DNA of 64,000 nucleotides, from assembly GCF_014203225.1 (NCBI RefSeq), contig NZ_JACHIO010000003.1, forward strand, positions 310,001-374,000. The letters run 5' to 3'. The notes beneath the pieces were generated by a model. It did not search any database and was not told the DNA's origin. It was given only the letters and a program-made list of their open reading frames with translations. Below, piece by piece: positions 1-64,000 of the stretch. The stretch is from Granulicella mallensis (GTDB taxonomy: Bacteria; Acidobacteriota; Terriglobia; Terriglobales; Acidobacteriaceae). Both the position numbers and the translations under genes were made by a program. Positions within the stretch are counted from its first letter, which is position 1, and each line of letters begins with the position of its first letter.

Positions 1-631
1 CAGAGAAATCCTGTGCTGCAGGGAGAGCCGAATGCCCGCGGCGCTGCAGCTCCAGAGACACCGTCTCAATCCAGCTCTGTGGCGGCAGGGTGCCGTCCAA
101 AACAATGTCGGAGGTCCTGCGGGCCTCATCTACGGCCACCTGGTAAGCTCGCCGTCCTGCCTGTAAAAACGCTTTCAGATCGGTCACGACATGACGTAAC
201 TGATCCGTCGCTTCACGAGAGCCGGACTCTAATGTTCGGATCACACGCCGTGCAAGAGCGATGTCCATGGGAGTATCGAGAAACACCACGAGGTCCAGCA
301 ACCCCTGGAGCTCGCGCCGCGCTCTACCGAAAGGTTCTTCCACCAGCAGGAACGGTGCAGGAGAGATCATCTGTCCCTGCGGCGAATGCACCTTCTTTCC
401 TGCCCTTAGCGCAGCAAGGTTTGTTGCGAGCTGAGGTGTCTGGAAGGCATTGAGATCAGCGCCCGCATCCAGCCATCCCACGATGTCTGCCGGTACGTTC
501 GAAACAGAGATGTAGTCATCAAAAGCCAGGCTGACTGTCTCGGGCAAACGCGCGGACAGCTCTCGCAGCAGCGTTGACTTGCCGCTGCCGGAAGTGCCGG
601 AGATGCCAATGCAGAAGATCTCAGTTGGCAT
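1..631 (-). CDS. P-loop small-molecule kinase, uridine kinase-like (3' end beyond window)
   Basis: The frame opens at an ATG at 629-631 and is still open at base 1, so about 210 residues are visible and the C-terminus is missing. Residues 9-20 form a Walker A loop (GISGTSGSGKST) as in uridine kinase/phosphoribulokinase-type P-loop kinases; a FDDY segment near residue 38 fits the usual acidic catalytic position and a LVVFLDTP strand follows mid-protein. The start overlaps the 3' end of the sbnB-like gene by 11 bp, so the two are probably translationally coupled. The real substrate is unknown. Because the neighbours are an O-phosphoserine-dependent enzyme and a threonine synthase-like enzyme, phosphorylation of an amino acid or another precursor is possible, but this is inference. 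Confidence 0.75.
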   Translation of the reverse strand, partial: MPTEIFCIGISGTSGSGKSTLLRELSARLPETVSLAFDDYISVSNVPADIVGWLDAGADLNAFQTPQLATNLAALRAGKKVHSPQGQMISPAPFLLVEEPFGRARRELQGLLDLVVFLDTPMDIALARRVIRTLESGSREATDQLRHVVTDLKAFLQAGRRAYQVAVDEARRTSDIVLDGTLPPQSWIETVSLELQRRGHSALPAAQDFS

Positions 632-1664
632 GCTTACCTACAGTCCAACTCTCAGGCAGAAAATCATGCACGACAGTTGCATGACCTGTCTTCCTGGCAA
701 GTTCTACGGCCACGTTGCCCGCCGCCACATCCAGAATGCCCAACCCAAAAGGACTGAAGAGGAGCGGCTTGCCCGGGATGCGGACCGGTGTCTTTCCGGC
801 CAACACCGCACCCAGAGTCGTGCGGATGAAATCCCGGTTCTGCACCTGCTCGCTGGCCAGGTGGATGGAGGTCTGGTTGCTGCAAACGTGCTCCACGTCG
901 TCGACAACGTTATCTGCTTGCAAGATTGCCTCCGGCGTGAAGTCGCGCAGAGAGACATGCAAAATCACAGCATCAGACTTCACGCGATCAAGCTGGCCGA
1001 GGTATGGCGTCGTTGCCGTTGTTGCCAGGCTGACAAGATCGCTGGTGCTGAGGAGCGCACCGGAGTCTTCGGAGATGCTGAACCGTCTTCCCTCTGCCAG
1101 ATGCTGACAGCCCTCGACGAACTGAACCGCGCGTGAAGGAAGCAGGTCGAACACTTGGATGTGATCCACCTCCGGATGAACAGTGAGGAGGAATCGTAGC
1201 GTATGAAAGTTGATAAAACCGGCTCCGATCAGCCCAATGGTCCGCACGGATCCCGGGGCCTTAAAGGTCTGCGCAGCCAACGCGGCGCTGGCTGCCGTGC
1301 GATACGCGTTGATAAGCGAGCCCTCCAGAATGGCTGTCGCAAAACCCGTGTTCGGAGAGTTGAGCACCAGAACAGCAGAGGCACGGTCTTGCCCGCGTTG
1401 AAGATTGCCCGGGAACGAGGCCACCCATTTCATTCCGGCTATCGGTTGTTTCCCGCCCAGATAAGCAGGTTTGGCGATGATGCGTGCTGACGGATCGTGC
1501 GGAAAACGCAGGAATGGGCAATTCGGCAGGGACGTATCACCGGCCTCATGGGTCAGATAGGCAGCGCGTACAGCTTCGATCAGGCCCAGTTCCTGGCCTT
1601 CAAACAACACTCCAATCTCCTTTCCACGCAGCAACAAGATGTCGCCGTTGTTCAAACTTCCCAT
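621..1664 (-). CDS. sbnB: SbnB-like N-(2-amino-2-carboxyethyl)-L-glutamate dehydrogenase (2,3-diaminopropionate pathway)
   Basis: Ornithine cyclodeaminase/mu-crystallin-fold protein of the SbnB type. In the staphyloferrin B pathway SbnB oxidatively cleaves N-(2-amino-2-carboxyethyl)-L-glutamate to L-2,3-diaminopropionate and 2-oxoglutarate using NAD. Visible are the family segment AGMKWVASFPGN, the EGSLINAYRTAASAALAA stretch and the nucleotide-binding loop IGLIGAGFIN. The frame is open further upstream, but ATG 1664 is preferred because AGGAGG lies 10 nt before it; this leaves a 13-bp overlap with the sbnA stop. The pairing with an SbnA homologue makes the assignment much firmer than homology alone. 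It probably supplies Dap to the adjacent NRPS. Confidence 0.88.
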   Translation of the reverse strand: MGSLNNGDILLLRGKEIGVLFEGQELGLIEAVRAAYLTHEAGDTSLPNCPFLRFPHDPSARIIAKPAYLGGKQPIAGMKWVASFPGNLQRGQDRASAVLVLNSPNTGFATAILEGSLINAYRTAASAALAAQTFKAPGSVRTIGLIGAGFINFHTLRFLLTVHPEVDHIQVFDLLPSRAVQFVEGCQHLAEGRRFSISEDSGALLSTSDLVSLATTATTPYLGQLDRVKSDAVILHVSLRDFTPEAILQADNVVDDVEHVCSNQTSIHLASEQVQNRDFIRTTLGAVLAGKTPVRIPGKPLLFSPFGLGILDVAAGNVAVELARKTGHATVVHDFLPESWTVGKHAN

Positions 1665-2686
1665 GCCTGATCCGCCTCCTCCATCGTTAGTGAGGCATCC
1701 CCAAAGTGTTGCCCCGTCCACTCTTTGGAGAAAATGGTGTCCAGATAACGCTCGCCTCGGTCGCAGAGAATCGCGGCGCAGGTCGCGCCGTCAGGAATGC
1801 TGGCCTGATACCTGGCAATGGCAGCTACAACGGCGCCGGCAGAACCACCGGCAAAAATGGCCTCCCGGCGCAGTAGATGGAAGCACCCGCGCACGCATTC
1901 GATGTCGGAGACTTTGACGTGGTCATCTTCGAGGCCGGAGTAATACAGTTCCGGCAACCGCGAAGCTCCGTGGCCCGGGATCAGCCGCTTCTTCGGCTGG
2001 TCCCCAAAGATCACGCTGCCACAAGCATCGACGGCGACTACACGGGTCGAGAGTCCGTTCTTTCTGGCATACTCGCTGCACCCGCGGAGCGTCCCACAAG
2101 TGCTCGTTGCCACAAACAGGTAATCCAGCAGCGGAAGTTCACGGTGAATCTCCGCCATCGTCTGGTAATGCGCCTTGGCGTTGGTCAGGTTTGCGTACTG
2201 GTTTACCCAGAAGCTGTCCTTGATGGTTCGGCATAGATCCTGCACAAGCTCGATACGCGCACTGAGCAGATCGCCGGTCACGGGATGAGGCCGCTCGACC
2301 AGTCTTACATCAGCACCGTAGGCCTTCAGGACGGCAAGGTTCGTCGGCGTAATCAAGGTATCGACGACGCAGATAAATCGCAGCCCAAGGCGCGAGCACG
2401 CTTGTGCCAGACCAATCCCCAGATTGCCTGAACTGGACTCAATGATGGTGGTTTCAGGGCCGATACGTTGCTGCTCCCAGGCCTCCAACAGCATGCGCAT
2501 CGCAGTGCGGTCTTTGATGCTGCCGCCCGGGTTCAACATCTCCAGCTTTCCGTAAAGGTAGAATCGGTCTCCGAACAGCCGGTTCAAAAGCACGAGCGGA
2601 GTATTGCCGATGGCACTGAGAATACCCTCAGCTGGCGGTGGCTGATGGACCTCTTCAATCGTGGCGATACGGCTTGCTGCAATCAT
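1652..2686 (-). CDS. sbnA: SbnA-like N-(2-amino-2-carboxyethyl)-L-glutamate synthase (PLP)
   Basis: Cysteine synthase-fold PLP enzyme, 344 residues, usual length for SbnA. SbnA condenses O-phospho-L-serine with L-glutamate; SbnB then releases L-2,3-diaminopropionate. Visible features are the substrate motif GNTPLV near residue 27, the PLP lysine K58 in PGGSIKDR, the ESSSGNLGIGLAQ segment and the glycine-rich phosphate loop TSTCGTLRG. A GGAGGGG ribosome site precedes ATG 2686. It sits 78 bp behind the MbtH-like gene and overlaps sbnB, forming one leftward operon. A plain cysteine synthase is the alternative, but the sbnB partner and the NRPS context argue against that. Confidence 0.9.
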   Translation of the reverse strand: MIAASRIATIEEVHQPPPAEGILSAIGNTPLVLLNRLFGDRFYLYGKLEMLNPGGSIKDRTAMRMLLEAWEQQRIGPETTIIESSSGNLGIGLAQACSRLGLRFICVVDTLITPTNLAVLKAYGADVRLVERPHPVTGDLLSARIELVQDLCRTIKDSFWVNQYANLTNAKAHYQTMAEIHRELPLLDYLFVATSTCGTLRGCSEYARKNGLSTRVVAVDACGSVIFGDQPKKRLIPGHGASRLPELYYSGLEDDHVKVSDIECVRGCFHLLRREAIFAGGSAGAVVAAIARYQASIPDGATCAAILCDRGERYLDTIFSKEWTGQHFGDASLTMEEADQAWEV

Positions 2687-2764
2687 CTTCCCCTCCGGAT
2701 ACTGCTCAACGCCGGTTACTGCTCTGAAAAGTGAATGGGGTTCTTACAGATGTTCTGACCGAAA

Positions 2765-2977
2765 TTAACTCAAACTGCCGACCTCACGCCGACTGAGCGG
2801 ACGCATGTCCTTCCACACAGAAGCTATATGCTTCAAGCACTCGTCTTTGGTTCCCGTAAAACCGCTTGAGATCCAGCCCAAAGGAAGCTTCCGGTCAAGC
2901 GGCCACAGCGAGTATTGCTCTTCGCTGTTGACCACGACCTGGATCGTGGATTCCTGCCAATCTACGCTCGTTGACAT
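2765..2977 (-). CDS. MbtH-like protein, NRPS adenylation-domain partner
   Basis: A 70-residue protein with the full MbtH signature: an N-E-E-Q-Y-S-L-W-P block (residues 17-26), P-x-GW near residue 33, a conserved glycine-rich turn, a CLxxI stretch, and the closing W-x-DMRPLS. MbtH-like proteins bind A domains and are often needed for their folding or activity. It is the first gene of the leftward operon that also holds the Dap genes and is divergent from the phosphopantetheinyl transferase. It likely serves one or both A domains encoded at 4-11.8 kb. Confidence 0.95.
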   Translation of the reverse strand: MSTSVDWQESTIQVVVNSEEQYSLWPLDRKLPLGWISSGFTGTKDECLKHIASVWKDMRPLSRREVGSLS

Positions 2978-3111
2978 AAATGATGCTCTGCCTTGGTCGA
3001 AATGAGCTTATTTCTTAGCGACAACGTTATCACACCCTTACTCGTGCCAGGGAGTAACTGTTTACGCGGCAAGATACACTGTTTGCGCTAACGACTGCAA
3101 GACGCGTCATC
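2978..3111. promoter_or_regulatory. Divergent promoter region between the MbtH and phosphopantetheinyl transferase genes
   Basis: This 134-bp AT-richer gap must carry promoters for both the leftward Dap/MbtH operon and the rightward transferase gene. I cannot assign specific -35/-10 boxes with confidence. Confidence 0.45.
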
Positions 3112-3837
3112 ATGTATAGGCTCGTGCTAAATCTACCACAAGAGTTCCGGCAATTCGTCCTGTTCGATCTTCCCAGCCATGAGGCCATGGTCGACGGGAT
3201 TCGCATCGTCTGGTTCCAAAGAGATGTACCGGAGCCTGTTTGCAAGCCGCTCGCGCATCTTTTGAGCAGGCAGGAGCGGGAGCGCGCCGACAGTATGGTA
3301 TTTGCGGCCGACCGTCACTCTTTCATTTGGGTACACGCCTGCAAACGCGCCCTGCTGGCTGAATACGTCGGCATGAAGCCCTCGCAGTTGGAATTCATGC
3401 ACAACGCGCAAGGTAAACCCTTTCTCGTAGGATCCGACCTGCAGTTCAGCCTGTCGCATGCAGGCTCCTATGCCGTGATAGCGCTGGTTCGAGGCCGTCG
3501 GCTGGGAGTGGATATCGAGCCCATCCGACGCTTAGAGGACGCGATGGGCCTTGCCCGCCGCTTCTTTTCTGAGAAAGAAGCAGAGCGGCTGCGAGACCTC
3601 GAAGGAACCCCCGACTTTGGCCTGGCATTCTTCGAATGCTGGACCCGGAAAGAGGCCTTTATCAAAGCGCTCGGTGGAGGTCTGTCCATCCCTCTCAACG
3701 GGTTTGAGGTGAGCTTCCATCCGTCCCCCAACCCGGATCTGCGCGGCATCTCCGTGGCCACCGATGGATGGATACTGCATGATCTGAAGCTGGTGGATGG
3801 CCATGCAGCCGCCCTGGTAGCTGAAGTTTTCAGTTGA
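3112..3837 (+). CDS. Sfp-type 4'-phosphopantetheinyl transferase
   Basis: Moves the phosphopantetheine arm of CoA onto the serine of carrier domains. The protein has 241 residues, typical for the Sfp group. The two signature blocks are present: GVDIE with D134/E136 for Mg-CoA binding, and the F-F-E-C-W-T-R-K-E-A block at 173-182 (W-x-x-K-E-A). An upstream FSLSHAG motif (about 112-118) matches the CoA-phosphate contact region. It is the obvious activator of the three carrier domains in this cluster. ATG 3112 has no clear ribosome site; ATG 3187 (residue 26) is an alternative start. Confidence 0.92.
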   Translation: MYRLVLNLPQEFRQFVLFDLPSHEAMVDGIRIVWFQRDVPEPVCKPLAHLLSRQERERADSMVFAADRHSFIWVHACKRALLAEYVGMKPSQLEFMHNAQGKPFLVGSDLQFSLSHAGSYAVIALVRGRRLGVDIEPIRRLEDAMGLARRFFSEKEAERLRDLEGTPDFGLAFFECWTRKEAFIKALGGGLSIPLNGFEVSFHPSPNPDLRGISVATDGWILHDLKLVDGHAAALVAEVFS

Positions 3838-3970
3838 GTTTTTCGCGAAGACCAGTATGCTTCCTGTACAGCGATTCCTTAGCCGCCCACTTATACTGGG
3901 TTCATAAGAATCTCTACCTAGAACTTCACTCGCAGAGTTTTACGAAGCTATGGTCAATGTTTTTCACGAT

Positions 3971-3992
3971 ATGCCCTGCAATTCCAGGGCAT
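3971..3992. promoter_or_regulatory. Perfect 8-bp inverted repeat upstream of the NRPS genes
   Basis: ATGCCCTG and CAGGGCAT form perfect arms around a 6-nt spacer, 98 bp before the first NRPS start. There is no following T-run, so an operator is more likely than a terminator. No other copy was noticed in the window. Confidence 0.4.
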
Positions 3993-4089
3993 CGAACGAT
4001 CACCCCACAGTGTCGTATTCACTGGGTCTACGCACCTTACCTCGCCCTCTAACCTGCTTTCATGCCGGAAGCGTAAAGGAGCGGTGCGT

Positions 4090-7000
4090 ATGAGCAGCGT
4101 CCCTGCAATCTCCGAGCTCACAGCACAAGCTAAACGGCAGTTGCTGAAGGATCTCCTGCGCAAACGCCTCGGAGAGGAGGACGGTTGGTTCCCACTCTCA
4201 CCCTCGCAGGAGGCGCTCTGGTTTTTATGGAAGCTGGCTGAGGAAAAGGGCACCTACCATATCGCTGTACCTGTCGGCATCCGTGGCCCGCTGGATGTTG
4301 CCGTCTTTGAGCGCTGCTGGCAAACATTGATCGACAGGCACCTGGGGCTACGACTGCAGTTTGCAGAGCGCGATGGAAAGCCGATGCAGCGTTCGATCCA
4401 TAACCATCGTTTTGTCCTGCGTCACATCGATGCCAGCTCGTGGACCGAGGAGCAACTGGCCAACGAGATGCGAAGTGAGTACGTTCGCCGAATCGATCTT
4501 GAGGCGAGCGCCTCTCCCTCTGTCATCCTCTACAAGCGCAAGCCGGGAGAAGCAGTACTGCTGATCGTCCTGCATCATATCGCCGGCGATCTATGGTCAT
4601 TGATCGTAACGATGGACGAGCTGCGCATCCTCTACGACGCGGAACAGAATGGCAGACGCGCCGAGTTGCCGCCGCCTGCCATTACGCTTCAACACGCAAT
4701 CGAATGGCAGGCCCGGCAACTTTCATCTTCGGCCGGCGACAGGCTGCGCCAGTACTGGCAGCAGGAGCTCCAGGGAGATCTGCCCTTGCTGGACCTGCCG
4801 ACGGACCGCCCTCGGCCGTTACAGCGTTCGTTTGCAGGATCCATGTATCTGCAAACAATGGATGCGGAGTTAGCTGCCGATCTTCAGCGCCTTGCGGCAG
4901 ACAACGGTGTGACCTTGTTCTCTGCCCTCCTCGCTGCCTACCTGACGCTTCTGCACCGCTTCAGCGGGCAGCAAACCGTCATTGCGGGAACACCTGTCGC
5001 AGGACGCTCGCGCAAGGAACTGGAGCCTCTGGTCGGTGACATGGTCAACATGGTTCCGCTGCGGGCCGAGTTCGACGGCAACCCAACCTTCCGTGACCTG
5101 CTGAAACAGATGCGGAGCCGCGTGACTGGAGCCATCGCGCATGGGGACTTTCCCTTTTCACTCATGCTGCCTTTGCTGGAGCAGCCGATGGATCGCAATC
5201 GCACGCCGGTCTTCCAGACGATGTTTGTGCTGCAGCGTTTCCAGCGCTATCCGGATTTCAGCCGCTCCATGCTTCCCACCGAAGATATATCGCCGATTCC
5301 ATTTGCCGGCCTTGAGTTGATACCTATGCTGTTTGCGCAGCAGGAGGGCCAGTACGACCTAAGCCTGGAGATGAAGCAGGACGAGCAGGGGAGGCTCATT
5401 GGCGGCTGGAGGTACTCCACCAGCCTATTCGACCTGGAAACCATTCAGCGGCTCGCAGCGCACTTTGTAACGCTGCTGCGGGGTGTCGTATCAGACCCCG
5501 GACTGCCCGTCGCCTCGTACGCTCTGATGACGCCGGACGAAACCGAACGCTTCTTGCAGGACGGGCGAGGCGCTACTAGGGAACTGCCTGCAGAGAAGAC
5601 CGTTTGCGAGCTATTTCTGAAGCAGGCACATCTGACTCCGAACGCCATTGCCCTGTGTGTTGGCGAGAGAATCCTCACGTATGCGGAGTTGGAGAAGGAA
5701 GTAGATCGGCTGGCACGCCGGATTCATGGATTGCAGCTGCCGCCTGGCTTCCTGATGCCCATCCTGCTTCCGCGCGGAGTGGAGTTCATCACAGCCATTC
5801 TCGCGATCCATCGCGCCGGTGGCGCGTTCCTTCCCATGGATCCCCGTCACCCCATGGCCAGGACAGCCGGCATCGTAACGGAGGGTGGAACACCTGTCGT
5901 TCTTACGACAGCCGGCATCCGCACCGAGCTGCAAGCGGAGTTACGAACCTACCCTGAGGCGCTGCGCTGTCGCTTGCTTACCCTCGAAGAACTGCCGCAG
6001 CCGGAGCCGACTCTACCGGATGTGCCAGCGAACGGACTGGCCTATGTGATGTTTACCTCCGGCTCCACGGGCAAGCCCAAGGGCGTCATGGTGGAGCATC
6101 GCGGCATGATCAACCATGTGCTCGGCAAATTGCAGGACCTCGGCATCACCGCCATGGACCGTGTGGCTCAGACCGGGCCGCAGTCCTTTGACATTGTGGT
6201 GTGGCAGTGCGTGGCACCTCTGGTCGCAGGTGCATCGGTGTGGGTCTTCACGGACGACGAAGCAGAGAATCCGCACACGCTGCTGGAGCGCTCCCGGGAC
6301 AACAGAATCACCGTGCTGCAATTGGTGCCGTCGATGCTCACGGCGTTACTCGATGAGGCTGAGAGCGCCGCCACATCGGCGGCGTCACTTCAGCAGCTGC
6401 GCTGGATGGTGCCTACCGGGGATGCATTTCCTACCGTGCTCGCAGAGCGCTGGCTTGCGCTGTTCCCGCACGTTCCCCTGCTGAACACCTACGGCTCCAC
6501 GGAGTGTTCAGATGACCAGTGCCACTACGCGTTGGATCGACTGGAGGGCTCGGACCTCGCGGTGCCTGTGGTCTCCATCGGAACCCCCATCGCCAACATG
6601 ACGGCCTATGTCCTGGACGGGGCTCTACGTCCGGTTCCCGTGGGCGTCGCCGGCGAACTCTACATTGGCGGCGCGGGCGTGGGGCGAGGCTACGCAGGAC
6701 AGCCGGAGTTGACGGCACAATCGTTTCTGCCAGACCCTTTCAGCACGACGTCCGGCGCACGGCTGTACCGGACGCGCGACCGTGTACGCCGCCGCCCGGA
6801 TGGACGAATCGACTTCATGGGCCGCAATGACCATGTCATTAAACTGCAAGGGCTACGCATCGAGCCTCGCGAGATCGAGGCGGTCATGGTGCGGCATCCG
6901 GATGTATTGCAGGCAGCAGTCCTGTTGCTGCATGACCCATGGCGGCAGCCTCGCCTGACTGGCTACTACACCGGAACAGCCACAAGCGAGAGCCTGTTGC

Positions 7001-7458
7001 GTTGGCTGGCAGAGCATCTGCCGCAGTCCATGATTCCTTCAGTGCTGTGTTCGCTGGCTCAGCTCCCAATGAACTCCAGCGGCAAGCTCGATCGCAAGCA
7101 ACTGCCGGAGCCGGACTGGGGCAGCACCGGGCAGATGGATGTCATCGCACCTCAAACCCCCGCGGAACAAGCACTCTATGATATCTGGCAGGCCGTGCTC
7201 GGGCGGTCTGACTTTGGCACAACGCATGATTTCTTTGCCGTAGGCGGGGACTCTATCCGCAGTATTCAGGTAGTGTCACGCGCCCGCTCTGCCCAATACG
7301 TCTTTCAGGTCTCTGACATCTTCATCCACCGCACTATCGGCGCACTCGCTAGGGTTGCGAAGACAGCGATGCCCATCGAGACGCATGAACTGCCGGCAAT
7401 CCAGGCTGCCGATCTTGCAACCGCGCTGCAACAGGTTCAATTTGACGAGGAAGACTGA
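4090..7458 (+). CDS. Nonribosomal peptide synthetase, module 1 (C-A-T)
   Basis: A three-domain module of about 1120 residues. The condensation domain (about 35-440) has HHIAGD near residue 162. The adenylation domain (about 470-970) has TSGSTGKPKG near 654, NTYGSTE, and NSSGKLDRK. The carrier domain carries its serine in FFAVGGDSI near 1054. The A7 box reads YRTRD instead of YRTGD. By hand alignment to GrsA the specificity residues read D-I-W-Q-V-T-T-D-D-K; the two acidic residues at 330/331 could suit a side-chain amine such as Dap. ATG 4090 is chosen because AAGGAG lies 8 nt upstream. Its stop overlaps the next start (TGATG). A leading C domain fits N-acylation by the FAAL-loaded chain. Confidence 0.93.
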   Translation: MSSVPAISELTAQAKRQLLKDLLRKRLGEEDGWFPLSPSQEALWFLWKLAEEKGTYHIAVPVGIRGPLDVAVFERCWQTLIDRHLGLRLQFAERDGKPMQRSIHNHRFVLRHIDASSWTEEQLANEMRSEYVRRIDLEASASPSVILYKRKPGEAVLLIVLHHIAGDLWSLIVTMDELRILYDAEQNGRRAELPPPAITLQHAIEWQARQLSSSAGDRLRQYWQQELQGDLPLLDLPTDRPRPLQRSFAGSMYLQTMDAELAADLQRLAADNGVTLFSALLAAYLTLLHRFSGQQTVIAGTPVAGRSRKELEPLVGDMVNMVPLRAEFDGNPTFRDLLKQMRSRVTGAIAHGDFPFSLMLPLLEQPMDRNRTPVFQTMFVLQRFQRYPDFSRSMLPTEDISPIPFAGLELIPMLFAQQEGQYDLSLEMKQDEQGRLIGGWRYSTSLFDLETIQRLAAHFVTLLRGVVSDPGLPVASYALMTPDETERFLQDGRGATRELPAEKTVCELFLKQAHLTPNAIALCVGERILTYAELEKEVDRLARRIHGLQLPPGFLMPILLPRGVEFITAILAIHRAGGAFLPMDPRHPMARTAGIVTEGGTPVVLTTAGIRTELQAELRTYPEALRCRLLTLEELPQPEPTLPDVPANGLAYVMFTSGSTGKPKGVMVEHRGMINHVLGKLQDLGITAMDRVAQTGPQSFDIVVWQCVAPLVAGASVWVFTDDEAENPHTLLERSRDNRITVLQLVPSMLTALLDEAESAATSAASLQQLRWMVPTGDAFPTVLAERWLALFPHVPLLNTYGSTECSDDQCHYALDRLEGSDLAVPVVSIGTPIANMTAYVLDGALRPVPVGVAGELYIGGAGVGRGYAGQPELTAQSFLPDPFSTTSGARLYRTRDRVRRRPDGRIDFMGRNDHVIKLQGLRIEPREIEAVMVRHPDVLQAAVLLLHDPWRQPRLTGYYTGTATSESLLRWLAEHLPQSMIPSVLCSLAQLPMNSSGKLDRKQLPEPDWGSTGQMDVIAPQTPAEQALYDIWQAVLGRSDFGTTHDFFAVGGDSIRSIQVVSRARSAQYVFQVSDIFIHRTIGALARVAKTAMPIETHELPAIQAADLATALQQVQFDEED

Positions 7459-10400
7459 TGCCGCCATCTGGAGTACCTGAGGTTTATCCACTGTCGTTCA
7501 TGCAAGAAGCGATGCTCTTCCAGTGCCTGCAGGCACCGGGTTCAGACATTTACGTGCAGCAGCTCTCGTGCGAACTAGCCGGGCCCCTCCGCGAAGCGGA
7601 CTTCACGGATGCCTGGGCTCGATTGATCGACCGTCACGCCGTCCTGCGCACCGCGTTTGCCTGGAAGGACCTTCCTGAACCGCTGCAAATCGTAGGCAAG
7701 GTTCGTGTGCCATTAGAGACGCTGGACTGGACAGAGATGGAGTCTGCACAGCAACGGGACTCTCTGCAGGAGCTGCTGGCGAATATACGCGCCACCGGAT
7801 TCCAGATGCACAAGGCCCCGTTGCACAAGCTGCACCTCATCCGCCTTGCCGCCGACCACTATCATCTGGTTTGGACCTGGCACCACATCCTGCTGGACGC
7901 ATGGTCTGTGCCCGTCATCTTTCGTGAGTTCTTCACGCTGTATGACGGACACTCGCTGCCGTCGTCGCCGGCATTTCGGGACTTCATCGCGTGGCAGCGC
8001 AGCCGTGATCTCGCCAGGGCGGAGGATTACTGGCGCACCTATCTGGATGGCTTTACCCGTGCGACTCCGTTGGGGTTGGACCGAGAGTCCACGGGTGACA
8101 CGGGCTACATCCTGCAGTACGAGCTTCTGTCTGCGCAGGAGGCGCAGGCCATTCAGGATGCGGCAGCGGCACTCAAGGTGAGTGTATTTACGCTTCTGCA
8201 AGGCGCATGGACACTGCTGCTCAGCCGCTACAGCGGCACAGAGGATGTACTCTTCGGAACAGCTGTCTCGGGCCGACAGGCAGAGTTGCTGCACATCGAG
8301 GAGATGTCCGGGCTACTAATCAACACCATTCCTGTGCGTTGCCGCATTGTCAACGAAGAGACCGTGTCGGACTGGTTGACCCGCTTGCAGCGGCAGCAGT
8401 ATGAGACGCAGGCGTTTGATTACGTCCCATTGCGCAAGACGCAACAGTGGAGCGCCATACCTTCCGGCGCCCCTCTGTTGGAAAGCATGCTGATCCTGGA
8501 GAACGTGCCGCTGCATAACGCGACATTCGGTGGACAAGACCTGGGTCTGGGACAGATCTCTTTCACAGAGCGAGGAGAGTTTCCGCTGACGGTCATGATG
8601 TCTCTGGAGAGACAGCCACGACTCGGTATCGGGCTGCAGCGCAACCGCTTCTCCGATGGGGATGCCACCCTTATTCTGCGCCAGCTGCGCTTTGTCCTGC
8701 AGCAGTTGGTAGAGCACACAGAAGCTACCGTGCGTCAGATCGACATCTTCACACCCACGGAACGGGCGGACCTCGTCTCGTCCGGCCGTCCCGAGCGCGA
8801 TCTTAACCTGCAATCCGCCGCGGCATTGTTTGACCGGCAGGCCGAGCGGACTCCGTACGCTACGGCGGCCGTGTTCCGCGCAGAGTCCGGCGACGAATTC
8901 ATGTGGACCTACCGGCAGTTGCAGCGCCGGTCGCGACAGTATAGTAGCGGTTTGCTGCAACGGGGCCTGCGGCGTGGGAATCGCGTCGCCATCTGTGCGG
9001 ATGCCTCTTTAGACCGTCTTGCGGCGATTTTGGCCATCTTGCGCGCTGGCGCCGTGTACCTTCCACTCGACCCGGAGATGCCTTCGGCCTTGCTGCAGGA
9101 TCTACTAAGCGATGCCACGCCTGCACTGATTTTGACAACGGTCGATCTGGCCGCAGAGTTTGCGCCATCCAACAACTGCGAAACACTCCTTCTCGAAGGC
9201 GCCTTCCGCGAAGTGGAACCGATACACGAGGAAGCGGAAGTAAGCCCGCAGGATCTTGCTTACCTGATCTATACCTCGGGCTCGACCGGCCGGCGCAAAG
9301 CCGTGGCTGTCACGCATGCATCGTTGCAGTCCCTGGTCGAGACCCAGATCGCAGCCTTCCGGATTGACCGGCAGAGCCGTGTTCTGCAGTTCTCATCGCT
9401 CAGTTTCGACGCATCGATCTCCGAGATCTTTACTGCGCTGTTAGCCGGTGCTGCTTTATACATCGCGCCGCGTCGCCTACTGCTTCCCTCCCGCGAGTTC
9501 CTTGAGCTGCTCGCCGAGTGCCGGATCACAACCGTGACGCTCCCCCCCTCTGTACTGGCTGCCCTGCCCTACACGGTCCTGCCCAGCCTGCAGACCCTGG
9601 TCTCAGCCGGGGAAGCATGCCGCTCTGAACTGGTGGAGCGCTGGAGTCACGGAAGGCTTTTCCTGAATGCCTATGGACCTACTGAATGCACGGTATGCGC
9701 CACCTTCGGAGAGGCCAGACGGGGAGTAGTCAATCCATCCATCGGGCGTCCCTGTGATGATGTTCAGGTGTACCTATTGGATGATGCCCTGGAGCCGGTT
9801 CCCAGCGGCGTTCCCGGGCACATGTACCTGGGCGGGCGTCAGGTCAGTGGCGGGTACTGGAATCGCCCTGAGCTCACGGCCTCGGCCTTTCTTCCCGATC
9901 CCTTCTTCCCTCGTCCCGGCGCGCGGATGTATCGCACCGGCGATCTTGCCCGCTTACTGCCTACCGGAGAGCTCGCCTACCTCGGTCGTGCGGACGAGCA
10001 GGTGAAGGTGCGCGGAATCCGCATGGAGCCGGGAGAGGTCGTCTCGGCCATCCTGCAGGATCCCACTCTGAGCGAGGCCGCCGTCATCGCCATCGAGGAC
10101 GCCGACACGGGCACCGCGCTTGCGGCCTATGTTGTCCCCAGAATCACACCCTCCAGCGGCGCCGGGGAAACAGGCTGGTGGCCATCGCTCGCCGAATATC
10201 TGATCTATGACGGCCTTGCGTACCATGCGATGACCAGCGATGAGCGGCGCAACGAAAGCTACCGCGCCGCAATTCGTCAACACGTACCGGGGAAGGTCGT
10301 GCTGGAGGTGGGCACAGGGCCTGAGGCGCTGCTTGCACGCTTCTGCATTGAGGCCGGCGCCAGCAAGGTATACGCCGTCGAACTGCTGGAGGAGACCTTT

Positions 10401-11819
10401 CGCCAGGCACAACGCCGCGTGCATGAACTCGGCCTCGAAGACCGCATCTTCCTGGTGCACGGCGATGCGACGAAGGTGGAGTTACCCGAGCCCTGCACGG
10501 TGTGCGTTTCGGAGATTGTCGGAGCTCTGGGAGGATGCGAGGGCGCAGCGGTCATCCTGAACAGCGTGCGCCGGTTGCTCACGCCCGATGCCGTGATGAT
10601 CCCGATCCGTAGCCGCACACTGATTGCACCGGTGGAATTGCCGGAGGCACTGCGCGGCAGACTAGGATTCGGAGAACTCGCGGCCAGCTACGTGGAACGT
10701 ATCTTTGCCGATGCCGGACGCCCGTTTGATCTGCGGCTGGCGGCCAGGGGACTTCGCTACCCATCCTTGCTCGCTGAACCGCGGATGCTGGAAGATCTCG
10801 ACTTCAGCGCTATGACCTCTACCAACGAGACATACGACGCGAACTTCGCGATCGACCGGCCAGGGCGCATGGACGGCTTCGTCGCGTGGCTGATGCTCGA
10901 TACCGGCGCAGGCGAGGAAATCGACATCCTCGCACACGATCACTGCTGGCTTCCCGTGTTCTTCCCGTTGCCAACCGATCCGGTGAAGGTGAAAGAGGGA
11001 GATTCCGTCACAGCTAAAGCTGGCTTCACCTTGAACCACGACGGCCTCCATCCGGATTACTTTGTTCATGGGCAGATCGAGTCCTCGGACGGCACTGTCA
11101 TAGAGTTCCGCTATGACGCACCGCACGATCCCAGAAAGTTCAAGGCAACGCCCTTTACGCAGCATTTCTTCCATGATGCTGACATACCTCGTACAGAGGC
11201 GATGAGCTTCAATCCTGCGCTATTGCAACAGCGTCTGCATCAGTCTCTGCCTGCATACATGGTCCCGGAATCGTTTGTGGTGCTGGACCACCTGCCGCGC
11301 ACGCTGAGCGGAAAGCTTGATCGAAAGGCGCTGCCTAAGCCGGTATCGTCACACACTGCGGTAAAGATCTCCCGTGGCATGACGCCACGCAATCAAACAG
11401 AGCAGGAGGTCGTCTCGATCTGGCGCGATGTACTCCGTCTGGACGAGATCGACCTGCAAACCAGCTTCTTCCAGCATGGCGGAAGTTCCCTATTGCTGCT
11501 CCGAGTACAGACGGAGATCCAGCGCAGGCTCGGTGTCGAACTGCCTGCGACAGATCTCTTCCGCTACCCCACTGTAGAGACTCTGGCCCAGCACCTGCAC
11601 GAACGTATCCCGGTCCAGGGAACAGATCTTATAACGCCTGTATCGACCGAGAAGAGGCTTTCCGCCCGGCGAGACATGATCGCACTCAAGTCTGTGCTCA
11701 AGGACCGGCTGAAGGTTCCACTGAAGTCGGCATTCAAGGACCCGCTGAAAACGGTACTCCACTCGGCTGCAGCCCATCCTTCGCCGGAGCCCGAAGAAGC
11801 ACCTGATGTCGGGGCATGA
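7458..11819 (+). CDS. Nonribosomal peptide synthetase, module 2 (C-A interrupted by PRMT-like methyltransferase-T)
   Basis: About 1453 residues. The condensation domain starts at the N-terminus (HHILLD near 141). The A domain has TSGSTGRRK near 605, NAYGPTE, YRTGDL and QVKVRGIRMEPGE. Between A8 and A10 (about 890-1250) sits a methyltransferase: SAM loop VLEVGTGPEALL near 948, acidic post-I strand KVYAVEL, a double-E loop SEIVGALGGCE near 1017-1026, and a barrel with HDHCW near 1160. A10 (SGKLDRK) resumes near 1283 and the carrier serine is in HGGSS near 1342. The code reads D-A-S-T-V-A-A-V-C-K, an aromatic Phe/Tyr-type pocket. After the carrier domain comes a Lys/Leu-rich tail and no release domain. 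Confidence 0.92.
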   Translation: MPPSGVPEVYPLSFMQEAMLFQCLQAPGSDIYVQQLSCELAGPLREADFTDAWARLIDRHAVLRTAFAWKDLPEPLQIVGKVRVPLETLDWTEMESAQQRDSLQELLANIRATGFQMHKAPLHKLHLIRLAADHYHLVWTWHHILLDAWSVPVIFREFFTLYDGHSLPSSPAFRDFIAWQRSRDLARAEDYWRTYLDGFTRATPLGLDRESTGDTGYILQYELLSAQEAQAIQDAAAALKVSVFTLLQGAWTLLLSRYSGTEDVLFGTAVSGRQAELLHIEEMSGLLINTIPVRCRIVNEETVSDWLTRLQRQQYETQAFDYVPLRKTQQWSAIPSGAPLLESMLILENVPLHNATFGGQDLGLGQISFTERGEFPLTVMMSLERQPRLGIGLQRNRFSDGDATLILRQLRFVLQQLVEHTEATVRQIDIFTPTERADLVSSGRPERDLNLQSAAALFDRQAERTPYATAAVFRAESGDEFMWTYRQLQRRSRQYSSGLLQRGLRRGNRVAICADASLDRLAAILAILRAGAVYLPLDPEMPSALLQDLLSDATPALILTTVDLAAEFAPSNNCETLLLEGAFREVEPIHEEAEVSPQDLAYLIYTSGSTGRRKAVAVTHASLQSLVETQIAAFRIDRQSRVLQFSSLSFDASISEIFTALLAGAALYIAPRRLLLPSREFLELLAECRITTVTLPPSVLAALPYTVLPSLQTLVSAGEACRSELVERWSHGRLFLNAYGPTECTVCATFGEARRGVVNPSIGRPCDDVQVYLLDDALEPVPSGVPGHMYLGGRQVSGGYWNRPELTASAFLPDPFFPRPGARMYRTGDLARLLPTGELAYLGRADEQVKVRGIRMEPGEVVSAILQDPTLSEAAVIAIEDADTGTALAAYVVPRITPSSGAGETGWWPSLAEYLIYDGLAYHAMTSDERRNESYRAAIRQHVPGKVVLEVGTGPEALLARFCIEAGASKVYAVELLEETFRQAQRRVHELGLEDRIFLVHGDATKVELPEPCTVCVSEIVGALGGCEGAAVILNSVRRLLTPDAVMIPIRSRTLIAPVELPEALRGRLGFGELAASYVERIFADAGRPFDLRLAARGLRYPSLLAEPRMLEDLDFSAMTSTNETYDANFAIDRPGRMDGFVAWLMLDTGAGEEIDILAHDHCWLPVFFPLPTDPVKVKEGDSVTAKAGFTLNHDGLHPDYFVHGQIESSDGTVIEFRYDAPHDPRKFKATPFTQHFFHDADIPRTEAMSFNPALLQQRLHQSLPAYMVPESFVVLDHLPRTLSGKLDRKALPKPVSSHTAVKISRGMTPRNQTEQEVVSIWRDVLRLDEIDLQTSFFQHGGSSLLLLRVQTEIQRRLGVELPATDLFRYPTVETLAQHLHERIPVQGTDLITPVSTEKRLSARRDMIALKSVLKDRLKVPLKSAFKDPLKTVLHSAAAHPSPEPEEAPDVGA

Positions 11820-11980
11820 TCCCCTCCTATGCCATCGAAAAGAGTCCAACAAAGTAAAAGAGCTTATCCTGTCCTGCTGCAATTCCGCGTTCTCTATTGC
11901 CGTTGCTTTTCCTGCTTGTCATCCTCGAAGAGGATCTGCTTCCCTGCCCAGAAGACTGGATTGCGGCTGAAGAAGGCTTC

Positions 11981-13234
11981 TCAGCCGCGATATCCATGAC
12001 CGGCAAGCAGATCCTTGAGCTCCCGGCCATCCGGCGAGACATCATGAGGCTGCCCCACCGCCAGTCGTGCCGAGCGCGTATCCTTCAATCCATTGCCGGT
12101 AATAACGGTTACGACTGAAGCGTCAGAATCCACGTATCCTTCGGCAACGGCCTTGCGCAGACCAGCCACGGAGGTGGACGCAGCAGGCTCCGCAAAGATT
12201 CCGCTCAGACTGCCGGTGTAGCCGATCGCCTCCAGAATCTCGGAGTCATCCACGGAGATCATGGTGCCGCCGGACTCATGGATGGCTTGCAGCGCCTTTC
12301 TCCAGTTGCGTGGCACCCCCACCTTGATACTGTCGGCAACGGTGTTCTCGGGGCGGTCGGGCGGCAGCGATCCGGTGCGGAAGGCTTGCAGTACGGCGTC
12401 AGCGCCGCTTGCCTGCACGCCAAGCATGCGTGGCGTACGGTCAATCAGTCCCAGCAGCTTGAACTCGCGGAAGCCCTTCCAGATACCTGCAATGGTGCAA
12501 CCGTCTCCTACCGAGACTGCAACCCAGTCAGGAACCTTCCAGTCGAGCTGTTCGCAGATCTCCAGCGCAACGGTCTTCTTGCCTTCCACCAGCCATGGAT
12601 TGATGGCGCAGTTGCGGTTGTACCAGCCGGAGATCGCGCACGCGGACTGGCAGAGCTGGAACGCGTCATAGTAGCTGCCTTGCACTCTCAATACCGTCGC
12701 CCCGAACGCAAGCAGCTGGGTGAGCTTGGGCTCAGGCGTGTCCTTTGGCACGAAGATGACGCTGCGCATCCCCATCGATGCAGCCATGCCGGCCAAAGAG
12801 GATGCGGCATTCCCTGTGCTGGAACAGGCGATGACATCTTTGCCCTCCGCGCAGGCCAGGGCCACGGCGAGCGCGCTGGCGCGGTCCTTCAACGATCCCG
12901 TTGGGTTCCGTCCATCGTCCTTTATCAGCAGCGAATCGAGCCCGAGATACCTTGCGAGCCGAGGCGCTGGAGTGAGCGGCGTACAGCCAACGGAGAGGTC
13001 GGGGATGCGTGCCGAAGAGGCATCCACTGGCAGCAGCTCTCTGTAACGCCAAAGGGTCTGGCTCGCACGGCCGGCAAGCGGACTCTGTTCCAGCGAACGA
13101 CGTGCCTTGTCATAGTCGTACACCACGTCCAGAATGCCGTCTGCGCCGCAGAGCTCACACATAAGCCGGGTTTCAGGAGCGTAGGTTGCACCGCACACAA
13201 CGCACCGCAGGTGATCCACACAGGTCATCTTCAT
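11981..13234 (-). CDS. Threonine synthase-like PLP enzyme in the NRPS cluster
   Basis: A 417-residue fold-type II PLP enzyme. The N-terminus has two CxxC pairs (C11/C14 and C26/C29), as in archaeal-type threonine synthases. The PLP lysine lies in the N-P-T-G-S-L-K-D-R block near residue 115, followed by STGNAASSLAG. Threonine synthases convert O-phosphohomoserine to threonine by elimination and beta addition. It is the last gene of the leftward tailoring operon, 18 bp after the FAAL fusion. Placement suggests it makes or modifies a cluster amino acid (threonine-like, dehydro- or diamino-), rather than housekeeping threonine; this is inference. AGGAAG precedes the ATG. Confidence 0.85.
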   Translation of the reverse strand: MKMTCVDHLRCVVCGATYAPETRLMCELCGADGILDVVYDYDKARRSLEQSPLAGRASQTLWRYRELLPVDASSARIPDLSVGCTPLTPAPRLARYLGLDSLLIKDDGRNPTGSLKDRASALAVALACAEGKDVIACSSTGNAASSLAGMAASMGMRSVIFVPKDTPEPKLTQLLAFGATVLRVQGSYYDAFQLCQSACAISGWYNRNCAINPWLVEGKKTVALEICEQLDWKVPDWVAVSVGDGCTIAGIWKGFREFKLLGLIDRTPRMLGVQASGADAVLQAFRTGSLPPDRPENTVADSIKVGVPRNWRKALQAIHESGGTMISVDDSEILEAIGYTGSLSGIFAEPAASTSVAGLRKAVAEGYVDSDASVVTVITGNGLKDTRSARLAVGQPHDVSPDGRELKDLLAGHGYRG

Positions 13235-13251
13235 CTACCTACTTCCTGCTT

Positions 13252-16200
13252 CTAGTTGTTGTTGTCAGCCCCACCGGTAAGTTCAGCCAGCAACCGGTCT
13301 ACCTCGTCTTCGGGCATCTCGCTGATGCTCGCCAGCGCAGCCAGATCGTCTCGGATGGGAGCCACGCTGCACGACGTTGCGCTGCTGGATGGCTGCGTAT
13401 TCGAAGCCTTCGCCGGTGTGAGTGTTGCGACGTATTCCGACAGTTGCCCGATCGTCGGGTAGTCCCACACGGCTGTTGTGGAGATGCCGACGCCGAGCCA
13501 GGCCTCCAGCGCATTGGAGAATCGAAGAGCAGAGACCGAATCCAGGCCATACTGACTGATGCGATCTTTCACGCTGATCGTGGCGCGATCGCGTCCAAAC
13601 TCCTTGCAGACCCAGTCAGAGATCCAGTTCACATAACGCTGTGTATCGGAATGTTCTTCGTTGTTTGCCTTGGCTGGAGTGGCCGCAGAGGAAGAGATCG
13701 ACGTCTCCACCGCTGCCGAAGCCGTCCCAGGCTTTCGGAGGAGAGGATCGATATTCCAGTCTTCACTGGCCATCGTCTGCTCCACGTCACCGATCTCACG
13801 AACATATTCGTTGATGACGTCCTCAGCCTGCACGGCATTCAGATACACGGCCTCGGACGGTGTCACACCCAGCGCGCTTGCGATGCACTGGTCAAGTCGC
13901 AGCCGCGTCCACTCCTCGGCACGGCTTAATGCCGCAGAGGGCTCTTTCTGCGCCCGGTAGCGAATGCTTGCGAGCAGAAGGCCCTGCACGCCGACCTCGC
14001 CGGCCAGGCTGTTGGCCCAGTTCTGAGCAGCGACGCGGTCGGCTCCCATGGGAAGCCGAGTGCTCTGCGTACGGTCTGCGATCCGTGCAGCCGTCACCTG
14101 CAACTCGGCTGCAATCGCTTGTTGATGAAGAACGTTGCGGAGAAAGCTCTCCAGCGGAGCGCTGTCATTGATCAGCTTCGAGCCGATATACGCAGTCATT
14201 GGTTCCGTTGGCCCCTCGAAGATGCGCAGGATGCGCGCATCGCGGAGAATCTGCGGAGCGATATTGCTCTCGATGTAACCGCGGCCGGCCATCTGCTGGA
14301 CGAGCCCATCCGCAGCCTTCCAGGCAAACTCCGGTCCGGCCACCTTGCAGGCGCAGAAGAACTCCGGGGGAACAGGCTCATTCGCATCCATCAACCCGGC
14401 CACCACGATAGCCAGGGATTCGACCGCGGTAACTGCGGCAGTCAGATCGCTGATACGGGTAAGCGTAACCGGATTCTCGATCACCCGGCCGGTTGCGATA
14501 TGGCGCGCCTTGCCGTGGCGCAGCATCAACTGCAGGCAACGCTTCAATACCCCAACACTTGCCCAGCAGAGAGCATAACGGCCGTATTCCATCGCATCCA
14601 TTGCCACGGTCATGCCATTCCCGGGGGTTCCGAGCATGTCATCGGCCGTGACCTTCACACCTTCAAGATGCACTTCGTTCTGCACCATCGCGCGCAGGCC
14701 CATCGTCAGCGCCTCCGGCCCCATGCGCAATCCACGGCTTCCCTGGCGTACCGTGAAGGCAGTGACTCCGCGAGGACCGTTCGTGTCACCTGGTTCAAGC
14801 TGAACGAAGGTATTGATATAGCCGGCCCAGGAAGAGGTGCCGCTCCAGATCTTCGTCCCGTAGAGTTCCCAACCTCCAGGAGCAGGCACTCCTCTGGAAC
14901 TGATGCCGCGCACATTCGAACCCGCGCCAGGTTCGGTCATCGCAAAAGCGATCAGCTCGCGTCCCTGCGCGAGGACCGGCAGCAGCTCCTCCTGCCGCTT
15001 CGGCGTTGCATGGCGCAGGATGGGGCGGACTCCCAGGACATTGTTCACAGCGGTGAAGGATGCAATTGTGAGGTCGATAGCGGCGAGCTGCTGCAGCACC
15101 AGACCGGTACTTAAGTGGTTCAACGCCAGGCCACCGTAGCGCACAGGCGCCTGCATGCCCAGAACGCCGTGATTCGCCAGATCCATCACGATATAGGGTG
15201 GAATCGAGCGCCGCTCATCCATCAAGCGCGAGTTGATGCGCTCCTCGGCATAGTCCCTTAACCAGTCCAGGGTCTCCTGGAGCTTCTGTGTTCCAGCCGT
15301 ATCTTCCATGTTTCTTTCCTCCTCTGCATTGGAAACATTCACTACTTGTGCGGACTGCCATTGACTGCGCCACTGCGGGGTAATCCAGGTATGAAGCGAA
15401 TCGAGCGCACCGTCCAGGAACATGCGGCGGCAAAGCTGGCGCTGTTTCTTTCCGCTGTGTGTGCGCGGAAGATGTCTGGGCCTCAGCAGGACAATCGCAG
15501 CCACTTCAAGCCCATGCTGCTCGGACACAGCCGATACCACATCCGCTGCAATCGCATCGGGATCCAGGGTACGCATGGCGATGCGCTGCACCTCAACGGC
15601 CAACGCCAGGCGCAGCTCCCCACCAATCTCCAGGGAGAAGACACAGCATCCGTCCCGAGCCAGCGATGGATGCGCGATTTCAATATCCGGCTCGACATCC
15701 TCTGGGTGAATATTGACGCCGCGCACGATGAACATATCGTCGATGCGCCCGCGAACGTACAACTCGCCGTTGTACATCATCCCTAGATCGCCGGTGCGCA
15801 GATAAGGACCGTCACCGCTCGGCTGCAGGTGTGCCTCAAAACGCTTCAAAAGCTCAGGGTGCTTCCAATAACCCGCAGTCACAGAGGGGCCCTTCAGGCA
15901 TATCTCTCCGGATTGCCCCTCAGGCAACTCCTCCTGCGTGAACGAGTCGGCGATCCGAACTTCTGTGCCTGGAACCGGCACACCCGACGAGGTCAGCCGG
16001 ACTCCGCCATCAGCTTCAGTCGGGACAAAGAGCCCTGTAGTTAAATGCTCCGCATCCGCAGAAAGGATGCGAGGCAGATGGCCAAGCGCTGTGGTCGTTG
16101 CAGCCAGCGTGTTCTCGGCCAGTCCATAGCCTGGACAGAAGGCCTCCGGAGCAAAACCGTATGGAACGTACTTTGCCAGGAACCGCTCTACCGTGTCCGG

Positions 16201-17112
16201 GCGAACATGTTCTGCCCCGTTGATCGCGGTCACAATACTGCTCAGGTCCAGGCCCTTCAGTTGCTCGTCAGGAATCTGGGTGCAGGCTTCAAAGGCAAAG
16301 TTCGGGGCCGCCGTGTGGGTCGCCTTATACGTCGACATTCCCTCCAGCCAGCTGAGCGGGCGCTGCGCGAACATACCTGGCGCCATCATGATGCATTCGC
16401 ACCCGCAGTACAGAGCCTCCAGCAGCCCCAGCACTAATCCCATGTCATGAAAGTGCGGCAGCCAGGTAAAGACCCGGCTCTCCTGATAAAACCTCCGCTG
16501 CTGTTGTAGTGCATAGCAATTCGCCACTACGTGACGGTGCTGCAGCACCACCCCCTTGGGAGTTGACGTCGAGCCGGAGGTGTACTGCAGATAGGCGACA
16601 TCTTCGGCCGTGCAGCCAGGGTCTTGCCACTCAGGTGCGCTCTCCGGGAGGTCTTCCTCCTGCATGGCCAGCCAGGTAACGGAAGGCAGAGCCGCGGTCA
16701 GGATAGGCTGCATCTCGATCGTCGTCAGGCCAAAACGCGCGCCGCTGTCTGCTGCGAGAGTTGCTGTATGGTGCTGAGGACGACGAGGGTTCGGGTAGCG
16801 CGTGGGAACCCCGATAGCTCCGGCATACATGCAACCAAAGAAGGCCGTCAGGAAGTCCAGACCGGCGGGAAAGACCAGCATGACGCAGGGCTGCTCCGTG
16901 GGCTGCGGAAGCCCTGTAGCCCGCAGGCGGGCGGCAACGCGGCGCGCACCACGATCCAGTTCCGCAAAGGTGCGCCCACGCGGTCGCGCCTCTCCGTCAA
17001 GAAAGGTATAGCCGCGCTCCGGACTCAGTTGTGCACGCAGACGTAGCAGCTGCGCAAGCGTCAGTCGGTTCGTTTGAATCTCGGCGTGTGAACGATCCTG
17101 TGGACTTGTCAT
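13252..17112 (-). CDS. Fused fatty acyl-AMP ligase / acyl-CoA dehydrogenase / acyl carrier protein
   Basis: About 1286 residues in three parts. Residues 1-585 are a fatty acyl-AMP ligase: TSGSTSTPKG near 180 and the FAAL-typical WLPHFHDMG near 220. Residues about 600-1110 are an acyl-CoA dehydrogenase: the FAMTEPGAGSNV flavin/substrate loop and RIFEGPTEP near 966, which keeps the catalytic glutamate. The carrier domain carries its serine in GLDSVSAL near 1191. Such fusions activate a free fatty acid, load it on the carrier and introduce an alpha,beta double bond. It probably gives the starter acyl chain to NRPS module 1. ATG 17112 is preferred over an upstream TTG. Confidence 0.93.
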   Translation of the reverse strand: MTSPQDRSHAEIQTNRLTLAQLLRLRAQLSPERGYTFLDGEARPRGRTFAELDRGARRVAARLRATGLPQPTEQPCVMLVFPAGLDFLTAFFGCMYAGAIGVPTRYPNPRRPQHHTATLAADSGARFGLTTIEMQPILTAALPSVTWLAMQEEDLPESAPEWQDPGCTAEDVAYLQYTSGSTSTPKGVVLQHRHVVANCYALQQQRRFYQESRVFTWLPHFHDMGLVLGLLEALYCGCECIMMAPGMFAQRPLSWLEGMSTYKATHTAAPNFAFEACTQIPDEQLKGLDLSSIVTAINGAEHVRPDTVERFLAKYVPYGFAPEAFCPGYGLAENTLAATTTALGHLPRILSADAEHLTTGLFVPTEADGGVRLTSSGVPVPGTEVRIADSFTQEELPEGQSGEICLKGPSVTAGYWKHPELLKRFEAHLQPSGDGPYLRTGDLGMMYNGELYVRGRIDDMFIVRGVNIHPEDVEPDIEIAHPSLARDGCCVFSLEIGGELRLALAVEVQRIAMRTLDPDAIAADVVSAVSEQHGLEVAAIVLLRPRHLPRTHSGKKQRQLCRRMFLDGALDSLHTWITPQWRSQWQSAQVVNVSNAEEERNMEDTAGTQKLQETLDWLRDYAEERINSRLMDERRSIPPYIVMDLANHGVLGMQAPVRYGGLALNHLSTGLVLQQLAAIDLTIASFTAVNNVLGVRPILRHATPKRQEELLPVLAQGRELIAFAMTEPGAGSNVRGISSRGVPAPGGWELYGTKIWSGTSSWAGYINTFVQLEPGDTNGPRGVTAFTVRQGSRGLRMGPEALTMGLRAMVQNEVHLEGVKVTADDMLGTPGNGMTVAMDAMEYGRYALCWASVGVLKRCLQLMLRHGKARHIATGRVIENPVTLTRISDLTAAVTAVESLAIVVAGLMDANEPVPPEFFCACKVAGPEFAWKAADGLVQQMAGRGYIESNIAPQILRDARILRIFEGPTEPMTAYIGSKLINDSAPLESFLRNVLHQQAIAAELQVTAARIADRTQSTRLPMGADRVAAQNWANSLAGEVGVQGLLLASIRYRAQKEPSAALSRAEEWTRLRLDQCIASALGVTPSEAVYLNAVQAEDVINEYVREIGDVEQTMASEDWNIDPLLRKPGTASAAVETSISSSAATPAKANNEEHSDTQRYVNWISDWVCKEFGRDRATISVKDRISQYGLDSVSALRFSNALEAWLGVGISTTAVWDYPTIGQLSEYVATLTPAKASNTQPSSSATSCSVAPIRDDLAALASISEMPEDEVDRLLAELTGGADNNN

Positions 17113-17213
17113 TGATCTGCGGGGCAATCGCCCGGCATCATCCTCACGATATTTTGTCGGACGACTTCGTTATCTTCTGCCGGAGCGGTGCTTCCTCTCT
17201 TTCCTGGAAAATA

Positions 17214-18284
17214 CTATGCGGAGAAGTACGGTAAGACCTCTTCCCCAAAGGTTCGAATCGATTCCATCGTAAGTTCGTGGGGTGTCGTCCCCGTCTGCAT
17301 CACCAGGATCAACTCGTCGACCCCGATATTGACAAACCTCTGCACGGTCTCCCGCGCGCTGGCTGGATCGCCGATAACCGCCGAAAGCTGCGAGCTCGGC
17401 GTATTGCGGGCCTTGCGGAAGCGCTCCAACTGCTCATCGGGCAAAAAGTCCCGGGAGATGTTGATGCGGCCGCTCGGCCGCTCGGCGCCGTAATAATGCA
17501 CCATGGAGCGCAGAAAATAGGTCGCACCGCGCAGTCCATGCCGGCAGGCGCTCAGGTCGTCCTTCAACACGAAGGCCGCCGCATTGCAGGCAAAGTGATT
17601 GTTGATGACCTTCCCCACGGGCGTGGCCTGTGCAATCGCTTTGCGATAGTCGCTGACACGTTCTCCTAACATCTCGTCGTGATAGGTCGCAAGATTCAGC
17701 GCGCCAATACCAAGCTTTCCGATGGCGATCGCCTGCTCCGGCTTAGAGCACGCTGCAAACATGGGAGGATGTGGCTTCTGCACCGGCTTCGGCACGATAC
17801 AGGTCTCAGGAATGTCGAAGTAGCGCCCCTTGTGGCTGAAGACATCCGCTGCCCACATCTTTGGAATGATCTCCAGCGCCTCCAGCCACTCGCCATGGAT
17901 CGCCTCCGAGTCCACTCCGAACGCCTCGCGCTCGACACGTGTGCCGGACTTCGCGGAGCCCCAGTTCACCCGTCCATTCGAAAGAATGTCCAGCGTCGCA
18001 ATGCGTTCAGCGATACGGATGGGATGGTTGTAGCGGTGCGGTAACAGCGTGCAACCGTGGCCGAGACGGATTCGCTTGGTCTGCCCGGCGATGTACCCCA
18101 GGAAGACCTCCGGGGCCGACGAATGGGAATATTCATACAGCCCATGATGCTCGACCTCCCAGATGCAGTGATAGCCGAGGTCATCTGCCAGCTTGGCCTG
18201 CTCCACGCAGTTGTGGAAGAGGATGGCCTCCTTCTCCGGAGTAGGGTCTGCCAGCTGCATCTCAAAAAACAAGGAGAACTTCAT
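17214..18284 (-). CDS. Luciferase-like (LLM class) flavin-dependent oxidoreductase
   Basis: A 356-residue TIM-barrel monooxygenase of the bacterial luciferase family. Visible are the N-terminal MKFSLFFEMQ strand, a WEVEHHG block around the flavin pocket, a R-I-R-L-G-H-G-C strand, and the G-R-V-N-W-G-S block that follows. These enzymes use FMNH2 and O2 to hydroxylate or oxidise a substrate and often act as tailoring enzymes in NRPS/FAAL clusters. It lies 13 bp after the dehydrogenase gene and 101 bp before the FAAL fusion, in one operon. The position oxidised, acyl chain or amino acid, cannot be read from sequence. Confidence 0.88.
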   Translation of the reverse strand: MKFSLFFEMQLADPTPEKEAILFHNCVEQAKLADDLGYHCIWEVEHHGLYEYSHSSAPEVFLGYIAGQTKRIRLGHGCTLLPHRYNHPIRIAERIATLDILSNGRVNWGSAKSGTRVEREAFGVDSEAIHGEWLEALEIIPKMWAADVFSHKGRYFDIPETCIVPKPVQKPHPPMFAACSKPEQAIAIGKLGIGALNLATYHDEMLGERVSDYRKAIAQATPVGKVINNHFACNAAAFVLKDDLSACRHGLRGATYFLRSMVHYYGAERPSGRINISRDFLPDEQLERFRKARNTPSSQLSAVIGDPASARETVQRFVNIGVDELILVMQTGTTPHELTMESIRTFGEEVLPYFSA

Positions 18285-18296
18285 GAGGCCTCGCTT

Positions 18297-19208
18297 CTAA
18301 AGCTCGTAAGGGTAGAAGCCTTCACCGCTCTTGCGACCGTTGCGTCCTGCGTAAACCATCTTACGGAGCAGCGGGCAGGGGCGATATTTGCTGTCGTTCA
18401 GTTCTGCATAAATCACCTCTAGCGATCGCAGAACCGTATCGAGTCCAATAAGGTCTGCAGTCTCCAGGGGGCCCATCTTATGGCCAAAGCATGTTTTGAA
18501 CAGGCGGTCGACGTCCTGCGCGGACGCTACATTTTCGTGGACGAGAAACATCGCCTCATTCACCATCAGCATCATCACGCGATTCGTCACAAACCCGGGA
18601 GAATCGTTGACGATAATGCTCTCGCGGCCGGCCTGGCGAAGAAGCTGGATGCCCTTATCAAGCACCTCTGCCGAGGTGCGATCCCCTCGTATGACTTCCA
18701 CAAGCGGCATCAGGGGCACGGGATTCATGAAGTGCATCCCTAAAACGCGCTCCGGATGCTCGTACAACGAACCAAAACGCGTAATGGGGATTGCTGAAGT
18801 GTTCGCTGCAACCGGAACGTGCGGCGCCAGCACCCGGTTCAGCTCCTCGTGAACGATACGCTTCAGATCCCAATCTTCCGTGATGTTTTCGATCACGAAG
18901 TCCGCCTCTGCGACACCGGCCAGATCCTCTGCGACCGTAAGATAGTCGATCGGCGAGATCGCCTGCGGATCTTTGCGCAGGAGGTTGTAAAGTTTGGCGT
19001 TCTTGCGAATGGTGGTAGTAGCGCGATCTAATTGGGCACGCGTATTGTCGACAAGCAGCACCTTGTGGCCGCTCTGCGCGAAAAGGTGCGCGACTCCAGA
19101 TCCGATAACGCCGGCACCGATAACGGCGACGCGATTAAACGTTCCTTCGCCCCTTCCAGCAGCCGATTCGTGCTCTGCATAGGCAAAGGCTGACACTGGT
19201 TCCTTCAT
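18297..19208 (-). CDS. 3-hydroxyacyl-CoA dehydrogenase family protein
   Basis: A 303-residue member of the 3-hydroxybutyryl-CoA dehydrogenase family. The NAD-binding loop GAGVIGSG lies at about 31-38. Family segments follow: NTSAIPI, the MHFMNPVPLMPLVEV block with the catalytic histidine, and the C-terminal DLIGLDT and YAGRNGRKSGEGFY. It is the first gene of the four-gene leftward operon and ends 13 bp before the LLM oxidoreductase. The natural reaction is oxidation of a 3-hydroxyacyl thioester to the 3-keto form. In this cluster it may act on the carrier-bound acyl chain, but no enoyl hydratase is seen here. Confidence 0.88.
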   Translation of the reverse strand: MKEPVSAFAYAEHESAAGRGEGTFNRVAVIGAGVIGSGVAHLFAQSGHKVLLVDNTRAQLDRATTTIRKNAKLYNLLRKDPQAISPIDYLTVAEDLAGVAEADFVIENITEDWDLKRIVHEELNRVLAPHVPVAANTSAIPITRFGSLYEHPERVLGMHFMNPVPLMPLVEVIRGDRTSAEVLDKGIQLLRQAGRESIIVNDSPGFVTNRVMMLMVNEAMFLVHENVASAQDVDRLFKTCFGHKMGPLETADLIGLDTVLRSLEVIYAELNDSKYRPCPLLRKMVYAGRNGRKSGEGFYPYEL

Positions 19209-19424
19209 AAACTCATCCGTGATGAAGTGTTCTCTACTGGTGATCTATAGTTTCACGATTTTGATCTGTAGTCTCCTCGAAAATGATGGAGCAGATTATC
19301 TACACGTGACCTAAGATTTTGAGGCGCTCAAGAGCCGGGCTAAAGCCATAAATGCGATACCCGTTTCAGTGGGGCGGATACCACCGCTCTTCGTCTTCTG
19401 GAAGAGGCGAATGGTCGCATTCTC

Positions 19425-20651
19425 TTGAAACCTTCTGGCCTGCACGGTGAGGCTAGGTTGGGCTGTATGCAATTCTTCCGCAGCGGCAAGCATCGTTGCG
19501 TGAAGATCTGCCCCAAGGCCGGCACGCCGAAGTGGAGGGCCGAGCAGATGCTTCAGGAGATCATCCTGAAGGAGACCAAAGGCGTTGGGCCGACTCCAAC
19601 GCTTCCACCGGATGACTCTTTGACGTTCCGCTGGTGTCAAAGAGCGATACATTCCGATGCGGCGAGGCTCATGGAGCCCAACTTACAGGAAAACAAATAC
19701 CTACAACCTGGAGCACTACCTGATTGGACACTTTGGCGACTTGCCACTACGGAATCTCAGTACGTTCGAGATTCAGATCTGGCTGAATAACGTAGCGGAA
19801 GAGCAGGATTACTCCGATTCGGTGGTGCGAAGTTGCTTTAATAACATCCGTGCTATCACCCACCTGGCGAGGAAACAAAAGTTTCTTGCCGAAGATCCGG
19901 GAGAAGACGTCACCATGCCAATCACTAAGATTTCCGAAAAGCCGGTGATGGCAATCGATCTCATGCTCCTGCTGCTTGGAGCGATTGAAGACCTCGGGGA
20001 TCTCTGCCTCATGCTTGTTGGCATCTTCAGCGGGCCTCATGCAAGTGAGGCGATGGGATTTCAATGGAAGTCTTGGACGGGAGTTTCCCTGAGCCCTACG
20101 GCACCGCCGTCGAGGGGCAGTTTTATGAAGGGCGTCTCAAGACCAAGGCGAGTCGATCTCCCATTGCAGTTCCGGAGCCCGTACGCCCGGTGATTGAGGC
20201 TTGGCGAAGAATATGTCCGGACCCGTCTCCGGAGGCTCTCATGTTTCCCACGTTTGGTCGCGGGAAGCGGAAGGGGCAAGCTGTACCGCGGCACGCAAAG
20301 AACTTCCTCAAGTGGCGGATTCGTCCGATCGCTGAGAAGTTGGAGATACCAACTCGTCTCATTACCTTCCAGGTTATGCGACGTTCCCTGGGAACTCATC
20401 TTTCCGGCCACGGCACGCTCAAAGACACGCAGGGCACCCTACGCCATGCAAGCATCACGACGACCGGCAACGTGTATGTGCAGATCGTAGAAGAGAACGT
20501 AATGCGAGCGGTGAACTCTCACGCTTCGAAGGTGCTCGAGGGATGGAGTCCAGCGGTTGAAAGCACTGGGCGGACGGGTCGTAACGTGAAGCGTCTACCG
20601 GAGCCACTTGCGGGGTCCGAAAGCAATTTGGTGAAGTTTGGTGAAGTTTAG
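19425..20651 (+). pseudogene. Tyrosine recombinase/integrase pseudogene with two frameshifts
   Basis: Three overlapping frames join into one integrase. The N-terminal part is read to about 19636. The core-binding part (NLEHYLIGHFGDLPLRNLS) is in the next frame to about 20085. The catalytic part is back in the first frame: FQVMRRSLGTHL and LRHASITTTGNVY carry the Arg, His and Tyr region. No single frame gives a functional protein, so it is dead. It ends about 30 bp from a tRNA-Asn 3' segment, the classic integrase/attachment layout. The N-terminal limit is uncertain and may start before 19425. Confidence 0.82.
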
Positions 20652-20682
20652 GAGAGGAGGTCTTGCATGTGCTTGATAAATA

Positions 20683-20728
20683 TGGCTCCTGAGGTAGGAC
20701 TCGAACCTACAACCCCTTCGGTTAACAG
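20683..20728 (-). other. 3' end of a tRNA-Asn gene (probable attachment site)
   Basis: On the minus strand the segment reads CTGTTAACC, a variable part, then the T-arm GGTTCGAGTCC, the acceptor strand ACCTCAGGAG and an encoded CCA. That is anticodon GTT plus the whole 3' half of tRNA-Asn. The 5' half (D arm and 5' acceptor strand) is missing: sequence upstream of the anticodon does not fold as a tRNA. This is a duplicated integration core rather than a working tRNA gene. Confidence 0.8.
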
Positions 20729-20972
20729 TTAGGGATTCCCTCTTTTCAGGGTTGCTCGTCGGTGTTCTATGCTGCTCATAGGAATAGGCTTACATCACTT
20801 CCTAGAAGTTGCCGGACTGTGGGTATTACCCGTTATTACCCGCCTTTTCGAGGCAAGGTACCCACAAAACTACCCACACTCTTGAGGCTCAGTTTCAGTC
20901 CTCCGTTGGGGAATGCGAACTCCCTACCCCCCCGTGATTCAGTCGCAAACATCTGATCTCGATCATCGGCGG

Positions 20973-20999
20973 CGCTAATAGAGCGGACCGCTATTAGCG
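20973..20999. repeat. Inverted repeat CGCTAATAG / CTATTAGCG plus a third copy
   Basis: Perfect 9-bp arms around a 9-nt spacer; a third direct copy of CGCTAATAG lies at 21014-21022. It lies in noncoding DNA between the tRNA fragment and the 18-bp motif array. Function unknown; a protein-binding site or transposon remnant is possible. Confidence 0.6.
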
Positions 21000-21087
21000 T
21001 TTCTCCAGCAAGGCGCTAATAGCGATGGCGAGTTTATGCGTTAGCACTCGACAACGCGCTAGCTTGCTGTCTAGTGCGTTGTCACGC

Positions 21088-21358
21088 TGCACTCAATTCC
21101 CGGAATCACGCTTCTTTGTTTTCAATCCTTTTCCGGGATTTGAGTGCATGGTTGCAGCACTGAAACCCCGGAATTTTGCACTCAAACCTCGGACAAAGTT
21201 CAGGCTAAAGTTTGTCCGGGATTTGAATGCCAAAACGAACCCATCCCATTTCCTTGCCGCAGTTCTGTTCCGGGATTTGAGTACAAAACACACGGCGGAT
21301 TCCGGGATTTAGGTGCAGCATAGTGACCCTCCAGGACATATTCCGGGAATTGAGTGCA
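21088..21358. repeat. Array of an 18-bp motif, consensus TTCCGGGATTTGAGTGCA
   Basis: Copies lie at 21131-21148, 21214-21231, 21268-21285, 21300-21317 and 21341-21358 in plus orientation, and at 21088-21105 and 21177-21194 in minus orientation; a shorter copy is at 21166-21180. Most match the consensus at 15 or more of 18 positions. The spacing is irregular, about 30-55 bp, so it is not a CRISPR array. It resembles the multi-site ends to which Mu/Tn7-type transposases bind. Two more copies lie at 23626-23684. The stretch from 20729 to 21500 has no credible gene. Confidence 0.75.
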
Positions 21359-21503
21359 GCGTGACACCTGATGAACACCTTACGGCCGGCTGCCGCAAAC
21401 TCCCCCAAGACTGCTTCAGTAACGCTTGAGCTAACCGATCTCTGTTCACTTGCCGATACCCTGGTGTGGAGCAGAAATCACCGATCTTTTTGATCGGTTT
21501 AAG

Positions 21504-21653
21504 CTATGCTTTTGGACTGAAGGGCTTTTGGACTTGTTTTCTTAGCTTTTCTGCCCAAGACCGCTTGAGGGGTTTGCCTGTTTTCACAACAAATTTGTAC
21601 TTGCATGAAGCACAGGTAACAAGAAGACTACGGCCAACAGTGTCGTTTATCAC
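21504..21653 (-). CDS. Small zinc-ribbon-like protein (49 aa), possibly a truncated gene
   Basis: From a GTG at 21651-21653 the frame gives 49 residues with a CASC pair and a basic C-terminal half (K-P-L-K-R-S-W-A-E-K). The start lies inside a transposon-end repeat (21641-21690), so either the element supplied the start codon or it cut a longer gene. I do not recognise the family. CxxC with only one pair visible suggests half of a zinc ribbon. Confidence 0.35.
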   Translation of the reverse strand: MINDTVGRSLLVTCASCKYKFVVKTGKPLKRSWAEKLRKQVQKPFSPKA

Positions 21654-21690
21654 GATAAATGTCGTAGTTTTATCACGCTATATGTCGCAT
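21641..21690 (+). repeat. Orphan copy of the TniA-type transposon left end
   Basis: Matches 44 of 50 positions with the left end at 37199-37248, including three TGTCG sites at 21641, 21660 and 21683 with the same 19- and 23-bp spacing. No transposase follows. It is either a relic of another insertion or one end of a larger composite region reaching the right end at 40604. Confidence 0.8.
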
Positions 21691-21924
21691 TCAAAGCTAC
21701 TGGGCTATGCCCTCGCTGACGGTCCTAACGCGCTTCTCCAGCGATGAGCTAGCCTGTGCTTCTTCCAACATTGTGGACAAAGCGCTTTGTCTGGGGCTTT
21801 TGTCGGAATACGATCTCGGCTGAACGGATTCATGTGCCTTTCCATGACAGGAGGTGCCGGTTCGCCTTTACGACATTTATCGGGAAAGGAATGCGTCAGA
21901 TATTCTGACAAACAACACGAACGT

Positions 21925-22344
21925 ATGACGATGATTGGAGCCATCAGATGTAATGAAGGAACTGTCTTGCTCGCCGATGGACAGGAAACGATTACCGATT
22001 ACGCAAAGTGGAGCGTGAACAAGATCAAGTCGGCGGAGCTGATAGGGCAATTTCGTTGTGTGATGACGGGCGCTGGTAGTGCGGACACCATAGACATGAT
22101 TTGGGAGAAAGTCTCAGCCCTTTGGAATTCGCCCGGATCGTCATATTTACACGGCTGGATTACTCGAGTAGAACTCAGACCTCTTCAACAATGGCGTGAA
22201 CAGATTGTTTCGACCGTCCGTGAAACAACTGAGACCTGCGTCGTTCCTTGGGGAAATGCCCATTCGGGAGTGAGTCTTATTTGGTTGATTCAGGATCTAT
22301 CGGAGCCCCCCGCACAGCCTGGTACTGTGCCGATGGAATTGTAG
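21925..22344 (+). CDS. Proteasome/Ntn-hydrolase-like N-terminal fragment
   Basis: From ATG 21925 the protein begins MTMIGAIRCNEGTVLLADGQ and continues through RCVMTGAGSADTIDMI, reminiscent of 20S-proteasome-like Ntn hydrolases of bacteria. Only about 60 residues look family-like; the rest to the stop is not convincing and the protein is short. It is probably truncated or frameshifted. No ribosome site is evident. It lies about 235 bp from the orphan transposon end. Confidence 0.4.
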   Translation: MTMIGAIRCNEGTVLLADGQETITDYAKWSVNKIKSAELIGQFRCVMTGAGSADTIDMIWEKVSALWNSPGSSYLHGWITRVELRPLQQWREQIVSTVRETTETCVVPWGNAHSGVSLIWLIQDLSEPPAQPGTVPMEL

Positions 22345-22541
22345 ACAGCGAGCAGCGCAAAGAGGCTGGGAGCGAGACGCGGTACCAATGCGATGGGACG
22401 GAGCATGAGAACACCTTTGCGCTGAGAGGTTTTGTGACGATTCAGGGTTGTGCAACTACTGCTTCTGGATGCGTGGTGGAGTGTACCTCCACGGAGAAGA
22501 TAAGTTGAGGGTCTGGCGCAGGGCGTCGTAAAGTTGTAGCC

Positions 22542-23336
22542 ATGGGACTATTTCGACGAGTTGGGTTCGCACTGATGATGGCTACGATGGTGTTGTTTCG
22601 CGCAGTTGCACAAAAGCCGGCTGATGCCGGGCCGCGGCTGGAGGTGGCGACGATCAAGCCCAGTGCCCCGGAAGAGACGGGCCGGTTTGTTGGTTGGGAG
22701 GGGCGAAAGTTTATGATGCACTACTCCACGATGAGCCAGGTGACGCAGTTTGCGTATGGGTTGCAGGCGAAGCAGATTGTGGGCGCGCCGGCGTGGTTTG
22801 ATGCGACGACCTATGACATTGACGTGTTGGCAGATACCGCCGAGCCTACGCGCGAGCAGTGGAAGATCGTGCTGCAGGAGATGCTGAGCGAGCGGCTGCA
22901 CTTGAAGGTGCATCCTGAGCAGAAGGTGATGCCGGCGTATGTGCTGAGCGTGGACAAGGACGGGCCGAAGATGAAACCGCCAATGGATGAGGAGGGGACG
23001 GTGGAGGTTGGGGTGCGGATTGGGCGTGGGCCGCATGAGTTGGTATTCGTGAAATCGGTTCGCGGAAGTATGGGGGAGTTGGCATCGGAACTGCAGCGCG
23101 TGGAGATGGACCGGCCTGTGGTGGACAAGACGGGTTTGACGGGGCGGTTCAACTTTGAGATGAGAGCGACTTCGACGAAGCCGTTCTTTGCAGGGGAGAC
23201 TCCTGACCCGAGCGATGATGCGCCGCCGATAGTGTTTACGGCGTTGCGCGAGCAGCTTGGGTTGCGGCTGGACCCCGCGAAGACAGAAGTCGGTTGCCTG
23301 GCGGTCGACCGTGTGGAGAAGCCCTCTGATAATTGA
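22542..23336 (+). CDS. TIGR03435-type exported protein of unknown function
   Basis: A 264-residue protein with an N-terminal signal segment ending near VAQKPAD. It carries the family hallmarks: an opening FEVATIKPS-like stretch (here LEVATIKPSAP), M-x-H-Y-S-T-M-x-x-V, PAWFDATTYDIDV, the LQEMLSERLHLKVHPE block, a PVVDKTGLTGRFNFEM block, and a closing LREQLGLRLDPAK. The family is strongly expanded in soil Acidobacteriota and has no established function. It is intact, although flanked by repeats and fragments. Confidence 0.85.
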   Translation: MGLFRRVGFALMMATMVLFRAVAQKPADAGPRLEVATIKPSAPEETGRFVGWEGRKFMMHYSTMSQVTQFAYGLQAKQIVGAPAWFDATTYDIDVLADTAEPTREQWKIVLQEMLSERLHLKVHPEQKVMPAYVLSVDKDGPKMKPPMDEEGTVEVGVRIGRGPHELVFVKSVRGSMGELASELQRVEMDRPVVDKTGLTGRFNFEMRATSTKPFFAGETPDPSDDAPPIVFTALREQLGLRLDPAKTEVGCLAVDRVEKPSDN

Positions 23337-23612
23337 TTACATGATGCGCTTGGGGATGGGCGGGAGCTCGATCTTCTCTGGTACGTGCCGGGTGACGACG
23401 ACGCCATTGGTCTCGAAGTGCGTGACGCGGTGGCCGTAGTCGTGGCCCATCATGACGGCTTTCTTGAGCAGCGAGAGGTGACGGCGGGTTTCTTGCGGGA
23501 AGAACTTGTTGACCGAGGCTTCGTAGTCGGCGTGGAGCAGATAGTAGACGTCGCACTTGGGGCAGTAGATGGGCTCTTCAAGCTGGCGCGTGAAGGCGCC
23601 CTGCGAGTACAT
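23337..23612 (-). CDS. Conserved small hypothetical protein with a CPKC motif
   Basis: A 91-residue soluble protein. A CPKC pair near residue 17 could bind metal; a basic/aromatic helix (RRHLSLLKKAVMMGHDYGH) follows. No second cysteine pair is present. The start codon sits only 14 bp from a copy of the 18-bp motif, so the native 5' end may have been cut. Convergent with the TIGR03435-type gene. Function unknown. Confidence 0.5.
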   Translation of the reverse strand: MYSQGAFTRQLEEPIYCPKCDVYYLLHADYEASVNKFFPQETRRHLSLLKKAVMMGHDYGHRVTHFETNGVVVTRHVPEKIELPPIPKRIM

Positions 23613-23625
23613 AAACAGCTTCGAA

Positions 23626-23684
23626 TTCCGAGATTTTAGTGCAGTAAATCAGTTCGAAATGTACAATTCCGGCCTTTAAGTGCA
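23626..23684 (+). repeat. Two further copies of the 18-bp motif
   Basis: TTCCGAGATTTTAGTGCA (23626-23643) and TTCCGGCCTTTAAGTGCA (23667-23684), 41 bp apart, same orientation as most copies at 21.1-21.4 kb. Directly to the right, on the minus strand, an open frame of about 28 residues (R-I-G-L-K-D-A-P-A-H-T-K) runs into the repeat, probably the tail of a gene cut here. Confidence 0.7.
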
Positions 23685-23787
23685 GTCCGACACCTCTCGC
23701 CATTCGAACCAGCCACGCACGTCCGTCTTGGTGTGCGCCGGAGCGTCCTTCAGTCCGATGCGACGCCAAATTAACGCAACAGACCCG

Positions 23788-24912
23788 TCAATCCTGCCAG
23801 ACATCCTTGAGCAGACGGTCAAAGTTCCCGCCCAGGATCTTCTCAATACGCGCATCCGAGTGCTTCCTCTTACTCAACAGATCGGCGATGCGAAGAAAAC
23901 GGTCTGGCTCATTCAGATCGGGCACATACAAATAAACATCCGGGTCTTCGCCGGGCGCGGAGATGCCTTGCCTGCGCCGCTCCTTGATCTCGTCCGCAAA
24001 TGACTTCTTGTACTCCGGCGTAAGCACAAGCGGAGAGGTCGCGCGGTCCGTGCCCATGCCCACATGATCCTCGCCGCAAACGTCGATCGCGTGCTCGATA
24101 TGCCGGATCACATCGTCAGCCATCGGCTGCCCCTGGCTACGCAGAAATGGCATCAAATAAATTCCCACATAACCGCCCTTGTCGGCGAGCTTACGCAACT
24201 CGTGGTCTGTCTTGTTCCGCGGATTCGGTACAAGCGCGGCGCAACCGGTATGCGAAATCGCGATCGGCGCCGTCGAAGCCTCGATCGCTTCCAGGGTAGT
24301 ACGTTCGCCGGCATGGGCCAGATCGACCAGCGCCTTGTGTTCATTCAGTCGCGCCACAAGCTTGCGACCATACACAGACAACCCTGCATTACCCGGCTCC
24401 AGGCAGCCATCCCCCACCAGAGTGCGCTTGTTGTAGGTCAGCTGGAAGATACGGACTCCGAAGTTGCGAAAGGTATCGAGTCGGACGAGATCCTCGCCAA
24501 ACGGATTCGTATCTTCGAAGCCGTAAATTAGGCCCAAGCGATCGCTGCGTTTCGCTTCAGCAATATCCGCTGCATGCCGTACCAGCAGGAATACATCTGG
24601 ATGTGCAGCGATCTCTGCATTCCAGTAAGCAATCGCGCGGACGGTCTCGTCATAACTGGCCGGACCGCCGACGATCAGATTGATGGCCGTCAAACCCGAG
24701 GCACGCGCATCATTAATCTCGGCAGCGGTCAGCGGCGTATCCAGGGTGTCGTTTTCCCCGCCAGGGGTGCCGAGGGAATCGATCAAGATCCCATGGCCGT
24801 ACCCCTTCCCCACTTCACCTTGTGTCTCCGCCAACGCGCGACCAAACATGCCGGAAAGAAGTGTTGCGGCGGACGCACTTCCAAAAAGAGACAAAAAACT
24901 TCGACGCTGCAT
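23788..24912 (-). CDS. Membrane dipeptidase (peptidase M19), Tat-exported
   Basis: A 374-residue zinc dipeptidase of the renal dipeptidase family. The N-terminus MQRRSFLSLFGSASAATLL is a twin-arginine signal. Family segments visible are IYGFEDTNPFGED (metal-binding Glu), LVDLAHAGERTTLEAIE and IAISHTGCAALVPNPRNKTD (substrate/zinc histidines), and HVGMGTD near the C-terminal part. It would hydrolyse dipeptides in the periplasm. It is separated from its neighbours by more than 100 bp on each side and looks intact. Confidence 0.9.
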   Translation of the reverse strand: MQRRSFLSLFGSASAATLLSGMFGRALAETQGEVGKGYGHGILIDSLGTPGGENDTLDTPLTAAEINDARASGLTAINLIVGGPASYDETVRAIAYWNAEIAAHPDVFLLVRHAADIAEAKRSDRLGLIYGFEDTNPFGEDLVRLDTFRNFGVRIFQLTYNKRTLVGDGCLEPGNAGLSVYGRKLVARLNEHKALVDLAHAGERTTLEAIEASTAPIAISHTGCAALVPNPRNKTDHELRKLADKGGYVGIYLMPFLRSQGQPMADDVIRHIEHAIDVCGEDHVGMGTDRATSPLVLTPEYKKSFADEIKERRRQGISAPGEDPDVYLYVPDLNEPDRFLRIADLLSKRKHSDARIEKILGGNFDRLLKDVWQD

Positions 24913-25022
24913 GCTGTAGAAACCTCAACGTTTAAAGATATCTTTCGATGTGAAGGTATAACGCTGGAAAAGTAATCTATTCCGAAAGCTGCAATACACC
25001 TATGGACTTACCTTCAAGTGGC

Positions 25023-26471
25023 TCAAGCTAGTGGGCGATAGTCACCGACCCCGTCTCGGCTACGAAGAAGCATGGGTTGCCTCCTCCAATAGGTAAGCGA
25101 GCGCAAAACCCACTCAATCGGCCCGAAAGCAAAGTACCGAAGCCAGATGGGGCTAACCACAAGATTGATGATCCACACCCCGAACACGCAGTAGAAGATC
25201 TGGAAGAATTCAAGCTGACCGTAGAGCTTCCATGGTCCCCATGCAAACAGAAACTGACAAATCACGCTGGTAAGAATGTAGTTGGTCATCGCTGTCTGGC
25301 CGACGGCTGCGCAGCGCCTGGCAAGTCCACGAAAGGCTCCGATCTTGACGAACAGAAGTATAAAGGCCGCAGTCGCCAGCGTCGCTCCAACGCGCGTGAA
25401 CTCATGCGGCAGATACATCCAGCATGCAACAACCCCCGGTGCGAAGCCCGACGCCCTGGCCTTCAAGAGTCCGGCTAACGTGAGCGGAAGCGAAGCAAGA
25501 ACTCCCAGCAATATCGTCCACACATACGTTGCACTGGAGAGCTCGCCGGTGAAAAAGTCCAGCTTGAACAGCGCCATGCCGATCAACATCATCCCACCCG
25601 ACTCGACCACAGCTATCGCCAGAGAGATCAACTCGCCTTTCAGAAACTCAACAGGGCTCTGTTTCAGCTGAGCCAAATAGCCTTGCCGCCCCTCCCGGAT
25701 GCGTGCAGCGTCTTTCTGCGCGTCGTAGGTCAACGGCCGCATCATCACGTTCCACGACTGCTGATCGGCCCTCTGCGCATCCGTCGGCGTCTCACCTGCG
25801 CGTGCGACGCGTTCCGCCACCACCTGCCGCTCGACAAGCCGCAGTGTAGGCAGTTGCTTATTCGCGGAAAGATAGGCGTAAGTACCGGGTATGCCCGTGA
25901 TCAAGACCCCTGCAATCAACAGCGTCTTCGGCCTCAGACCGCGGCACGCGAACACGAACAGCAACGCGGTCCCCGCATAGGGCATGATGTAGTCGCCATC
26001 CCATATGAAATAGGCGTGCAGCAAGCCCACAACGATCATCCAGCAACTCCTGCGCAAAAATGTGGTTGAAGCCGCCTCGGCTCCAGCACGTCTTTCCATG
26101 CGAGTAGTTAGCAGCATGACTCCAGCACCGAAGAGCATGGAAAGTAATCCACGCGTCTTCCCATGGAAAAAGATGTATTGCAGAAAGTAGACAGCGAGAT
26201 CGAGATGAGAGTGCCATCCGCTTAGCGTCTGCCTGGGTAAGGAATAGACAACGCCAGCAAGGTTCTGCCCGGAAAAATCGGAGATATTTGAAGCGAGAAT
26301 CCCCATCAGCGCGATTCCGCGCAGAATATCCATGCTCGCAAGGCGTTCCTGTCTTGTCGTAGGCCCAACTACCTGAACGCGATGCAGGCCCTCTGATTTT
26401 TCTTCGGTTCCCAAGGCCGGTTCTGCTTCCTCCGCAAGAAGTGCTACTGCTGAACTGTGTGTTTTCTGCAC
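25023..26471 (-). CDS. DUF418 multi-pass membrane protein (YeiB-like)
   Basis: A 482-residue protein with about ten hydrophobic segments. The start region contains R-L-A-S-M-D-I-L-R-G-I-A-L-M-G-I-L, the signature opening of YeiB/DUF418 proteins. The later half has the DUF418 block with A-V-G-Q-T-A-M-T-N-Y and W-x-R-Y-F-x-F-G-P-x-E-W-V-L-R. The GTG start at 26471 is backed by AGGAGAG 7 nt upstream. Function in transport or envelope biology is not established. Confidence 0.88.
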   Translation of the reverse strand: MQKTHSSAVALLAEEAEPALGTEEKSEGLHRVQVVGPTTRQERLASMDILRGIALMGILASNISDFSGQNLAGVVYSLPRQTLSGWHSHLDLAVYFLQYIFFHGKTRGLLSMLFGAGVMLLTTRMERRAGAEAASTTFLRRSCWMIVVGLLHAYFIWDGDYIMPYAGTALLFVFACRGLRPKTLLIAGVLITGIPGTYAYLSANKQLPTLRLVERQVVAERVARAGETPTDAQRADQQSWNVMMRPLTYDAQKDAARIREGRQGYLAQLKQSPVEFLKGELISLAIAVVESGGMMLIGMALFKLDFFTGELSSATYVWTILLGVLASLPLTLAGLLKARASGFAPGVVACWMYLPHEFTRVGATLATAAFILLFVKIGAFRGLARRCAAVGQTAMTNYILTSVICQFLFAWGPWKLYGQLEFFQIFYCVFGVWIINLVVSPIWLRYFAFGPIEWVLRSLTYWRRQPMLLRSRDGVGDYRPLA

Positions 26472-26521
26472 GAATCTCTCCTATTTCCTTACAAACGCCT
26501 GCGACCCTTAGCCGGTCACAA

Positions 26522-26923
26522 TCACGCCTTATGAAAGGCATCGCCTGTAATCTGCGTCTTCTTCAGCTCTGCAATCACATCGCGATAGTCGCTCAACGTG
26601 TAACCCTTCTCCTTTGCAATCTGTGCCGCAATCGGAGCCATCTCCGCTTGGTATTCGACGTAGGCCTTATGCGCCATCACCGCAATCTGCGCCGGCGGTA
26701 TGTCGACCCCGTACCGTTCGAACGCCAGCTTGTACTCCTCCGGCGGCAGCCTGAAATCAGATCGCGCCTTCGGCAGAATTGTCGCCCGCGCCCACGCGTC
26801 GTAATCCGCCAGCTCCACTTTCATCTTCGCGTACGGTTCCTCCCACCCCGTCAGCTTGTAATTCGTAAACAGCTTCGCAATCCCATCTATGTAGTTCTGG
26901 TTCCGTCGCAGCTGTGTCTCCAC
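26522..26923 (-). pseudogene. Internal fragment of a DUF885 protein
   Basis: Open frame of 133 residues matching the middle of DUF885 (putative metallocarboxypeptidase-like) proteins: YDAWARATILPKARSDFRLP, ERYGVDIPPAQ, and AKEKGYTLSDYRDVIAELK. Both the N-terminal third and the metal-binding C-terminal part are missing. It abuts an M13 peptidase fragment at 26929, so the locus is a chimeric scar, not a gene. Confidence 0.7.
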
Positions 26924-26928
26924 ATCTG

Positions 26929-27788
26929 CTACGGATACTGCTTCCAGTCATACTCCGGCGACAGCGTCTCGAGCTCCGCGACCGTCATGATGTGGTACTG
27001 CTTGATGGGATCGCGCATATCCACGCGACTCATCGAACCCCTGGCAAGCGCCGTCTCGATCCGCATTACGTCGGCTGCCTCATGCGCCGCATTCTGCTCG
27101 GAGTCGCCTATCAGTACAAACATTCGGGTCACATGCGCAACATATTGCTCGCGCAGCTTCTGGCTCCGCGCATCGTCAGCGAGATAGTAATTCCGGTCCG
27201 GCAGGGTCAAACCTCCTTGCCCCGTCGCCAGGATCTGCTTGTTCGAATCCATCTCGTCCTTCTCCACATTGACATCGAATAGCGCCGTCCCGCCGTACTG
27301 TCTGGCCAGCTCCAGACTCAGAGCCGCAATCTGCTTCTTCTCCTTTAGCCCGTCGATCGCCCTCAGCAACGGCTCAAGCGACTTAGCGCCGAGCTTGTCG
27401 GCCGCCTCGACGTTCATGCAGGCCGCGAAGTAATCGCCATACTTCTTCTGCAACGGCGTCGTCGGAGCCTCTGCCGCAGCTTTCAGATCGATGTACAGCA
27501 GATAGTTATGAGTTCCGCCAGTTGAATGACTTGGTTCCAGTGGGTCTGGTCAGCGGGAAGCGGGTTGTTTTTCATCCAGTTTCCGCAGGCGTACTGATAG
27601 AAGTTCGTACATGGGTCGGCGGTCTTATCGATCGCCGAAAGGTCAAGGCTCTTCAACTTCTTCGGCACCGACGTGGGACCGGCATCGAGATTCAGTCCTG
27701 AATCGAGGTTCTGTCCGAAAGCTGTTTTAGGAGCGAGATATAATCCACCGGCCAGTATAAGAAGCGAAGCAACGTTTTGTAAGCGCAT
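26929..27788 (-). pseudogene. M13-family (neprilysin-like) metallopeptidase, N-terminal half, frameshifted
   Basis: The first piece (27788 to about 27510) has a signal peptide and SLDLSAIDKTADPCTNFYQY, CGNWMKNNPLPADQT, the standard M13 opening. A frameshift near 27500 separates it from the second piece, which continues with KKYGDYFAACMNVEAADKLG and LTLPDRNYYLADDARSQKLR to SPEYDWKQYP. The catalytic HExxH half is absent. The break point joins directly to a DUF885 fragment. Confidence 0.8.
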
Positions 27789-28455
27789 GGAACTCCTAGA
27801 AACAATTCAGATGAGAAGCCGAATCATTGAAATTGGATCAGAGAAAGAGACCCAGATTTTCTCGAGCCAAAACTAGTCATCTTCCTGATAAAACACGGTA
27901 AGCCCGTTTTTATTCCGACCGTTCGAAAGATTTTCTTTCCTTCCACTCGTCCGCAGACGGATTGCCCCAGCGCAACAGCTTTCTTGACTCCATCATGAGA
28001 GTCATGCAACAGCGAAGGCCCAATGCGCGCCCGGACTATGAAATGCCCGATGACATTACCAGCACCCGATTCATCGCGTCCCTGCCGTATCCGATGGAAA
28101 ACAATGGGACCTACTTCGCTTGTGGAGTTTTCACAGTGTAGTCCATCATCTTTTGCTCATGTCCATCTACGCCACAATTCAAACAGCAACGGCGGCATCC
28201 GTGAGAGCATAGCCTTCGTCCGATGCACCTTGGCGTGACAGGCAGGTCAAAGCGCAATCCTCAAGTGCAGAACAGACTTCCCTAGCCAGCGATCGTGGCC
28301 GATGATCGAGCGCCGATGCGACCGGAGGCATCGCACACCCGGCACCGATAGCTGTCCTTTTTTTTGAACGCGACCCCCAGCGCACTCCTCCGCCGCATCG
28401 CAGGAGCACAAACCTCGTCCAATCGCTGTCAACATCCTGACCGAGAGGATCTCTC
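27789..28455. other. Intergenic stretch, no credible gene
   Basis: Short open frames occur on both strands but none has family-like sequence or a convincing ribosome site. It lies between gene fragments on each side and is probably decayed coding DNA. Confidence 0.5.
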
Positions 28456-28632
28456 ATGTCCCGCATCGCGCTCGTCGCTGGAGTCACAGGAATAGTCAGC
28501 AACAACCTCGCCCATCAGTCCCTCTACAACGGTTGGGAGGCTCACGGTATCACTCGACGCGCCTCCAAAACCGTCGGCGGGTTTAACTTCATCGCCGCAG
28601 ACCTCCTCGATGCAACGGCCCTGAGCGCGCAT
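28456..28632 (+). pseudogene. N-terminal fragment of an extended SDR (NAD-dependent epimerase-type) protein
   Basis: From ATG 28456 the sequence reads ALVAGVTGIVSNNLAHQSL, GWEAHGITRR and FIAADLLDATAL, the first Rossmann unit of an SDR of the PRISE/epimerase type. After about 58 residues the similarity ends, although the frame stays open to 28812. The rest of the fold and the YxxxK site are missing. Confidence 0.65.
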
Positions 28633-28774
28633 GACAGCTCCGATTTGTGTCAGTGTTCACCGCTTGAGGGTGACGTAACGATCCCGTCGAGCTCGTTGAT
28701 GCCAGGCTCTATTCCCCGAAAGGAACCAACGATCTTCTCATCGGAGAGAGTAGGAGCTACGGCAATCAGATCTT

Positions 28775-29581
28775 TTAATGGTAACAATTATTCTTCGTCA
28801 GACTCAGTGTAAATACCGTTCGATCTCGATTCGATTCCTCGAGGCAAACGCTACCACCGTGCTCTTCAGCTATTCGACGAGCGAGGGTGAGCCCCAGGCC
28901 TGTTCCGTTGAGTTTTCCTGCGGTCACGAACGGATCGAACAACGTCCTCCGGACAGCGGCAGGTATGCCAGGACCATTGTCAGATATTGTAATGTAGATC
29001 CGTTCATTGACTTCCGTAAGGTGGACCATCACCTCAGGCACGTGAGTTGAGAGCGTCGCAGCTTGGCAGGCATTGAGCAGCAAGTTATATATGGCACTTT
29101 CAAGATTCTTCGCATCGATGTCTGCTTCTGTCGGCGGAAACTTGCCGACCGTGATGGACACGTTCCGTCCGTCTGGATGAAACTTCATCGCCGCAACAGC
29201 TTTCTCAACAACCGAGGAAACGCGCGCACGGACAAGCGGGCTTTTCCGTCCGTTACTACCGAATTCCAGTAATGAATCAATGCGCTCTGTCATCGCGAGC
29301 ACTGCTTCTTGAATTTCGAGCAGCAGATCAGCCCGCATGCACGCACATATATCGTCGCGCTCGAGGAACTCTGCGTTCGCATAGATGGCGGTGAGGAAGT
29401 GGCGCATATCGTGAGATATCGAGCATGCCATCCTGCCGATTGCCGACATCCTCTCTGCCTCTATCAGTTGGCGCGACGCAGGCCGCGGCGGTTCGTTTCG
29501 CAGATCCAGATCAACGCCCTTATCAAACATAAGGATATTGCCTCGGCCTGAAATCTCTGTTTTTCCAGGGTTTGTACTCAC
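28775..29581 (-). CDS. Sensor-less histidine kinase
   Basis: A 268-residue kinase core. The H box is SISHDMRHFLTAI, the N box NLLLNACQAA, G1 ISDNGPGIP, then LFDPFVTAGKLNGTGLGL and GGSV. There is no transmembrane segment and no recognisable PAS or GAF domain; only about 40 residues precede the dimerisation helix. No response regulator is adjacent. The GTG start at 29581 follows AAGGGGAAACA. Likely a cytoplasmic kinase of the HisKA type receiving its signal from another protein. Confidence 0.85.
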   Translation of the reverse strand: MSTNPGKTEISGRGNILMFDKGVDLDLRNEPPRPASRQLIEAERMSAIGRMACSISHDMRHFLTAIYANAEFLERDDICACMRADLLLEIQEAVLAMTERIDSLLEFGSNGRKSPLVRARVSSVVEKAVAAMKFHPDGRNVSITVGKFPPTEADIDAKNLESAIYNLLLNACQAATLSTHVPEVMVHLTEVNERIYITISDNGPGIPAAVRRTLFDPFVTAGKLNGTGLGLTLARRIAEEHGGSVCLEESNRDRTVFTLSLTKNNCYH

Positions 29582-29881
29582 TGTTTCCCCTTGTGATCTA
29601 GAGACATAAATCGAATGAATGGCGCCTGCGCCTTCGAGTGTGTGGTTCCCGACTCGTGCGGCATACCACCGTTTGAGGTCAGGAGTTGATCGTTCTATCT
29701 TTTTTCGCTACCTCGGCTTTGAAATTGTTGACTGCGTTGAATACCTGCGATCGTGCTACACGGTGGCCAGCTCGGCAGGAAGATCGGCTACAAAGCACTC
29801 TTGCAATGTACCCATGGCTGGCCCCCGTGAAATTCGCAGGTCTTTGTATCTATTCATAGTGAGTCCAAAACGAAAGGCTAC
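29582..29881. other. Intergenic, upstream of the histidine kinase
   Basis: No gene or clear repeat was recognised in these 300 bp. It should contain the kinase promoter on the minus strand. Confidence 0.5.
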
Positions 29882-30388
29882 CTATGCGTCGTGACAACCT
29901 GTCAATACGGAGATAGGCGGAACTATGCTAAGACGATCAATCGCATACGTTACAAGTCCTTGCACCTCAGATGGCGGCAGGCCGAGATACTTCGCAACCT
30001 CTGTTTCAGGTGAACGGATGATCAATCTCAGCACAAATGCCAGGCGGGGGAGATCGGGCAAGCTACCAATGGAACTCGGCAAAAAAAACTGGCTCTCATC
30101 TTCCTCTCTGCGCGCGTCCGACAGTACAGCAATCGCTTGAGTGATGAAAACATCTCGAGCCTGAATGTAAGCGAGTGCTGGAATGGAAGATTCAAATGCA
30201 GTCGTATCGAGCTTAGCCATCGTGCGCGCGAAGGTGGCTTCGACAAGCTTGCCATCTGCTACGAGATACCAAACCAGCGTCGCGAATTCATCCAGGTGCT
30301 CGAGCAGTAGGAAGCACCATGATGCGCTTTTCGGTGATGGAGTAAATAATGAGGGGGTAAATAATACGGGTGTGAATGAAGTTGCCAT
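29882..30388 (-). CDS. Protein with possible sigma-70 region 4-like tail
   Basis: A 168-residue soluble protein. The C-terminal third (LPDLPRLAFVLRLIIRSPETEVAKYLGLPPSEVQGLV) looks like the helix-turn-helix of sigma-factor region 4, where sigma factors have P-x-x-x-R-x-x-F-x-L...A-x-x-L-G-x-x-x-x-x-V. No region 2 is seen. AGGAG lies 8 nt before ATG 30388. It is followed on the same strand by the kinase and preceded by an omega-like gene, so it may be part of a small regulatory group. The assignment is tentative. Confidence 0.5.
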   Translation of the reverse strand: MATSFTPVLFTPSLFTPSPKSASWCFLLLEHLDEFATLVWYLVADGKLVEATFARTMAKLDTTAFESSIPALAYIQARDVFITQAIAVLSDARREEDESQFFLPSSIGSLPDLPRLAFVLRLIIRSPETEVAKYLGLPPSEVQGLVTYAIDRLSIVPPISVLTGCHDA

Positions 30389-30446
30389 GGCTGTTACTCC
30401 TAACTTCGTAAAGGGGAGGGCTGAAATCTAATTGACTGCGGGAACG

Positions 30447-30662
30447 TCATGCAGCACGGCCTCTCGAACTGCTTGCCGCCTCCGCAGCGCGACGGTCTGA
30501 TCTTCGTTTTGAGCAGCCTAACCGCTCGAACACGTCGTTCACCGTATCCTGCAACCGGGTGTTAGGACGATGCAGTTTGCGGGTTGCCTTCGCTATCAGC
30601 CGAGCGAGTAAATAGCGATTCGATTCATAGGTGAGAGCCATAAATGTTAATTCAGCACGCAT
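30447..30662 (-). CDS. Small RNA polymerase omega (RpoZ)-like protein
   Basis: A 71-residue basic protein. The segment YESNRYLLARLIAKATRKLHRP resembles the omega-subunit core (N-R-F-x-L-x-x-x-A-x-x-R-A). It lacks the conserved MARVT-type start and so is probably a divergent paralogue rather than the housekeeping omega. A GGAGGGACACC sequence precedes ATG 30662. It is 58 bp upstream of the sigma-like gene. Confidence 0.5.
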   Translation of the reverse strand: MRAELTFMALTYESNRYLLARLIAKATRKLHRPNTRLQDTVNDVFERLGCSKRRSDRRAAEAASSSRGRAA

Positions 30663-30757
30663 GGTGTCCCTCCGGAAGCCCGATCTTAGTTGCAGGTGTT
30701 AACTTCGAGATCGATGATCTGCAGTGTGACGATGGCAGCTATTTTTGAGGCGCACCA

Positions 30758-31033
30758 TTATGGGGTAGGTACGACCAGCGATTTCTGTAGCCGCGCCTGA
30801 TCTCGACTTGCGTGTGTTCGTTCCTTGAACCACGGCCGCATGCTGAACGCGTATACGACGATGCAAAACAGGTTCGCGGGAATAAAGCCAAGCTGTGACG
30901 TTCGCAATCCAATTAGACAGACGATCAAGCTGTTGGCTATTGCGACGAGGAGTCCGATCCATGATTTTCGTGCGAGCAGTATTGTCGCCAGGATTGTGAA
31001 GAAACAAGAGAGATAATCCAAATGGAACATCAC
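30758..31033 (-). CDS. Small membrane protein with about three transmembrane segments
   Basis: A 91-residue protein. Hydrophobic stretches cover roughly residues 4-22, 25-44 and 52-68, followed by a basic cytoplasmic tail. W-I-G-L-L-V-A-I-A-N-S and I-P-A-N-L-F-C-I resemble half of a PnuC-like or SWEET/semiSWEET-type small transporter, but I cannot decide. The start is GTG 31033 or the next ATG; GGAGGT lies just upstream. Confidence 0.5.
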   Translation of the reverse strand: MMFHLDYLSCFFTILATILLARKSWIGLLVAIANSLIVCLIGLRTSQLGFIPANLFCIVVYAFSMRPWFKERTHASRDQARLQKSLVVPTP

Positions 31034-31290
31034 GAAAACCGAACCTCCAATTGAAGCTTCACCCGATTCAGGGAATCGATGATTCGTGATGCTCTGATCT
31101 GTCTTCCGTGCTCGATACTGTTGAAGTGACTATGAAGGAAAACTCGGACGATTGCATCCCACGAAGGAAGGCATTTTCAACGCTGGCAACGGAGGGGTAT
31201 CGGATACCACTATTTAGGGGGATTGATGCCCAGGCATTGGGGAGAACTGTTTGCATTCAATCTCAAGGAAGTGCGGAATTTTTCTGAGAA

Positions 31291-31734
31291 TCATCGACGC
31301 GTTGAACGCGGGCCTTCAGGAATAATGATTTCGCGACGACCGAAGACACGCGCATCAAGTGAAAAAGCGCCCGGGCCGAGCAGGACAAGCGCGCCGGATA
31401 TCGCAGCCAGATTGAATGCAGTTAACGCACTGATGTGGTTGTTCGCTTCAGTCATCAAAGACGGCGAAACGGCCATCAGGAGATAACCAACTGTTGCCGC
31501 GGCGCTTGCAGCGGGTGTGAGAAAGCCGACGAAAATCGCCGCCCCAACAGCGATTGCGACCGATCCAACGGCCCAAGCGCTAATCGTATGACTTTTGGGT
31601 CCAACGAGCGCGTCCATTGCGCAAATGATTGCATTGACAGCAACTATAAGCCGCAGAAAGATGAGGCCAATGCCTGGCCAACCCTCCGGGAAACTGGAAA
31701 AGAGCCTTTGCAGCCGGGGCCTCCTCAGGCACAA
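31291..31734 (-). CDS. DoxX-like membrane protein
   Basis: About 147 residues with four hydrophobic segments (GIGLIFLRLIVAVNAI; WAVGSVAIAVGAAIFVGFLTP; AATVGYLLMAVS; LTAFNLAAISGALVLLGPG), and the closing L-G-P-G-A-F-S-L-D-A-R typical of DoxX family proteins. The true start may be downstream of the TTG at 31734. Downstream of the response regulator gene but separated by 110 bp. Role unknown. Confidence 0.65.
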   Translation of the reverse strand: MCLRRPRLQRLFSSFPEGWPGIGLIFLRLIVAVNAIICAMDALVGPKSHTISAWAVGSVAIAVGAAIFVGFLTPAASAAATVGYLLMAVSPSLMTEANNHISALTAFNLAAISGALVLLGPGAFSLDARVFGRREIIIPEGPRSTRR

Positions 31735-31844
31735 AGACGCGCCAGAAAAAAGGCTAGCGTCTTTCGCTGCGAATTGGACCCCCAGAACGAGTGCTTTTTC
31801 TGTACCACTTGGAAACTCCAGGGCACGCGGAAGTGTGGATAAAA

Positions 31845-32474
31845 CTAGAGATGGATGATTCCGCGTCTAATTCCGACAGCGACGGCCTCGGTGCGATCGC
31901 TTGCGCCGAGTTTTTCCATGATGTGCTTGATATGTCCCTTCACCGTTTCTTCAGAGATGAAAAGGAGCGCTGCGATGTCGCTGTTGCGATTTCCTCCCGC
32001 GACGTTCTGAAGGACCTCAACCTCTCGCTTGCTCAACGTTTCATCCCCAATATGCTCGATGAGTCGAGCTGCGACCTCGGGAGGGATTTGTTTCTTCCCG
32101 GCGTGCACCTTGCGGATCATTTCTACGAGCTGTTTTCTGGGCATGCTTTTGAGCATGTAACCTTGCGCTCCCGCCTCCAGCGCGCGCTGAATCTCGGCGT
32201 CTCCTTCAAACGTCGTTAGCATGATCACTCGGGCATCTGCAAACTCTGTGCGAATGGCAAGCAATGCGTCGATGCCCCCCATATCCGGCATCCGGACATC
32301 CATGAGTGTCACGTCGGGCTGATGTTCACGAAATCCTTGAATGGCTTCGTGTCCAGTTGATGCCTCTGCAACCAATTGCATGTCGGGTTCATTTCTGATG
32401 ACGGCCGCAATGCCTTCCCTCATGAGAGGATGGTCGTCAACGCAGAAGACTCGAATCCTTGGGATAATGCTCAT
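31845..32474 (-). CDS. NarL/FixJ-type response regulator
   Basis: A 209-residue two-domain regulator. The receiver has FCVDDHPLMREGI, the phosphoacceptor Asp in VTLMDVRMPDMGG, and VIMLTTFEGD. The C-terminal LuxR-type helix-turn-helix reads LSKREVEVLQNVAGGNRNSDIA with SEETVKGHIKHIMEKLG. Its start overlaps the stop of the propeller kinase gene by 4 bp, which identifies its partner. It is the last gene of the lipoprotein-kinase-regulator operon. Confidence 0.95.
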   Translation of the reverse strand: MSIIPRIRVFCVDDHPLMREGIAAVIRNEPDMQLVAEASTGHEAIQGFREHQPDVTLMDVRMPDMGGIDALLAIRTEFADARVIMLTTFEGDAEIQRALEAGAQGYMLKSMPRKQLVEMIRKVHAGKKQIPPEVAARLIEHIGDETLSKREVEVLQNVAGGNRNSDIAALLFISEETVKGHIKHIMEKLGASDRTEAVAVGIRRGIIHL

Positions 32475-35400
32475 TTATGTACTCGCTTCGCTTTGTTATG
32501 CTTCGCGGTCTCAAGCCTCTCTCGGCTAAGCCAACGGAACCACTGCGATATAGGGCCATTCGAACCTTTTTCGAATGCGACCGTGCCGGGAACCGTTAAT
32601 TCTATTTCAGTTCCTGCGCCAATGCGGCTTCGAAGTCTTAGATGAGCGCCAATTCTTTCGGAGCGCTCTCGGATGCCGACGAGTCCCCAGTGCCCCTCAC
32701 GGCCTGAGTGCAGCACTTGAGGGTCGATTCCACGACCATCGTCTCGCACCAACACTTTAAGATGTCTGCTCGCATATTCTACTTCGACTTCGATATGGTT
32801 CGCCTGTGCATGCATAAATGCATTCAATAGGGCCTCGCGGCCAATGCGATAGACTTCATCGCGGATCAGCGGCCGCAATGGACGCGTAACACTATCAACG
32901 ATAACGCGGAAATCAGTTTTGTTGTCGAAGGGAAATTCCTGTCGCAGTCGCGAGAAGGCAGTCTCAAGGCTTTGGTTGCCCGATTCCGTTGTGCGCAAAC
33001 CACGCAGCGCATTTCTACCTTCTTGAGTGACTGTACTCATCAATTGCAGGACCCGTCTCAAGAGAGGTTTGGTGGGAGAGTCCTCCGGGAGTTGGTCTTC
33101 CGCTACATCAAGCTGGAGAGAGGCGCTCAGAACACCTTGCAGCAGCGTGTCATGCAATTCTTGCGCAATGCGCGTACGCTCTGCGAGCCGTTCTTGGAAG
33201 CCAACATTCAATCGTTTCGTCAATTGGTGAATGTGAAAGCGATAAATGGCGAGGATCGTCAGGCAAGACCCTGCAAGACAAGCCACTCGAAACCACCACG
33301 TTTGCCAGAACGCAGGTTCGATCACGAAAGGGACAGAAGTCTCCGGACCATTCCAAAGACCGACACTGTTGGAGGCAACGATGCGGAAGAGATATGTGCC
33401 AGGGCCCAGGTTTTTATAGACAACCTGCCTTGACGCAACGATATCGCTCCAACCTTGATCGGAACCATCGAGCTTATAACGAAAACGGATGCGTTCTCGC
33501 GCAGCCAAGTTCGTATTGTCGTAATTCAAGGTAATGCTCTGAATTCCAGAGGGAATTTTGATGGGGTTCTGCACATTAACCTGATTTCCGCCAGCGGACA
33601 TAGATCCGATTCGCACTGCGACTGGAATCGAATTTCTGAAGATGGCGATCGGATCGGCCATGGACAAACCCGACTTAAGAGAGATCCAGATGCGTCCTTC
33701 AGGGTCAGCAACTACGGTGCCGTCGCGACTCACGCCTTCCACCCCCTGGAGGCCGTCGTCGATTCCATAGCTTTGAACATCGGTATCAGAGAGCAATCCG
33801 CTCAAAAGTCCGTCCCTATTGACGCGAAGTACGTGATCTGAGGTGGTGAACCAGAGGGAACCCATCCCGTCTTCCGCAACTCCGAAGATCTGCTCCCGTA
33901 ATGCCTCGGGCAGTCTCGCTGGAACTTTGATCTTTCCGGAGGATATGTACGCCAGACCGCCGGGGGTTACGACCCACACCACATGCTTTGTGTCTTCAAT
34001 GATTGTTCTTACTGTTGACGATGGCAGGCCGTCGTTAGCTGTATAAATTGTCCAATGCCGATTTGCGAACGAGGCTAAACCGCTGGGGGTAGCCAACCAT
34101 GTTGTCCCATCGAAGCCTTCGACTATGGAATTGACAGCATTTGAGGGGAGTCCACTGGAGTCGGAATAATTGGTAAATTTCCCGCCATTCAATCTGCTTA
34201 CGCCGGCGCTCACAGTCCCAGCCCAGATCGTCCCATCGCGTTCACGGTGCACGGAATAAACGCTGTTCTGCGCAAGGCCATCCGCCTGTGTATAGGTGTG
34301 GGCCGCAAATGAGTCGCCCTTTCCGGTCAGCACGGTGAGACCGCCATGTTGCCGTCCGACGCAGACTTCACCGTCACCACCGCTAACGGAATACACAACA
34401 TCGTGTTCCAGTCCATCGACAGTGATATGACCGACTTGCCCGTCCTTCATCCAGTAGAGGCCACCCGAGAGCGGCGCAAACCAGATCCGGCCCGTGGAGT
34501 CGGGGTAGACTGAGCCAATGCCGGTTGACGGAAGACCTTCAGAAGTCGAATAGGTTGTAAGCATTCCATTTCGCAGTCGCTCGACTCCTCGCGAACCGCC
34601 AAACCAAATATCTCCGTCGAGATCTTGATAGATTGCTGTTACTTCAAACCCAGGCTTTGGGTTAAGCAGGTCGAGCGAAACAACGCCGGATGGAGTAATG
34701 CGCACGATGCCATGGTTCGTTCCAATCCAGATGTTTAGGTCACGATCTCTGGCCATCGCCAGAATCTGTAGTTGCTTCAGCGAAGAAGTCAAGTGAGGGG
34801 TGGCCAGTACGCCGCCCTCCCACAAATGAATGCCGCTGTCGGTTCCAATCCATAAGCCGCCGGTGACTGCGGGCAGAAGGGCATTGATCTTCGAACCCTT
34901 GAGCTCCTGAGCAACTGCGGAAATGTGATTCTGGCTCAGACGAAAGAGACCGTTATCTTGTGTGCCGAACCAGATACTCTGGTCTCGCGTCGCAGCTAGG
35001 GAGATGACAATACCGGGAATTTGCTCTGCACTGACTATTGTCTCCAGGCGCCCTCCCTCATATCGGAATGTCCGGTCCCCAAGTCCGGAGAGAATGACGC
35101 GACCCTTGTAGTCGGAAGAGGTCGCTGTAAAGGTGATGTCCTGAAGATCGAATCGGGTGTATGGGTCCTCAAACTTCCCATCATGATAAAGAAGCATGTG
35201 TGGACCTTCGAGACGAATCCAGAGATTCCCGCTGGCATCGGTAACGAGGCCGCGCACGGGACTAATCGGAGGCGAATCTGGGAGAGGTCGCTGAATCAGA
35301 ATGAAATTGGCCCCATCGAATCGAACCAGACCTCTTTCGGTTCCAATCCACAAATAACCATCGGCCGATTGGCGAATGGTGTAAATCCTTCCTCCAATAA

Positions 35401-35536
35401 ATCCTTTGTCCTCGCCCCACTTGTCATGTACGTATTGTGAGATTCTCCTGGTAGGGTCTAATCCAAAAGCAGTATTCACTAGACATAAGAGCGCGATCCC
35501 ATTTAAGAGAACCTTGCGTAGCCGATGCCTCTGCAT
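32471..35536 (-). CDS. Two-component propeller (reg_prop) sensor histidine kinase
   Basis: About 1021 residues. An N-terminal signal peptide is followed by two seven-bladed-propeller halves made of reg_prop repeats (DGYLWIGTERGLVRFDG, DGTIWAGTVSAGVSRL and many similar), then a Y_Y_Y domain (IRFRYKLDGSDQGW), a transmembrane segment (WFRVACLAGSCLTILAIYRF), and a HisKA_3 kinase: RIAQELHDTLLQG and an ATPase with DDGRGI and GLVGIRERS. The propeller is periplasmic and such kinases usually sense carbohydrate-type ligands. ATG 35536 gives a proper signal peptide and leaves 7 bp to the lipoprotein stop. Confidence 0.93.
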   Translation of the reverse strand: MQRHRLRKVLLNGIALLCLVNTAFGLDPTRRISQYVHDKWGEDKGFIGGRIYTIRQSADGYLWIGTERGLVRFDGANFILIQRPLPDSPPISPVRGLVTDASGNLWIRLEGPHMLLYHDGKFEDPYTRFDLQDITFTATSSDYKGRVILSGLGDRTFRYEGGRLETIVSAEQIPGIVISLAATRDQSIWFGTQDNGLFRLSQNHISAVAQELKGSKINALLPAVTGGLWIGTDSGIHLWEGGVLATPHLTSSLKQLQILAMARDRDLNIWIGTNHGIVRITPSGVVSLDLLNPKPGFEVTAIYQDLDGDIWFGGSRGVERLRNGMLTTYSTSEGLPSTGIGSVYPDSTGRIWFAPLSGGLYWMKDGQVGHITVDGLEHDVVYSVSGGDGEVCVGRQHGGLTVLTGKGDSFAAHTYTQADGLAQNSVYSVHRERDGTIWAGTVSAGVSRLNGGKFTNYSDSSGLPSNAVNSIVEGFDGTTWLATPSGLASFANRHWTIYTANDGLPSSTVRTIIEDTKHVVWVVTPGGLAYISSGKIKVPARLPEALREQIFGVAEDGMGSLWFTTSDHVLRVNRDGLLSGLLSDTDVQSYGIDDGLQGVEGVSRDGTVVADPEGRIWISLKSGLSMADPIAIFRNSIPVAVRIGSMSAGGNQVNVQNPIKIPSGIQSITLNYDNTNLAARERIRFRYKLDGSDQGWSDIVASRQVVYKNLGPGTYLFRIVASNSVGLWNGPETSVPFVIEPAFWQTWWFRVACLAGSCLTILAIYRFHIHQLTKRLNVGFQERLAERTRIAQELHDTLLQGVLSASLQLDVAEDQLPEDSPTKPLLRRVLQLMSTVTQEGRNALRGLRTTESGNQSLETAFSRLRQEFPFDNKTDFRVIVDSVTRPLRPLIRDEVYRIGREALLNAFMHAQANHIEVEVEYASRHLKVLVRDDGRGIDPQVLHSGREGHWGLVGIRERSERIGAHLRLRSRIGAGTEIELTVPGTVAFEKGSNGPISQWFRWLSRERLETAKHNKAKRVHK

Positions 35537-35543
35537 CACGTTT

Positions 35544-36632
35544 TCAGGGTAGGAACTCGAATTTTTCAATCACAACCTCGATCGGTTGTTGAGAAGAAGC
35601 CTTCGTAAGTCGATAGCTGTACAAGCCCATGTGAACCGTTTCCTTGGCAGGAGTCGGAACCCCCGAGGTAAAGATGTGTTCACTAATGGTGGCGGCTCCG
35701 GGGCCTATCCCCGATCCGCGGACAGTCTTAAACGAAGCGCGTCCGGCCTCCCAACGTAACATGTGGGCCAGCACTCCGGCCGGGGCCGTGAATCGAGAGA
35801 CGTTTTCAGGGACATAAAAAGGTTGGACAACATATTGCGCATTCTTGCTGTCTGCAATACCCCAGCGGCTCAATTCGATGTCAAGTTCACCAGGAATGTT
35901 ATCCGTTCGAAAGTCATCATTTGTATACAACCCCAGAGCAGCAGATGGGCCAAAATGACCGGTATCTTGAACTACAAAGATGTACGAACCATAACCCAGA
36001 CTTCGGGTCAGACTCACCTCGGCACATGTCCATAGGCCATCATGCTCCTCCATGCGAAGATGCAGATAGCCGTTCTTATCGGTCCACACATTCGAGGGAT
36101 CGTAGGAGTTGGGTTGCCCTCCTCGATCGCTCGCCGCGTTACGCACTCTCCAGTCATATCCACTAAAGTGGATGACCTTAGAAACAATTTGGGCAAGAGG
36201 CTTGCCTGTCGAAGTAGCGATTGCGACTACGCCGTTGCCTTCTGCAGGCAACGTCGTAACCTTCGTTGCAGGATGAAAGCCGGGCTCAACGAGGATCGCT
36301 GCATAATCGGTGCCGAGATGGGTCGAGTTCCTCCACGTCGAATCGGGCTGAATCTTCGTAAAAGGCTGATTCGCAAAAGGTTGAATCCACCAAATACCGC
36401 TGCGTGCGTAAAGCACGATCTGTTCGCCAGGTTTGGCGCCGTTCGCCCGCCCTCCGATAAAGTCCAGTTGTACCGGACCGCCAGGATTGGAGGCGGGGAC
36501 TAGCGTGATTTGAACGTTTGGCTTGGGAGGCACCCTACTCGAATTGCAGGCATAGAGAAGGGCGCTCACGAACACGAGAAGGATATTCGATCGAAGCTTT
36601 TGGAAGGAGGACGTGTAAGGGGAAGGTTTCAT
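35544..36632 (-). CDS. Lipoprotein with GH16/concanavalin A-like domain
   Basis: A 362-residue secreted lipoprotein: signal segment and lipobox-like L-L-Y-A-C near residue 28. The second half is like a beta-jelly-roll of GH16 type: D-K-N-G-Y-L-H-L-R, E-V-S-L-T-R-S-L-G-Y-G-S-Y-I-F, and P-G-E-L-D-I-E-L-S-R-W-G, where GH16 enzymes have E-I-D-I-E. Here the first Glu aligns but the rest differs, so catalysis is uncertain and it could be a binding protein. GGAGG precedes ATG 36632. Position just before the propeller kinase suggests it helps generate or present the ligand. Confidence 0.75.
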   Translation of the reverse strand: MKPSPYTSSFQKLRSNILLVFVSALLYACNSSRVPPKPNVQITLVPASNPGGPVQLDFIGGRANGAKPGEQIVLYARSGIWWIQPFANQPFTKIQPDSTWRNSTHLGTDYAAILVEPGFHPATKVTTLPAEGNGVVAIATSTGKPLAQIVSKVIHFSGYDWRVRNAASDRGGQPNSYDPSNVWTDKNGYLHLRMEEHDGLWTCAEVSLTRSLGYGSYIFVVQDTGHFGPSAALGLYTNDDFRTDNIPGELDIELSRWGIADSKNAQYVVQPFYVPENVSRFTAPAGVLAHMLRWEAGRASFKTVRGSGIGPGAATISEHIFTSGVPTPAKETVHMGLYSYRLTKASSQQPIEVVIEKFEFLP

Positions 36633-37063
36633 ATTCCTCCAAATGTCGCAATTTCTGACTATGAGCGACGCCGATTCCTCTTACCAAGGGGCAGAAATGC
36701 AGCGGGCCAGAGGATTGACCCCAAAAAACAACTCCGTAAGCAAAAGATTACACAATCTACCGGCTATCGCACACGTTTTCGGATTGTCTAGCGTTGCTCT
36801 CAGTCATATATATACGCTTCGGGAATACCGATGCTGATCTATGGAGAACTATAGCAGTGTTCTGATGATGATTCGACATTCCGCTCGGACATCTAAGGAG
36901 GGAATTCAGAGTGCTAACCTTCGTGCCTGCCTTTCATGTTTGCGGTCTCTTTTGTGTCGTCCAAAACACTTCTTGCTCTCGATGTAGCATCGATTTCGGA
37001 TATTCCAATGGGTTGTGGAAACTTCTAGGAGCCTTAGCCTGGTTGATAGGGCGCGGCTGGCTT
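36633..37063. other. Promoter side of the lipoprotein operon and unassigned DNA
   Basis: Contains the upstream region of the leftward lipoprotein operon. No gene beyond the integrase fragment at 37064-37198 is recognisable. Confidence 0.45.
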
Positions 37064-37198
37064 TCAGCGTTTTCGTCCTGTTGGTTGGTTTTGTTCGCAC
37101 ATGCCGAGCGCCTTCGCTTTCATATCGAGGTCGGTCTCGGCGTATACGTTGGTGGTGTCGAGCGAGACGTGCCCGAGCCACGCGCGGATGGTATTGAT
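37064..37198 (-). pseudogene. C-terminal fragment of a tyrosine recombinase, cut by the transposon
   Basis: On the minus strand the frame enters from the transposon boundary and reads NTIRAWLGHVSLDTTNVYAE, with the catalytic His and the Tyr nucleophile of XerC/integrase-type enzymes, then D-L-D-M-K-A-K-A-L and a stop at 37064. Sequence before the Asn belongs to the element. It is a different subfamily from the recombinase inside the element. Confidence 0.8.
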
Positions 37199-37250
37199 TG
37201 TCGTTTATCACAATAAATGTCGCATTTTTATCACGCTCTTTGTCGTATCC
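37199..37250 (+). repeat. Left end of the TniA/TniB element
   Basis: Three TGTCG sites at 37199, 37218 and 37241, separated by A/T-rich TTTATCAC blocks. It matches the inverted right end (40555-40604) in layout and the orphan copy at 21641 in sequence. The five bases before it (TTGAT) do not repeat after 40604, so no target duplication is visible. Confidence 0.85.
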
Positions 37251-37258
37251 TTCGAGGC

Positions 37259-38713
37259 ATGAGCGAGGGTGGTGAAGTTGCGGTTCCAATCGAGAGCCGT
37301 GCCTTGGAGCGTTATAGGCTGATTGAGCCGTTCCTGCGAGGCGCAAGAACACTCGCGTCGATTGCAGGGCAAGCCGACGTCAATCTCAGAACAGCGCAGC
37401 GCTGGGTCGACCTTTACCGTAGGGACGGTCTGGAGGCTCTTGCACAGAAGCAGCGCGTGGACCGTGGAAGCAAGCGTGCGATGTCGCAGAAGATGGTTGA
37501 AACCATCGAGGGCCTGGCGCTCGAAAGGCCTCGGGTTCCCATTTCTGCCATCTATCGAGAGTTGCAGGAATTTGCGGCGAAGACCGGCGAACGGCTCCCG
37601 AGTTATCCCGCTGTCTATCGAGTGGTGAAGGCGATTCCGATCAGCCTGATGACTTTGGCGCACAGTGGAACCCGAATGTATTGCGAGCGCTTCGACCTGG
37701 TTCATCGTCGCGAAGCAGCTAGACCCAATGCCATTTGGCAGGCCGATCATGCGCAACTCAGGATTCAGCTTCTTCGTGAGGATGGGACGACTGGAAAGCC
37801 CTGGCTCACCATTGTGATTGATGACTATAGCCGAGCCATCGCAGGCTACTACCTTGGGTTCGAGCCACCATCCGTCCTAAGGACAAGCCTTGCGCTGCGC
37901 CAGGCAATCTGGCGAAAGACGGATGCGCGTTGGCCGATCTGCGGCATCCCGGACGTACTCTACACCGATAACGGCTCCGACTTCACATCGCGGCACATGG
38001 AGTACGTTGCGGCGGATCTGAAGATGCAACTCGTGTTCTCAACACCCGGGCAGCCACGCGGACGTGGCAGAATCGAGCGATTTTTCCGCACAGTCAACGA
38101 GATGTTTCTGTGCACACTCGACGGTTATGCCGGCAAGTCCAGACGTAAGCCGAGCCTCACGCTGGATGCATTCGATGCCTTGTTCAAAGCGTTTCTCCTG
38201 CACACCTATCACTGCAGGCCGAACAAGGCAGATGAGCTGTCACCAGTGCAACGCTGGGAAAAGGGTGGATTTCTGCCTCGCATATTGGACTCGCTGGAAA
38301 GGCTCGACCTTCTGCTGGTGCACGAAGCGAAAGAGCGCAAAGTCCGCCCTGATGGTATTCACTTTCATCGCCTCCGATACTTGTCTCCTGTTCTAGCGGC
38401 GTACGTGGGCGAGTCGATCACAGTGCGCTACGACCCCCGGGACGTGGGCGAAGTTCGGGTCTTTTATCGAGACAAATTCCTGTGCCGGGCAATCTCAGCC
38501 GAATTGACTGGTGCGGTGGTGCCCCTTCGCGAGATCGTCCGGTCGCGTAACCAGCGAAGGAATGAACTCCGGGGCATCCTCAAGAACCGACAACAAGCCG
38601 TCGATGCTTTACTCGATCTGAAACGCGGACATGTATCCAAGGAGCCAGATGCCAACAGCACCGTTGCAATCCAGCCCGCTGCCCCCAAACTCAAGCGCTA
38701 TCGGAACGAATAG
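37259..38713 (+). CDS. tniA: TniA-like DDE transposase (Mu/Tn7 TnsB type)
   Basis: About 484 residues. N-terminal helix-turn-helix domains (TLASIAGQADVNLRTAQRW) are followed by the rve catalytic core: QADHAQ (first Asp near 162), TDNGSDF (second Asp near 236) and GRIERFF (Glu near 272). A Mu-type beta-barrel follows (V-R-Y-D-P-R-D-V-G-E-V-R-V). ATG 37259 is chosen because it lies just after the left-end repeats; an upstream in-frame ATG lies inside them. It overlaps tniB. This enzyme cuts and joins the TGTCG ends. Confidence 0.93.
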   Translation: MSEGGEVAVPIESRALERYRLIEPFLRGARTLASIAGQADVNLRTAQRWVDLYRRDGLEALAQKQRVDRGSKRAMSQKMVETIEGLALERPRVPISAIYRELQEFAAKTGERLPSYPAVYRVVKAIPISLMTLAHSGTRMYCERFDLVHRREAARPNAIWQADHAQLRIQLLREDGTTGKPWLTIVIDDYSRAIAGYYLGFEPPSVLRTSLALRQAIWRKTDARWPICGIPDVLYTDNGSDFTSRHMEYVAADLKMQLVFSTPGQPRGRGRIERFFRTVNEMFLCTLDGYAGKSRRKPSLTLDAFDALFKAFLLHTYHCRPNKADELSPVQRWEKGGFLPRILDSLERLDLLLVHEAKERKVRPDGIHFHRLRYLSPVLAAYVGESITVRYDPRDVGEVRVFYRDKFLCRAISAELTGAVVPLREIVRSRNQRRNELRGILKNRQQAVDALLDLKRGHVSKEPDANSTVAIQPAAPKLKRYRNE

Positions 38714-39614
38714 CGCGGATTTTATCGAGACGTTGGAGTATCGGCGCTTCGTTGAATTCTGCGATGCTTGTCGCCAGTACCGTTATATCGGTCTCTGCTT
38801 CGGCCCACCGGGCGTCGGCAAGACGCTGTCGGCTTCACGGTACAGCAGGAACGATGCGATCGGCGCCTACGATTCCGCGATCAAAGAGACACCCTTAGTT
38901 CCACCGATTGACACCGTGCTCTACACGCCTCTGGTCATGAACTCGCCGTCGCGCGTGGATAGTGACATTAAGCGAGCCCGAGAGACTGTGGCCGGCATGG
39001 TGAGGTGGCCGCTGAGACGCGAAGCTCAGGCGACGCTCAAGGCTCTCCGCGAACGCGACGAAGCTTGTAGATCTCAGAACCTCGATCTTCCTGCGAAAGA
39101 GAGAACTGATGTCGCCTCGCTGAAGCCTAGTTACATGGAAGTGTTCGCGGACTATGCGGCACGGGAAAAATCTCTAGCTGATCCGACGACGCTCATCGTT
39201 GTCGATGAGGCAGATCGGCTACGCATGAACAGCCTTGAGCAGTTGCGTGCAATCTTCGACGAGGGGGCAGCCGGTCTGGTTTTGATCGGCATGCCTGGCA
39301 TCGAGCAACGCGTCGCACGGTTTGCGCAGCTCTACTCACGCATCGGCTTTGTGCACGAGTTCCGGCCGCTCGGCGAAACGGAGATTGAGAAGTTGCTGGA
39401 TGACCACTGGACTCCTCGCGGGGTCCGTCTTCCAAATGAGCCGATGACACCAGAGGTCGAGGCGGCGATCATCCGCATGACGGCGGGCAACTTCCGACTG
39501 CTGAAGCGGATTCTCGCGCAGATTGAGCGAGTTCTCGACGCGAACAACATCGACACCATTACGGCAGAATCGGTCTTGCTGGCGCGCGAAAGCCTTGTGA
39601 TTGGTCAGGCCTAA
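38649..39614 (+). CDS. tniB: TniB-like AAA ATPase, transposition partner
   Basis: About 321 residues. Walker A is GPPGVGKT near residue 51, Walker B TTLIVVDEADR near 185, followed by a sensor segment LVLIGMPGIEQR. This is the TniB/TnsC group of AAA+ proteins that select targets and activate the transposase. ATG 38649 follows AAGGAG by 4 nt and overlaps the tniA 3' end by 65 bp; ATG 38631 is possible. It ends one base from the convergent recombinase gene. Confidence 0.9.
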   Translation: MPTAPLQSSPLPPNSSAIGTNSADFIETLEYRRFVEFCDACRQYRYIGLCFGPPGVGKTLSASRYSRNDAIGAYDSAIKETPLVPPIDTVLYTPLVMNSPSRVDSDIKRARETVAGMVRWPLRREAQATLKALRERDEACRSQNLDLPAKERTDVASLKPSYMEVFADYAAREKSLADPTTLIVVDEADRLRMNSLEQLRAIFDEGAAGLVLIGMPGIEQRVARFAQLYSRIGFVHEFRPLGETEIEKLLDDHWTPRGVRLPNEPMTPEVEAAIIRMTAGNFRLLKRILAQIERVLDANNIDTITAESVLLARESLVIGQA

Positions 39615-39615
39615 A

Positions 39616-40560
39616 CTAGAGCCCTAAGTTGTCGTTCACCGCGATGGAGATGTCCTGCTCGGAGCCAAGATACCGCTCCGTCGTCTGGATCGAAGAGTGT
39701 CCCAGTAAGAACTTGATCTGCTCTAGATCGCCGCCGGATTTGCGGCAGAGTTTCGCGCAGGTGCGCCGAAGGTCGTGCGCGCCGAGCCGCTTCATACCGA
39801 TTTCTTCAGCCGACTGCTGCACGATCGACCACACAGCCCAATCGCTAAGACTCGAACGAGAGATCGTGCCGTTCTTCGCTACGGAACGAAAGATTCGCCC
39901 CTCAAGGAGTTCGCCTTCTGTCAGCCACGCATCGATGGCGGCTTTTACCCAGAGCGGGACTGCAACTGTCCGAATGCGATTGCCCTTCCCGCACAGATCG
40001 GCGATGACCCATCTTCCCTCGCGCTGCTGCACGTCCGCGATGTCAAGAACAGCAAGTTCACGTCGGCGTAGAGCGCAACCGACCAGCAAAGCCAAGATCG
40101 CGTAATCCCGCTTCCCTTTTAACGTGCTGCGATCTGGCACACGCAGCAGATCCTTCGCCTGTTCTCGCGTTAACCAGTTGCCCAACCTGTTCCCGCGCTG
40201 CGCCACGTTCGGGATGTCCGACAGATTGCTCGCCTCTTCTGCGCCTATCAGCCCATTGCGCCGAGCCTCAGAGACCAGGCGCCGAGCAGCTGCGAGTTTC
40301 ACGTTCACGGTCGAGGCTGCCAGGCTGTCCATCGACGCCTTCCACTCCTGCAGCAGAGCACGCGTCAAAGGTCGTCCGGCGGCAAAGGCGAATAGATCGT
40401 CCAGCGATTTCGAATAGTTTCTACGCGTGTTCGCCGCGGTCACAGAGTTCAGCACCATCTGCTTCAGCAGCAACTGAGACACCGTCAGTTCCTGAGAACT
40501 GTCGTGATCCGTCCGCACCGAAGGGCTAAGCAGGATGCTCACACCCTCTGTATACGACAT
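39616..40560 (-). CDS. Tyrosine recombinase carried by the TniA/TniB element
   Basis: A 314-residue XerC/D-like enzyme with a complete catalytic set: R165 region in CALRRREL, K192 in GKGNR, H262/R265 in HDLRR, H288 in LLGHSS and Y297 in TERYLG. The SAM-like core-binding domain contains T-R-R-N-Y-S-K-S-L-D-D-L. Its ATG (40558-40560) falls in the innermost TGTCG site of the right end, so its promoter must be inside the transposon end. It could resolve cointegrates, taking the place of the serine resolvase TniR in Tn5053-type elements; this is inference. Confidence 0.93.
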   Translation of the reverse strand: MSYTEGVSILLSPSVRTDHDSSQELTVSQLLLKQMVLNSVTAANTRRNYSKSLDDLFAFAAGRPLTRALLQEWKASMDSLAASTVNVKLAAARRLVSEARRNGLIGAEEASNLSDIPNVAQRGNRLGNWLTREQAKDLLRVPDRSTLKGKRDYAILALLVGCALRRRELAVLDIADVQQREGRWVIADLCGKGNRIRTVAVPLWVKAAIDAWLTEGELLEGRIFRSVAKNGTISRSSLSDWAVWSIVQQSAEEIGMKRLGAHDLRRTCAKLCRKSGGDLEQIKFLLGHSSIQTTERYLGSEQDISIAVNDNLGL

Positions 40561-40604
40561 TTATTGTGATAAATCACGACAAATAATGTGATCAGAAAAC
40601 GACA
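40555..40604 (-). repeat. Right end of the TniA/TniB element
   Basis: Read on the minus strand it starts TGTCGTTTTCTGATCACATT and carries three TGTCG sites (40600-40604, 40577-40581, 40555-40559), 23 and 22 bp apart. The left end has 19 and 23 bp spacing. The innermost site overlaps the recombinase start codon. Confidence 0.83.
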
Positions 40605-41076
40605 CGGAATGTGAAAAGCTACACTCACACAGCGCGAAGACCTCATCCAGGGCCTTGGCGTAATTGCGTTTGGAGTGCTCTGATTGTCACTCTAAGAATT
40701 ATCTGGCGTAATCTTTCAACGATATTTGGCGTAGTCGAGGCTCTGAAAACGCCAGATCCAAAGGGAGGTCTCCCGCACATGAATATGCAGAATCACAGAG
40801 TTAACTTAAACTCAGCCGTATCTTGCTGAACAAGCCTTGGTCGACAACGTCTGGCAGTTCGATCAAAGTACGCCAAATAGCCCTGTAATACTGCGCCACC
40901 AAATGATCAAAGCTACACTCTTGATCGCTGGGAACCTTTTTGCCTATACCGGTTTCCCCTCTCTTTTCTAGAGAACGCCAACGGAACAAAACCTGACCCC
41001 CAAAATAGGGGCCTGCATCCGATCTTGGGGCCATGATCTATCCAGCAGCAGCCCCTCATCGTCAATCAACCACCTG
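40605..41076. other. Flank of the element with an N-terminal recombinase fragment (40605-40680, minus)
   Basis: On the minus strand 40680-40605 reads SKRNYAKALDEVFALCE, like the core-binding domain of the element's recombinase (RRNYSKSLDDLFAFA), and then ends at the element boundary. Upstream there is a stop and no start. The rest of this stretch has no recognisable gene. Confidence 0.55.
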
Positions 41077-41664
41077 TTACCTGCTGCTTTCAGCCTTCGG
41101 CAGCGCGAGAAAAATTAGCTTGAACTTTGTGTGTCCCTTTTCAGAGCTGTCAATACCAACGATCCGGAATTGCCCGGGCAAGCCCGCCCTCAGCTCATGG
41201 CGGTTCTCACTGCCATTTACCGTCACGCTTGCGCTCATCGTCACATTGCCATTCTGCATTCTACGGTTGCTACTATAACCGCCACGCGTCACCCCACTCT
41301 TTGTGACCGTCAGTGAGCCCACAGGCTTCCCGCCCACGCACTCTACCACCTTGCCAAATTAAGCAAGTGGTTTTCGATAGTATTCGAGTACACGCTCAGC
41401 TGAGTCCGCGGTCACAAAAGTCATCGTCCTCACACCTAGATGCCGGTCGTTTAGTAAAATGCCGATATTATCCGAGGATGATTCACCATCTTTGGTAATT
41501 GTCGCTCCCGGATATACAGGCAGACCGATCTCTGCGGCCGACGTGCGTGAACTAACCTGGACACTTACCTTGAAGCTCGTATCCTGAGCAAAGGCTGGTG
41601 CCGAAGTGTAATTGATAGTCAGCATGATGAAAGCCACTAATGGATGAACCTTGCGCAGAAGCAT
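41077..41664 (-). pseudogene. Exported hypothetical protein interrupted by one in-frame TAA
   Basis: Starts at ATG 41664 with GGAGGAG upstream and a signal peptide (LLRKVHPLVAFIMLTI). A conserved segment GLPVYPGATITKDGESSSDN and TFVTADSAERVLEYYRKPLA leads to a TAA at 41359-41361; reading on in the same frame gives FGKVVECVGGKPVGSLTVTK, ELRAGLPGQFRIVGID to 41077. So one codon change (probably AAA to TAA) breaks an otherwise intact gene of about 195 residues. Function unknown. Confidence 0.75.
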
Positions 41665-41932
41665 AGAACTCCTCCAAGCCCTATACGCAAATCGTGAATA
41701 CGTGGTTCCCCTTGTTTTGGCCTGACGATTGTCACGCTGCCTCTCTGTCAGACACATGTCCCTTGACTATTGCGAACCATCGAAGCGAGCCATACAGCAA
41801 GTTGGCCGATATTCAGGCCTGAACTGCTAGGCCGCATTTTTAGCGCATGGTCTCAAAATGAAATTGATAAAGCGATCAGATCCGCGTAGCGCTGCCCTGC
41901 CGAGCCCTTCCAGGGACACCAAGATGTCAACT

Positions 41933-42297
41933 TTAAAGTCCGGTCCCATCAAGGAATCGGTACATTGCCGCTATGCGTCCCTGAGAGACCAAGACTACAT
42001 CCATCCCCGTTATGACTGGAGGACTATCATGTGCTCCAAAAGACCAACGTACTCGAGCGGCTTCAGGGATCTCATCGACTTCTCAGCTAAGGGCGAAATC
42101 AAACTCCGGGTATCTTCGCAGGAGATCCGCCACCGCCCGCTCAATTTCTTTAAGTCCTAAGTAGGTTCCTTCTGTACTCCAAAGCACCGCATCGGGTGCC
42201 CAGAGTTTCTTCAGTGCCGCCATCCGCTTCTTGCCGTCCCGCTGGTTGAAGACAAAGGATAGATTGCTTTGCCAGAATAGTGGATACTGTTGTCATG
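41933..42297 (-). pseudogene. NTF2/SnoaL-like protein interrupted by an in-frame TGA and a 5' frameshift
   Basis: On the minus strand the frame reads DGKKRMAALKKLWAPDAVLW, GLKEIERAVADLLRRYPEFD, then TGA at 42083-42085, then EVDEIPEAARVRWSFGAHDS and DVVLVSQGRIAAMYRFLD. The cone-like NTF2 fold sequence is complete apart from the stop (probably GGA to TGA) and the start: the 5' end switches frame near 42280. It is next to the TetR gene, and similar proteins occur intact at 50.0 and 51.4 kb. Confidence 0.75.
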
Positions 42298-42394
42298 GGG
42301 CCCCAGGGTCAGCTCAAGTAAATACACCTGTGAAGCTTGTGCAATGGAACAATTGAAGGTTGATATTAACTACGTCTGTCGAGCAGTCTCTGAC

Positions 42395-42970
42395 CTACTT
42401 CGAAAGGCTCTTCCGTGTCGAATGGAGCAGTTCGTCGGAGAGCTGTGGATTACATTTCTTTACAGCACGCGACAGCATCAACGCGCCCACTAGGCCGCTG
42501 AGCAAGGCAACCGCTTGTTGCCGTGATTCTTGTTTGGTTCCGGTCATTTGGGCGGAGAATACATCCAGATAGGACTCAATGCCTTCAGCGAAGGCCATCT
42601 GAATCTCATTGCCATTTCGGGCAGAGTCGGATGGTAACGCTGCTGCCGGACATCCGCCTGTCGATGAATCGCGATATCCAGGGCTTAGGTATTCGGAAAT
42701 TACTGTCTCAAAGCCCTTCTTCGGAGTCTTGGCTGTTCCAAACTTCTCAGACAGGTTGTGTGTGGACTTGACGAAGGCATACGCGATCGCCTCAGCTGCA
42801 AGCTCTTCTTTGGAATCGAAGTGGTTGTAGAAGCCACCATGAGTGAAACCAGACTGCTTCATAATGTCAGCGACGCTGACATCTTCCAAACCGTGCAATC
42901 TAAACATCCGCGACGCAGTTTTGAGAATGAGCTGCCGGTTCTCCCGGGCTTGTTCGCTGGTTAAACGCAC
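42395..42970 (-). CDS. TetR/AcrR-family repressor
   Basis: About 191 residues. The N-terminal helix-turn-helix is RENRQLILKTASRMFRLHG, EDVSVADIMKQSGFTHGGFY, NHFDSKEELAAEA, a canonical TetR DNA-binding domain; the C-terminal part resembles TetR_C ligand domains. GTG 42970 is chosen because GGAGG lies 6 nt upstream; the longer frame would begin inside the operator. A CAATGATG-type palindrome at 43007-43027 and two copies 4.4 kb away before the SDR/hydrolase genes suggest autoregulation and control of that unit. Confidence 0.92.
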   Translation of the reverse strand: MRLTSEQARENRQLILKTASRMFRLHGLEDVSVADIMKQSGFTHGGFYNHFDSKEELAAEAIAYAFVKSTHNLSEKFGTAKTPKKGFETVISEYLSPGYRDSSTGGCPAAALPSDSARNGNEIQMAFAEGIESYLDVFSAQMTGTKQESRQQAVALLSGLVGALMLSRAVKKCNPQLSDELLHSTRKSLSK

Positions 42971-43006
42971 GTGCCGCCTCCGTGTGAGAGCAGAATAGAC
43001 ATCCCT

Positions 43007-43027
43007 CAATGATGACGTATATCATTG
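43007..43027. promoter_or_regulatory. Probable TetR operator, site 1
   Basis: CAATGAT and ATCATTG form perfect arms around GACGTAT, 37 bp before the tetR start. It aligns with two sites at 47367-47424 under the consensus CAATGATG-N5-CATCATTG. Confidence 0.7.
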
Positions 43028-43529
43028 TTGCTGTCAATGTCCAACGTGTCGAGGCAGAGTCGTGAGTTTGATTGTTTAGGCCGACTGCCCTTGAGCGGGT
43101 GTGCGGATGTGCAATGTGGAGAGGCATTCACATGTGCGCGACGTGATTGCCCGTCGAGAACAGAGAGACGAGAAGCGTAGTCAATTGGTTACGCTCATCG
43201 CAGCGTGATATTCGTTGAGTGACATGCACACCCTGGCGAAGAGCGTCGACTCATGGAAAATTAGAGAGCGGCTTCAATCGATGAAGTCCGAAGATCGGGG
43301 GCTATGGGGTGTCATGGACGCTTCTGAGATGCCTTGCCATGTCGCGTGCGTAATTTTTAGATAGCTACGTATCGGACACTGTAAGCCAATGGAACATTTA
43401 TCGGCCTTATGTCGTATCTCCCTAAGTTTGCAATGCCAGTTCATCGTCGGCGGTCAAGAAGAAGCTGGGGGAGCTATAGGCGGCGATCGTGTTATAGGGG
43501 CTGTCCACAAAGGAGTCGCGCGCTACGTT
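43028..43529. other. Intergenic, no credible gene
   Basis: About 500 bp between the repressor and the peptidase gene. The peptidase frame is open upstream to 43389, but that part lacks coding character. No clear repeats were seen. Confidence 0.45.
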
Positions 43530-45224
43530 ATGAAACTATCGATCACACTTCTTGCTTTTGCAGGTTTCATCATTTTTAGTAACAAGTGCATTGCACAGTC
43601 TGCGCCACCGCCAATTGTGATTGTCCTTAAACCGCACGGAATCGAAAACACCGTGGACTACATTGATGTTGCGATTCATCTAGGCGCGCCAGATGTAGGC
43701 GCTGGTCGCACGTTGGTTCATCTGCCTTTGACCATAGTTTCTCGTCCGGGTATTCAGTTAGAAGCAAAAGACCTGAAGGCTACTGACGTCGAAGGTGTTT
43801 TACCGTTGGGACAGTCTGATATGTTCGCCACCTCTTCGTCCACCTACCGAAACTACATACCCGCCCGCGCGACGTTGGGAGACGTGACGCTGGAGTATCG
43901 GGCCCATGTGAATGCAAGTAAGCGCAATGGTCCGCTGTTTGACCTTGTAGGGCAGCCGGGCGGAGTAAATGGTGCCGGCGTCACATTCCTGGCTCTTCCC
44001 GATACGAATAATGTGTACGCCATCGATGTTCAATGGGATCTTAGCGCACTGGCAGCCGGGAGCAGAGGGATCAGCAGCCTCGGAGAAGGTGAGGTCAAAC
44101 TGGTCGGCCCTCCGGAGGCCGCTTTGTATATGTTCTACTACGCTGGAGCTGTGAAGTCCTACACCCTAGCCTCCAGCAGGTTTACTGTTTACTGGATGAC
44201 CGAACCGCCTTTCAATGTCCAAGCGTTCGCAGCCAGTATCGGGCAAATCTACAAGGAGGAAACCTCTTTTTTCAAAGGCTCAGCGCCGGCATACAACATC
44301 TTTATTCGGCAAAATTCGTTTTTGGGCCTCGGAGGGACGGCACTGTCGCATGGCTTTATGCTCGGCTATAGCAGAACAGGAGACGAAAATGCGTTGGCGT
44401 ACCGCATGCTTGTCTCCCATGAAATGATACATAATTGGCCTGCACTTAGCGGGGACCACATCGATACGGCCTGGTACTCGGAAGGCACAGCTGAGTATTA
44501 CTCTTTGCTTCTTTCGCTGCGCGCCCATACCAACTCCATGGATGAAACGATTGAAGGTCTTAACAGCCGGGTATCTGCCTATCTCGGCAATCCTCTACAC
44601 ACGCTCAACAATAGAAGAGTTGGAGAGCAGTTTTGGAAAGACCTCCGTGCGCAGACCGTCCCATACGGCCGCGGGCTTCTCTACCTTATCCACACGAATG
44701 CACGTATTGTTCAGGCGACCGCGGGACAAAAGAGTGTGGATGACGTTGTGTTGTGGGTGCTGAACCAACAGCGTGCGGGCAAAGAGATCGGTAATGCGGA
44801 ATGGGTTGAGCGAGTAGGTTCCCTGATTGGAGCCGAAGCTGCAAAGAAGGACTATGAAGCCATGGTTGCCGGATCGCTCGATAGGGTTGATCCAAAAGCG
44901 TTTTCCCCGTGCCTCGTGTCAGTTCCTGCACAGATTCATGAATACGATCTTGGCTTTGACCCGCAGTCATTCGATTCGCATCGGATCACGGGGCTCAACC
45001 TTTCCTCAGCGGCAGCCAAGGCCGGCCTCGAGGAGGGTGACACGATCATTGACACCAGCGACACCTACCGTGCCCGGATGGGGCAGACAAATCATCTTGT
45101 CCTCACAGTTGAACGCGGCCAGAATACCCTCAAGATCGACTACATTCCTCGATCCTCGCAGGCAATATCTGCATTCAAGTGGCAACTTGCTCCTGATATC
45201 ACTACAGCAAACTGCAGCCTCTAG
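43530..45224 (+). CDS. M61-family peptidase-like protein with PDZ domain, exported
   Basis: About 564 residues. ATG 43530 gives a signal peptide (MKLSITLLAFAGFIIFSNKC). The zinc site HEMIHNW lies near residue 297, followed by W-Y-S-E-G-T-A-E-Y-Y carrying the third ligand; both match glycyl aminopeptidase (M61). The C-terminus has a PDZ-like segment (LNLSSAAAKAGLEEGDTIID). The periplasmic enzyme would trim peptides from the N-terminus. AAGGAG lies 14 nt upstream, a long spacing, so the start is not fixed. Confidence 0.85.
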   Translation: MKLSITLLAFAGFIIFSNKCIAQSAPPPIVIVLKPHGIENTVDYIDVAIHLGAPDVGAGRTLVHLPLTIVSRPGIQLEAKDLKATDVEGVLPLGQSDMFATSSSTYRNYIPARATLGDVTLEYRAHVNASKRNGPLFDLVGQPGGVNGAGVTFLALPDTNNVYAIDVQWDLSALAAGSRGISSLGEGEVKLVGPPEAALYMFYYAGAVKSYTLASSRFTVYWMTEPPFNVQAFAASIGQIYKEETSFFKGSAPAYNIFIRQNSFLGLGGTALSHGFMLGYSRTGDENALAYRMLVSHEMIHNWPALSGDHIDTAWYSEGTAEYYSLLLSLRAHTNSMDETIEGLNSRVSAYLGNPLHTLNNRRVGEQFWKDLRAQTVPYGRGLLYLIHTNARIVQATAGQKSVDDVVLWVLNQQRAGKEIGNAEWVERVGSLIGAEAAKKDYEAMVAGSLDRVDPKAFSPCLVSVPAQIHEYDLGFDPQSFDSHRITGLNLSSAAAKAGLEEGDTIIDTSDTYRARMGQTNHLVLTVERGQNTLKIDYIPRSSQAISAFKWQLAPDITTANCSL

Positions 45225-45577
45225 GCTTCCTAAACTTTCGCGGCCGGGGAAAGGGCTCGGCCGATTCGTATACCGCCTGCGGCTCTCTATTTCCGTTAAG
45301 TCGGCGAGCAGGCAACTAGCCACTATGAACCGAGTAACCGCCTCCCGCTGCGCCTGTAGCCTAAGGCCGCTCTCGCCTTAGCGCCGGGTCGACACCCGAT
45401 AGTAGCTACAAATACTCACGCTTTCTTTGGCAAAATGTCTTTTGAGGATTGGATGGCATGGGGTTATCTTCATACGGATCATGATCTCAGGCAGTTCGGA
45501 CGTTGATCGAAACATGGCCGGGGGCGCTTCTTGCCATCACTTCCCTGCACGCCGGGAGAGCTTTCCTGCCAAGTAAA
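45225..45577. other. Intergenic between convergent genes, no credible gene
   Basis: About 350 bp. No family-like frame was seen. The only structure found is the terminator at its right edge. Confidence 0.45.
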
Positions 45578-45599
45578 GCCGGGCATACAAACGCCCGGC
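45578..45599 (-). terminator. Rho-independent terminator of the SDR gene
   Basis: Perfect GCCGGGC/GCCCGGC stem with an 8-nt loop, followed on the minus strand by TTTACTT. It lies 7 bp past the stop of the leftward SDR gene. Confidence 0.75.
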
Positions 45600-45606
45600 C
45601 TTTGGT

Positions 45607-46470
45607 TTAATGCTTCATCAAGTCCGGAATCACCGGCGCGTCTGGAAATACTGTCGAAAGCGTTAAATCCCGATATTTTGCAGCTTCTTCTGCACGCGCC
45701 GATTCGACGTTTTTGACACGGATCTCCGCATCCTTGCCGAGGATCAACCGCTTGGGAACGTCTTGCATATTCGCCAGTTTCACGATTACATCAGCAATCT
45801 TCTTAGGGTCGCCCTCTGATCTCCCGCGAAGCGAAGCCAGCAACTTATAAATCGCCCCAACCGATGCCTCGTACTCCGGAAGCACGTCCGGCGAAGATTC
45901 ACCGGCTCTCTGAGCCCAGTTCGTGCGGATGCCGCCAGGCTCCAACGTGCAAACTTTTACCCCAAACGGAGCTACTTCAGAGGCTAATGAATCGCTGAAG
46001 CCACCCACAGCCCACTTTGCCGCATGATAGGGCGAGTTGCCCGGCATTGCGAGGCGTCCGCCGACTGACGATATCTGAAAGATGTATCCGCTCTTCTGAC
46101 GGCGCATCACCGGCAGAGCCGCATGCGTTGTATACACGATACCGAATAGGCAGGTCTCCACTACATCGCGGAACTGCTCAGATGTCATCTGCTCGAACGG
46201 AGCGAAGTATCCATAGCCGGCATTGTTCACGAGCACATCCAGCCTGCCGTATGTGTCCACAGCGGTCTGCACGGCGGCTTTTGCTGCCTCTTCATCCCGG
46301 ACATCCAGCTTCACCGGTGTGACTCGTTGTCCATACTGCTCCACCAAGGAGCTCAACTCTTCTAAACGCCGCGCCCCTGCGACAACGCGGTCTCCTGCCG
46401 CCAGCGCAGCCTCTGCAATGTCCCGTCCTAAACCGTTACCGCTTCCAGTTATTAGCCAACTCTTCGCCAT
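45607..46470 (-). CDS. Classical SDR oxidoreductase
   Basis: A 287-residue short-chain dehydrogenase. Cofactor loop LITGSGNGLGRDIAEAAL, then GARR (NADP-type basic residue), NNAGYG, the catalytic Ser in ISSVGG and YHAAK for Tyr/Lys. It resembles the group that includes ketoreductases acting on small carbonyls. ATG 46470 has GGAGGT 9 nt upstream and is preferred over an upstream in-frame ATG. It lies 82 bp from the next leftward gene (alpha/beta hydrolase) and probably shares its promoter. Confidence 0.9.
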   Translation of the reverse strand: MAKSWLITGSGNGLGRDIAEAALAAGDRVVAGARRLEELSSLVEQYGQRVTPVKLDVRDEEAAKAAVQTAVDTYGRLDVLVNNAGYGYFAPFEQMTSEQFRDVVETCLFGIVYTTHAALPVMRRQKSGYIFQISSVGGRLAMPGNSPYHAAKWAVGGFSDSLASEVAPFGVKVCTLEPGGIRTNWAQRAGESSPDVLPEYEASVGAIYKLLASLRGRSEGDPKKIADVIVKLANMQDVPKRLILGKDAEIRVKNVESARAEEAAKYRDLTLSTVFPDAPVIPDLMKH

Positions 46471-46552
46471 ATGTATGTGACCTCCAGCCTGAATAGATTC
46501 AAGAATCATCGAGTGGTTCCTTTATGAGCTTCTTCGCAACTGCCCGCTGAGA

Positions 46553-47317
46553 TTATGCCGCCGCGGCCTGAAGAATGAGAGCCGCAATCTCCTTCGAATG
46601 AGAAACCAGAGAAAGATGGCTGCTTTGTAGCTCGATCGTATGTGCCTTCATGCGTTTCGCCATGAAGCGCTCAAGGTCGGGATCAATCGTCCGGTCTTGA
46701 GTTGAGACTGCGTAAAAGCTTGGCTTGGAGTGCCATGCTGCCTGCGTTGTTTTCTCTGCAGTAAGCGCCCTATGAAATGGTTGCTGAACAGCATAAAGAA
46801 CGCGAGCCCTTTCCCTCGGCACGTTTCCTGCAAAGTCTCGGAGAAACGCTTCTTCGGTTAGGCGTCCTATCTCGCCGTCAAAGACTATGCCAGCCGAAGC
46901 AGGCGGTGTTGGGAACCGCTTGGCTAGCGCCGAATAATCCTCTCCGGCGTCGGGCGCTCGCGCGGCCACATAGACCAAGGCCGTCACCTTCGGGTCGAGG
47001 CCAGTCTCGCTTACAAGAACTCCGGAAAATGAATGCCCAACCAGAACGGTCGGTCCGTCTTGCTCGGCGAGAACGCGACGGGTCTCGGCAACGGCATCCT
47101 GCAAAGTGTTTAGCGGATTCTGAACGGCGGTCGCTGTCATTCCCGCCGACTGCAGTCGCGCAATGACCTCTGACCAGGACGACCCGTCAGCAAATAACCC
47201 ATGCACAAGCACAACATTGCGCGCCTTCAGGGTGTCGGCAGCTGCGGGGAGCATCGATGGAAACAAACCGATCGCCGAAGCCGCGGCAATCCATGTTAGA
47301 AAATTACGTCGATCCAT
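46553..47317 (-). CDS. Alpha/beta hydrolase with twin-arginine signal
   Basis: A 254-residue hydrolase. MDRRNFLTWIAAASAIGLF is a Tat-type signal. The oxyanion region is VVLVHGLFADGSSW, the nucleophile elbow VGHSFSGV (Ser) and the C-terminal histidine is in ELQSSHLSLV. The group includes small esterases related to plant-type methyl-ester hydrolases. It is divergent from the SDR gene at 47440, with both operators in the gap, so it is probably under the TetR repressor. Confidence 0.88.
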   Translation of the reverse strand: MDRRNFLTWIAAASAIGLFPSMLPAAADTLKARNVVLVHGLFADGSSWSEVIARLQSAGMTATAVQNPLNTLQDAVAETRRVLAEQDGPTVLVGHSFSGVLVSETGLDPKVTALVYVAARAPDAGEDYSALAKRFPTPPASAGIVFDGEIGRLTEEAFLRDFAGNVPRERARVLYAVQQPFHRALTAEKTTQAAWHSKPSFYAVSTQDRTIDPDLERFMAKRMKAHTIELQSSHLSLVSHSKEIAALILQAAAA

Positions 47318-47363
47318 CCTCTTACTCCTGAATGAAGTTTTCTCTTAGAAACGCTCTCGCCTC

Positions 47364-47424
47364 TTGACAATGATGACACACATCATTGTAAATGATGAAA
47401 GCAACAATGATGGTAAACATCATT
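47364..47424. promoter_or_regulatory. Promoter with two TetR-type operators between hydrolase and SDR genes
   Basis: A -35 box TTGACA (47364-47369) and a -10-like TGTAAA (47387-47392) are 17 bp apart on the plus strand. Between and across them lies a perfect 9+9 palindrome ACAATGATG-N5-CATCATTGT (47367-47389). A second site AATGATG-N5-CATCATT follows at 47406-47424, just before the SDR ribosome site. The same element is found before tetR. Confidence 0.78.
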
Positions 47425-47439
47425 AGAGGAGTGGCATTT

Positions 47440-48192
47440 ATGAGCGTTTCCCTGCAAGGAAAGGTAGCTGTGGTTACGGGTGGTGGTGAAGGCATCGGAC
47501 TCGCGTCCGCTAAACGGATTGCCGAGGAAGGCGCATCTGTCTTCATCGTAGGTCGCCGTCAGGCGATCCTAGACGCGGCTGTGGCAACAATTGGAGGCGA
47601 TGTTGTGGCTCTGCAAGCAGACGTCTCGAAGCCCGCCGACCTCGATCGGGTTTACGAAGCGGTTCGCGCGTCAAAGGGCAAGATCGACATTCTGGTCGCT
47701 AATGCCGGAGTTCAAACCAGAGAAGCGCTCGGGTCGATCACGGAAGAAGGAATTGATTACCAACTGGCAGTCAACTTCAAGGGCGTCATCTTCACCGTGC
47801 AGCAGGCTCTGCCGTTACTGACCGACGGCGGCTCGATCATTCTGACATCGTCCGCGACAGCCCTGAAAGGTATTCCCCAGCGCACTGTTTATTCCGCTAC
47901 TAAAGCTGCTATCCGCAGTTTTGCTCGGACCTGGGCGAATGAACTTAAAGCCCGCCGCATTCGCGTCAATGTCTTCTCCCCTGGACCGATTCTCACGCCT
48001 TTGCTGGAGGCAACCTTCGCTGATCCGAAGGTCAAGGAAGCCTATATGACGAACGTCGTCGGCGCCGTTCCACTTGGCCGTGCTGGGCGGTCGGCAGAGA
48101 TGGGAGAAGTTGTGGCCTTCCTTGCGTCCGACGCAGCCAGCTATATCAACGGAGCGGACATTCAAGCTGACGGCGGCTTCGCGCAGGTCTAA
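47440..48192 (+). CDS. SDR family oxidoreductase (FabG-like)
   Basis: A 250-residue classical SDR. It has VVTGGGEGIGLASAKRI, VGRR, the ANAGVQ motif, SS in LTSSATA, YSATKAA, and the NVFSPGPILTPL tail of the FabG-like group. ATG 47440 is chosen: AGAGGA lies 9 nt upstream. The longer frame would begin inside the operators. Probable substrate is a small ketone or aldehyde. It is the first gene of the rightward unit and is followed at 28 bp by an esterase-like gene. Confidence 0.92.
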   Translation: MSVSLQGKVAVVTGGGEGIGLASAKRIAEEGASVFIVGRRQAILDAAVATIGGDVVALQADVSKPADLDRVYEAVRASKGKIDILVANAGVQTREALGSITEEGIDYQLAVNFKGVIFTVQQALPLLTDGGSIILTSSATALKGIPQRTVYSATKAAIRSFARTWANELKARRIRVNVFSPGPILTPLLEATFADPKVKEAYMTNVVGAVPLGRAGRSAEMGEVVAFLASDAASYINGADIQADGGFAQV

Positions 48193-48219
48193 GCATCGCG
48201 CGTGGCTTTGGGGGGGGAC

Positions 48220-49320
48220 ATGGGACTTTCACGACGTGCTTTTGTAACTCAGGTCGGCTGCACAGGCGGTTACACAGCTGCCTTGGCGACGATGCAGTCT
48301 CTGGGAGTGATGACGATGAAGGGGCAGGCACCACAGCAAATATCGGCATCACCAGGAAACCCAAGTGCAGTCGGCAGATTCCAGCTCCAGCTTTCGCCGA
48401 CAGTCAAGCCGAGCGATACGAGCACCAGTATCGTCATCCATCCCGACCCATCAAAACAGATCGTCTGCGGCAAGGTGCCACTCACGACATACGACAACGT
48501 CGTATACAGCACGCCCAACGCCGCCAAGGGCGGACGCAGCCTCCGCATGGACATTCTCGTCTCGAAGACTCCCGGTAGAAAGCCGCTCGTTGTGTACGCT
48601 GCGGGAGGCGGATTTGTCATGGCGAATAAGGAAAGCGATCTTATGCTTCGCACCTACGTCGCGGAAGCCGGGTTCGTGGTCGCCAGCATCGAGTACAGGA
48701 CTGTCCGTGACGGTGCAACCTACCGAGAAGGGGTTGCAGATATGAAGTCAGCGATCCGTTTCTTGCGTAGCACCGCCGAGCAGTACAGCATCGACCCCGA
48801 CGATGTCGGCGTATGGGGGCAATCCGCGGGAGGCTACATCGTTGCGATGGTGGGTGTCACCAACAACGACAAGGCCTTCGACGTTGGCGATCATCTCGAT
48901 CAAAGTAGCAGTGTGAAAGCCGTGGTCGATAAATTCGGGCCATCCGATGTCTCTAAGGTAGATGCCGATTACAACGGAGCACAGAATGCACCTGCGAGGC
49001 GCGCACTCTATGTGAACGGCTTCCTCCCAGATGGAGGGCTTCGGGATCCAGTGTCCAGCCCGATCAATCACATCGCTCCATCGGACGTTGCCTTCCTCAT
49101 CTTTCATGGAAGTCATGACGGGTTGGTATCACCGAGTCAGACACTCATCTTTCATAACGCTCTACTCGCCGCCGGGGTCAATAGCAAGCGGTACGTCCTC
49201 GAAGGTGCGAACCATGGGGATCTCACCGTTCTCGGAGATAAGGTCGCGGGTCTCCCGTGGTCTTCTATGCAAACAATGGACCTCATTGTCGACTTTTTCC
49301 GAACTTCGCTAGCTTTTTGA
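48220..49320 (+). CDS. Alpha/beta hydrolase/esterase (BD-FAE-like), probably Tat-exported
   Basis: About 366 residues. ATG 48220 follows a G-run and the protein starts MGLSRRAFVTQVG, a twin-arginine signal. The esterase core has VVYAAGGGFVMANKES (oxyanion, HGGG-like but A-A-G-G-G here), the nucleophile in GVWGQSAGGYI, the acid in the FHGSHDGLVSP region and the His in GANHGDLT. Of the type that hydrolyses short acyl esters. The HGGG histidine is replaced by alanine. Same strand and 28 bp from the SDR gene. Confidence 0.88.
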   Translation: MGLSRRAFVTQVGCTGGYTAALATMQSLGVMTMKGQAPQQISASPGNPSAVGRFQLQLSPTVKPSDTSTSIVIHPDPSKQIVCGKVPLTTYDNVVYSTPNAAKGGRSLRMDILVSKTPGRKPLVVYAAGGGFVMANKESDLMLRTYVAEAGFVVASIEYRTVRDGATYREGVADMKSAIRFLRSTAEQYSIDPDDVGVWGQSAGGYIVAMVGVTNNDKAFDVGDHLDQSSSVKAVVDKFGPSDVSKVDADYNGAQNAPARRALYVNGFLPDGGLRDPVSSPINHIAPSDVAFLIFHGSHDGLVSPSQTLIFHNALLAAGVNSKRYVLEGANHGDLTVLGDKVAGLPWSSMQTMDLIVDFFRTSLAF

Positions 49321-49405
49321 AGTCTGGGATAAGTGAACTCCTGCCGCCTATATCTGGGCGGCTCTATTGACCAGAAATGTTCCAACGCTTAGAAAGCAGG
49401 TTGAC

Positions 49406-49903
49406 TTGTCAAACGAGGAACTCTTCGCAGCAACAGCAATCAACACATGGTACACAATGGCCTCGCGGCTTGAGAAAGCCCTTTCCACGATGAGCGAGGA
49501 AGACTTGCAATTGGAAGTAGCTCCAGAACGGAATCGGGTTTACTACCTTCTTGGGCATTTGACGGCGTTTCACGACCGCCTTTTTCATCAGTTGGGGTTA
49601 GGCGAGCGACTTTACCCGGCACTCGAAGATTCCTTCGTAACCAAGCCAGACCGAAGCGGCAAGGATTCATTCGATGGAGCGGCTCTACGGCGAATGTTTG
49701 CAGAGATAAGCGCCACGGTTGCCAGCGGGCTTCATGCCATGCCACCCGCACAATTGCTCCAAAAAGCCGAATCAGTATCGGAGCAGGATTTTGCAGCACA
49801 GCCGCTGCGAAATCGTCTTGCTGCCCTTATCAATTCGACGGCACACATGATGCTCCACTTGGGCCAGATCCGCCTTGCTCTGAGACCCGATAACAAATCA
49901 TGA
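49406..49903 (+). CDS. DinB-family protein
   Basis: A roughly 165-residue four-helix protein. L-L-G-H-L-T-A-F-H-D and the late H-M-M-L-H-L-G-Q-I-R-L carry histidines at the positions that bind metal in DinB/YfiT-like proteins. Such proteins include thiol transferases. The frame opens at TTG 49367; TTG 49406 has AGCAGG just upstream and is preferred. A decayed copy of its second half lies at 59020-59285. Confidence 0.8.
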   Translation: MSNEELFAATAINTWYTMASRLEKALSTMSEEDLQLEVAPERNRVYYLLGHLTAFHDRLFHQLGLGERLYPALEDSFVTKPDRSGKDSFDGAALRRMFAEISATVASGLHAMPPAQLLQKAESVSEQDFAAQPLRNRLAALINSTAHMMLHLGQIRLALRPDNKS

Positions 49904-50005
49904 CACTTGCCTGCCATCAGATTCGATCGAAGGAGATGACGACCGGAGACATTCTGCTTACGGCCTGTCGGCATCCTCGATTGTTTGCGGCACAGAAGGA
50001 GAGAT

Positions 50006-50410
50006 ATGAATACCGAACACAACATCGAAATCGCTAAGAATTACCTCAAGGCCGTCGGCAATCGCGATGTCGAGGCGGTTGCAGAGCTGATGACGGAAGA
50101 TGCGACATGGTGGATCATCCCGGGCTCGAAGTTCTCGGGAGATTACAAGATCAATAACTTTCTTGCCGAGATGCCTGCTTTCTTCGCCCTCGCCACTGGC
50201 GACCTTGAGTTTGAGATCCTTCAGGTTTTGGCCGAGGACGATCAGGTCGCGATCGTCGCCAAGGGGAATATGCCCCTCAAGAGCGGGGCCAACTACAACA
50301 GCGATTACAGCTTCTTCTTCACCTTCCGCGACGGCAAGATCTTGAGTGGCCGTGAATATTTGGACGGCGTGCTTGTCAACAAGATCTTTGGCGCTCCCGA
50401 ACGTTCGTGA
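50006..50410 (+). CDS. NTF2-like (SnoaL-type) protein
   Basis: A 134-residue cone-shaped fold protein: N-I-E-I-A-K-N-Y-L-K-A-V, D-V-E-A-V-A-E-L-M-T-E-D-A-T-W-W-I, F-F-F-T-F-R-D-G-K-I. The group holds isomerases, dehydratases and ligand-binding proteins, often in catabolic clusters. AAGGAG precedes ATG 50006. Just upstream of the haloalkane dehalogenase gene. Its substrate cannot be named. Confidence 0.85.
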   Translation: MNTEHNIEIAKNYLKAVGNRDVEAVAELMTEDATWWIIPGSKFSGDYKINNFLAEMPAFFALATGDLEFEILQVLAEDDQVAIVAKGNMPLKSGANYNSDYSFFFTFRDGKILSGREYLDGVLVNKIFGAPERS

Positions 50411-50486
50411 GAGGCGTGGATGCGACCGGCCCCCATGTTCGTGACGAATGGGTGGCACCCAAATAGTGTTAGAACTTTAATCGGAG

Positions 50487-51365
50487 ATGCTCGTGGCTCA
50501 ACGTTCAATGAAATATGTAGAAGTTCTCGGCTCGAAGATGGCTTATGTGGATGAAGGCACAGGCGAAGCAACACAAACCGTCGCACTATTTCTTCATGGC
50601 AACCCAACCTCGTCCTATCTCTGGCGAAACGTGATTCCACATGTGGCTCCACACATGCGCTGCATTGCCCCGGACTTGATAGGTTTCGGTGATTCTGACA
50701 AACCGGAGCTCTCGTACAGGGTCGAGGACCATGCACGTTACATCCAGGCGTTCATCGAGGCGTTGCACCTAAGAGACGTTGTATTGGTCGTACACGATTG
50801 GGGATCTGCACTAGGTTTGGATTGGGCACGGCGAAACTCAGCTAGAGTCAAGGGCGTGGCACTGATGGAGTTCATCGCGCCGGTTACAACATGGTTGGAT
50901 CTCAGCCCTGCGGCTTACGACTATCTCCGAACCATTCGCGACCCGAAGCTGGGACGGAAGATGGTAATCGAGCAAAACAGTTTCATCGAGCAGGGTCTAC
51001 CCGCCGGCATGCTTCGCCAGCTTTCCGCCGAAGAGATGAAAGACTACCGTCGTCCCTTTTTCAGTCCAACGACGAGGGAGCCGCTCTACCGGTTTCCCAA
51101 CGAACTTCCAATTGCAGGAAACCCAAGCGATGTTTACGCCATGGCGATCGCTTATCATGACTGGCTCATGACAACTGAGACGCCCAAACTCTTCTTTCAT
51201 GCCCAGCCCGGCATATTCATTCCGCCGCAGCTAGCCGAGATTTATTCCAAACGTCTGAAGTCCTGCCGCACGGTTGATCTTGGACCAGGGCTCCATTATC
51301 TGCAGGAAGATCACCCAGACAAGATCGGACAGGAGATTGCCGCATGGCTGAAGACTCTCGATTGA
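50487..51365 (+). CDS. dhaA: Haloalkane dehalogenase (HLD-II)
   Basis: A 292-residue alpha/beta hydrolase that replaces halide with water in haloalkanes. Residues match the DhaA group: FLHGNPTSSYLWRN holds the halide-binding Asn, VVHDWGSALGLDWARR holds the nucleophile Asp and second halide ligand Trp, MEFIAP holds the acidic Glu, and GLHYLQEDHPDKIG the catalytic His. All five key residues are present, so it is probably active. The start at ATG 50487 has no ideal ribosome site; ATG 50508 is possible. It is flanked by NTF2-like genes in the same direction. Confidence 0.92.
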   Translation: MLVAQRSMKYVEVLGSKMAYVDEGTGEATQTVALFLHGNPTSSYLWRNVIPHVAPHMRCIAPDLIGFGDSDKPELSYRVEDHARYIQAFIEALHLRDVVLVVHDWGSALGLDWARRNSARVKGVALMEFIAPVTTWLDLSPAAYDYLRTIRDPKLGRKMVIEQNSFIEQGLPAGMLRQLSAEEMKDYRRPFFSPTTREPLYRFPNELPIAGNPSDVYAMAIAYHDWLMTTETPKLFFHAQPGIFIPPQLAEIYSKRLKSCRTVDLGPGLHYLQEDHPDKIGQEIAAWLKTLD

Positions 51366-51416
51366 ACCCAGGTGAAATCGAAGGGGAGTGCTCATCTTCA
51401 CCAAGAGGATAAATTC

Positions 51417-51944
51417 ATGAAACGTAGCTATCTCAAGCCAATCGAAACGTTTTCAGTTGCTGCTGGACTCGCGCTCTTATTCATGGGAACCATCGGTATA
51501 GCAAAGGCCCAGTCTCCCCAAGAAGGTGTCACCTCGAACAAAAAGCAAGTAGAGGCGATGCTTATAGCATGGAAGAATGGCACCGGCGAACTGCTTCCCT
51601 TACTCGATGACAACGTCCGTTGGACCATCACTGGCAACTCGCTTGGTGCCGGTACAACGGTTGGGAAACCCGAGCTTGTAGAGAAAATTCTCAATCCCTT
51701 TGGTGCCAGGTTTGCGTCTTCCGCAAACAAGTTCAAACCAACAACCATTCGTGGGATCTACGGAGACGGAGACACCGTCATCGCGAACTTTGATGGATAC
51801 GGCATTTCCAATGATGGGAAGCCGTATTCGAACTCGTATGTTTGGATTCTCAGGATGCACGGAGGCAAGGTTGTCGAAGCGACGGCATTTTTCGATGCGG
51901 TCGCATTCGACGATCTGTGGACCCGCGTGAAACCTCAACCGTAG
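51417..51944 (+). CDS. Exported NTF2-like (SnoaL-type) protein
   Basis: A 175-residue protein with an N-terminal signal peptide (FSVAAGLALLFMGTIGIAKA). The rest is NTF2-like: K-Q-V-E-A-M-L-I-A-W-K-N-G, L-L-D-D-N-V-R-W-T-I-T-G-N-S and S-Y-V-W-I-L-R-M-H-G-G-K-V. ATG 51417 is set by the signal peptide and an AGAGGA site; the frame is open further upstream. It follows dhaA by about 50 bp and is likely co-transcribed. Confidence 0.83.
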   Translation: MKRSYLKPIETFSVAAGLALLFMGTIGIAKAQSPQEGVTSNKKQVEAMLIAWKNGTGELLPLLDDNVRWTITGNSLGAGTTVGKPELVEKILNPFGARFASSANKFKPTTIRGIYGDGDTVIANFDGYGISNDGKPYSNSYVWILRMHGGKVVEATAFFDAVAFDDLWTRVKPQP

Positions 51945-51995
51945 GATTATGCGACCGCGGAAAAGGGATCACTCTCTACAGTATCTACTTAAAAG

Positions 51996-52028
51996 GTGCA
52001 TATGCCCCTATAATAGGGGCATATGCAC
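51996..52028. promoter_or_regulatory. Perfect 33-bp palindrome over the marR promoter and start
   Basis: 15-bp arms GTGCATATGCCCCTA and TAGGGGCATATGCAC around TAA. TATAAT (52009-52014) lies at its centre and the marR ATG (52023-52025) is in the right arm. This is almost certainly the MarR operator and would control a promoter with a nearly leaderless transcript. Confidence 0.85.
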
Positions 52029-52526
52029 ACATCCCGTGGGATCAAGACGGCCTCTCCCTCCTCTGACCAGTTAAACGACTGCAACTGCACCGCTTTGCGA
52101 AAGGCCTCTCGAAGGCTCTCGCAACTCTACGACTCCGCTCTTGCGCCCACGGGCTTGAAGTCGACACAGTATTCCATCCTTTCGGAGATCAGCCGATGGA
52201 CTGAGACCCCGCCCACCGTGCGGCAACTTGCCGACGCGCTAGTGATGGACCGCTCGACGCTTGGGCACAACTTGCGGCCCCTCGAACGAGATCAGCTGGT
52301 TTCGATGGCAGGTGTTGAGACGGACCGGCGGCGGAGACATGTCGGGCTGACACAGAAGGGCGTAGCCACGTTTGCCGAGGCGAAGAAGCTGTGGCGCACG
52401 GCTCAGAATCACTTTGAGAAAAGGTTCGGGGCCTCGCAGTCGGCCGAACTCCGCGGCATTCTGCTTGGTATTGCGGCCGATGGAGCATTTGCGCAGCCGA
52501 TGTCGGCTTCAGCTTCAACCCGTTAG
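52023..52526 (+). CDS. MarR-family repressor
   Basis: A 167-residue winged-helix regulator: LRKASRRLSQLYDSALAPTG, STQYSILSEIS, the recognition region TVRQLADALVMDRSTLGHNL and the wing TDRRRRHVGLTQKGVA. The start lies inside the palindrome at 51996-52028, so no normal ribosome site is available; translation may be leaderless. The stop is 10 bp before the MFS transporter, forming a repressor/efflux operon. Confidence 0.93.
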   Translation: MHTSRGIKTASPSSDQLNDCNCTALRKASRRLSQLYDSALAPTGLKSTQYSILSEISRWTETPPTVRQLADALVMDRSTLGHNLRPLERDQLVSMAGVETDRRRRHVGLTQKGVATFAEAKKLWRTAQNHFEKRFGASQSAELRGILLGIAADGAFAQPMSASASTR

Positions 52527-52536
52527 GAGTTCCGTT

Positions 52537-54126
52537 ATGGCTACATCCCCTCCAACACCGCATTACAAATCCCCGGAACGGCGCAAGTTTGCGATATTGC
52601 TGACGACTTCCCTCGTCTGCTCTTTGATCATGCTTGATGCCAATGTCGTCGCGGTCTCGTTGCCAGCTATCGCGAGATCTCTGGGTGCTTCCTTCACGGA
52701 CATCGAGTGGGTTGTGAGCGCCTACGTACTTCCCTTTGCCGCTCTGCTGCTGGCCGCAGGATCTCTAGCAGACCGCCACGGCAGAAAGCGTACGATGCTT
52801 GCCGGCTTGGCAATCTTTGCCTTCGCCTCAGGGCTATGCGGACTTGCGCATTCGGCCTTAATTCTAAATTTGGCTCGTGCTCTTCAAGGCGTCGGCGCTA
52901 GTCTCTTGCTGACGTCAGCCCTTGCAGTCATCAATCATGCCTTTGCAGGACAGGAACGGGCGCAAGCCTACGCTTTTTGGGGGGCTTGCCTGGGAATCGC
53001 GATCACCAGTGGACCGATCATCGGCGGGGCGATCACCAGTTTCTTCGGATGGCGCTGGACCTTCCTAGTAAACCTTCCTTTCTGCGCCGTCCTCTTTGTG
53101 GCCTCTTTCATCCTTGTGGAAGAGTCACGAGATCATGAGACTAAGAATCTCGACATCGCGGGTATTCTAACGCTGAGTTCAGGGCTCTTTTTGTTGATCT
53201 GGGCCTTGATCGACGGCAACAGCGCTGGGTGGACTACTCCCGCTATCCTCTGGCGCTTCGCGGCGGCTGCAGGCTTGCTGGGCGCGTTCGTAGTTGCAGA
53301 ACTTCGCCAAACGCGCCCGATGGTGGATTTGGCTCTCTTCGCACAGCCAACTTTCCTCGGGTCGGCTTTTGCGATGGTCGGATACGCAGGTGGGGCTCAG
53401 GTGATGATTTTTTACATGCCGATGTACCTACAAAATGCGTATGGATTCGAGCCCGCCAAGGCGGGCCTCGCCATGATTCCATTTGCACTACCGATGTTTC
53501 TGACGCCGCGTCTCGGCAGCCGACTTGCGAAGAGCTACTCAGGCCGCGCCCTTCTCACAGCCGGTCTCATGACAACCCTGCTCGGGAACCTCCTCCTTTA
53601 TGGCATTGCACACGCCGGCATGACCTATCCCGTTTTTGTCGTTGGCATGCTCGTGGCCGGGGTAGGAGCTGGTCTCCTGAATAGTGAGACGGCTAAGGTG
53701 ATGCAGGGGGCAGTTCCCGCGCAGCGAGCCGGCATGGCTTCGGGACTGGCAGCGACTACTCGATTCGTCGGGCTGTTGCTAGGCGTTGCCGCACTTGGCT
53801 CGGTGCTGGCCCAGGTTGTATCGAGCCAGTTCGTTAGCGCAGCCGTAGCGCTTGGTCTCCAACCGCAGTTTGCGGTACAGGCCGCGAAGCGAGTGGCCTC
53901 CGGCGATCTTGCAGGCGTAATGGCCGACGTTCCGTCGCGGCTTCAAACGCAGGTTCATGCAGCCGGCTGGGCGGCGTTCGCGGGCGGATTCGCGGCAGCG
54001 AGCTTGGTTGCTGCTGCCGTGGCTGCTCTCACCGGCCTTCTCACATTTCTTCTGGTTCGCTCAACCGACACTGCACCCGGCACCGATGTCAATGATAGTG
54101 GCGCGTTGGTTGCAATGATGGAGTAG
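52537..54126 (+). CDS. MFS drug efflux transporter, DHA2 (EmrB/QacA) family
   Basis: About 529 residues with 14 hydrophobic segments. Family motifs: LDANVVAVSLPAIARSLGAS at the start (motif D1), LADRHGRKRTMLAGLA (motif A), and W-R-W-T-F-L-V-N-L-P-F (after motif C). AGGAGT lies 6 nt before ATG 52537; the frame upstream overlaps marR and is not used. It most likely exports a toxic organic compound that acts as MarR ligand. Confidence 0.92.
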   Translation: MATSPPTPHYKSPERRKFAILLTTSLVCSLIMLDANVVAVSLPAIARSLGASFTDIEWVVSAYVLPFAALLLAAGSLADRHGRKRTMLAGLAIFAFASGLCGLAHSALILNLARALQGVGASLLLTSALAVINHAFAGQERAQAYAFWGACLGIAITSGPIIGGAITSFFGWRWTFLVNLPFCAVLFVASFILVEESRDHETKNLDIAGILTLSSGLFLLIWALIDGNSAGWTTPAILWRFAAAAGLLGAFVVAELRQTRPMVDLALFAQPTFLGSAFAMVGYAGGAQVMIFYMPMYLQNAYGFEPAKAGLAMIPFALPMFLTPRLGSRLAKSYSGRALLTAGLMTTLLGNLLLYGIAHAGMTYPVFVVGMLVAGVGAGLLNSETAKVMQGAVPAQRAGMASGLAATTRFVGLLLGVAALGSVLAQVVSSQFVSAAVALGLQPQFAVQAAKRVASGDLAGVMADVPSRLQTQVHAAGWAAFAGGFAAASLVAAAVAALTGLLTFLLVRSTDTAPGTDVNDSGALVAMME

Positions 54127-54266
54127 GTTGTAGCCGTTTGGCCGGGAGCTTGAACTTCAATTGAAGCGACGAGCTACTGGCTCGTCTGCATAAGTCGAGG
54201 GATTCTCTACCTAAACACAAGTCAAGGTTCTTTGAAGCGATCCTAGGCTGGACTGAGGTATCCAAC

Positions 54267-54950
54267 ATGTTAAATCGACACTGGTTTTCTCTCGCGGCGG
54301 TTTTTGTATTTTTTATTGGCTCATCAGCTCTCTCGCCAACGCCTGCAAGAGTCCGTGGCACAGTCACCATAATCGACGGCGGGAGCCTGACGGTGAAGGA
54401 GCAGGACGGCACGACGCTCACGATAGGCACCGACTCCACCACAAAATACGTCGATGTCGTGCCATCGTCGCTGGATACGATCAAAGTGAACGATCACATT
54501 GGCACCGCCGTCAAAGGTCCTCTCAATCACTTGATCGCAGTCGAGATCGCGTTGGTGCCTGAGACTATGCGTCCTGGAAGAATTGGCTTCTATCCGTGGG
54601 ACTCCTTGCCTGACACGTCGGGGTTTCCTCCACCAGATCGTGCAAGAGCGCACGTGGCCAGCGGCGTTGTTGCCCACATTTCCCGAGCAAGACCTGAGAT
54701 GACGGACACCAACATGACCAACGGCACAGTTTCAGCCGCAGAGAGCAGCCGGATCGGTCGAACACTCACGGTGACCCTAGTCGGAGGAACTTCCGCTGAG
54801 ATCCTGGTTTCGAGGACCGCGCCGGTGGTTCGGTTCATTCCTTCCAGGAGGCTAGCCCTGTCGGCAGGTTCTTCAGTTGTCGTATGGACCAGACCGGATG
54901 GCAAGGCGCGAATTGTTGCGGTCGGCAAAGGGATAAGGCCTCCGATGTGA
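54267..54950 (+). CDS. Exported protein with DUF5666-like repeat
   Basis: A 227-residue secreted protein with a signal peptide (WFSLAAVFVFFIGSSAL). The N-terminal half has the pattern G-T-V-T-I-I-D-G-G-S-L-T-V-K-E-Q-D-G-T-T-L-T-I, T-T-K-Y, D-H-I-G-T-A-V-K, like DUF5666 beta-rich domains; the second half may repeat it (ESSRIGRTLTVTLVGGTS). Function unknown. Likely independent transcription from the MFS gene. Confidence 0.6.
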   Translation: MLNRHWFSLAAVFVFFIGSSALSPTPARVRGTVTIIDGGSLTVKEQDGTTLTIGTDSTTKYVDVVPSSLDTIKVNDHIGTAVKGPLNHLIAVEIALVPETMRPGRIGFYPWDSLPDTSGFPPPDRARAHVASGVVAHISRARPEMTDTNMTNGTVSAAESSRIGRTLTVTLVGGTSAEILVSRTAPVVRFIPSRRLALSAGSSVVVWTRPDGKARIVAVGKGIRPPM

Positions 54951-55067
54951 AGCAGACTCAGAGGGATAGCCGATATCGTAACGACCGCGCCGCCAAGAGC
55001 TACAGCCGCGATCACTGTGTGAATGTATCTGGCGGCCCGGCCCGCCAAGCTAATGGAGTTTTGCTAA

Positions 55068-55916
55068 ATGAGTATGCTCGAGCCGTCCCAAGCACTTCTG
55101 GGGAATATCAAGGACAAGCGCGCTGACGTGACGATCGCTAAAATTACAGTAAAACCAGGAGAATGGAAGACTCCTGCCTCCTCAAACGTTAGTTTAGCGC
55201 TCACATTAAAGCCGACTGCTGCGACGAAGGTAAAGGGCAACCCTCAATATTTGAAGCCTATGCCTATGGGCAACATCTCCCTTTGCCCACTGAATGATTC
55301 ACGGGTATTCGAGTTTACAACGGAGACCGCGTTTGCCCACATAACGCTCAGTGACGCCCTGTTCGCTCCGCTTCTGCAGGGCAGCAGAGTAACAAGGATA
55401 GAGCTTATCAGCCGCGATATTCTTGAAGATGCGACACTGCGCAAAATGGCCGCGGTCCTTCTACAGCAGAAACGAGACTGCTTTCAGGCCGGCGCGTTAT
55501 TTCTCGACAGCATGGCGACAGCGTTATCGTCATATCTTGTTAGCAAATACTCAACTGTTTCGCCCCTGGAAGCGGCAGTCACTGGCGGCCTCGCGCCATC
55601 CACACTTCGGCGCTGTATTGATTTCATCCAAGCGAATCTTTCGAGATCGATCCGTCTCGACGACCTCGCTCGTGAATCTGGGCTGAGTACGTCACATTTG
55701 GTCCGCAGCTTTCGTCAAAGCATCGGAAAAAGTCCATATCAGTATGTCCTCGAACTGCGAACCCAGCGGGCAAAATCGATGATGCAAGAGGGACATCTCG
55801 GACTTACTGACATTGCATTGAGCAGCGGATTTGCCAATCAGCACCATTTGTCACGCGTATTCACAAAACTAGTAGGTATTACGCCCAGCCGGTATCGCGC
55901 AGGTCTGCCTGAATAG
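55068..55916 (+). CDS. AraC-family regulator
   Basis: A 282-residue regulator. The C-terminal two-HTH domain is plain: RCIDFIQANLSRSIRLDDLA, SGLSTSHLVRSFRQSIGKSP, YQYVLELRTQRAKSMMQ, ALSSGFANQHHLSRVF and ITPSRYR. The N-terminal 170 residues form a variable ligand domain not of the AraC sugar type. No adjacent target operator was found. An imperfect GC stem (55030-55047) lies before the start. Confidence 0.92.
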   Translation: MSMLEPSQALLGNIKDKRADVTIAKITVKPGEWKTPASSNVSLALTLKPTAATKVKGNPQYLKPMPMGNISLCPLNDSRVFEFTTETAFAHITLSDALFAPLLQGSRVTRIELISRDILEDATLRKMAAVLLQQKRDCFQAGALFLDSMATALSSYLVSKYSTVSPLEAAVTGGLAPSTLRRCIDFIQANLSRSIRLDDLARESGLSTSHLVRSFRQSIGKSPYQYVLELRTQRAKSMMQEGHLGLTDIALSSGFANQHHLSRVFTKLVGITPSRYRAGLPE

Positions 55917-56028
55917 GGACTGATGATAAATCTCTCTGTGCTCGCAACATATGTCGGCACCTCTTCACCTGTAGTTACATACCAAGCAATGTCTTTCGAT
56001 TGCAAAAGATCAGGATGCGAGAGGTGAT

Positions 56029-56199
56029 ATGCGTAAGAACAATCCTAGCGATGCGGACGCGATGTCCGACTTCTTTCTCCCACTCAATGTTGGCAAGGCC
56101 GTCGTCGTGCGTAGGATCATCCCAACTTTAAACCCGCCTGATGGGTATCCTGCGTTCGGGCCGTTCGTACCTGCCGATTTTCTGCACACATTCCAATAA
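56029..56199 (+). CDS. Small ORF, 56 aa, unknown
   Basis: ATG 56029 follows GAGGTGAT, an unusually good match to the 16S anti-SD. The predicted protein is D/N-rich at the start, then reads SDFFLPLNVGKAVVVRRIIP and a Pro/Phe-rich end. It is not transmembrane and not recognised. Alternatively it is a fragment of a larger decayed gene. Confidence 0.4.
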   Translation: MRKNNPSDADAMSDFFLPLNVGKAVVVRRIIPTLNPPDGYPAFGPFVPADFLHTFQ

Positions 56200-56657
56200 A
56201 GACCCGTTCCCGCTTTGTCAAAGGGACCACTTCGAGCATACATCTGCGACTCGCTAGGTCAACATTCTTTCACATTTGCGTGGAGGCTCAGAACTGTGAA
56301 GGCTACCGTTCCGCCGGACCACAAATTAGAAACTGTCAGTCCGTTGACTGGTTCCATTTCAATACCGATACTCCTCGGTACTGTCAGCCACTCTCATTTG
56401 AGATCGAAGCTATATATACAAAAGAGTTGGCGCTCCATAGAGAAGCCACAACACATACCCGTCGTGCTACCAACGCATTCGACGTCTCCCGGTGCACCGC
56501 ACGATTGGTTGAGTCGAGCAGTTGGCTTGCGGCCTGAGAGCACATTCATATCGCGTACGAGGAAATGGAATTTCACACCGTAAGATGTTGGTTATAACGG
56601 ATACAAAAAGGCAGGAGCAGATACAGTAGGTTACTCCACCGGAAATAGGCTAGGTTA
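56200..56657. other. Intergenic, no credible gene
   Basis: About 460 bp. An open frame at 56215-56583 has no family-like features or ribosome site. Promoter for the downstream acyltransferase gene should lie here. Confidence 0.45.
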
Positions 56658-57953
56658 ATGGCAGTTACGAAACCGCTCCCGTTATCCTCGACCTCTCACC
56701 CTTGTGAATCAGGAGAGAAGCTTTCTGAACTCGGAGGTTTGCAGGAACATTTCTGGTTGGCGGAGCACACCGGATCTCATCTTGCGATACTCGTTGCCGA
56801 GGTCGAAGGTTCCACTACCGTCAACGACTGGCGCGACTCTCTTGCCAGTCTTCAGGTGAAGTATCCCGCGCTCGCCGCTCGGTTACGGAAGCATCCTGGC
56901 GAGAGGCCTTATTTGGAGTCTTTTCCCGAGGTTGTGATGGATTTCGAAGTCTTTTCCTACGAAGTTCATCCCGATTTGGATTCCATTTTGTCTGATCGGA
57001 TAGTCCCATCCTTTGAATTCGGAGATGGGGGACTCGCACGCATCGCGCTTTATCACGGGCCGACAAGGTCGATTGTGGTCATTGCGGCGCATCACGCTGC
57101 GAGCGACGGCAGGACGCTCGTCATGATGATGCGAGACCTGGTTGCCGGAGCGTCGGGAAATGACATTGGTCTCCCACTCCGCGCCTTGCCGCCGTTAACC
57201 GAACTCCTGGGAATGCCCTCACCTGAACCATACACCAACCTGCTGACACTTGAGGAGACCGCGCTTCGTTCCGAACCAGAGCGTCCGGCGGTCAAGGTAA
57301 CTCATCACAAGCTAGGTGCCGACGAGTTTAGTGTGCTCCTAAGCCGTTGCAAGGCAGAGAGCACAACCGTACAAGGGGCGCTCGTCGCAGCCTTCATCCT
57401 TGCGGGACGTGAACTTTCTGAGTTCTGGCGCAGTAGGCCTGTAGTCTGTCTTTCCCCGATCGATTACCGATCGTTGCTCGGTGTCGAAGGCAGTGCAGGT
57501 GTGCCAATTGGCGTACATCCAACAGTTTCAACGCCCGAAGAGACGAAGAAAGGAATTCGTTTTTGGGATCTCGCTCGTGCAACCAAATCAGACATGCTCA
57601 AGTCACAGACTAAGGAAGGCGCTATCGCCGGAGTCGAATACGCCGCAAGGTTTGTGCTGCGCGAAGGTAATCCGTACGACGTACGGACGGTAGATCCCGA
57701 ACATCTCCTCGACCACGACCTCATGGTGAGCAACTATGGAAATTATGGTCACGATATGCAGTTTGGATCACTTATGGTTAGAGCGCTCTATCCGGCAGTC
57801 ACCTTTCCTATGAAGGAGACTCAGAGCATTTCACTACTTACCCTAGATGGTGTACTTCACATAACGCATTCAAGTCGTACGCGCCTTACAGGGCTTTGGG
57901 ATCATGCCCGGGAGCTGTTGATTGCGGCAAGTACAGAAACAGTGTCTAAATAG
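56658..57953 (+). CDS. Condensation/PapA-like acyltransferase, stand-alone
   Basis: A 431-residue protein of the chloramphenicol acetyltransferase-like fold as used by NRPS condensation domains and PapA-type acyltransferases. The active site is IAAHHAASDGRTL (HHxxxDG), near residue 145. The second half has N-Y-G-N-Y-G-H and a D-G-V-L-H-I-T-H-S segment, typical of PapA/WES proteins. There is no carrier or A domain nearby, so it probably moves an acyl group between small molecules. It is 45 kb from the NRPS cluster and not obviously part of it. Confidence 0.82.
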   Translation: MAVTKPLPLSSTSHPCESGEKLSELGGLQEHFWLAEHTGSHLAILVAEVEGSTTVNDWRDSLASLQVKYPALAARLRKHPGERPYLESFPEVVMDFEVFSYEVHPDLDSILSDRIVPSFEFGDGGLARIALYHGPTRSIVVIAAHHAASDGRTLVMMMRDLVAGASGNDIGLPLRALPPLTELLGMPSPEPYTNLLTLEETALRSEPERPAVKVTHHKLGADEFSVLLSRCKAESTTVQGALVAAFILAGRELSEFWRSRPVVCLSPIDYRSLLGVEGSAGVPIGVHPTVSTPEETKKGIRFWDLARATKSDMLKSQTKEGAIAGVEYAARFVLREGNPYDVRTVDPEHLLDHDLMVSNYGNYGHDMQFGSLMVRALYPAVTFPMKETQSISLLTLDGVLHITHSSRTRLTGLWDHARELLIAASTETVSK

Positions 57954-58283
57954 ACGTAATTGAGACCGCTGCCGGTGCTCACGGCGAGAGCACATAACAG
58001 AGATTTCAAACACTTGAACTGTGCTACGGAATAGAGCCAGGAGGAAAAAGCACCACCTGGGATCACTCGATGCTGTGTCTCAATTTGCGAGTACAAAGCT
58101 GCTTCCCAATTTCCGTCCGGATAGAACATGACGCACGGAAGCCCCCTTCCTACTTGGCATCTCGTCTGGGAGCGGGTTGCAATGTATCTACACCCCCGAC
58201 TTGTCACGTAAGACGATAGCTCGCTGGCAAGAGAGGTTTGTCGAAAACGACTCGGAGGTCCCGAGACGCAAAAGGAGAATAGC
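57954..58283. other. Intergenic, no credible gene
   Basis: A short GTGCTC/GAGCAC stem near 57975 could be a weak terminator for the acyltransferase gene. Otherwise nothing recognisable. Confidence 0.4.
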
Positions 58284-58991
58284 TTGGCAACGTTCGTTCT
58301 CGTACATGGAGCCTTTCATGGAAGTTGGTCTTGGAAACGGGTGCGCAATGCACTCCAAGCCGCCGGGCATGAGGTATTCACTCCCACGCTTACAGGACTT
58401 GGCGAGCGGTCCCACCTCAACTCGCCGAACGTCAATCTTTCTACCCATATATTAGATGTGATCAATCTCATCAAATGGGAAGAGCTATCGAACGTGGTTC
58501 TATGTGGTCACTCCTATGGTGGTTGCGTGATCAGCGGCGCGGCCGAGCAGTTGAACAGCTCTATACGTGCATTGGTGTATGTCGAAGGGTTTGTGCTCGA
58601 AGACGGCGAGTCTCTTATGGACCTTTTTCCTCGTGAGCAGGTAAACCAAGCAAGACAGCAGGCACAGACTGCCGGAGATGGCTGGAAGATCCTTCCGTTT
58701 CCCGCAAGTGTTCTTGGTACGAATTCAGCAGACGTTGATTGGGTAGATGCACAACTGACTCCCCAACCAATCGCTTCATTTGAAGAACCGCTTCTGTTTG
58801 CCAAAAGATCTCCAGAGGTTGCAGATATCCTCCACATTCTAGCGACCGGTTACGAGTCGCCGTTTCCGATTGCAGCTGCGCACGAACGCGCTAAAAAGAG
58901 AGGCTGGGCTACTCGCACCGTCTCCTGTGGACACGAAGTTATGCTTGATCGCCCCGATGATCTGACTAAACTACTTCTGGAATACGTCTGA
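58284..58991 (+). CDS. Alpha/beta hydrolase
   Basis: A 235-residue hydrolase with HGAFHGSWSW after the first strand, nucleophile elbow LCGHSYGGCV (Ser) and a catalytic His in VSCGHEVML. Similar to small salicylate-esterase-like enzymes. The start codon is TTG at 58284 with AGGAGA 6 nt upstream. Not closely linked to other genes; a decayed DinB copy follows. Confidence 0.9.
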   Translation: MATFVLVHGAFHGSWSWKRVRNALQAAGHEVFTPTLTGLGERSHLNSPNVNLSTHILDVINLIKWEELSNVVLCGHSYGGCVISGAAEQLNSSIRALVYVEGFVLEDGESLMDLFPREQVNQARQQAQTAGDGWKILPFPASVLGTNSADVDWVDAQLTPQPIASFEEPLLFAKRSPEVADILHILATGYESPFPIAAAHERAKKRGWATRTVSCGHEVMLDRPDDLTKLLLEYV

Positions 58992-59019
58992 CGCAATCTA
59001 GAAAAGGTTGAGAGCGATG

Positions 59020-59285
59020 GACCGTTACAAGGCCAGATCTGGGCGTCCAGGATTCATTCAACGGCGCTGTACTCGAGCGAATGTTTGTTGAGATGAAACG
59101 GGAGTGACCAACGGGCTTCTTGCGATTGTCCCCGCAGATTTACTCAAAAGACCAAAGTCATATCCGAGCAGGATTGTGCAAGAGAGGCGCTGCGAGATCG
59201 CCTTTCTGTCCTCAACAATGCCACGGCTAATAGGATGCCCCATGCTGGTTAGATCCGTTTGGTTGTGAAGCCCCGATCATGACAC
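59020..59285 (+). pseudogene. Decayed copy of the DinB-family gene
   Basis: Matches the second half of the gene at 49406-49903 at nucleotide level: GGATTCATTC, GCGAATGTTTG, CGGGCTTCTTGC-like, GAGCAGGATT and the final TCATGACAC recur in the same order. Stops and indels break every frame. Confidence 0.75.
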
Positions 59286-59374
59286 CCTGAATCGGGCATC
59301 AAGGCCGATTGCTCAGAAACGCTGCGTATGAACTAAAAGACATCTGGAGTCCAACCGTCAAGGGAGGAATTCAT

Positions 59375-60391
59375 TTGAAAGGTTGGAAATTAATGGCCAT
59401 TGCCCGTATGAAGGTTTCAAACTTTTTTGATCAATGTACTTACCGCAAGCATCACCGATGGATACGGCTGCAGTTCTTGATAGCGGCACTGATTGCTGCC
59501 GCAGTGCCGCTGGCGCGCGCAATGCCCCAGGATTCTCCGCGGAGCGAGATAGTAAACGTCGAAGCGCTGATGACCCGCGTCGGGCCACCGTCTCCCTTGG
59601 CCATCAAAGAATTTAAGAATGCGGGAATGGAAGGCGTTAGACCACACACATTGACGGCTTCCGAGAGAACAACGGTGGAGGTCACTCTTGCTTCACTCCC
59701 GCTCTTGACCAGACGTGTGCTTGAGAAGAAGCTGCATTATCTGGCATTCGTCGACGGCATTCCGGGTGAAGGCACCGGGCTTACTTCCCCTGTTGCAAAG
59801 ACAGGGCTCTATGACATCACGCTTCGCGCCAGCATTTTGGACGAGCCGCTCTCGATCTTTCTGACAACCAAAGAGCGCAGACTGTTTACCAATGATGGTA
59901 CGGGGCTCACAGTCATGGTGAGTGGGACAGGTACCGATGCTTTGACCTACGTGCTGCTGCATGAGTCCGCGCACGTAGTGGATAACAGTTGCGGCATCAC
60001 GGCTAACCCTCGCAGCCGGTTTGTTGCCGACATCTGGGCGAGTCAAAAACGATTTGTGCCTCGTCTGGAGGCCTCGGTCGTGGCGGCGACGGCCTTTCAC
60101 GGAGGACGTCCGCTTAGGATTGGACAGGCTGCAGCGGTGTACGACGCGATGGCGCAGACAGGATTTGTGAGCTTGTATGCAACGCACGGCTCACTGGACG
60201 ATTTTGCGGAGCTCGTTGCCTGGCGCGAGATACTGGTCCAACATCAGGGTAACCTCGTCATCGAAGTGAAGGATGCGAGTGGAAAGAGCTTGAGGCGGTG
60301 GGAGCCGCTGACTTTCCCTGAAGTGCAGAAGCGCTTTGAGGATGTAGACAAGCTTCGTGCGTCGCCAGCAACCTGCCGCGGTGTGGTCTAA
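59375..60391 (+). CDS. Exported putative zinc metallopeptidase, unknown family
   Basis: About 338 residues. GGGAGG lies 7 nt before the TTG at 59375; other possible starts are ATG 59393 and ATG 59408. A hydrophobic segment (LQFLIAALIAAAVPLARA) about 35 residues in looks like a signal peptide. YVLLHESAHVVDNS near residue 195 carries an HExxH zinc motif. No other family landmark is obvious, and the frame ends without further domains. Peptidase activity is inference. Confidence 0.65.
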   Translation: MKGWKLMAIARMKVSNFFDQCTYRKHHRWIRLQFLIAALIAAAVPLARAMPQDSPRSEIVNVEALMTRVGPPSPLAIKEFKNAGMEGVRPHTLTASERTTVEVTLASLPLLTRRVLEKKLHYLAFVDGIPGEGTGLTSPVAKTGLYDITLRASILDEPLSIFLTTKERRLFTNDGTGLTVMVSGTGTDALTYVLLHESAHVVDNSCGITANPRSRFVADIWASQKRFVPRLEASVVAATAFHGGRPLRIGQAAAVYDAMAQTGFVSLYATHGSLDDFAELVAWREILVQHQGNLVIEVKDASGKSLRRWEPLTFPEVQKRFEDVDKLRASPATCRGVV

Positions 60392-60705
60392 AGGGAGACA
60401 TGTATTTAGACGATTACGTTCGCGTGTTGCAGACGGCTGGAGCCCAACGTCCTGCCTGGACGATTTCATCTCACCGAGTCATCCATATCAGCCAAATGAA
60501 GAAGAGTCGATGGCACCAGATTGCTTTACAGAAAGGCGATCGGCGGTAGACCCTCCCCAGCGTCCAGCAATTGGCAATGGAGAAAAGAGACCGAAGCATC
60601 GGATCACAGCAAATAAATCAATGGCACGTAGTTTGTGGCGCACTCTGCATTCCAACTGGCGCAGTATGCATAACGCTGCCTTTCAGAAACTTCTAACTTA
60701 GCCTT
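60392..60705. other. Upstream region of the alcohol dehydrogenase gene
   Basis: About 310 bp. It may contain a 49-codon frame (60400-60549), not recognised. The AraC-type repeats at 60636-60671 are the only clear feature. Confidence 0.4.
60636..60671 (+). promoter_or_regulatory. Direct repeat, probable AraC-type operator
   Basis: TGGCGCACTCTGCAT (60636-60650) and TGGCGCAGTATGCAT (60657-60671) match at 13 of 15 positions with a 21-bp period, two helical turns, as expected for an AraC-family dimer site. It lies 35 bp before the dehydrogenase start. Confidence 0.7.
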
Positions 60706-61764
60706 ATGTTCGATACAAAAGCCTACTCCGCTACGAGTGAAACATCGCCGCTGGCCTCCTCTGTGATCGCGCGGCGCGATCCCACCGACATCGACGTGCA
60801 GATCGAGATTCTCTTCTGCGGCGTATGTCATTCTGACCTTCACTACGCGCGCAACGAATGGAAGGACGTCCTTCCCACCATGTACCCCTGCGTTCCGGGT
60901 CATGAGATCGTCGGTCGTGTCACAAAGATCGGACCTGCCGTAACCAAGTTCAAAGAGGGCGACATCGTCGGCGTCGGCTGCCTCGTCGACTCCGACCGGA
61001 CCTGCACTTCGTGCCAGGCTGGCACCGAGCAGTTCTGCCAGCACATGACGATGACGTACGGTTCCATGGATAAGCACACCGGTAAGCCCACCTATGGAGG
61101 CTATTCCGAGAGCATCGTTGTGGATGAGCACTTCGTCGTCCGCATTCCTGACAACCTTGATCTTGCCGCCGTCGCTCCGCTGCTTTGTGCAGGCATCACA
61201 ACCTACTCGCCCCTTCACCACTGGGGAGTCACCAAGGGCAAGAAGGTTGGCATCGTCGGTCTGGGCGGCCTTGGCCATATGGGAGTGAAGTTTGCCCAAG
61301 CATTTGGCGCATACACGGTCGTCTTCACCACGTCCCCCAGCAAAGTGCAGGATGCTGTACGTCTCGGTGCGGATGAGGTCGTCATCTCGAGCGATCCCGC
61401 GCAGATGCAGAAGCACGCTGGCTCTTTTGACTTCATTCTCGACTGCGTAGCTGCAGACCACGATATCAACGCCTACATCCAGCTCCTCACTGTCGACGGC
61501 AACATCACTCTTGTCGGCGCACCGGAGAAGCCTCTCAGCTTCTATTCATTCGGTCTCATCTTCGGCCGCCGCAGCATCTCAGGCTCGCCTATCGGAGGCA
61601 TCGCGGAGACGCAGGAAATGCTCGACTTCTGCGGTCAGCACAACATCACCGCCGATGTTGAAGTTATCCCGATCCAGAAGATTAATGAAGCCTACGACCG
61701 TCTGCTCAAATCAGATGTAAAGTATCGTTTCTGCATCGATATGGCATCACTCAAGTCCGAATAA
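60706..61764 (+). CDS. Zinc-dependent alcohol dehydrogenase (cinnamyl alcohol/YahK type)
   Basis: A 352-residue zinc MDR enzyme that reduces aldehydes with NADPH. Catalytic zinc ligands: C41/H42 in CGVCHSDLH and H66/E67 in PGHEIVG. Structural zinc cysteines are seen at C100, C103 and C111, with others nearby. The cofactor loop is GLGGLGHMG at 185-193. The TTSP after the loop suits NADPH. It starts a two-gene unit with the AraC regulator, 6 bp apart. Confidence 0.93.
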   Translation: MFDTKAYSATSETSPLASSVIARRDPTDIDVQIEILFCGVCHSDLHYARNEWKDVLPTMYPCVPGHEIVGRVTKIGPAVTKFKEGDIVGVGCLVDSDRTCTSCQAGTEQFCQHMTMTYGSMDKHTGKPTYGGYSESIVVDEHFVVRIPDNLDLAAVAPLLCAGITTYSPLHHWGVTKGKKVGIVGLGGLGHMGVKFAQAFGAYTVVFTTSPSKVQDAVRLGADEVVISSDPAQMQKHAGSFDFILDCVAADHDINAYIQLLTVDGNITLVGAPEKPLSFYSFGLIFGRRSISGSPIGGIAETQEMLDFCGQHNITADVEVIPIQKINEAYDRLLKSDVKYRFCIDMASLKSE

Positions 61765-61770
61765 CTCTCC

Positions 61771-62766
61771 ATGACAAAATACTTCCGTGTCACCGGTATG
61801 CTTCGGCCCCGCCTAGAAGAACTCGAAATCCCCGTGCCTGCGGTTCTACGCAGGGCGGGGCTTCCGCATAATTTCTTCGAGCAGACGCGCATCCTTGTCT
61901 CGACTGAGCAGCTCTTTGCTCTCTGGGACGCCATCGGTTTTGTCAGTAACGATCCCGCCGTCGGTGTAAAGCTCAGTTCAGAGAGCAGAATCGAACGCTT
62001 CGACCCCATCGCCCTCTCCACTCTGACAAATGAGAACTTCTTCGCTGCAGTTCGCCACATTGCACGCTACAAAAGCCTTTGTGCGCCGGAGGAGATTATT
62101 CACCAGGAAGAAGGCAATGAGTGGAGCATTCAGTTCCGCTGGACACTGGCACTCGACACAGATCCGCAGGTATTTCTCGAGGCCTGCTTCGCATGGATGC
62201 TCAACATCGCACGTCACGGTACCGGCACCCGTATCTCTCCACTGCGTCTTGAGTTTGTTCAGCCGCGCAGCCATGTCCGCGAACTCGAACGTCACTTTGG
62301 CTGCCCCGTTCACTGTAACGCGCCGCGCAACGCACTCATCTTTCGCGCCTCCGACGCACTTATCCCTTTCATCACACGCAATGCGGAACTGCTGGATGCT
62401 CTCGCACCAGAATTTGAGCAGTCCCTCAAATTGAACAAAGAAGACAACAGTTTCATCGAACTCGTGGGCAATGCCATCCGCAGCCGTCTCACTGGTCGCC
62501 GCCCCGTGATCGAAGAGATTGCGCGCGACCTGCACGTCAGCTCCCGAACGATGCAGCGCCGACTCAAAGAGGCGGGTTCCAGCTTTCAAGGTGTGCTTGA
62601 TCAGGCCCGACACCAGATGGCCCGCTACTACCTGAAGAACTCCGTACTCGAACTCAACGAAGCCGCCTATCTTCTCGGTTACGAAGATGGAAACTCCTTC
62701 GTCCGGGCCTTTCGCATTTGGGAAGGTGTCCCACCAGGTCTCTGGCGTGAAGAGAACCGCGCGTAA
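61771..62766 (+). CDS. AraC-family regulator with Arabinose_bd-type N-terminal domain
   Basis: A 331-residue OruR/VirF-like regulator: the N-terminal domain (about 1-210) has VLRRAGLPHNFFEQTR and an FDPIALSTLT segment, as in Arabinose_bd proteins. The C-terminal HTH is IEEIARDLHVSSRTMQRRL, EAGSSFQGVLDQARHQMARY and AAYLLGYEDGNSFVRAF. The start is 6 bp after the dehydrogenase stop. It most likely binds the repeats at 60636-60671. Confidence 0.93.
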   Translation: MTKYFRVTGMLRPRLEELEIPVPAVLRRAGLPHNFFEQTRILVSTEQLFALWDAIGFVSNDPAVGVKLSSESRIERFDPIALSTLTNENFFAAVRHIARYKSLCAPEEIIHQEEGNEWSIQFRWTLALDTDPQVFLEACFAWMLNIARHGTGTRISPLRLEFVQPRSHVRELERHFGCPVHCNAPRNALIFRASDALIPFITRNAELLDALAPEFEQSLKLNKEDNSFIELVGNAIRSRLTGRRPVIEEIARDLHVSSRTMQRRLKEAGSSFQGVLDQARHQMARYYLKNSVLELNEAAYLLGYEDGNSFVRAFRIWEGVPPGLWREENRA

Positions 62767-62842
62767 ATACCGTGCAATAGATTTCCGGCCAACGAGTTCT
62801 CAAATTCCTGGCGATAATACCGAACGAAGGGCATGAGGAAAC

Positions 62843-63838
62843 ATGAACACTGCATCACGCGAGATCCGGCTGGCAAGCCGTCCTGAAGGTACGCCAACAC
62901 TCGATAACTTTAAATTGGCTGAAGTTGAGCTCAATACGCTGGCTGACGGGCATGTGCGCGTACGCAACCAATGGATGTCGGTCGATCCCTACATGCGCGG
63001 GCGTATGCGTGACTACGAAAGCTACTTGCCTCCATTCCAGATTGGAAAAGCGCTGGAAGGCGCGGCGGTCGGTCAAGTGATCGAATCGAACAACGCTGAG
63101 TTCCACGTTGGAGATACCGTGCTGTCGATGCTGGGCTGGCGGGAGGTGTTCGATGCTGCACCGCAGGCCCTGCGTAAGCCATCGGTCCCCGTAGCCTCCC
63201 CGGAGATGTACCTTGGTATCTGCGGTAACACCGGTCATACCGCGTACATTGGTCTAACGGAAGTCATCCGTCTCAAACAGGGCGAGACGATATTCGTTTC
63301 CGCAGCCGCCGGCGCTGTTGGTTCCGTCGTCTGCCAGATTGCTCTATTGCTTGGCGCAACAGTCATCGCCTCAGCTGGCGGCGCGGACAAGGTGGAGTAT
63401 GTTCGCAGTCTAGGCGTCGAACGAATCATTGATTACAAGAGCACGAACGACCTCACACAGATTGTACGTAAGCTTGCGCCGCAAGGCATCGATGCTTATT
63501 TCGACAATGTTGGTGGCGAACATCTGGATGCTGCGTTAGCCTCTGCACGTAACTTTGCCCGCTTTGCTCTCTGCGGCATGATCTCCGGCTACAGCGGCGC
63601 TGGCACACAACCACAGAACCTATTGATGGCCATCGAAAAACGCCTACTTCTGCAAGGCTTTCTTGTCTCCGACCATCTCGCCGGCCGTGCCGCATTCATC
63701 GAACAGATGAACCAATGGATTGAAAGTGGTGAGGTCATCGCAAAAAACACCTTGGAGTTCGGCATCGAGCAGGCTCCCGCTGCATTTCTTCAACTCTTCT
63801 CCGGAGCGAACGTAGGCAAGGTGCTCGTCGGACTATGA
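62843..63838 (+). CDS. MDR-family NADP-dependent oxidoreductase (CurA/LTB4 dehydrogenase type)
   Basis: A 331-residue zinc-free MDR. The N-terminal part has WMSVDPYMRGRM, typical of the CurA/leukotriene B4 12-hydroxydehydrogenase group. The cofactor loop is AAAGAVGSVVCQIA, followed by SAGG and IDYKS. It then has FDNVGGEHLDAAL. Probably reduces the double bond of alpha,beta-unsaturated carbonyls. Same strand as the AraC gene, 76 bp apart. Confidence 0.92.
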   Translation: MNTASREIRLASRPEGTPTLDNFKLAEVELNTLADGHVRVRNQWMSVDPYMRGRMRDYESYLPPFQIGKALEGAAVGQVIESNNAEFHVGDTVLSMLGWREVFDAAPQALRKPSVPVASPEMYLGICGNTGHTAYIGLTEVIRLKQGETIFVSAAAGAVGSVVCQIALLLGATVIASAGGADKVEYVRSLGVERIIDYKSTNDLTQIVRKLAPQGIDAYFDNVGGEHLDAALASARNFARFALCGMISGYSGAGTQPQNLLMAIEKRLLLQGFLVSDHLAGRAAFIEQMNQWIESGEVIAKNTLEFGIEQAPAAFLQLFSGANVGKVLVGL

Positions 63839-64000
63839 GTTTGAATCAGAAATCCCCGAAATGAGACACCGACTGCTAATGGAGGCCCGACCGTAAATAT
63901 CTTCAAAGGAAGGTTGATGCCTGATTGAAGTTTCGATGCCTACCGATCCGGCGTGAAACCTTCCGCCCCACCAACCGGTTCCGCCTTGGGCTTCCCCAAT
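63839..64000. other. Window end, no gene recognised
   Basis: The last 160 bp contain no complete gene and no clear element. Confidence 0.4.

What the first reader, a model, noticed from the sequence alone, without database searches (positions are those of the whole stretch)
10160..11220. PRMT-like methyltransferase inserted into an NRPS adenylation domain
The insert between A8 and A10 in the second NRPS protein looks like a complete protein arginine methyltransferase-type enzyme, not the usual NRPS N-methyltransferase. The Rossmann SAM loop is VLEVGTGPEALL; the double-E loop SE-I-V-G-A-L-G-G-C-E has its two Glu nine residues apart, as in PRMT1; a later HDHCW stands where PRMTs have the THW loop and leads into a barrel-like segment. 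The A core motifs continue on either side, so it is an interrupted A domain. I cannot recall a characterised PRMT-type insert of this kind, but I could not search.
Basis: partly seen in the sequence, partly recalled or inferred. Interest (0 to 1): 0.8.

Follow-up and report, generated by a model that had tools for sequence, protein, structure and literature searches.

The report
PRMT-fold tyrosine O-methyltransferase in an NRPS
A bacterial peptide-building enzyme carries, spliced into its tyrosine-selecting domain, a methyl-adding module shaped like the enzymes that methylate arginine on proteins; it most likely puts a methyl group on tyrosine's oxygen, as in a few known marine natural products.

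Summary
Window ORF 7458-11819 (1453 aa) is C-A-T with about 340 extra residues (about 10170-11192) between adenylation motifs A8 and A9. The insert is PRMT-like by sequence (best PDB hit PRMT6, 1.3e-17) and by predicted fold (pLDDT 92.4; the 50 best matches shown are PRMTs, Z up to 28.9 over about 290 residues). It does not align with a TioS-type N-methyltransferase insert from a related cluster. Both double-E glutamates are kept in 79 of 87 relatives; a His directly before the Trp of the THW loop is in none.

It is not a lone oddity: a genome scan confirmed 149 related loci (80 kept and studied). The host A domain's code is DASTVAAVC. Tyr-type codes occur in 40 of 65 insert-bearing A domains against 7 of 87 other A domains in the same loci. 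One relative is AprJ, the O-methyl-tyrosine module of apratoxin; another fits didemnin's last module. Best reading: an embedded tyrosine O-methyltransferase of PRMT descent. The lyngbyapeptin paper already notes such an insert, so this is a new member of a little-described known kind.

New lead: 12 relatives carry it in A domains with DVE-type codes, mostly near arginine codes; those may methylate arginine.

The parts
7458..11819 (+). NRPS2, 1453 aa: C - A(1-8) - PRMT-like insert - A(9-10) - T; no thioesterase found
   Evidence: ORF; Pfam; motif positions
7479..8777 (+). condensation domain (HHILLDAWS in place of HHxxxDG)
   Evidence: Pfam Condensation 4.1e-78, residues 8-440; motif position
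8829..10040 (+). adenylation domain, N-terminal part through motif A8; 9-residue code DASTVAAVC (Tyr type)
   Evidence: Pfam AMP-binding 3e-77; code extraction; the assignment of this code to Tyr is recalled, and supported by AprJ, annotated A(Tyr), whose code here is the same
10044..10142 (+). first part of AMP-binding C-terminal subdomain, before the insert
   Evidence: Pfam AMP-binding_C, best stretch residues 863-895
10170..11192 (+). PRMT-fold methyltransferase insert (Rossmann SAM domain plus beta-barrel), proposed tyrosine O-methyltransferase
   Evidence: phmmer PRMT6 1.3e-17; AF2 pLDDT 92.4, pTM 0.90; Foldseek and VIA best matches PRMT
10299..10334 (+). SAM-binding motif I VLEVGTGPEALL
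   Evidence: V948, G952, G954 in 87 of 87 rows
10509..10541 (+). double-E loop SEIVGALGGCE (Glu 1019, Glu 1028)
   Evidence: both Glu in 79 of 87 rows
10935..10949 (+). HDHCW at the place of the PRMT THW loop; Trp kept, no His directly before it (His 1162 is one residue earlier)
   Evidence: W1164 in 87 of 87; residue 1163 is C, S or A in 81 of 87 and never H; H1162 in 38 of 87
11247..11336 (+). A9-A10 motifs LPAYMVP...SGKLDRKALP, completing the A domain
11403..11597 (+). thiolation (carrier) domain
   Evidence: Pfam PP-binding 4.3e-17, residues 1316-1380
4084..7458 (+). NRPS1, C-A-T, code DIWQVTTDD; probably activates 2,3-diaminopropionate (inferred)
   Evidence: Pfam; code; counterparts with DVWQVTTDD or DIWQVTTDD in four of the five loci L039-L043, next to the same insert-bearing NRPS (L042's counterpart is broken up in the BLAST hits and gave no code)
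621..1721 (-). SbnB-type 2,3-diaminopropionate biosynthesis enzyme
   Evidence: NCBIfam TIGR03944, 385.9 bits, cut-off 326.9
1652..2686 (-). SbnA-type 2,3-diaminopropionate biosynthesis enzyme
   Evidence: NCBIfam TIGR03945, 407.1 bits, cut-off 349.95
3112..3837 (+). 4'-phosphopantetheinyl transferase
   Evidence: Pfam ACPS 3.7e-19
13252..17127 (-). acyl-AMP ligase - acyl-CoA dehydrogenase - carrier protein, probable starter loading (inferred)
   Evidence: Pfam; its ACAD-carrier part has counterparts beside NRPS1 in L039, L040, L042 and L043
17214..18284 (-). luciferase-like monooxygenase, nearest NCBIfam model MupA/Atu3671 family (103.5 bits, below its cut-off of 244.45)
18297..19208 (-). 3-hydroxyacyl-CoA dehydrogenase-like
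   Evidence: 62% identical stretch in L041
11981..13234 (-). threonine-synthase-like PLP enzyme next to NRPS2
   Evidence: NCBIfam NF006050, 304.6 bits, cut-off 303

Best explanation
The insert is a SAM-dependent methyltransferase of PRMT descent, built into the tyrosine-activating A domain of NRPS2. The A domain adenylates L-tyrosine and loads it on the T domain. The insert then methylates the phenol oxygen of the carrier-bound residue, giving O-methyl-L-tyrosine, which is passed on (probably after Dap from NRPS1) to the PKS and the terminal NRPS-TE that lie upstream of the window. Shown by computation: PRMT homology and predicted PRMT fold, the A8-A9 insertion site, A and T motifs on both sides, the code DASTVAAVC, wide distribution, association with codes of that type, and co-linearity in AprJ and a didemnin-like module. 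Inferred: the substrate, the methylated atom, the timing on the carrier protein, and use of the double-E pair to position or deprotonate the hydroxyl.
For: Sequence: PRMT6 at 1.3e-17; profile's best PDB hit a plant PRMT, 9.9e-25. Fold: AF2 pLDDT 92.4; best Foldseek match PRMT6 1.7e-25, TM 0.69-0.74; VIA Z 28.9, rmsd 2.6, 290 aligned to PRMT2, model residues 18-329. Code: DASTVAAVC; Tyr-type code in 40 of 65 insert-bearing A domains against 7 of 87 other A domains in the same loci, Fisher p 1e-12 (rows are related, so p is nominal). Function by co-linearity: L054 (Moorena bouillonii PNG) is a 2960-aa open frame C-A(DASTVAAVC)-insert-T-C-A-NMT-T. The apratoxin paper's AprJ is 2955 aa, 'C, A(Tyr), MT, T, C, A(Ala), MT, T', predicted to add O-methyl tyrosine then N-methyl alanine (passages). 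The PRMT-like MT is the only MT in that O-Me-Tyr module. L085 (Tistrella mobilis pTM3) ends in C-A(DASTLAAVC)-insert-NMT-T-TE, after A domains coded DAWFLGNVV and DVQFAAQVV, which fits didemnin's Leu-Pro-N,O-dimethyl-Tyr end (codes and residue order recalled). LynB3: arginine-MT-like insert presumed Tyr O-MT (passages).
Against: I found no enzymology of a member of this clade: the AprJ, didemnin and LynB3 assignments are by co-linearity. 25 of 65 insert-bearing A domains have other codes, so the domain is not tied to Tyr. The kept double-E pair is the classic guanidinium clamp, so an arginine role is not excluded by sequence alone. The Tyr meaning of DASTVAAVC is recalled; two text searches found the string in no held paper. 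The passages I saw of two didemnin papers do not describe the terminal module, so that link is mine.
Confidence: 0.85

Rival explanations
1. The insert is a true arginine N-methyltransferase acting on a carrier-bound or peptide arginine.
For: PRMT fold and both double-E Glu. Twelve relatives sit in A domains grouped as DVE-type, most close to arginine codes.
Against: The window's own A code is DASTVAAVC, the same as in apratoxin's O-Me-Tyr module. No His stands directly before the Trp of the THW loop (0 of 87). The window lies in a supported group of 12 rows (SH-aLRT 96) that all have Tyr-type codes.
Confidence: 0.06
2. The insert is an ordinary backbone N-methyltransferase, giving N-methyl-tyrosine.
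For: Same A8-A9 site as classical N-MT inserts.
Against: BLASTP between the window insert and the N-MT of L054 finds nothing (best E 0.93). That N-MT matches the NRPS structure 5wmm at 1.7e-48 and PRMTs only weakly (best 3.6e-6). L057, L062, L071 and L085 carry the PRMT-like insert and a second, N-MT-like motif before A9 of the same A domain (4 of 86 rows by a simple motif), and AprJ's O-Me-Tyr module has no N-MT.
Confidence: 0.05
3. The insert is catalytically dead and structural.
For: Motif I lacks the usual third Gly (GTGPEA) and the THW His is not in its place.
Against: G952, G954, Y917, D918, Y922, R931 and Y935 are invariant in 87 of 87 rows and E975 is kept in 85; both double-E Glu are kept in 79 of 87. 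This fits selection on an active site.
Confidence: 0.04

Closest known systems
AprJ module 1 of apratoxin biosynthesis (Moorena bouillonii; locus L054)
   Same: C-A(code DASTVAAVC, annotated Tyr)-PRMT-like insert-T, no N-MT; 48% identity to the window insert; predicted residue is O-methyl tyrosine
   Different: Different assembly line and phylum; the paper labels the domain only MT and its main text has no occurrence of 'arginine'
LynB3-OMT and LynB5 of lyngbyapeptin B
   Same: MT inserted in a Tyr A domain, stated to resemble arginine methyltransferases and presumed to O-methylate Tyr
   Different: Followed by a second, N-MT insert; its sequence was not fetched here, so clade membership is not tested
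Terminal module that fits didemnin NRPS, Tistrella mobilis pTM3 (L085)
   Same: Code DASTLAAVC, PRMT-like insert in the A domain, 47% identity
   Different: Also carries an N-MT and a TE; the link to didemnin is by codes and recalled residue order
KtzH and ColG side-chain (Ms) O-methyltransferase inserts
   Same: Side-chain O-methyltransferase between a8 and a9 (review passages)
   Different: Serine is the KtzH substrate; homology to the PRMT-like insert was not tested here
Protein arginine methyltransferases (PRMT1, 2, 6, 8, CARM1)
   Same: Fold, SAM site, double-E loop, Trp of THW, barrel
   Different: Embedded in an NRPS; no His directly before the Trp of THW; third Gly of motif I absent; probable substrate is carrier-bound Tyr

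Membership tests
PRMT (type I/II/III arginine methyltransferase) | PRMT fold: Rossmann SAM domain followed by C-terminal beta-barrel | tested here: met
   All 50 rows shown by Foldseek and by VIA are PRMTs, Z up to 28.9 over 290 residues; predicted model
PRMT (type I/II/III arginine methyltransferase) | double-E loop, two Glu nine residues apart | tested here: met
   E1019 and E1028; 79 of 87 rows keep both; profile alignment pairs both with a PRMT's, the pairwise one shifts the second by one
PRMT (type I/II/III arginine methyltransferase) | THW loop with active-site His directly before Trp | tested here: not met
   Trp in 87 of 87, His directly before it in 0 of 87; a His one residue earlier in 38 of 87
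PRMT (type I/II/III arginine methyltransferase) | SAM motif I of form VLDVGxGxG | tested here: not met
   VLEVGTGPEA; first two Gly kept in 87 of 87; place of the third is D or E in 80 of 87
PRMT (type I/II/III arginine methyltransferase) | methylation of arginine guanidine | not testable with these tools
   A code argues for Tyr
Interrupted A domain of NRPS (Ms type) | MT inserted between A8 and A9 with A core motifs on both sides | tested here: met
   Motif coordinates; AMP-binding_C in two stretches
Interrupted A domain of NRPS (Ms type) | side-chain O- or S-methylation of the activated residue | not testable with these tools
   Inferred from AprJ, didemnin-like and LynB3 co-linearity
Classical NRPS N-MT (Mb, TioS type) | sequence homology to N-MT inserts | tested here: not met
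   No BLASTP similarity to L054's N-MT; that N-MT hits 5wmm at 1.7e-48. One N-MT was compared
Tyr-activating A domain | specificity code of Tyr type | tested here: met
   DASTVAAVC, the same nine residues as in the AprJ domain annotated A(Tyr); activity not tested

The most novel reading that the evidence does not exclude
A PRMT-lineage enzyme was captured by assembly lines and became a movable tailoring domain. It works mostly as a tyrosine O-methyltransferase that re-uses the double-E site on a hydroxyl. In some members (A codes such as DVEDIGAIT and DVENVGAIT, close to the Arg-only ApnA code DVEDIGAIEK; 11 of 12 fall in one 19-row group of the tree) it may have turned back to arginine, methylating the guanidine on a carrier protein: a PRMT built into an NRPS.
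Probability: 0.25. Interest if true: 0.75.

Novelty: new member of a known kind. Interest (0 to 1): 0.42.

Why it matters
It gives a sequence and structural identity to a side-chain O-methyltransferase domain that, in the window, Pfam models score below threshold, so O-methyl-tyrosine residues could be predicted from genomes. It shows the PRMT fold probably used on a small molecule held by a carrier protein. The members in arginine-like A domains make a direct test possible of how a guanidinium site becomes a phenol site, or the reverse.

Tried and rejected
Classical N-MT reading: rejected by sequence comparison with one N-MT. Arginine methylation in the window: disfavoured by the Tyr-type code. 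A second copy in the own genome: none at E 0.001 or better. Plasmid collection: no near match. Code strings in the literature: DASTVAAVCK and related strings were found in no held paper, except DVENAGVV in a cyanopeptolin paper. The categorisation paper on interrupted A domains (PMC8341866) is not held, so what it says about PRMT-like inserts is unknown to me. Statements about precedent rest on searches; subscription papers are mostly missing from the library. Of nine papers opened I saw passages only: PMC10127204, PMC11355689, PMC3075265, PMC3252866, PMC2533009, PMC5577590, PMC10811503, PMC5311044, PMC2613160. PMC2613160, a survey of secondary-metabolite MT domains, has no occurrence of 'arginine' in its main text. 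PMC5577590 and PMC10811503 hold no 'pTM3' in their main text. VIA and Foldseek show only 50 rows; absence of other families there proves nothing. KtzH, ColG and LynB3 sequences were not fetched, so their clade membership is untested.

Rows and filters: the genome scan kept 80 of 149 confirmed loci; the other 69 were not seen. The set of 87 is the window, six relatives from the family and phylum searches (L002, L014-L018) and those 80; L001 and L038 were dropped as duplicates of the window and of L002; 84 rows are distinct. Stand-alone rows in the tree are 26 acidobacterial-phylum proteins only. The 40-of-65 count leaves out the window, hits of 330 residues or less, and two codes (DAWTIGAVC, DGTITAEVF) that the looser 43-row grouping includes. 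'18 rows without A domain' means no A hit over 100 bits within 120 residues upstream; some of these are cut by contig ends or have the A domain downstream. Codes of L015 and L060 are incomplete. The DVE grouping is loose: it includes L105 (DVWETGCIS) and L112 (DVEELGVVT), which fit the ApnA codes less well, and it is not one clade (4 changes).
Full report
What is there. The ORF at 7458-11819 is an NRPS of 1453 residues. Pfam finds Condensation, AMP-binding, AMP-binding_C in two stretches, and PP-binding. The A-domain motifs A3, A4, A5, A7, A8, A9 and A10 are present, with WTYRQLQ at the place of A1; A8 ends at residue 861 and A9 starts at 1264. About 340 residues between them are extra.

What the insert is. 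phmmer against the PDB ranks PRMT6 first, 1.3e-17. A profile of seven relatives has a plant PRMT, 3r0q, as best hit at 9.9e-25, and its alignment pairs both double-E Glu. The pairwise alignment to PRMT6 puts a one-residue gap between them instead. AlphaFold2 with an alignment of 46 sequences gives pLDDT 92.4 and pTM 0.90. Foldseek's 50 shown rows are all PRMTs, best 1.7e-25, TM 0.69-0.74. VIA-align gives Z 28.9, rmsd 2.6, 290 residues to PRMT2, model residues 18-329, that is Rossmann domain and barrel. As a control, the N-MT insert of the next module in L054 matches the NRPS structure 5wmm (1.7e-48), hits PRMTs only weakly (best 3.6e-6) and does not align with the window insert.

Distribution. 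The own genome has one copy. In 150 genomes drawn from the family and 396 drawn from the phylum, six further relatives at 40-49% identity lie in NRPS or PKS frames; they score 281 bits or more, the next best matches (shorter, mostly stand-alone frames) 92.4 bits or less. A scan of genome contigs confirmed 149 relatives and kept 80, from Cyanobacteriota, Pseudomonadota, Acidobacteriota, Chloroflexota, Bacteroidota and others. In a quick tree, 87 family rows and 26 stand-alone PRMT-like rows from the window's phylum fall on two sides of one branch, SH-aLRT 100; long branches meet there, so the sister group is unsure. The window groups with alphaproteobacterial rows L039-L043 (SH-aLRT 98). The window's own phylum is probably Acidobacteriota: inserts of two same-phylum genomes, L017 and L018, are identical to those of the acidobacterial records L107 and L103, though L014 equals L064, a record titled Acidimicrobiia.

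Which residue is methylated. The nine-residue code of the host A domain is DASTVAAVC. Of 69 rows with an A domain directly upstream, 43 have Tyr-type, 12 DVE-type, 6 GFWS-type and 8 other or incomplete codes; 18 rows have no such A domain. Tyr-type codes occur in 40 of 65 insert-bearing A domains and in 7 of 87 other A domains of the same loci; the rows are related, so the p of 1e-12 is nominal. Locus L054 matches AprJ of apratoxin in length, order and domain content (2960-aa open frame against a 2955-aa protein), and the paper predicts O-methyl tyrosine for that module (passages read). L085 from Tistrella mobilis pTM3 is a terminal C-A(DASTLAAVC)-insert-NMT-T-TE module that follows codes DAWFLGNVV and DVQFAAQVV; this fits didemnin, whose residue order I recall. 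The lyngbyapeptin paper states that LynB3's first inserted MT resembles arginine methyltransferases and presumes it O-methylates Tyr (passages read). Hence tyrosine O-methylation.

Active site. Y917, D918, Y922, R931, Y935, G952 and G954 are invariant in 87 of 87; W1164 and P1166 too. Both double-E Glu are kept in 79 of 87: 42 of 43 Tyr-type, 12 of 12 DVE, 0 of 6 GFWS, 17 of 18 without A domain, 8 of 8 other. The residue directly before the Trp is C, S or A in 81 of 87 and never His; one residue earlier His stands in 38 of 87, 30 of them Tyr-type and none DVE. So the double-E pair is not specific for arginine substrates, if the Tyr reading holds. A role as base or hydrogen-bond partner for the hydroxyl is inference.

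The cluster. NRPS1 (code DIWQVTTDD) lies directly upstream, with SbnA and SbnB type genes for 2,3-diaminopropionate. An acyl ligase-ACAD-carrier protein, a luciferase-like monooxygenase and a 3HCDH lie on the other strand. The alphaproteobacterial loci L039-L043 have counterparts of NRPS1 and NRPS2 in all five, and of the ACAD-carrier part beside them in four of five (loci are cut at 8 kb flanks). Their next gene, a PKS (Pfam KS-AT-KR-ACP in the two looked at; BLAST hits in all five), has a 53% identical counterpart at C3:299935-304638 of the own genome, about 5 kb before the window, next to a C-A-T-TE NRPS. A plausible chain is acyl - Dap - O-Me-Tyr - ketide - amino acid; this is inference.

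Novelty. The kind is known by co-linearity in apratoxin and lyngbyapeptin, and the PRMT resemblance is in print in one sentence. What I did not find in the searches listed under Tried and rejected is a description of the PRMT-fold inserts as one family, of their several insertion sites, or of inserts in arginine-like A domains. For that last group, the core of L082's A domain matches ApnA A1 (2.7e-30), CmnG (3.1e-17) and CytC1 (1.2e-13) in the PDB. ApnA A1 codes such as DVEDIGAIEK go with Arg only and DVESIGVIAK with Arg and Tyr (passages). The ninth code residue is T in 8 and S in 4 of the 12, unlike either, so Arg, Tyr or mixed specificity is open there.

Noticed in passing
L018, L065, L076, L082, L086, L087, L103, L105, L106, L110, L112, L116: Twelve PRMT-like inserts sit in A domains grouped as DVE-type (DVEDIGAIT, DVENVGAIT and the like; two fit less well), most near the arginine codes of ApnA A1. 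Possible carrier-bound arginine methylation.
   Followed up: partly
L095, L098, L102, L108, L114, L118: A clade of six whose aligned A codes read GFWS[VAM]S[TS]G[QR], without Asp235, has lost both double-E Glu. The loss goes with an A domain that probably does not take an alpha-amino acid; the code alignment itself is less sure there.
   Followed up: partly
L075 (protein 612-941), L081 (protein 1551-1883): Here the same PRMT-like domain interrupts the A domain near its N-terminus, just before motif A1, not at A8-A9.
   Followed up: partly
L014, L016, L055, L064, L067, L092, L093; L015: Seven long frames have no A hit directly upstream of the domain. In L014 and L016 it sits in a PKS frame ahead of a carrier domain and a KS; L055, L064, L067, L092 and L093 group with them in the tree but were not read in full. 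In L015 it lies after motif A10 and before T.
   Followed up: partly
L069, L074, L079, L109, L117: Stop-to-stop frames of 415-460 aa in which this family's domain stands without an NRPS, four of five in cyanobacteria.
   Followed up: no
L122:4740-13648 (own genome C3, upstream of window): KS-AT-KR-ACP and C-A-T-TE genes that seem to complete the cluster lie about 5-14 kb upstream of the window start.
   Followed up: yes
37217-40560: Mu-type transposase with an AAA protein and a phage-type integrase next to each other, a likely mobile element.
   Followed up: no
56658-57953: 431-aa ORF with a marginal Condensation-domain match (30.5 bits, cut-off 30.6), away from the NRPS genes.
   Followed up: no
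L064 and L014: L064, titled an Acidimicrobiia MAG, has an insert identical to L014 from a genome of the window's own phylum; one label may be wrong.
   Followed up: no
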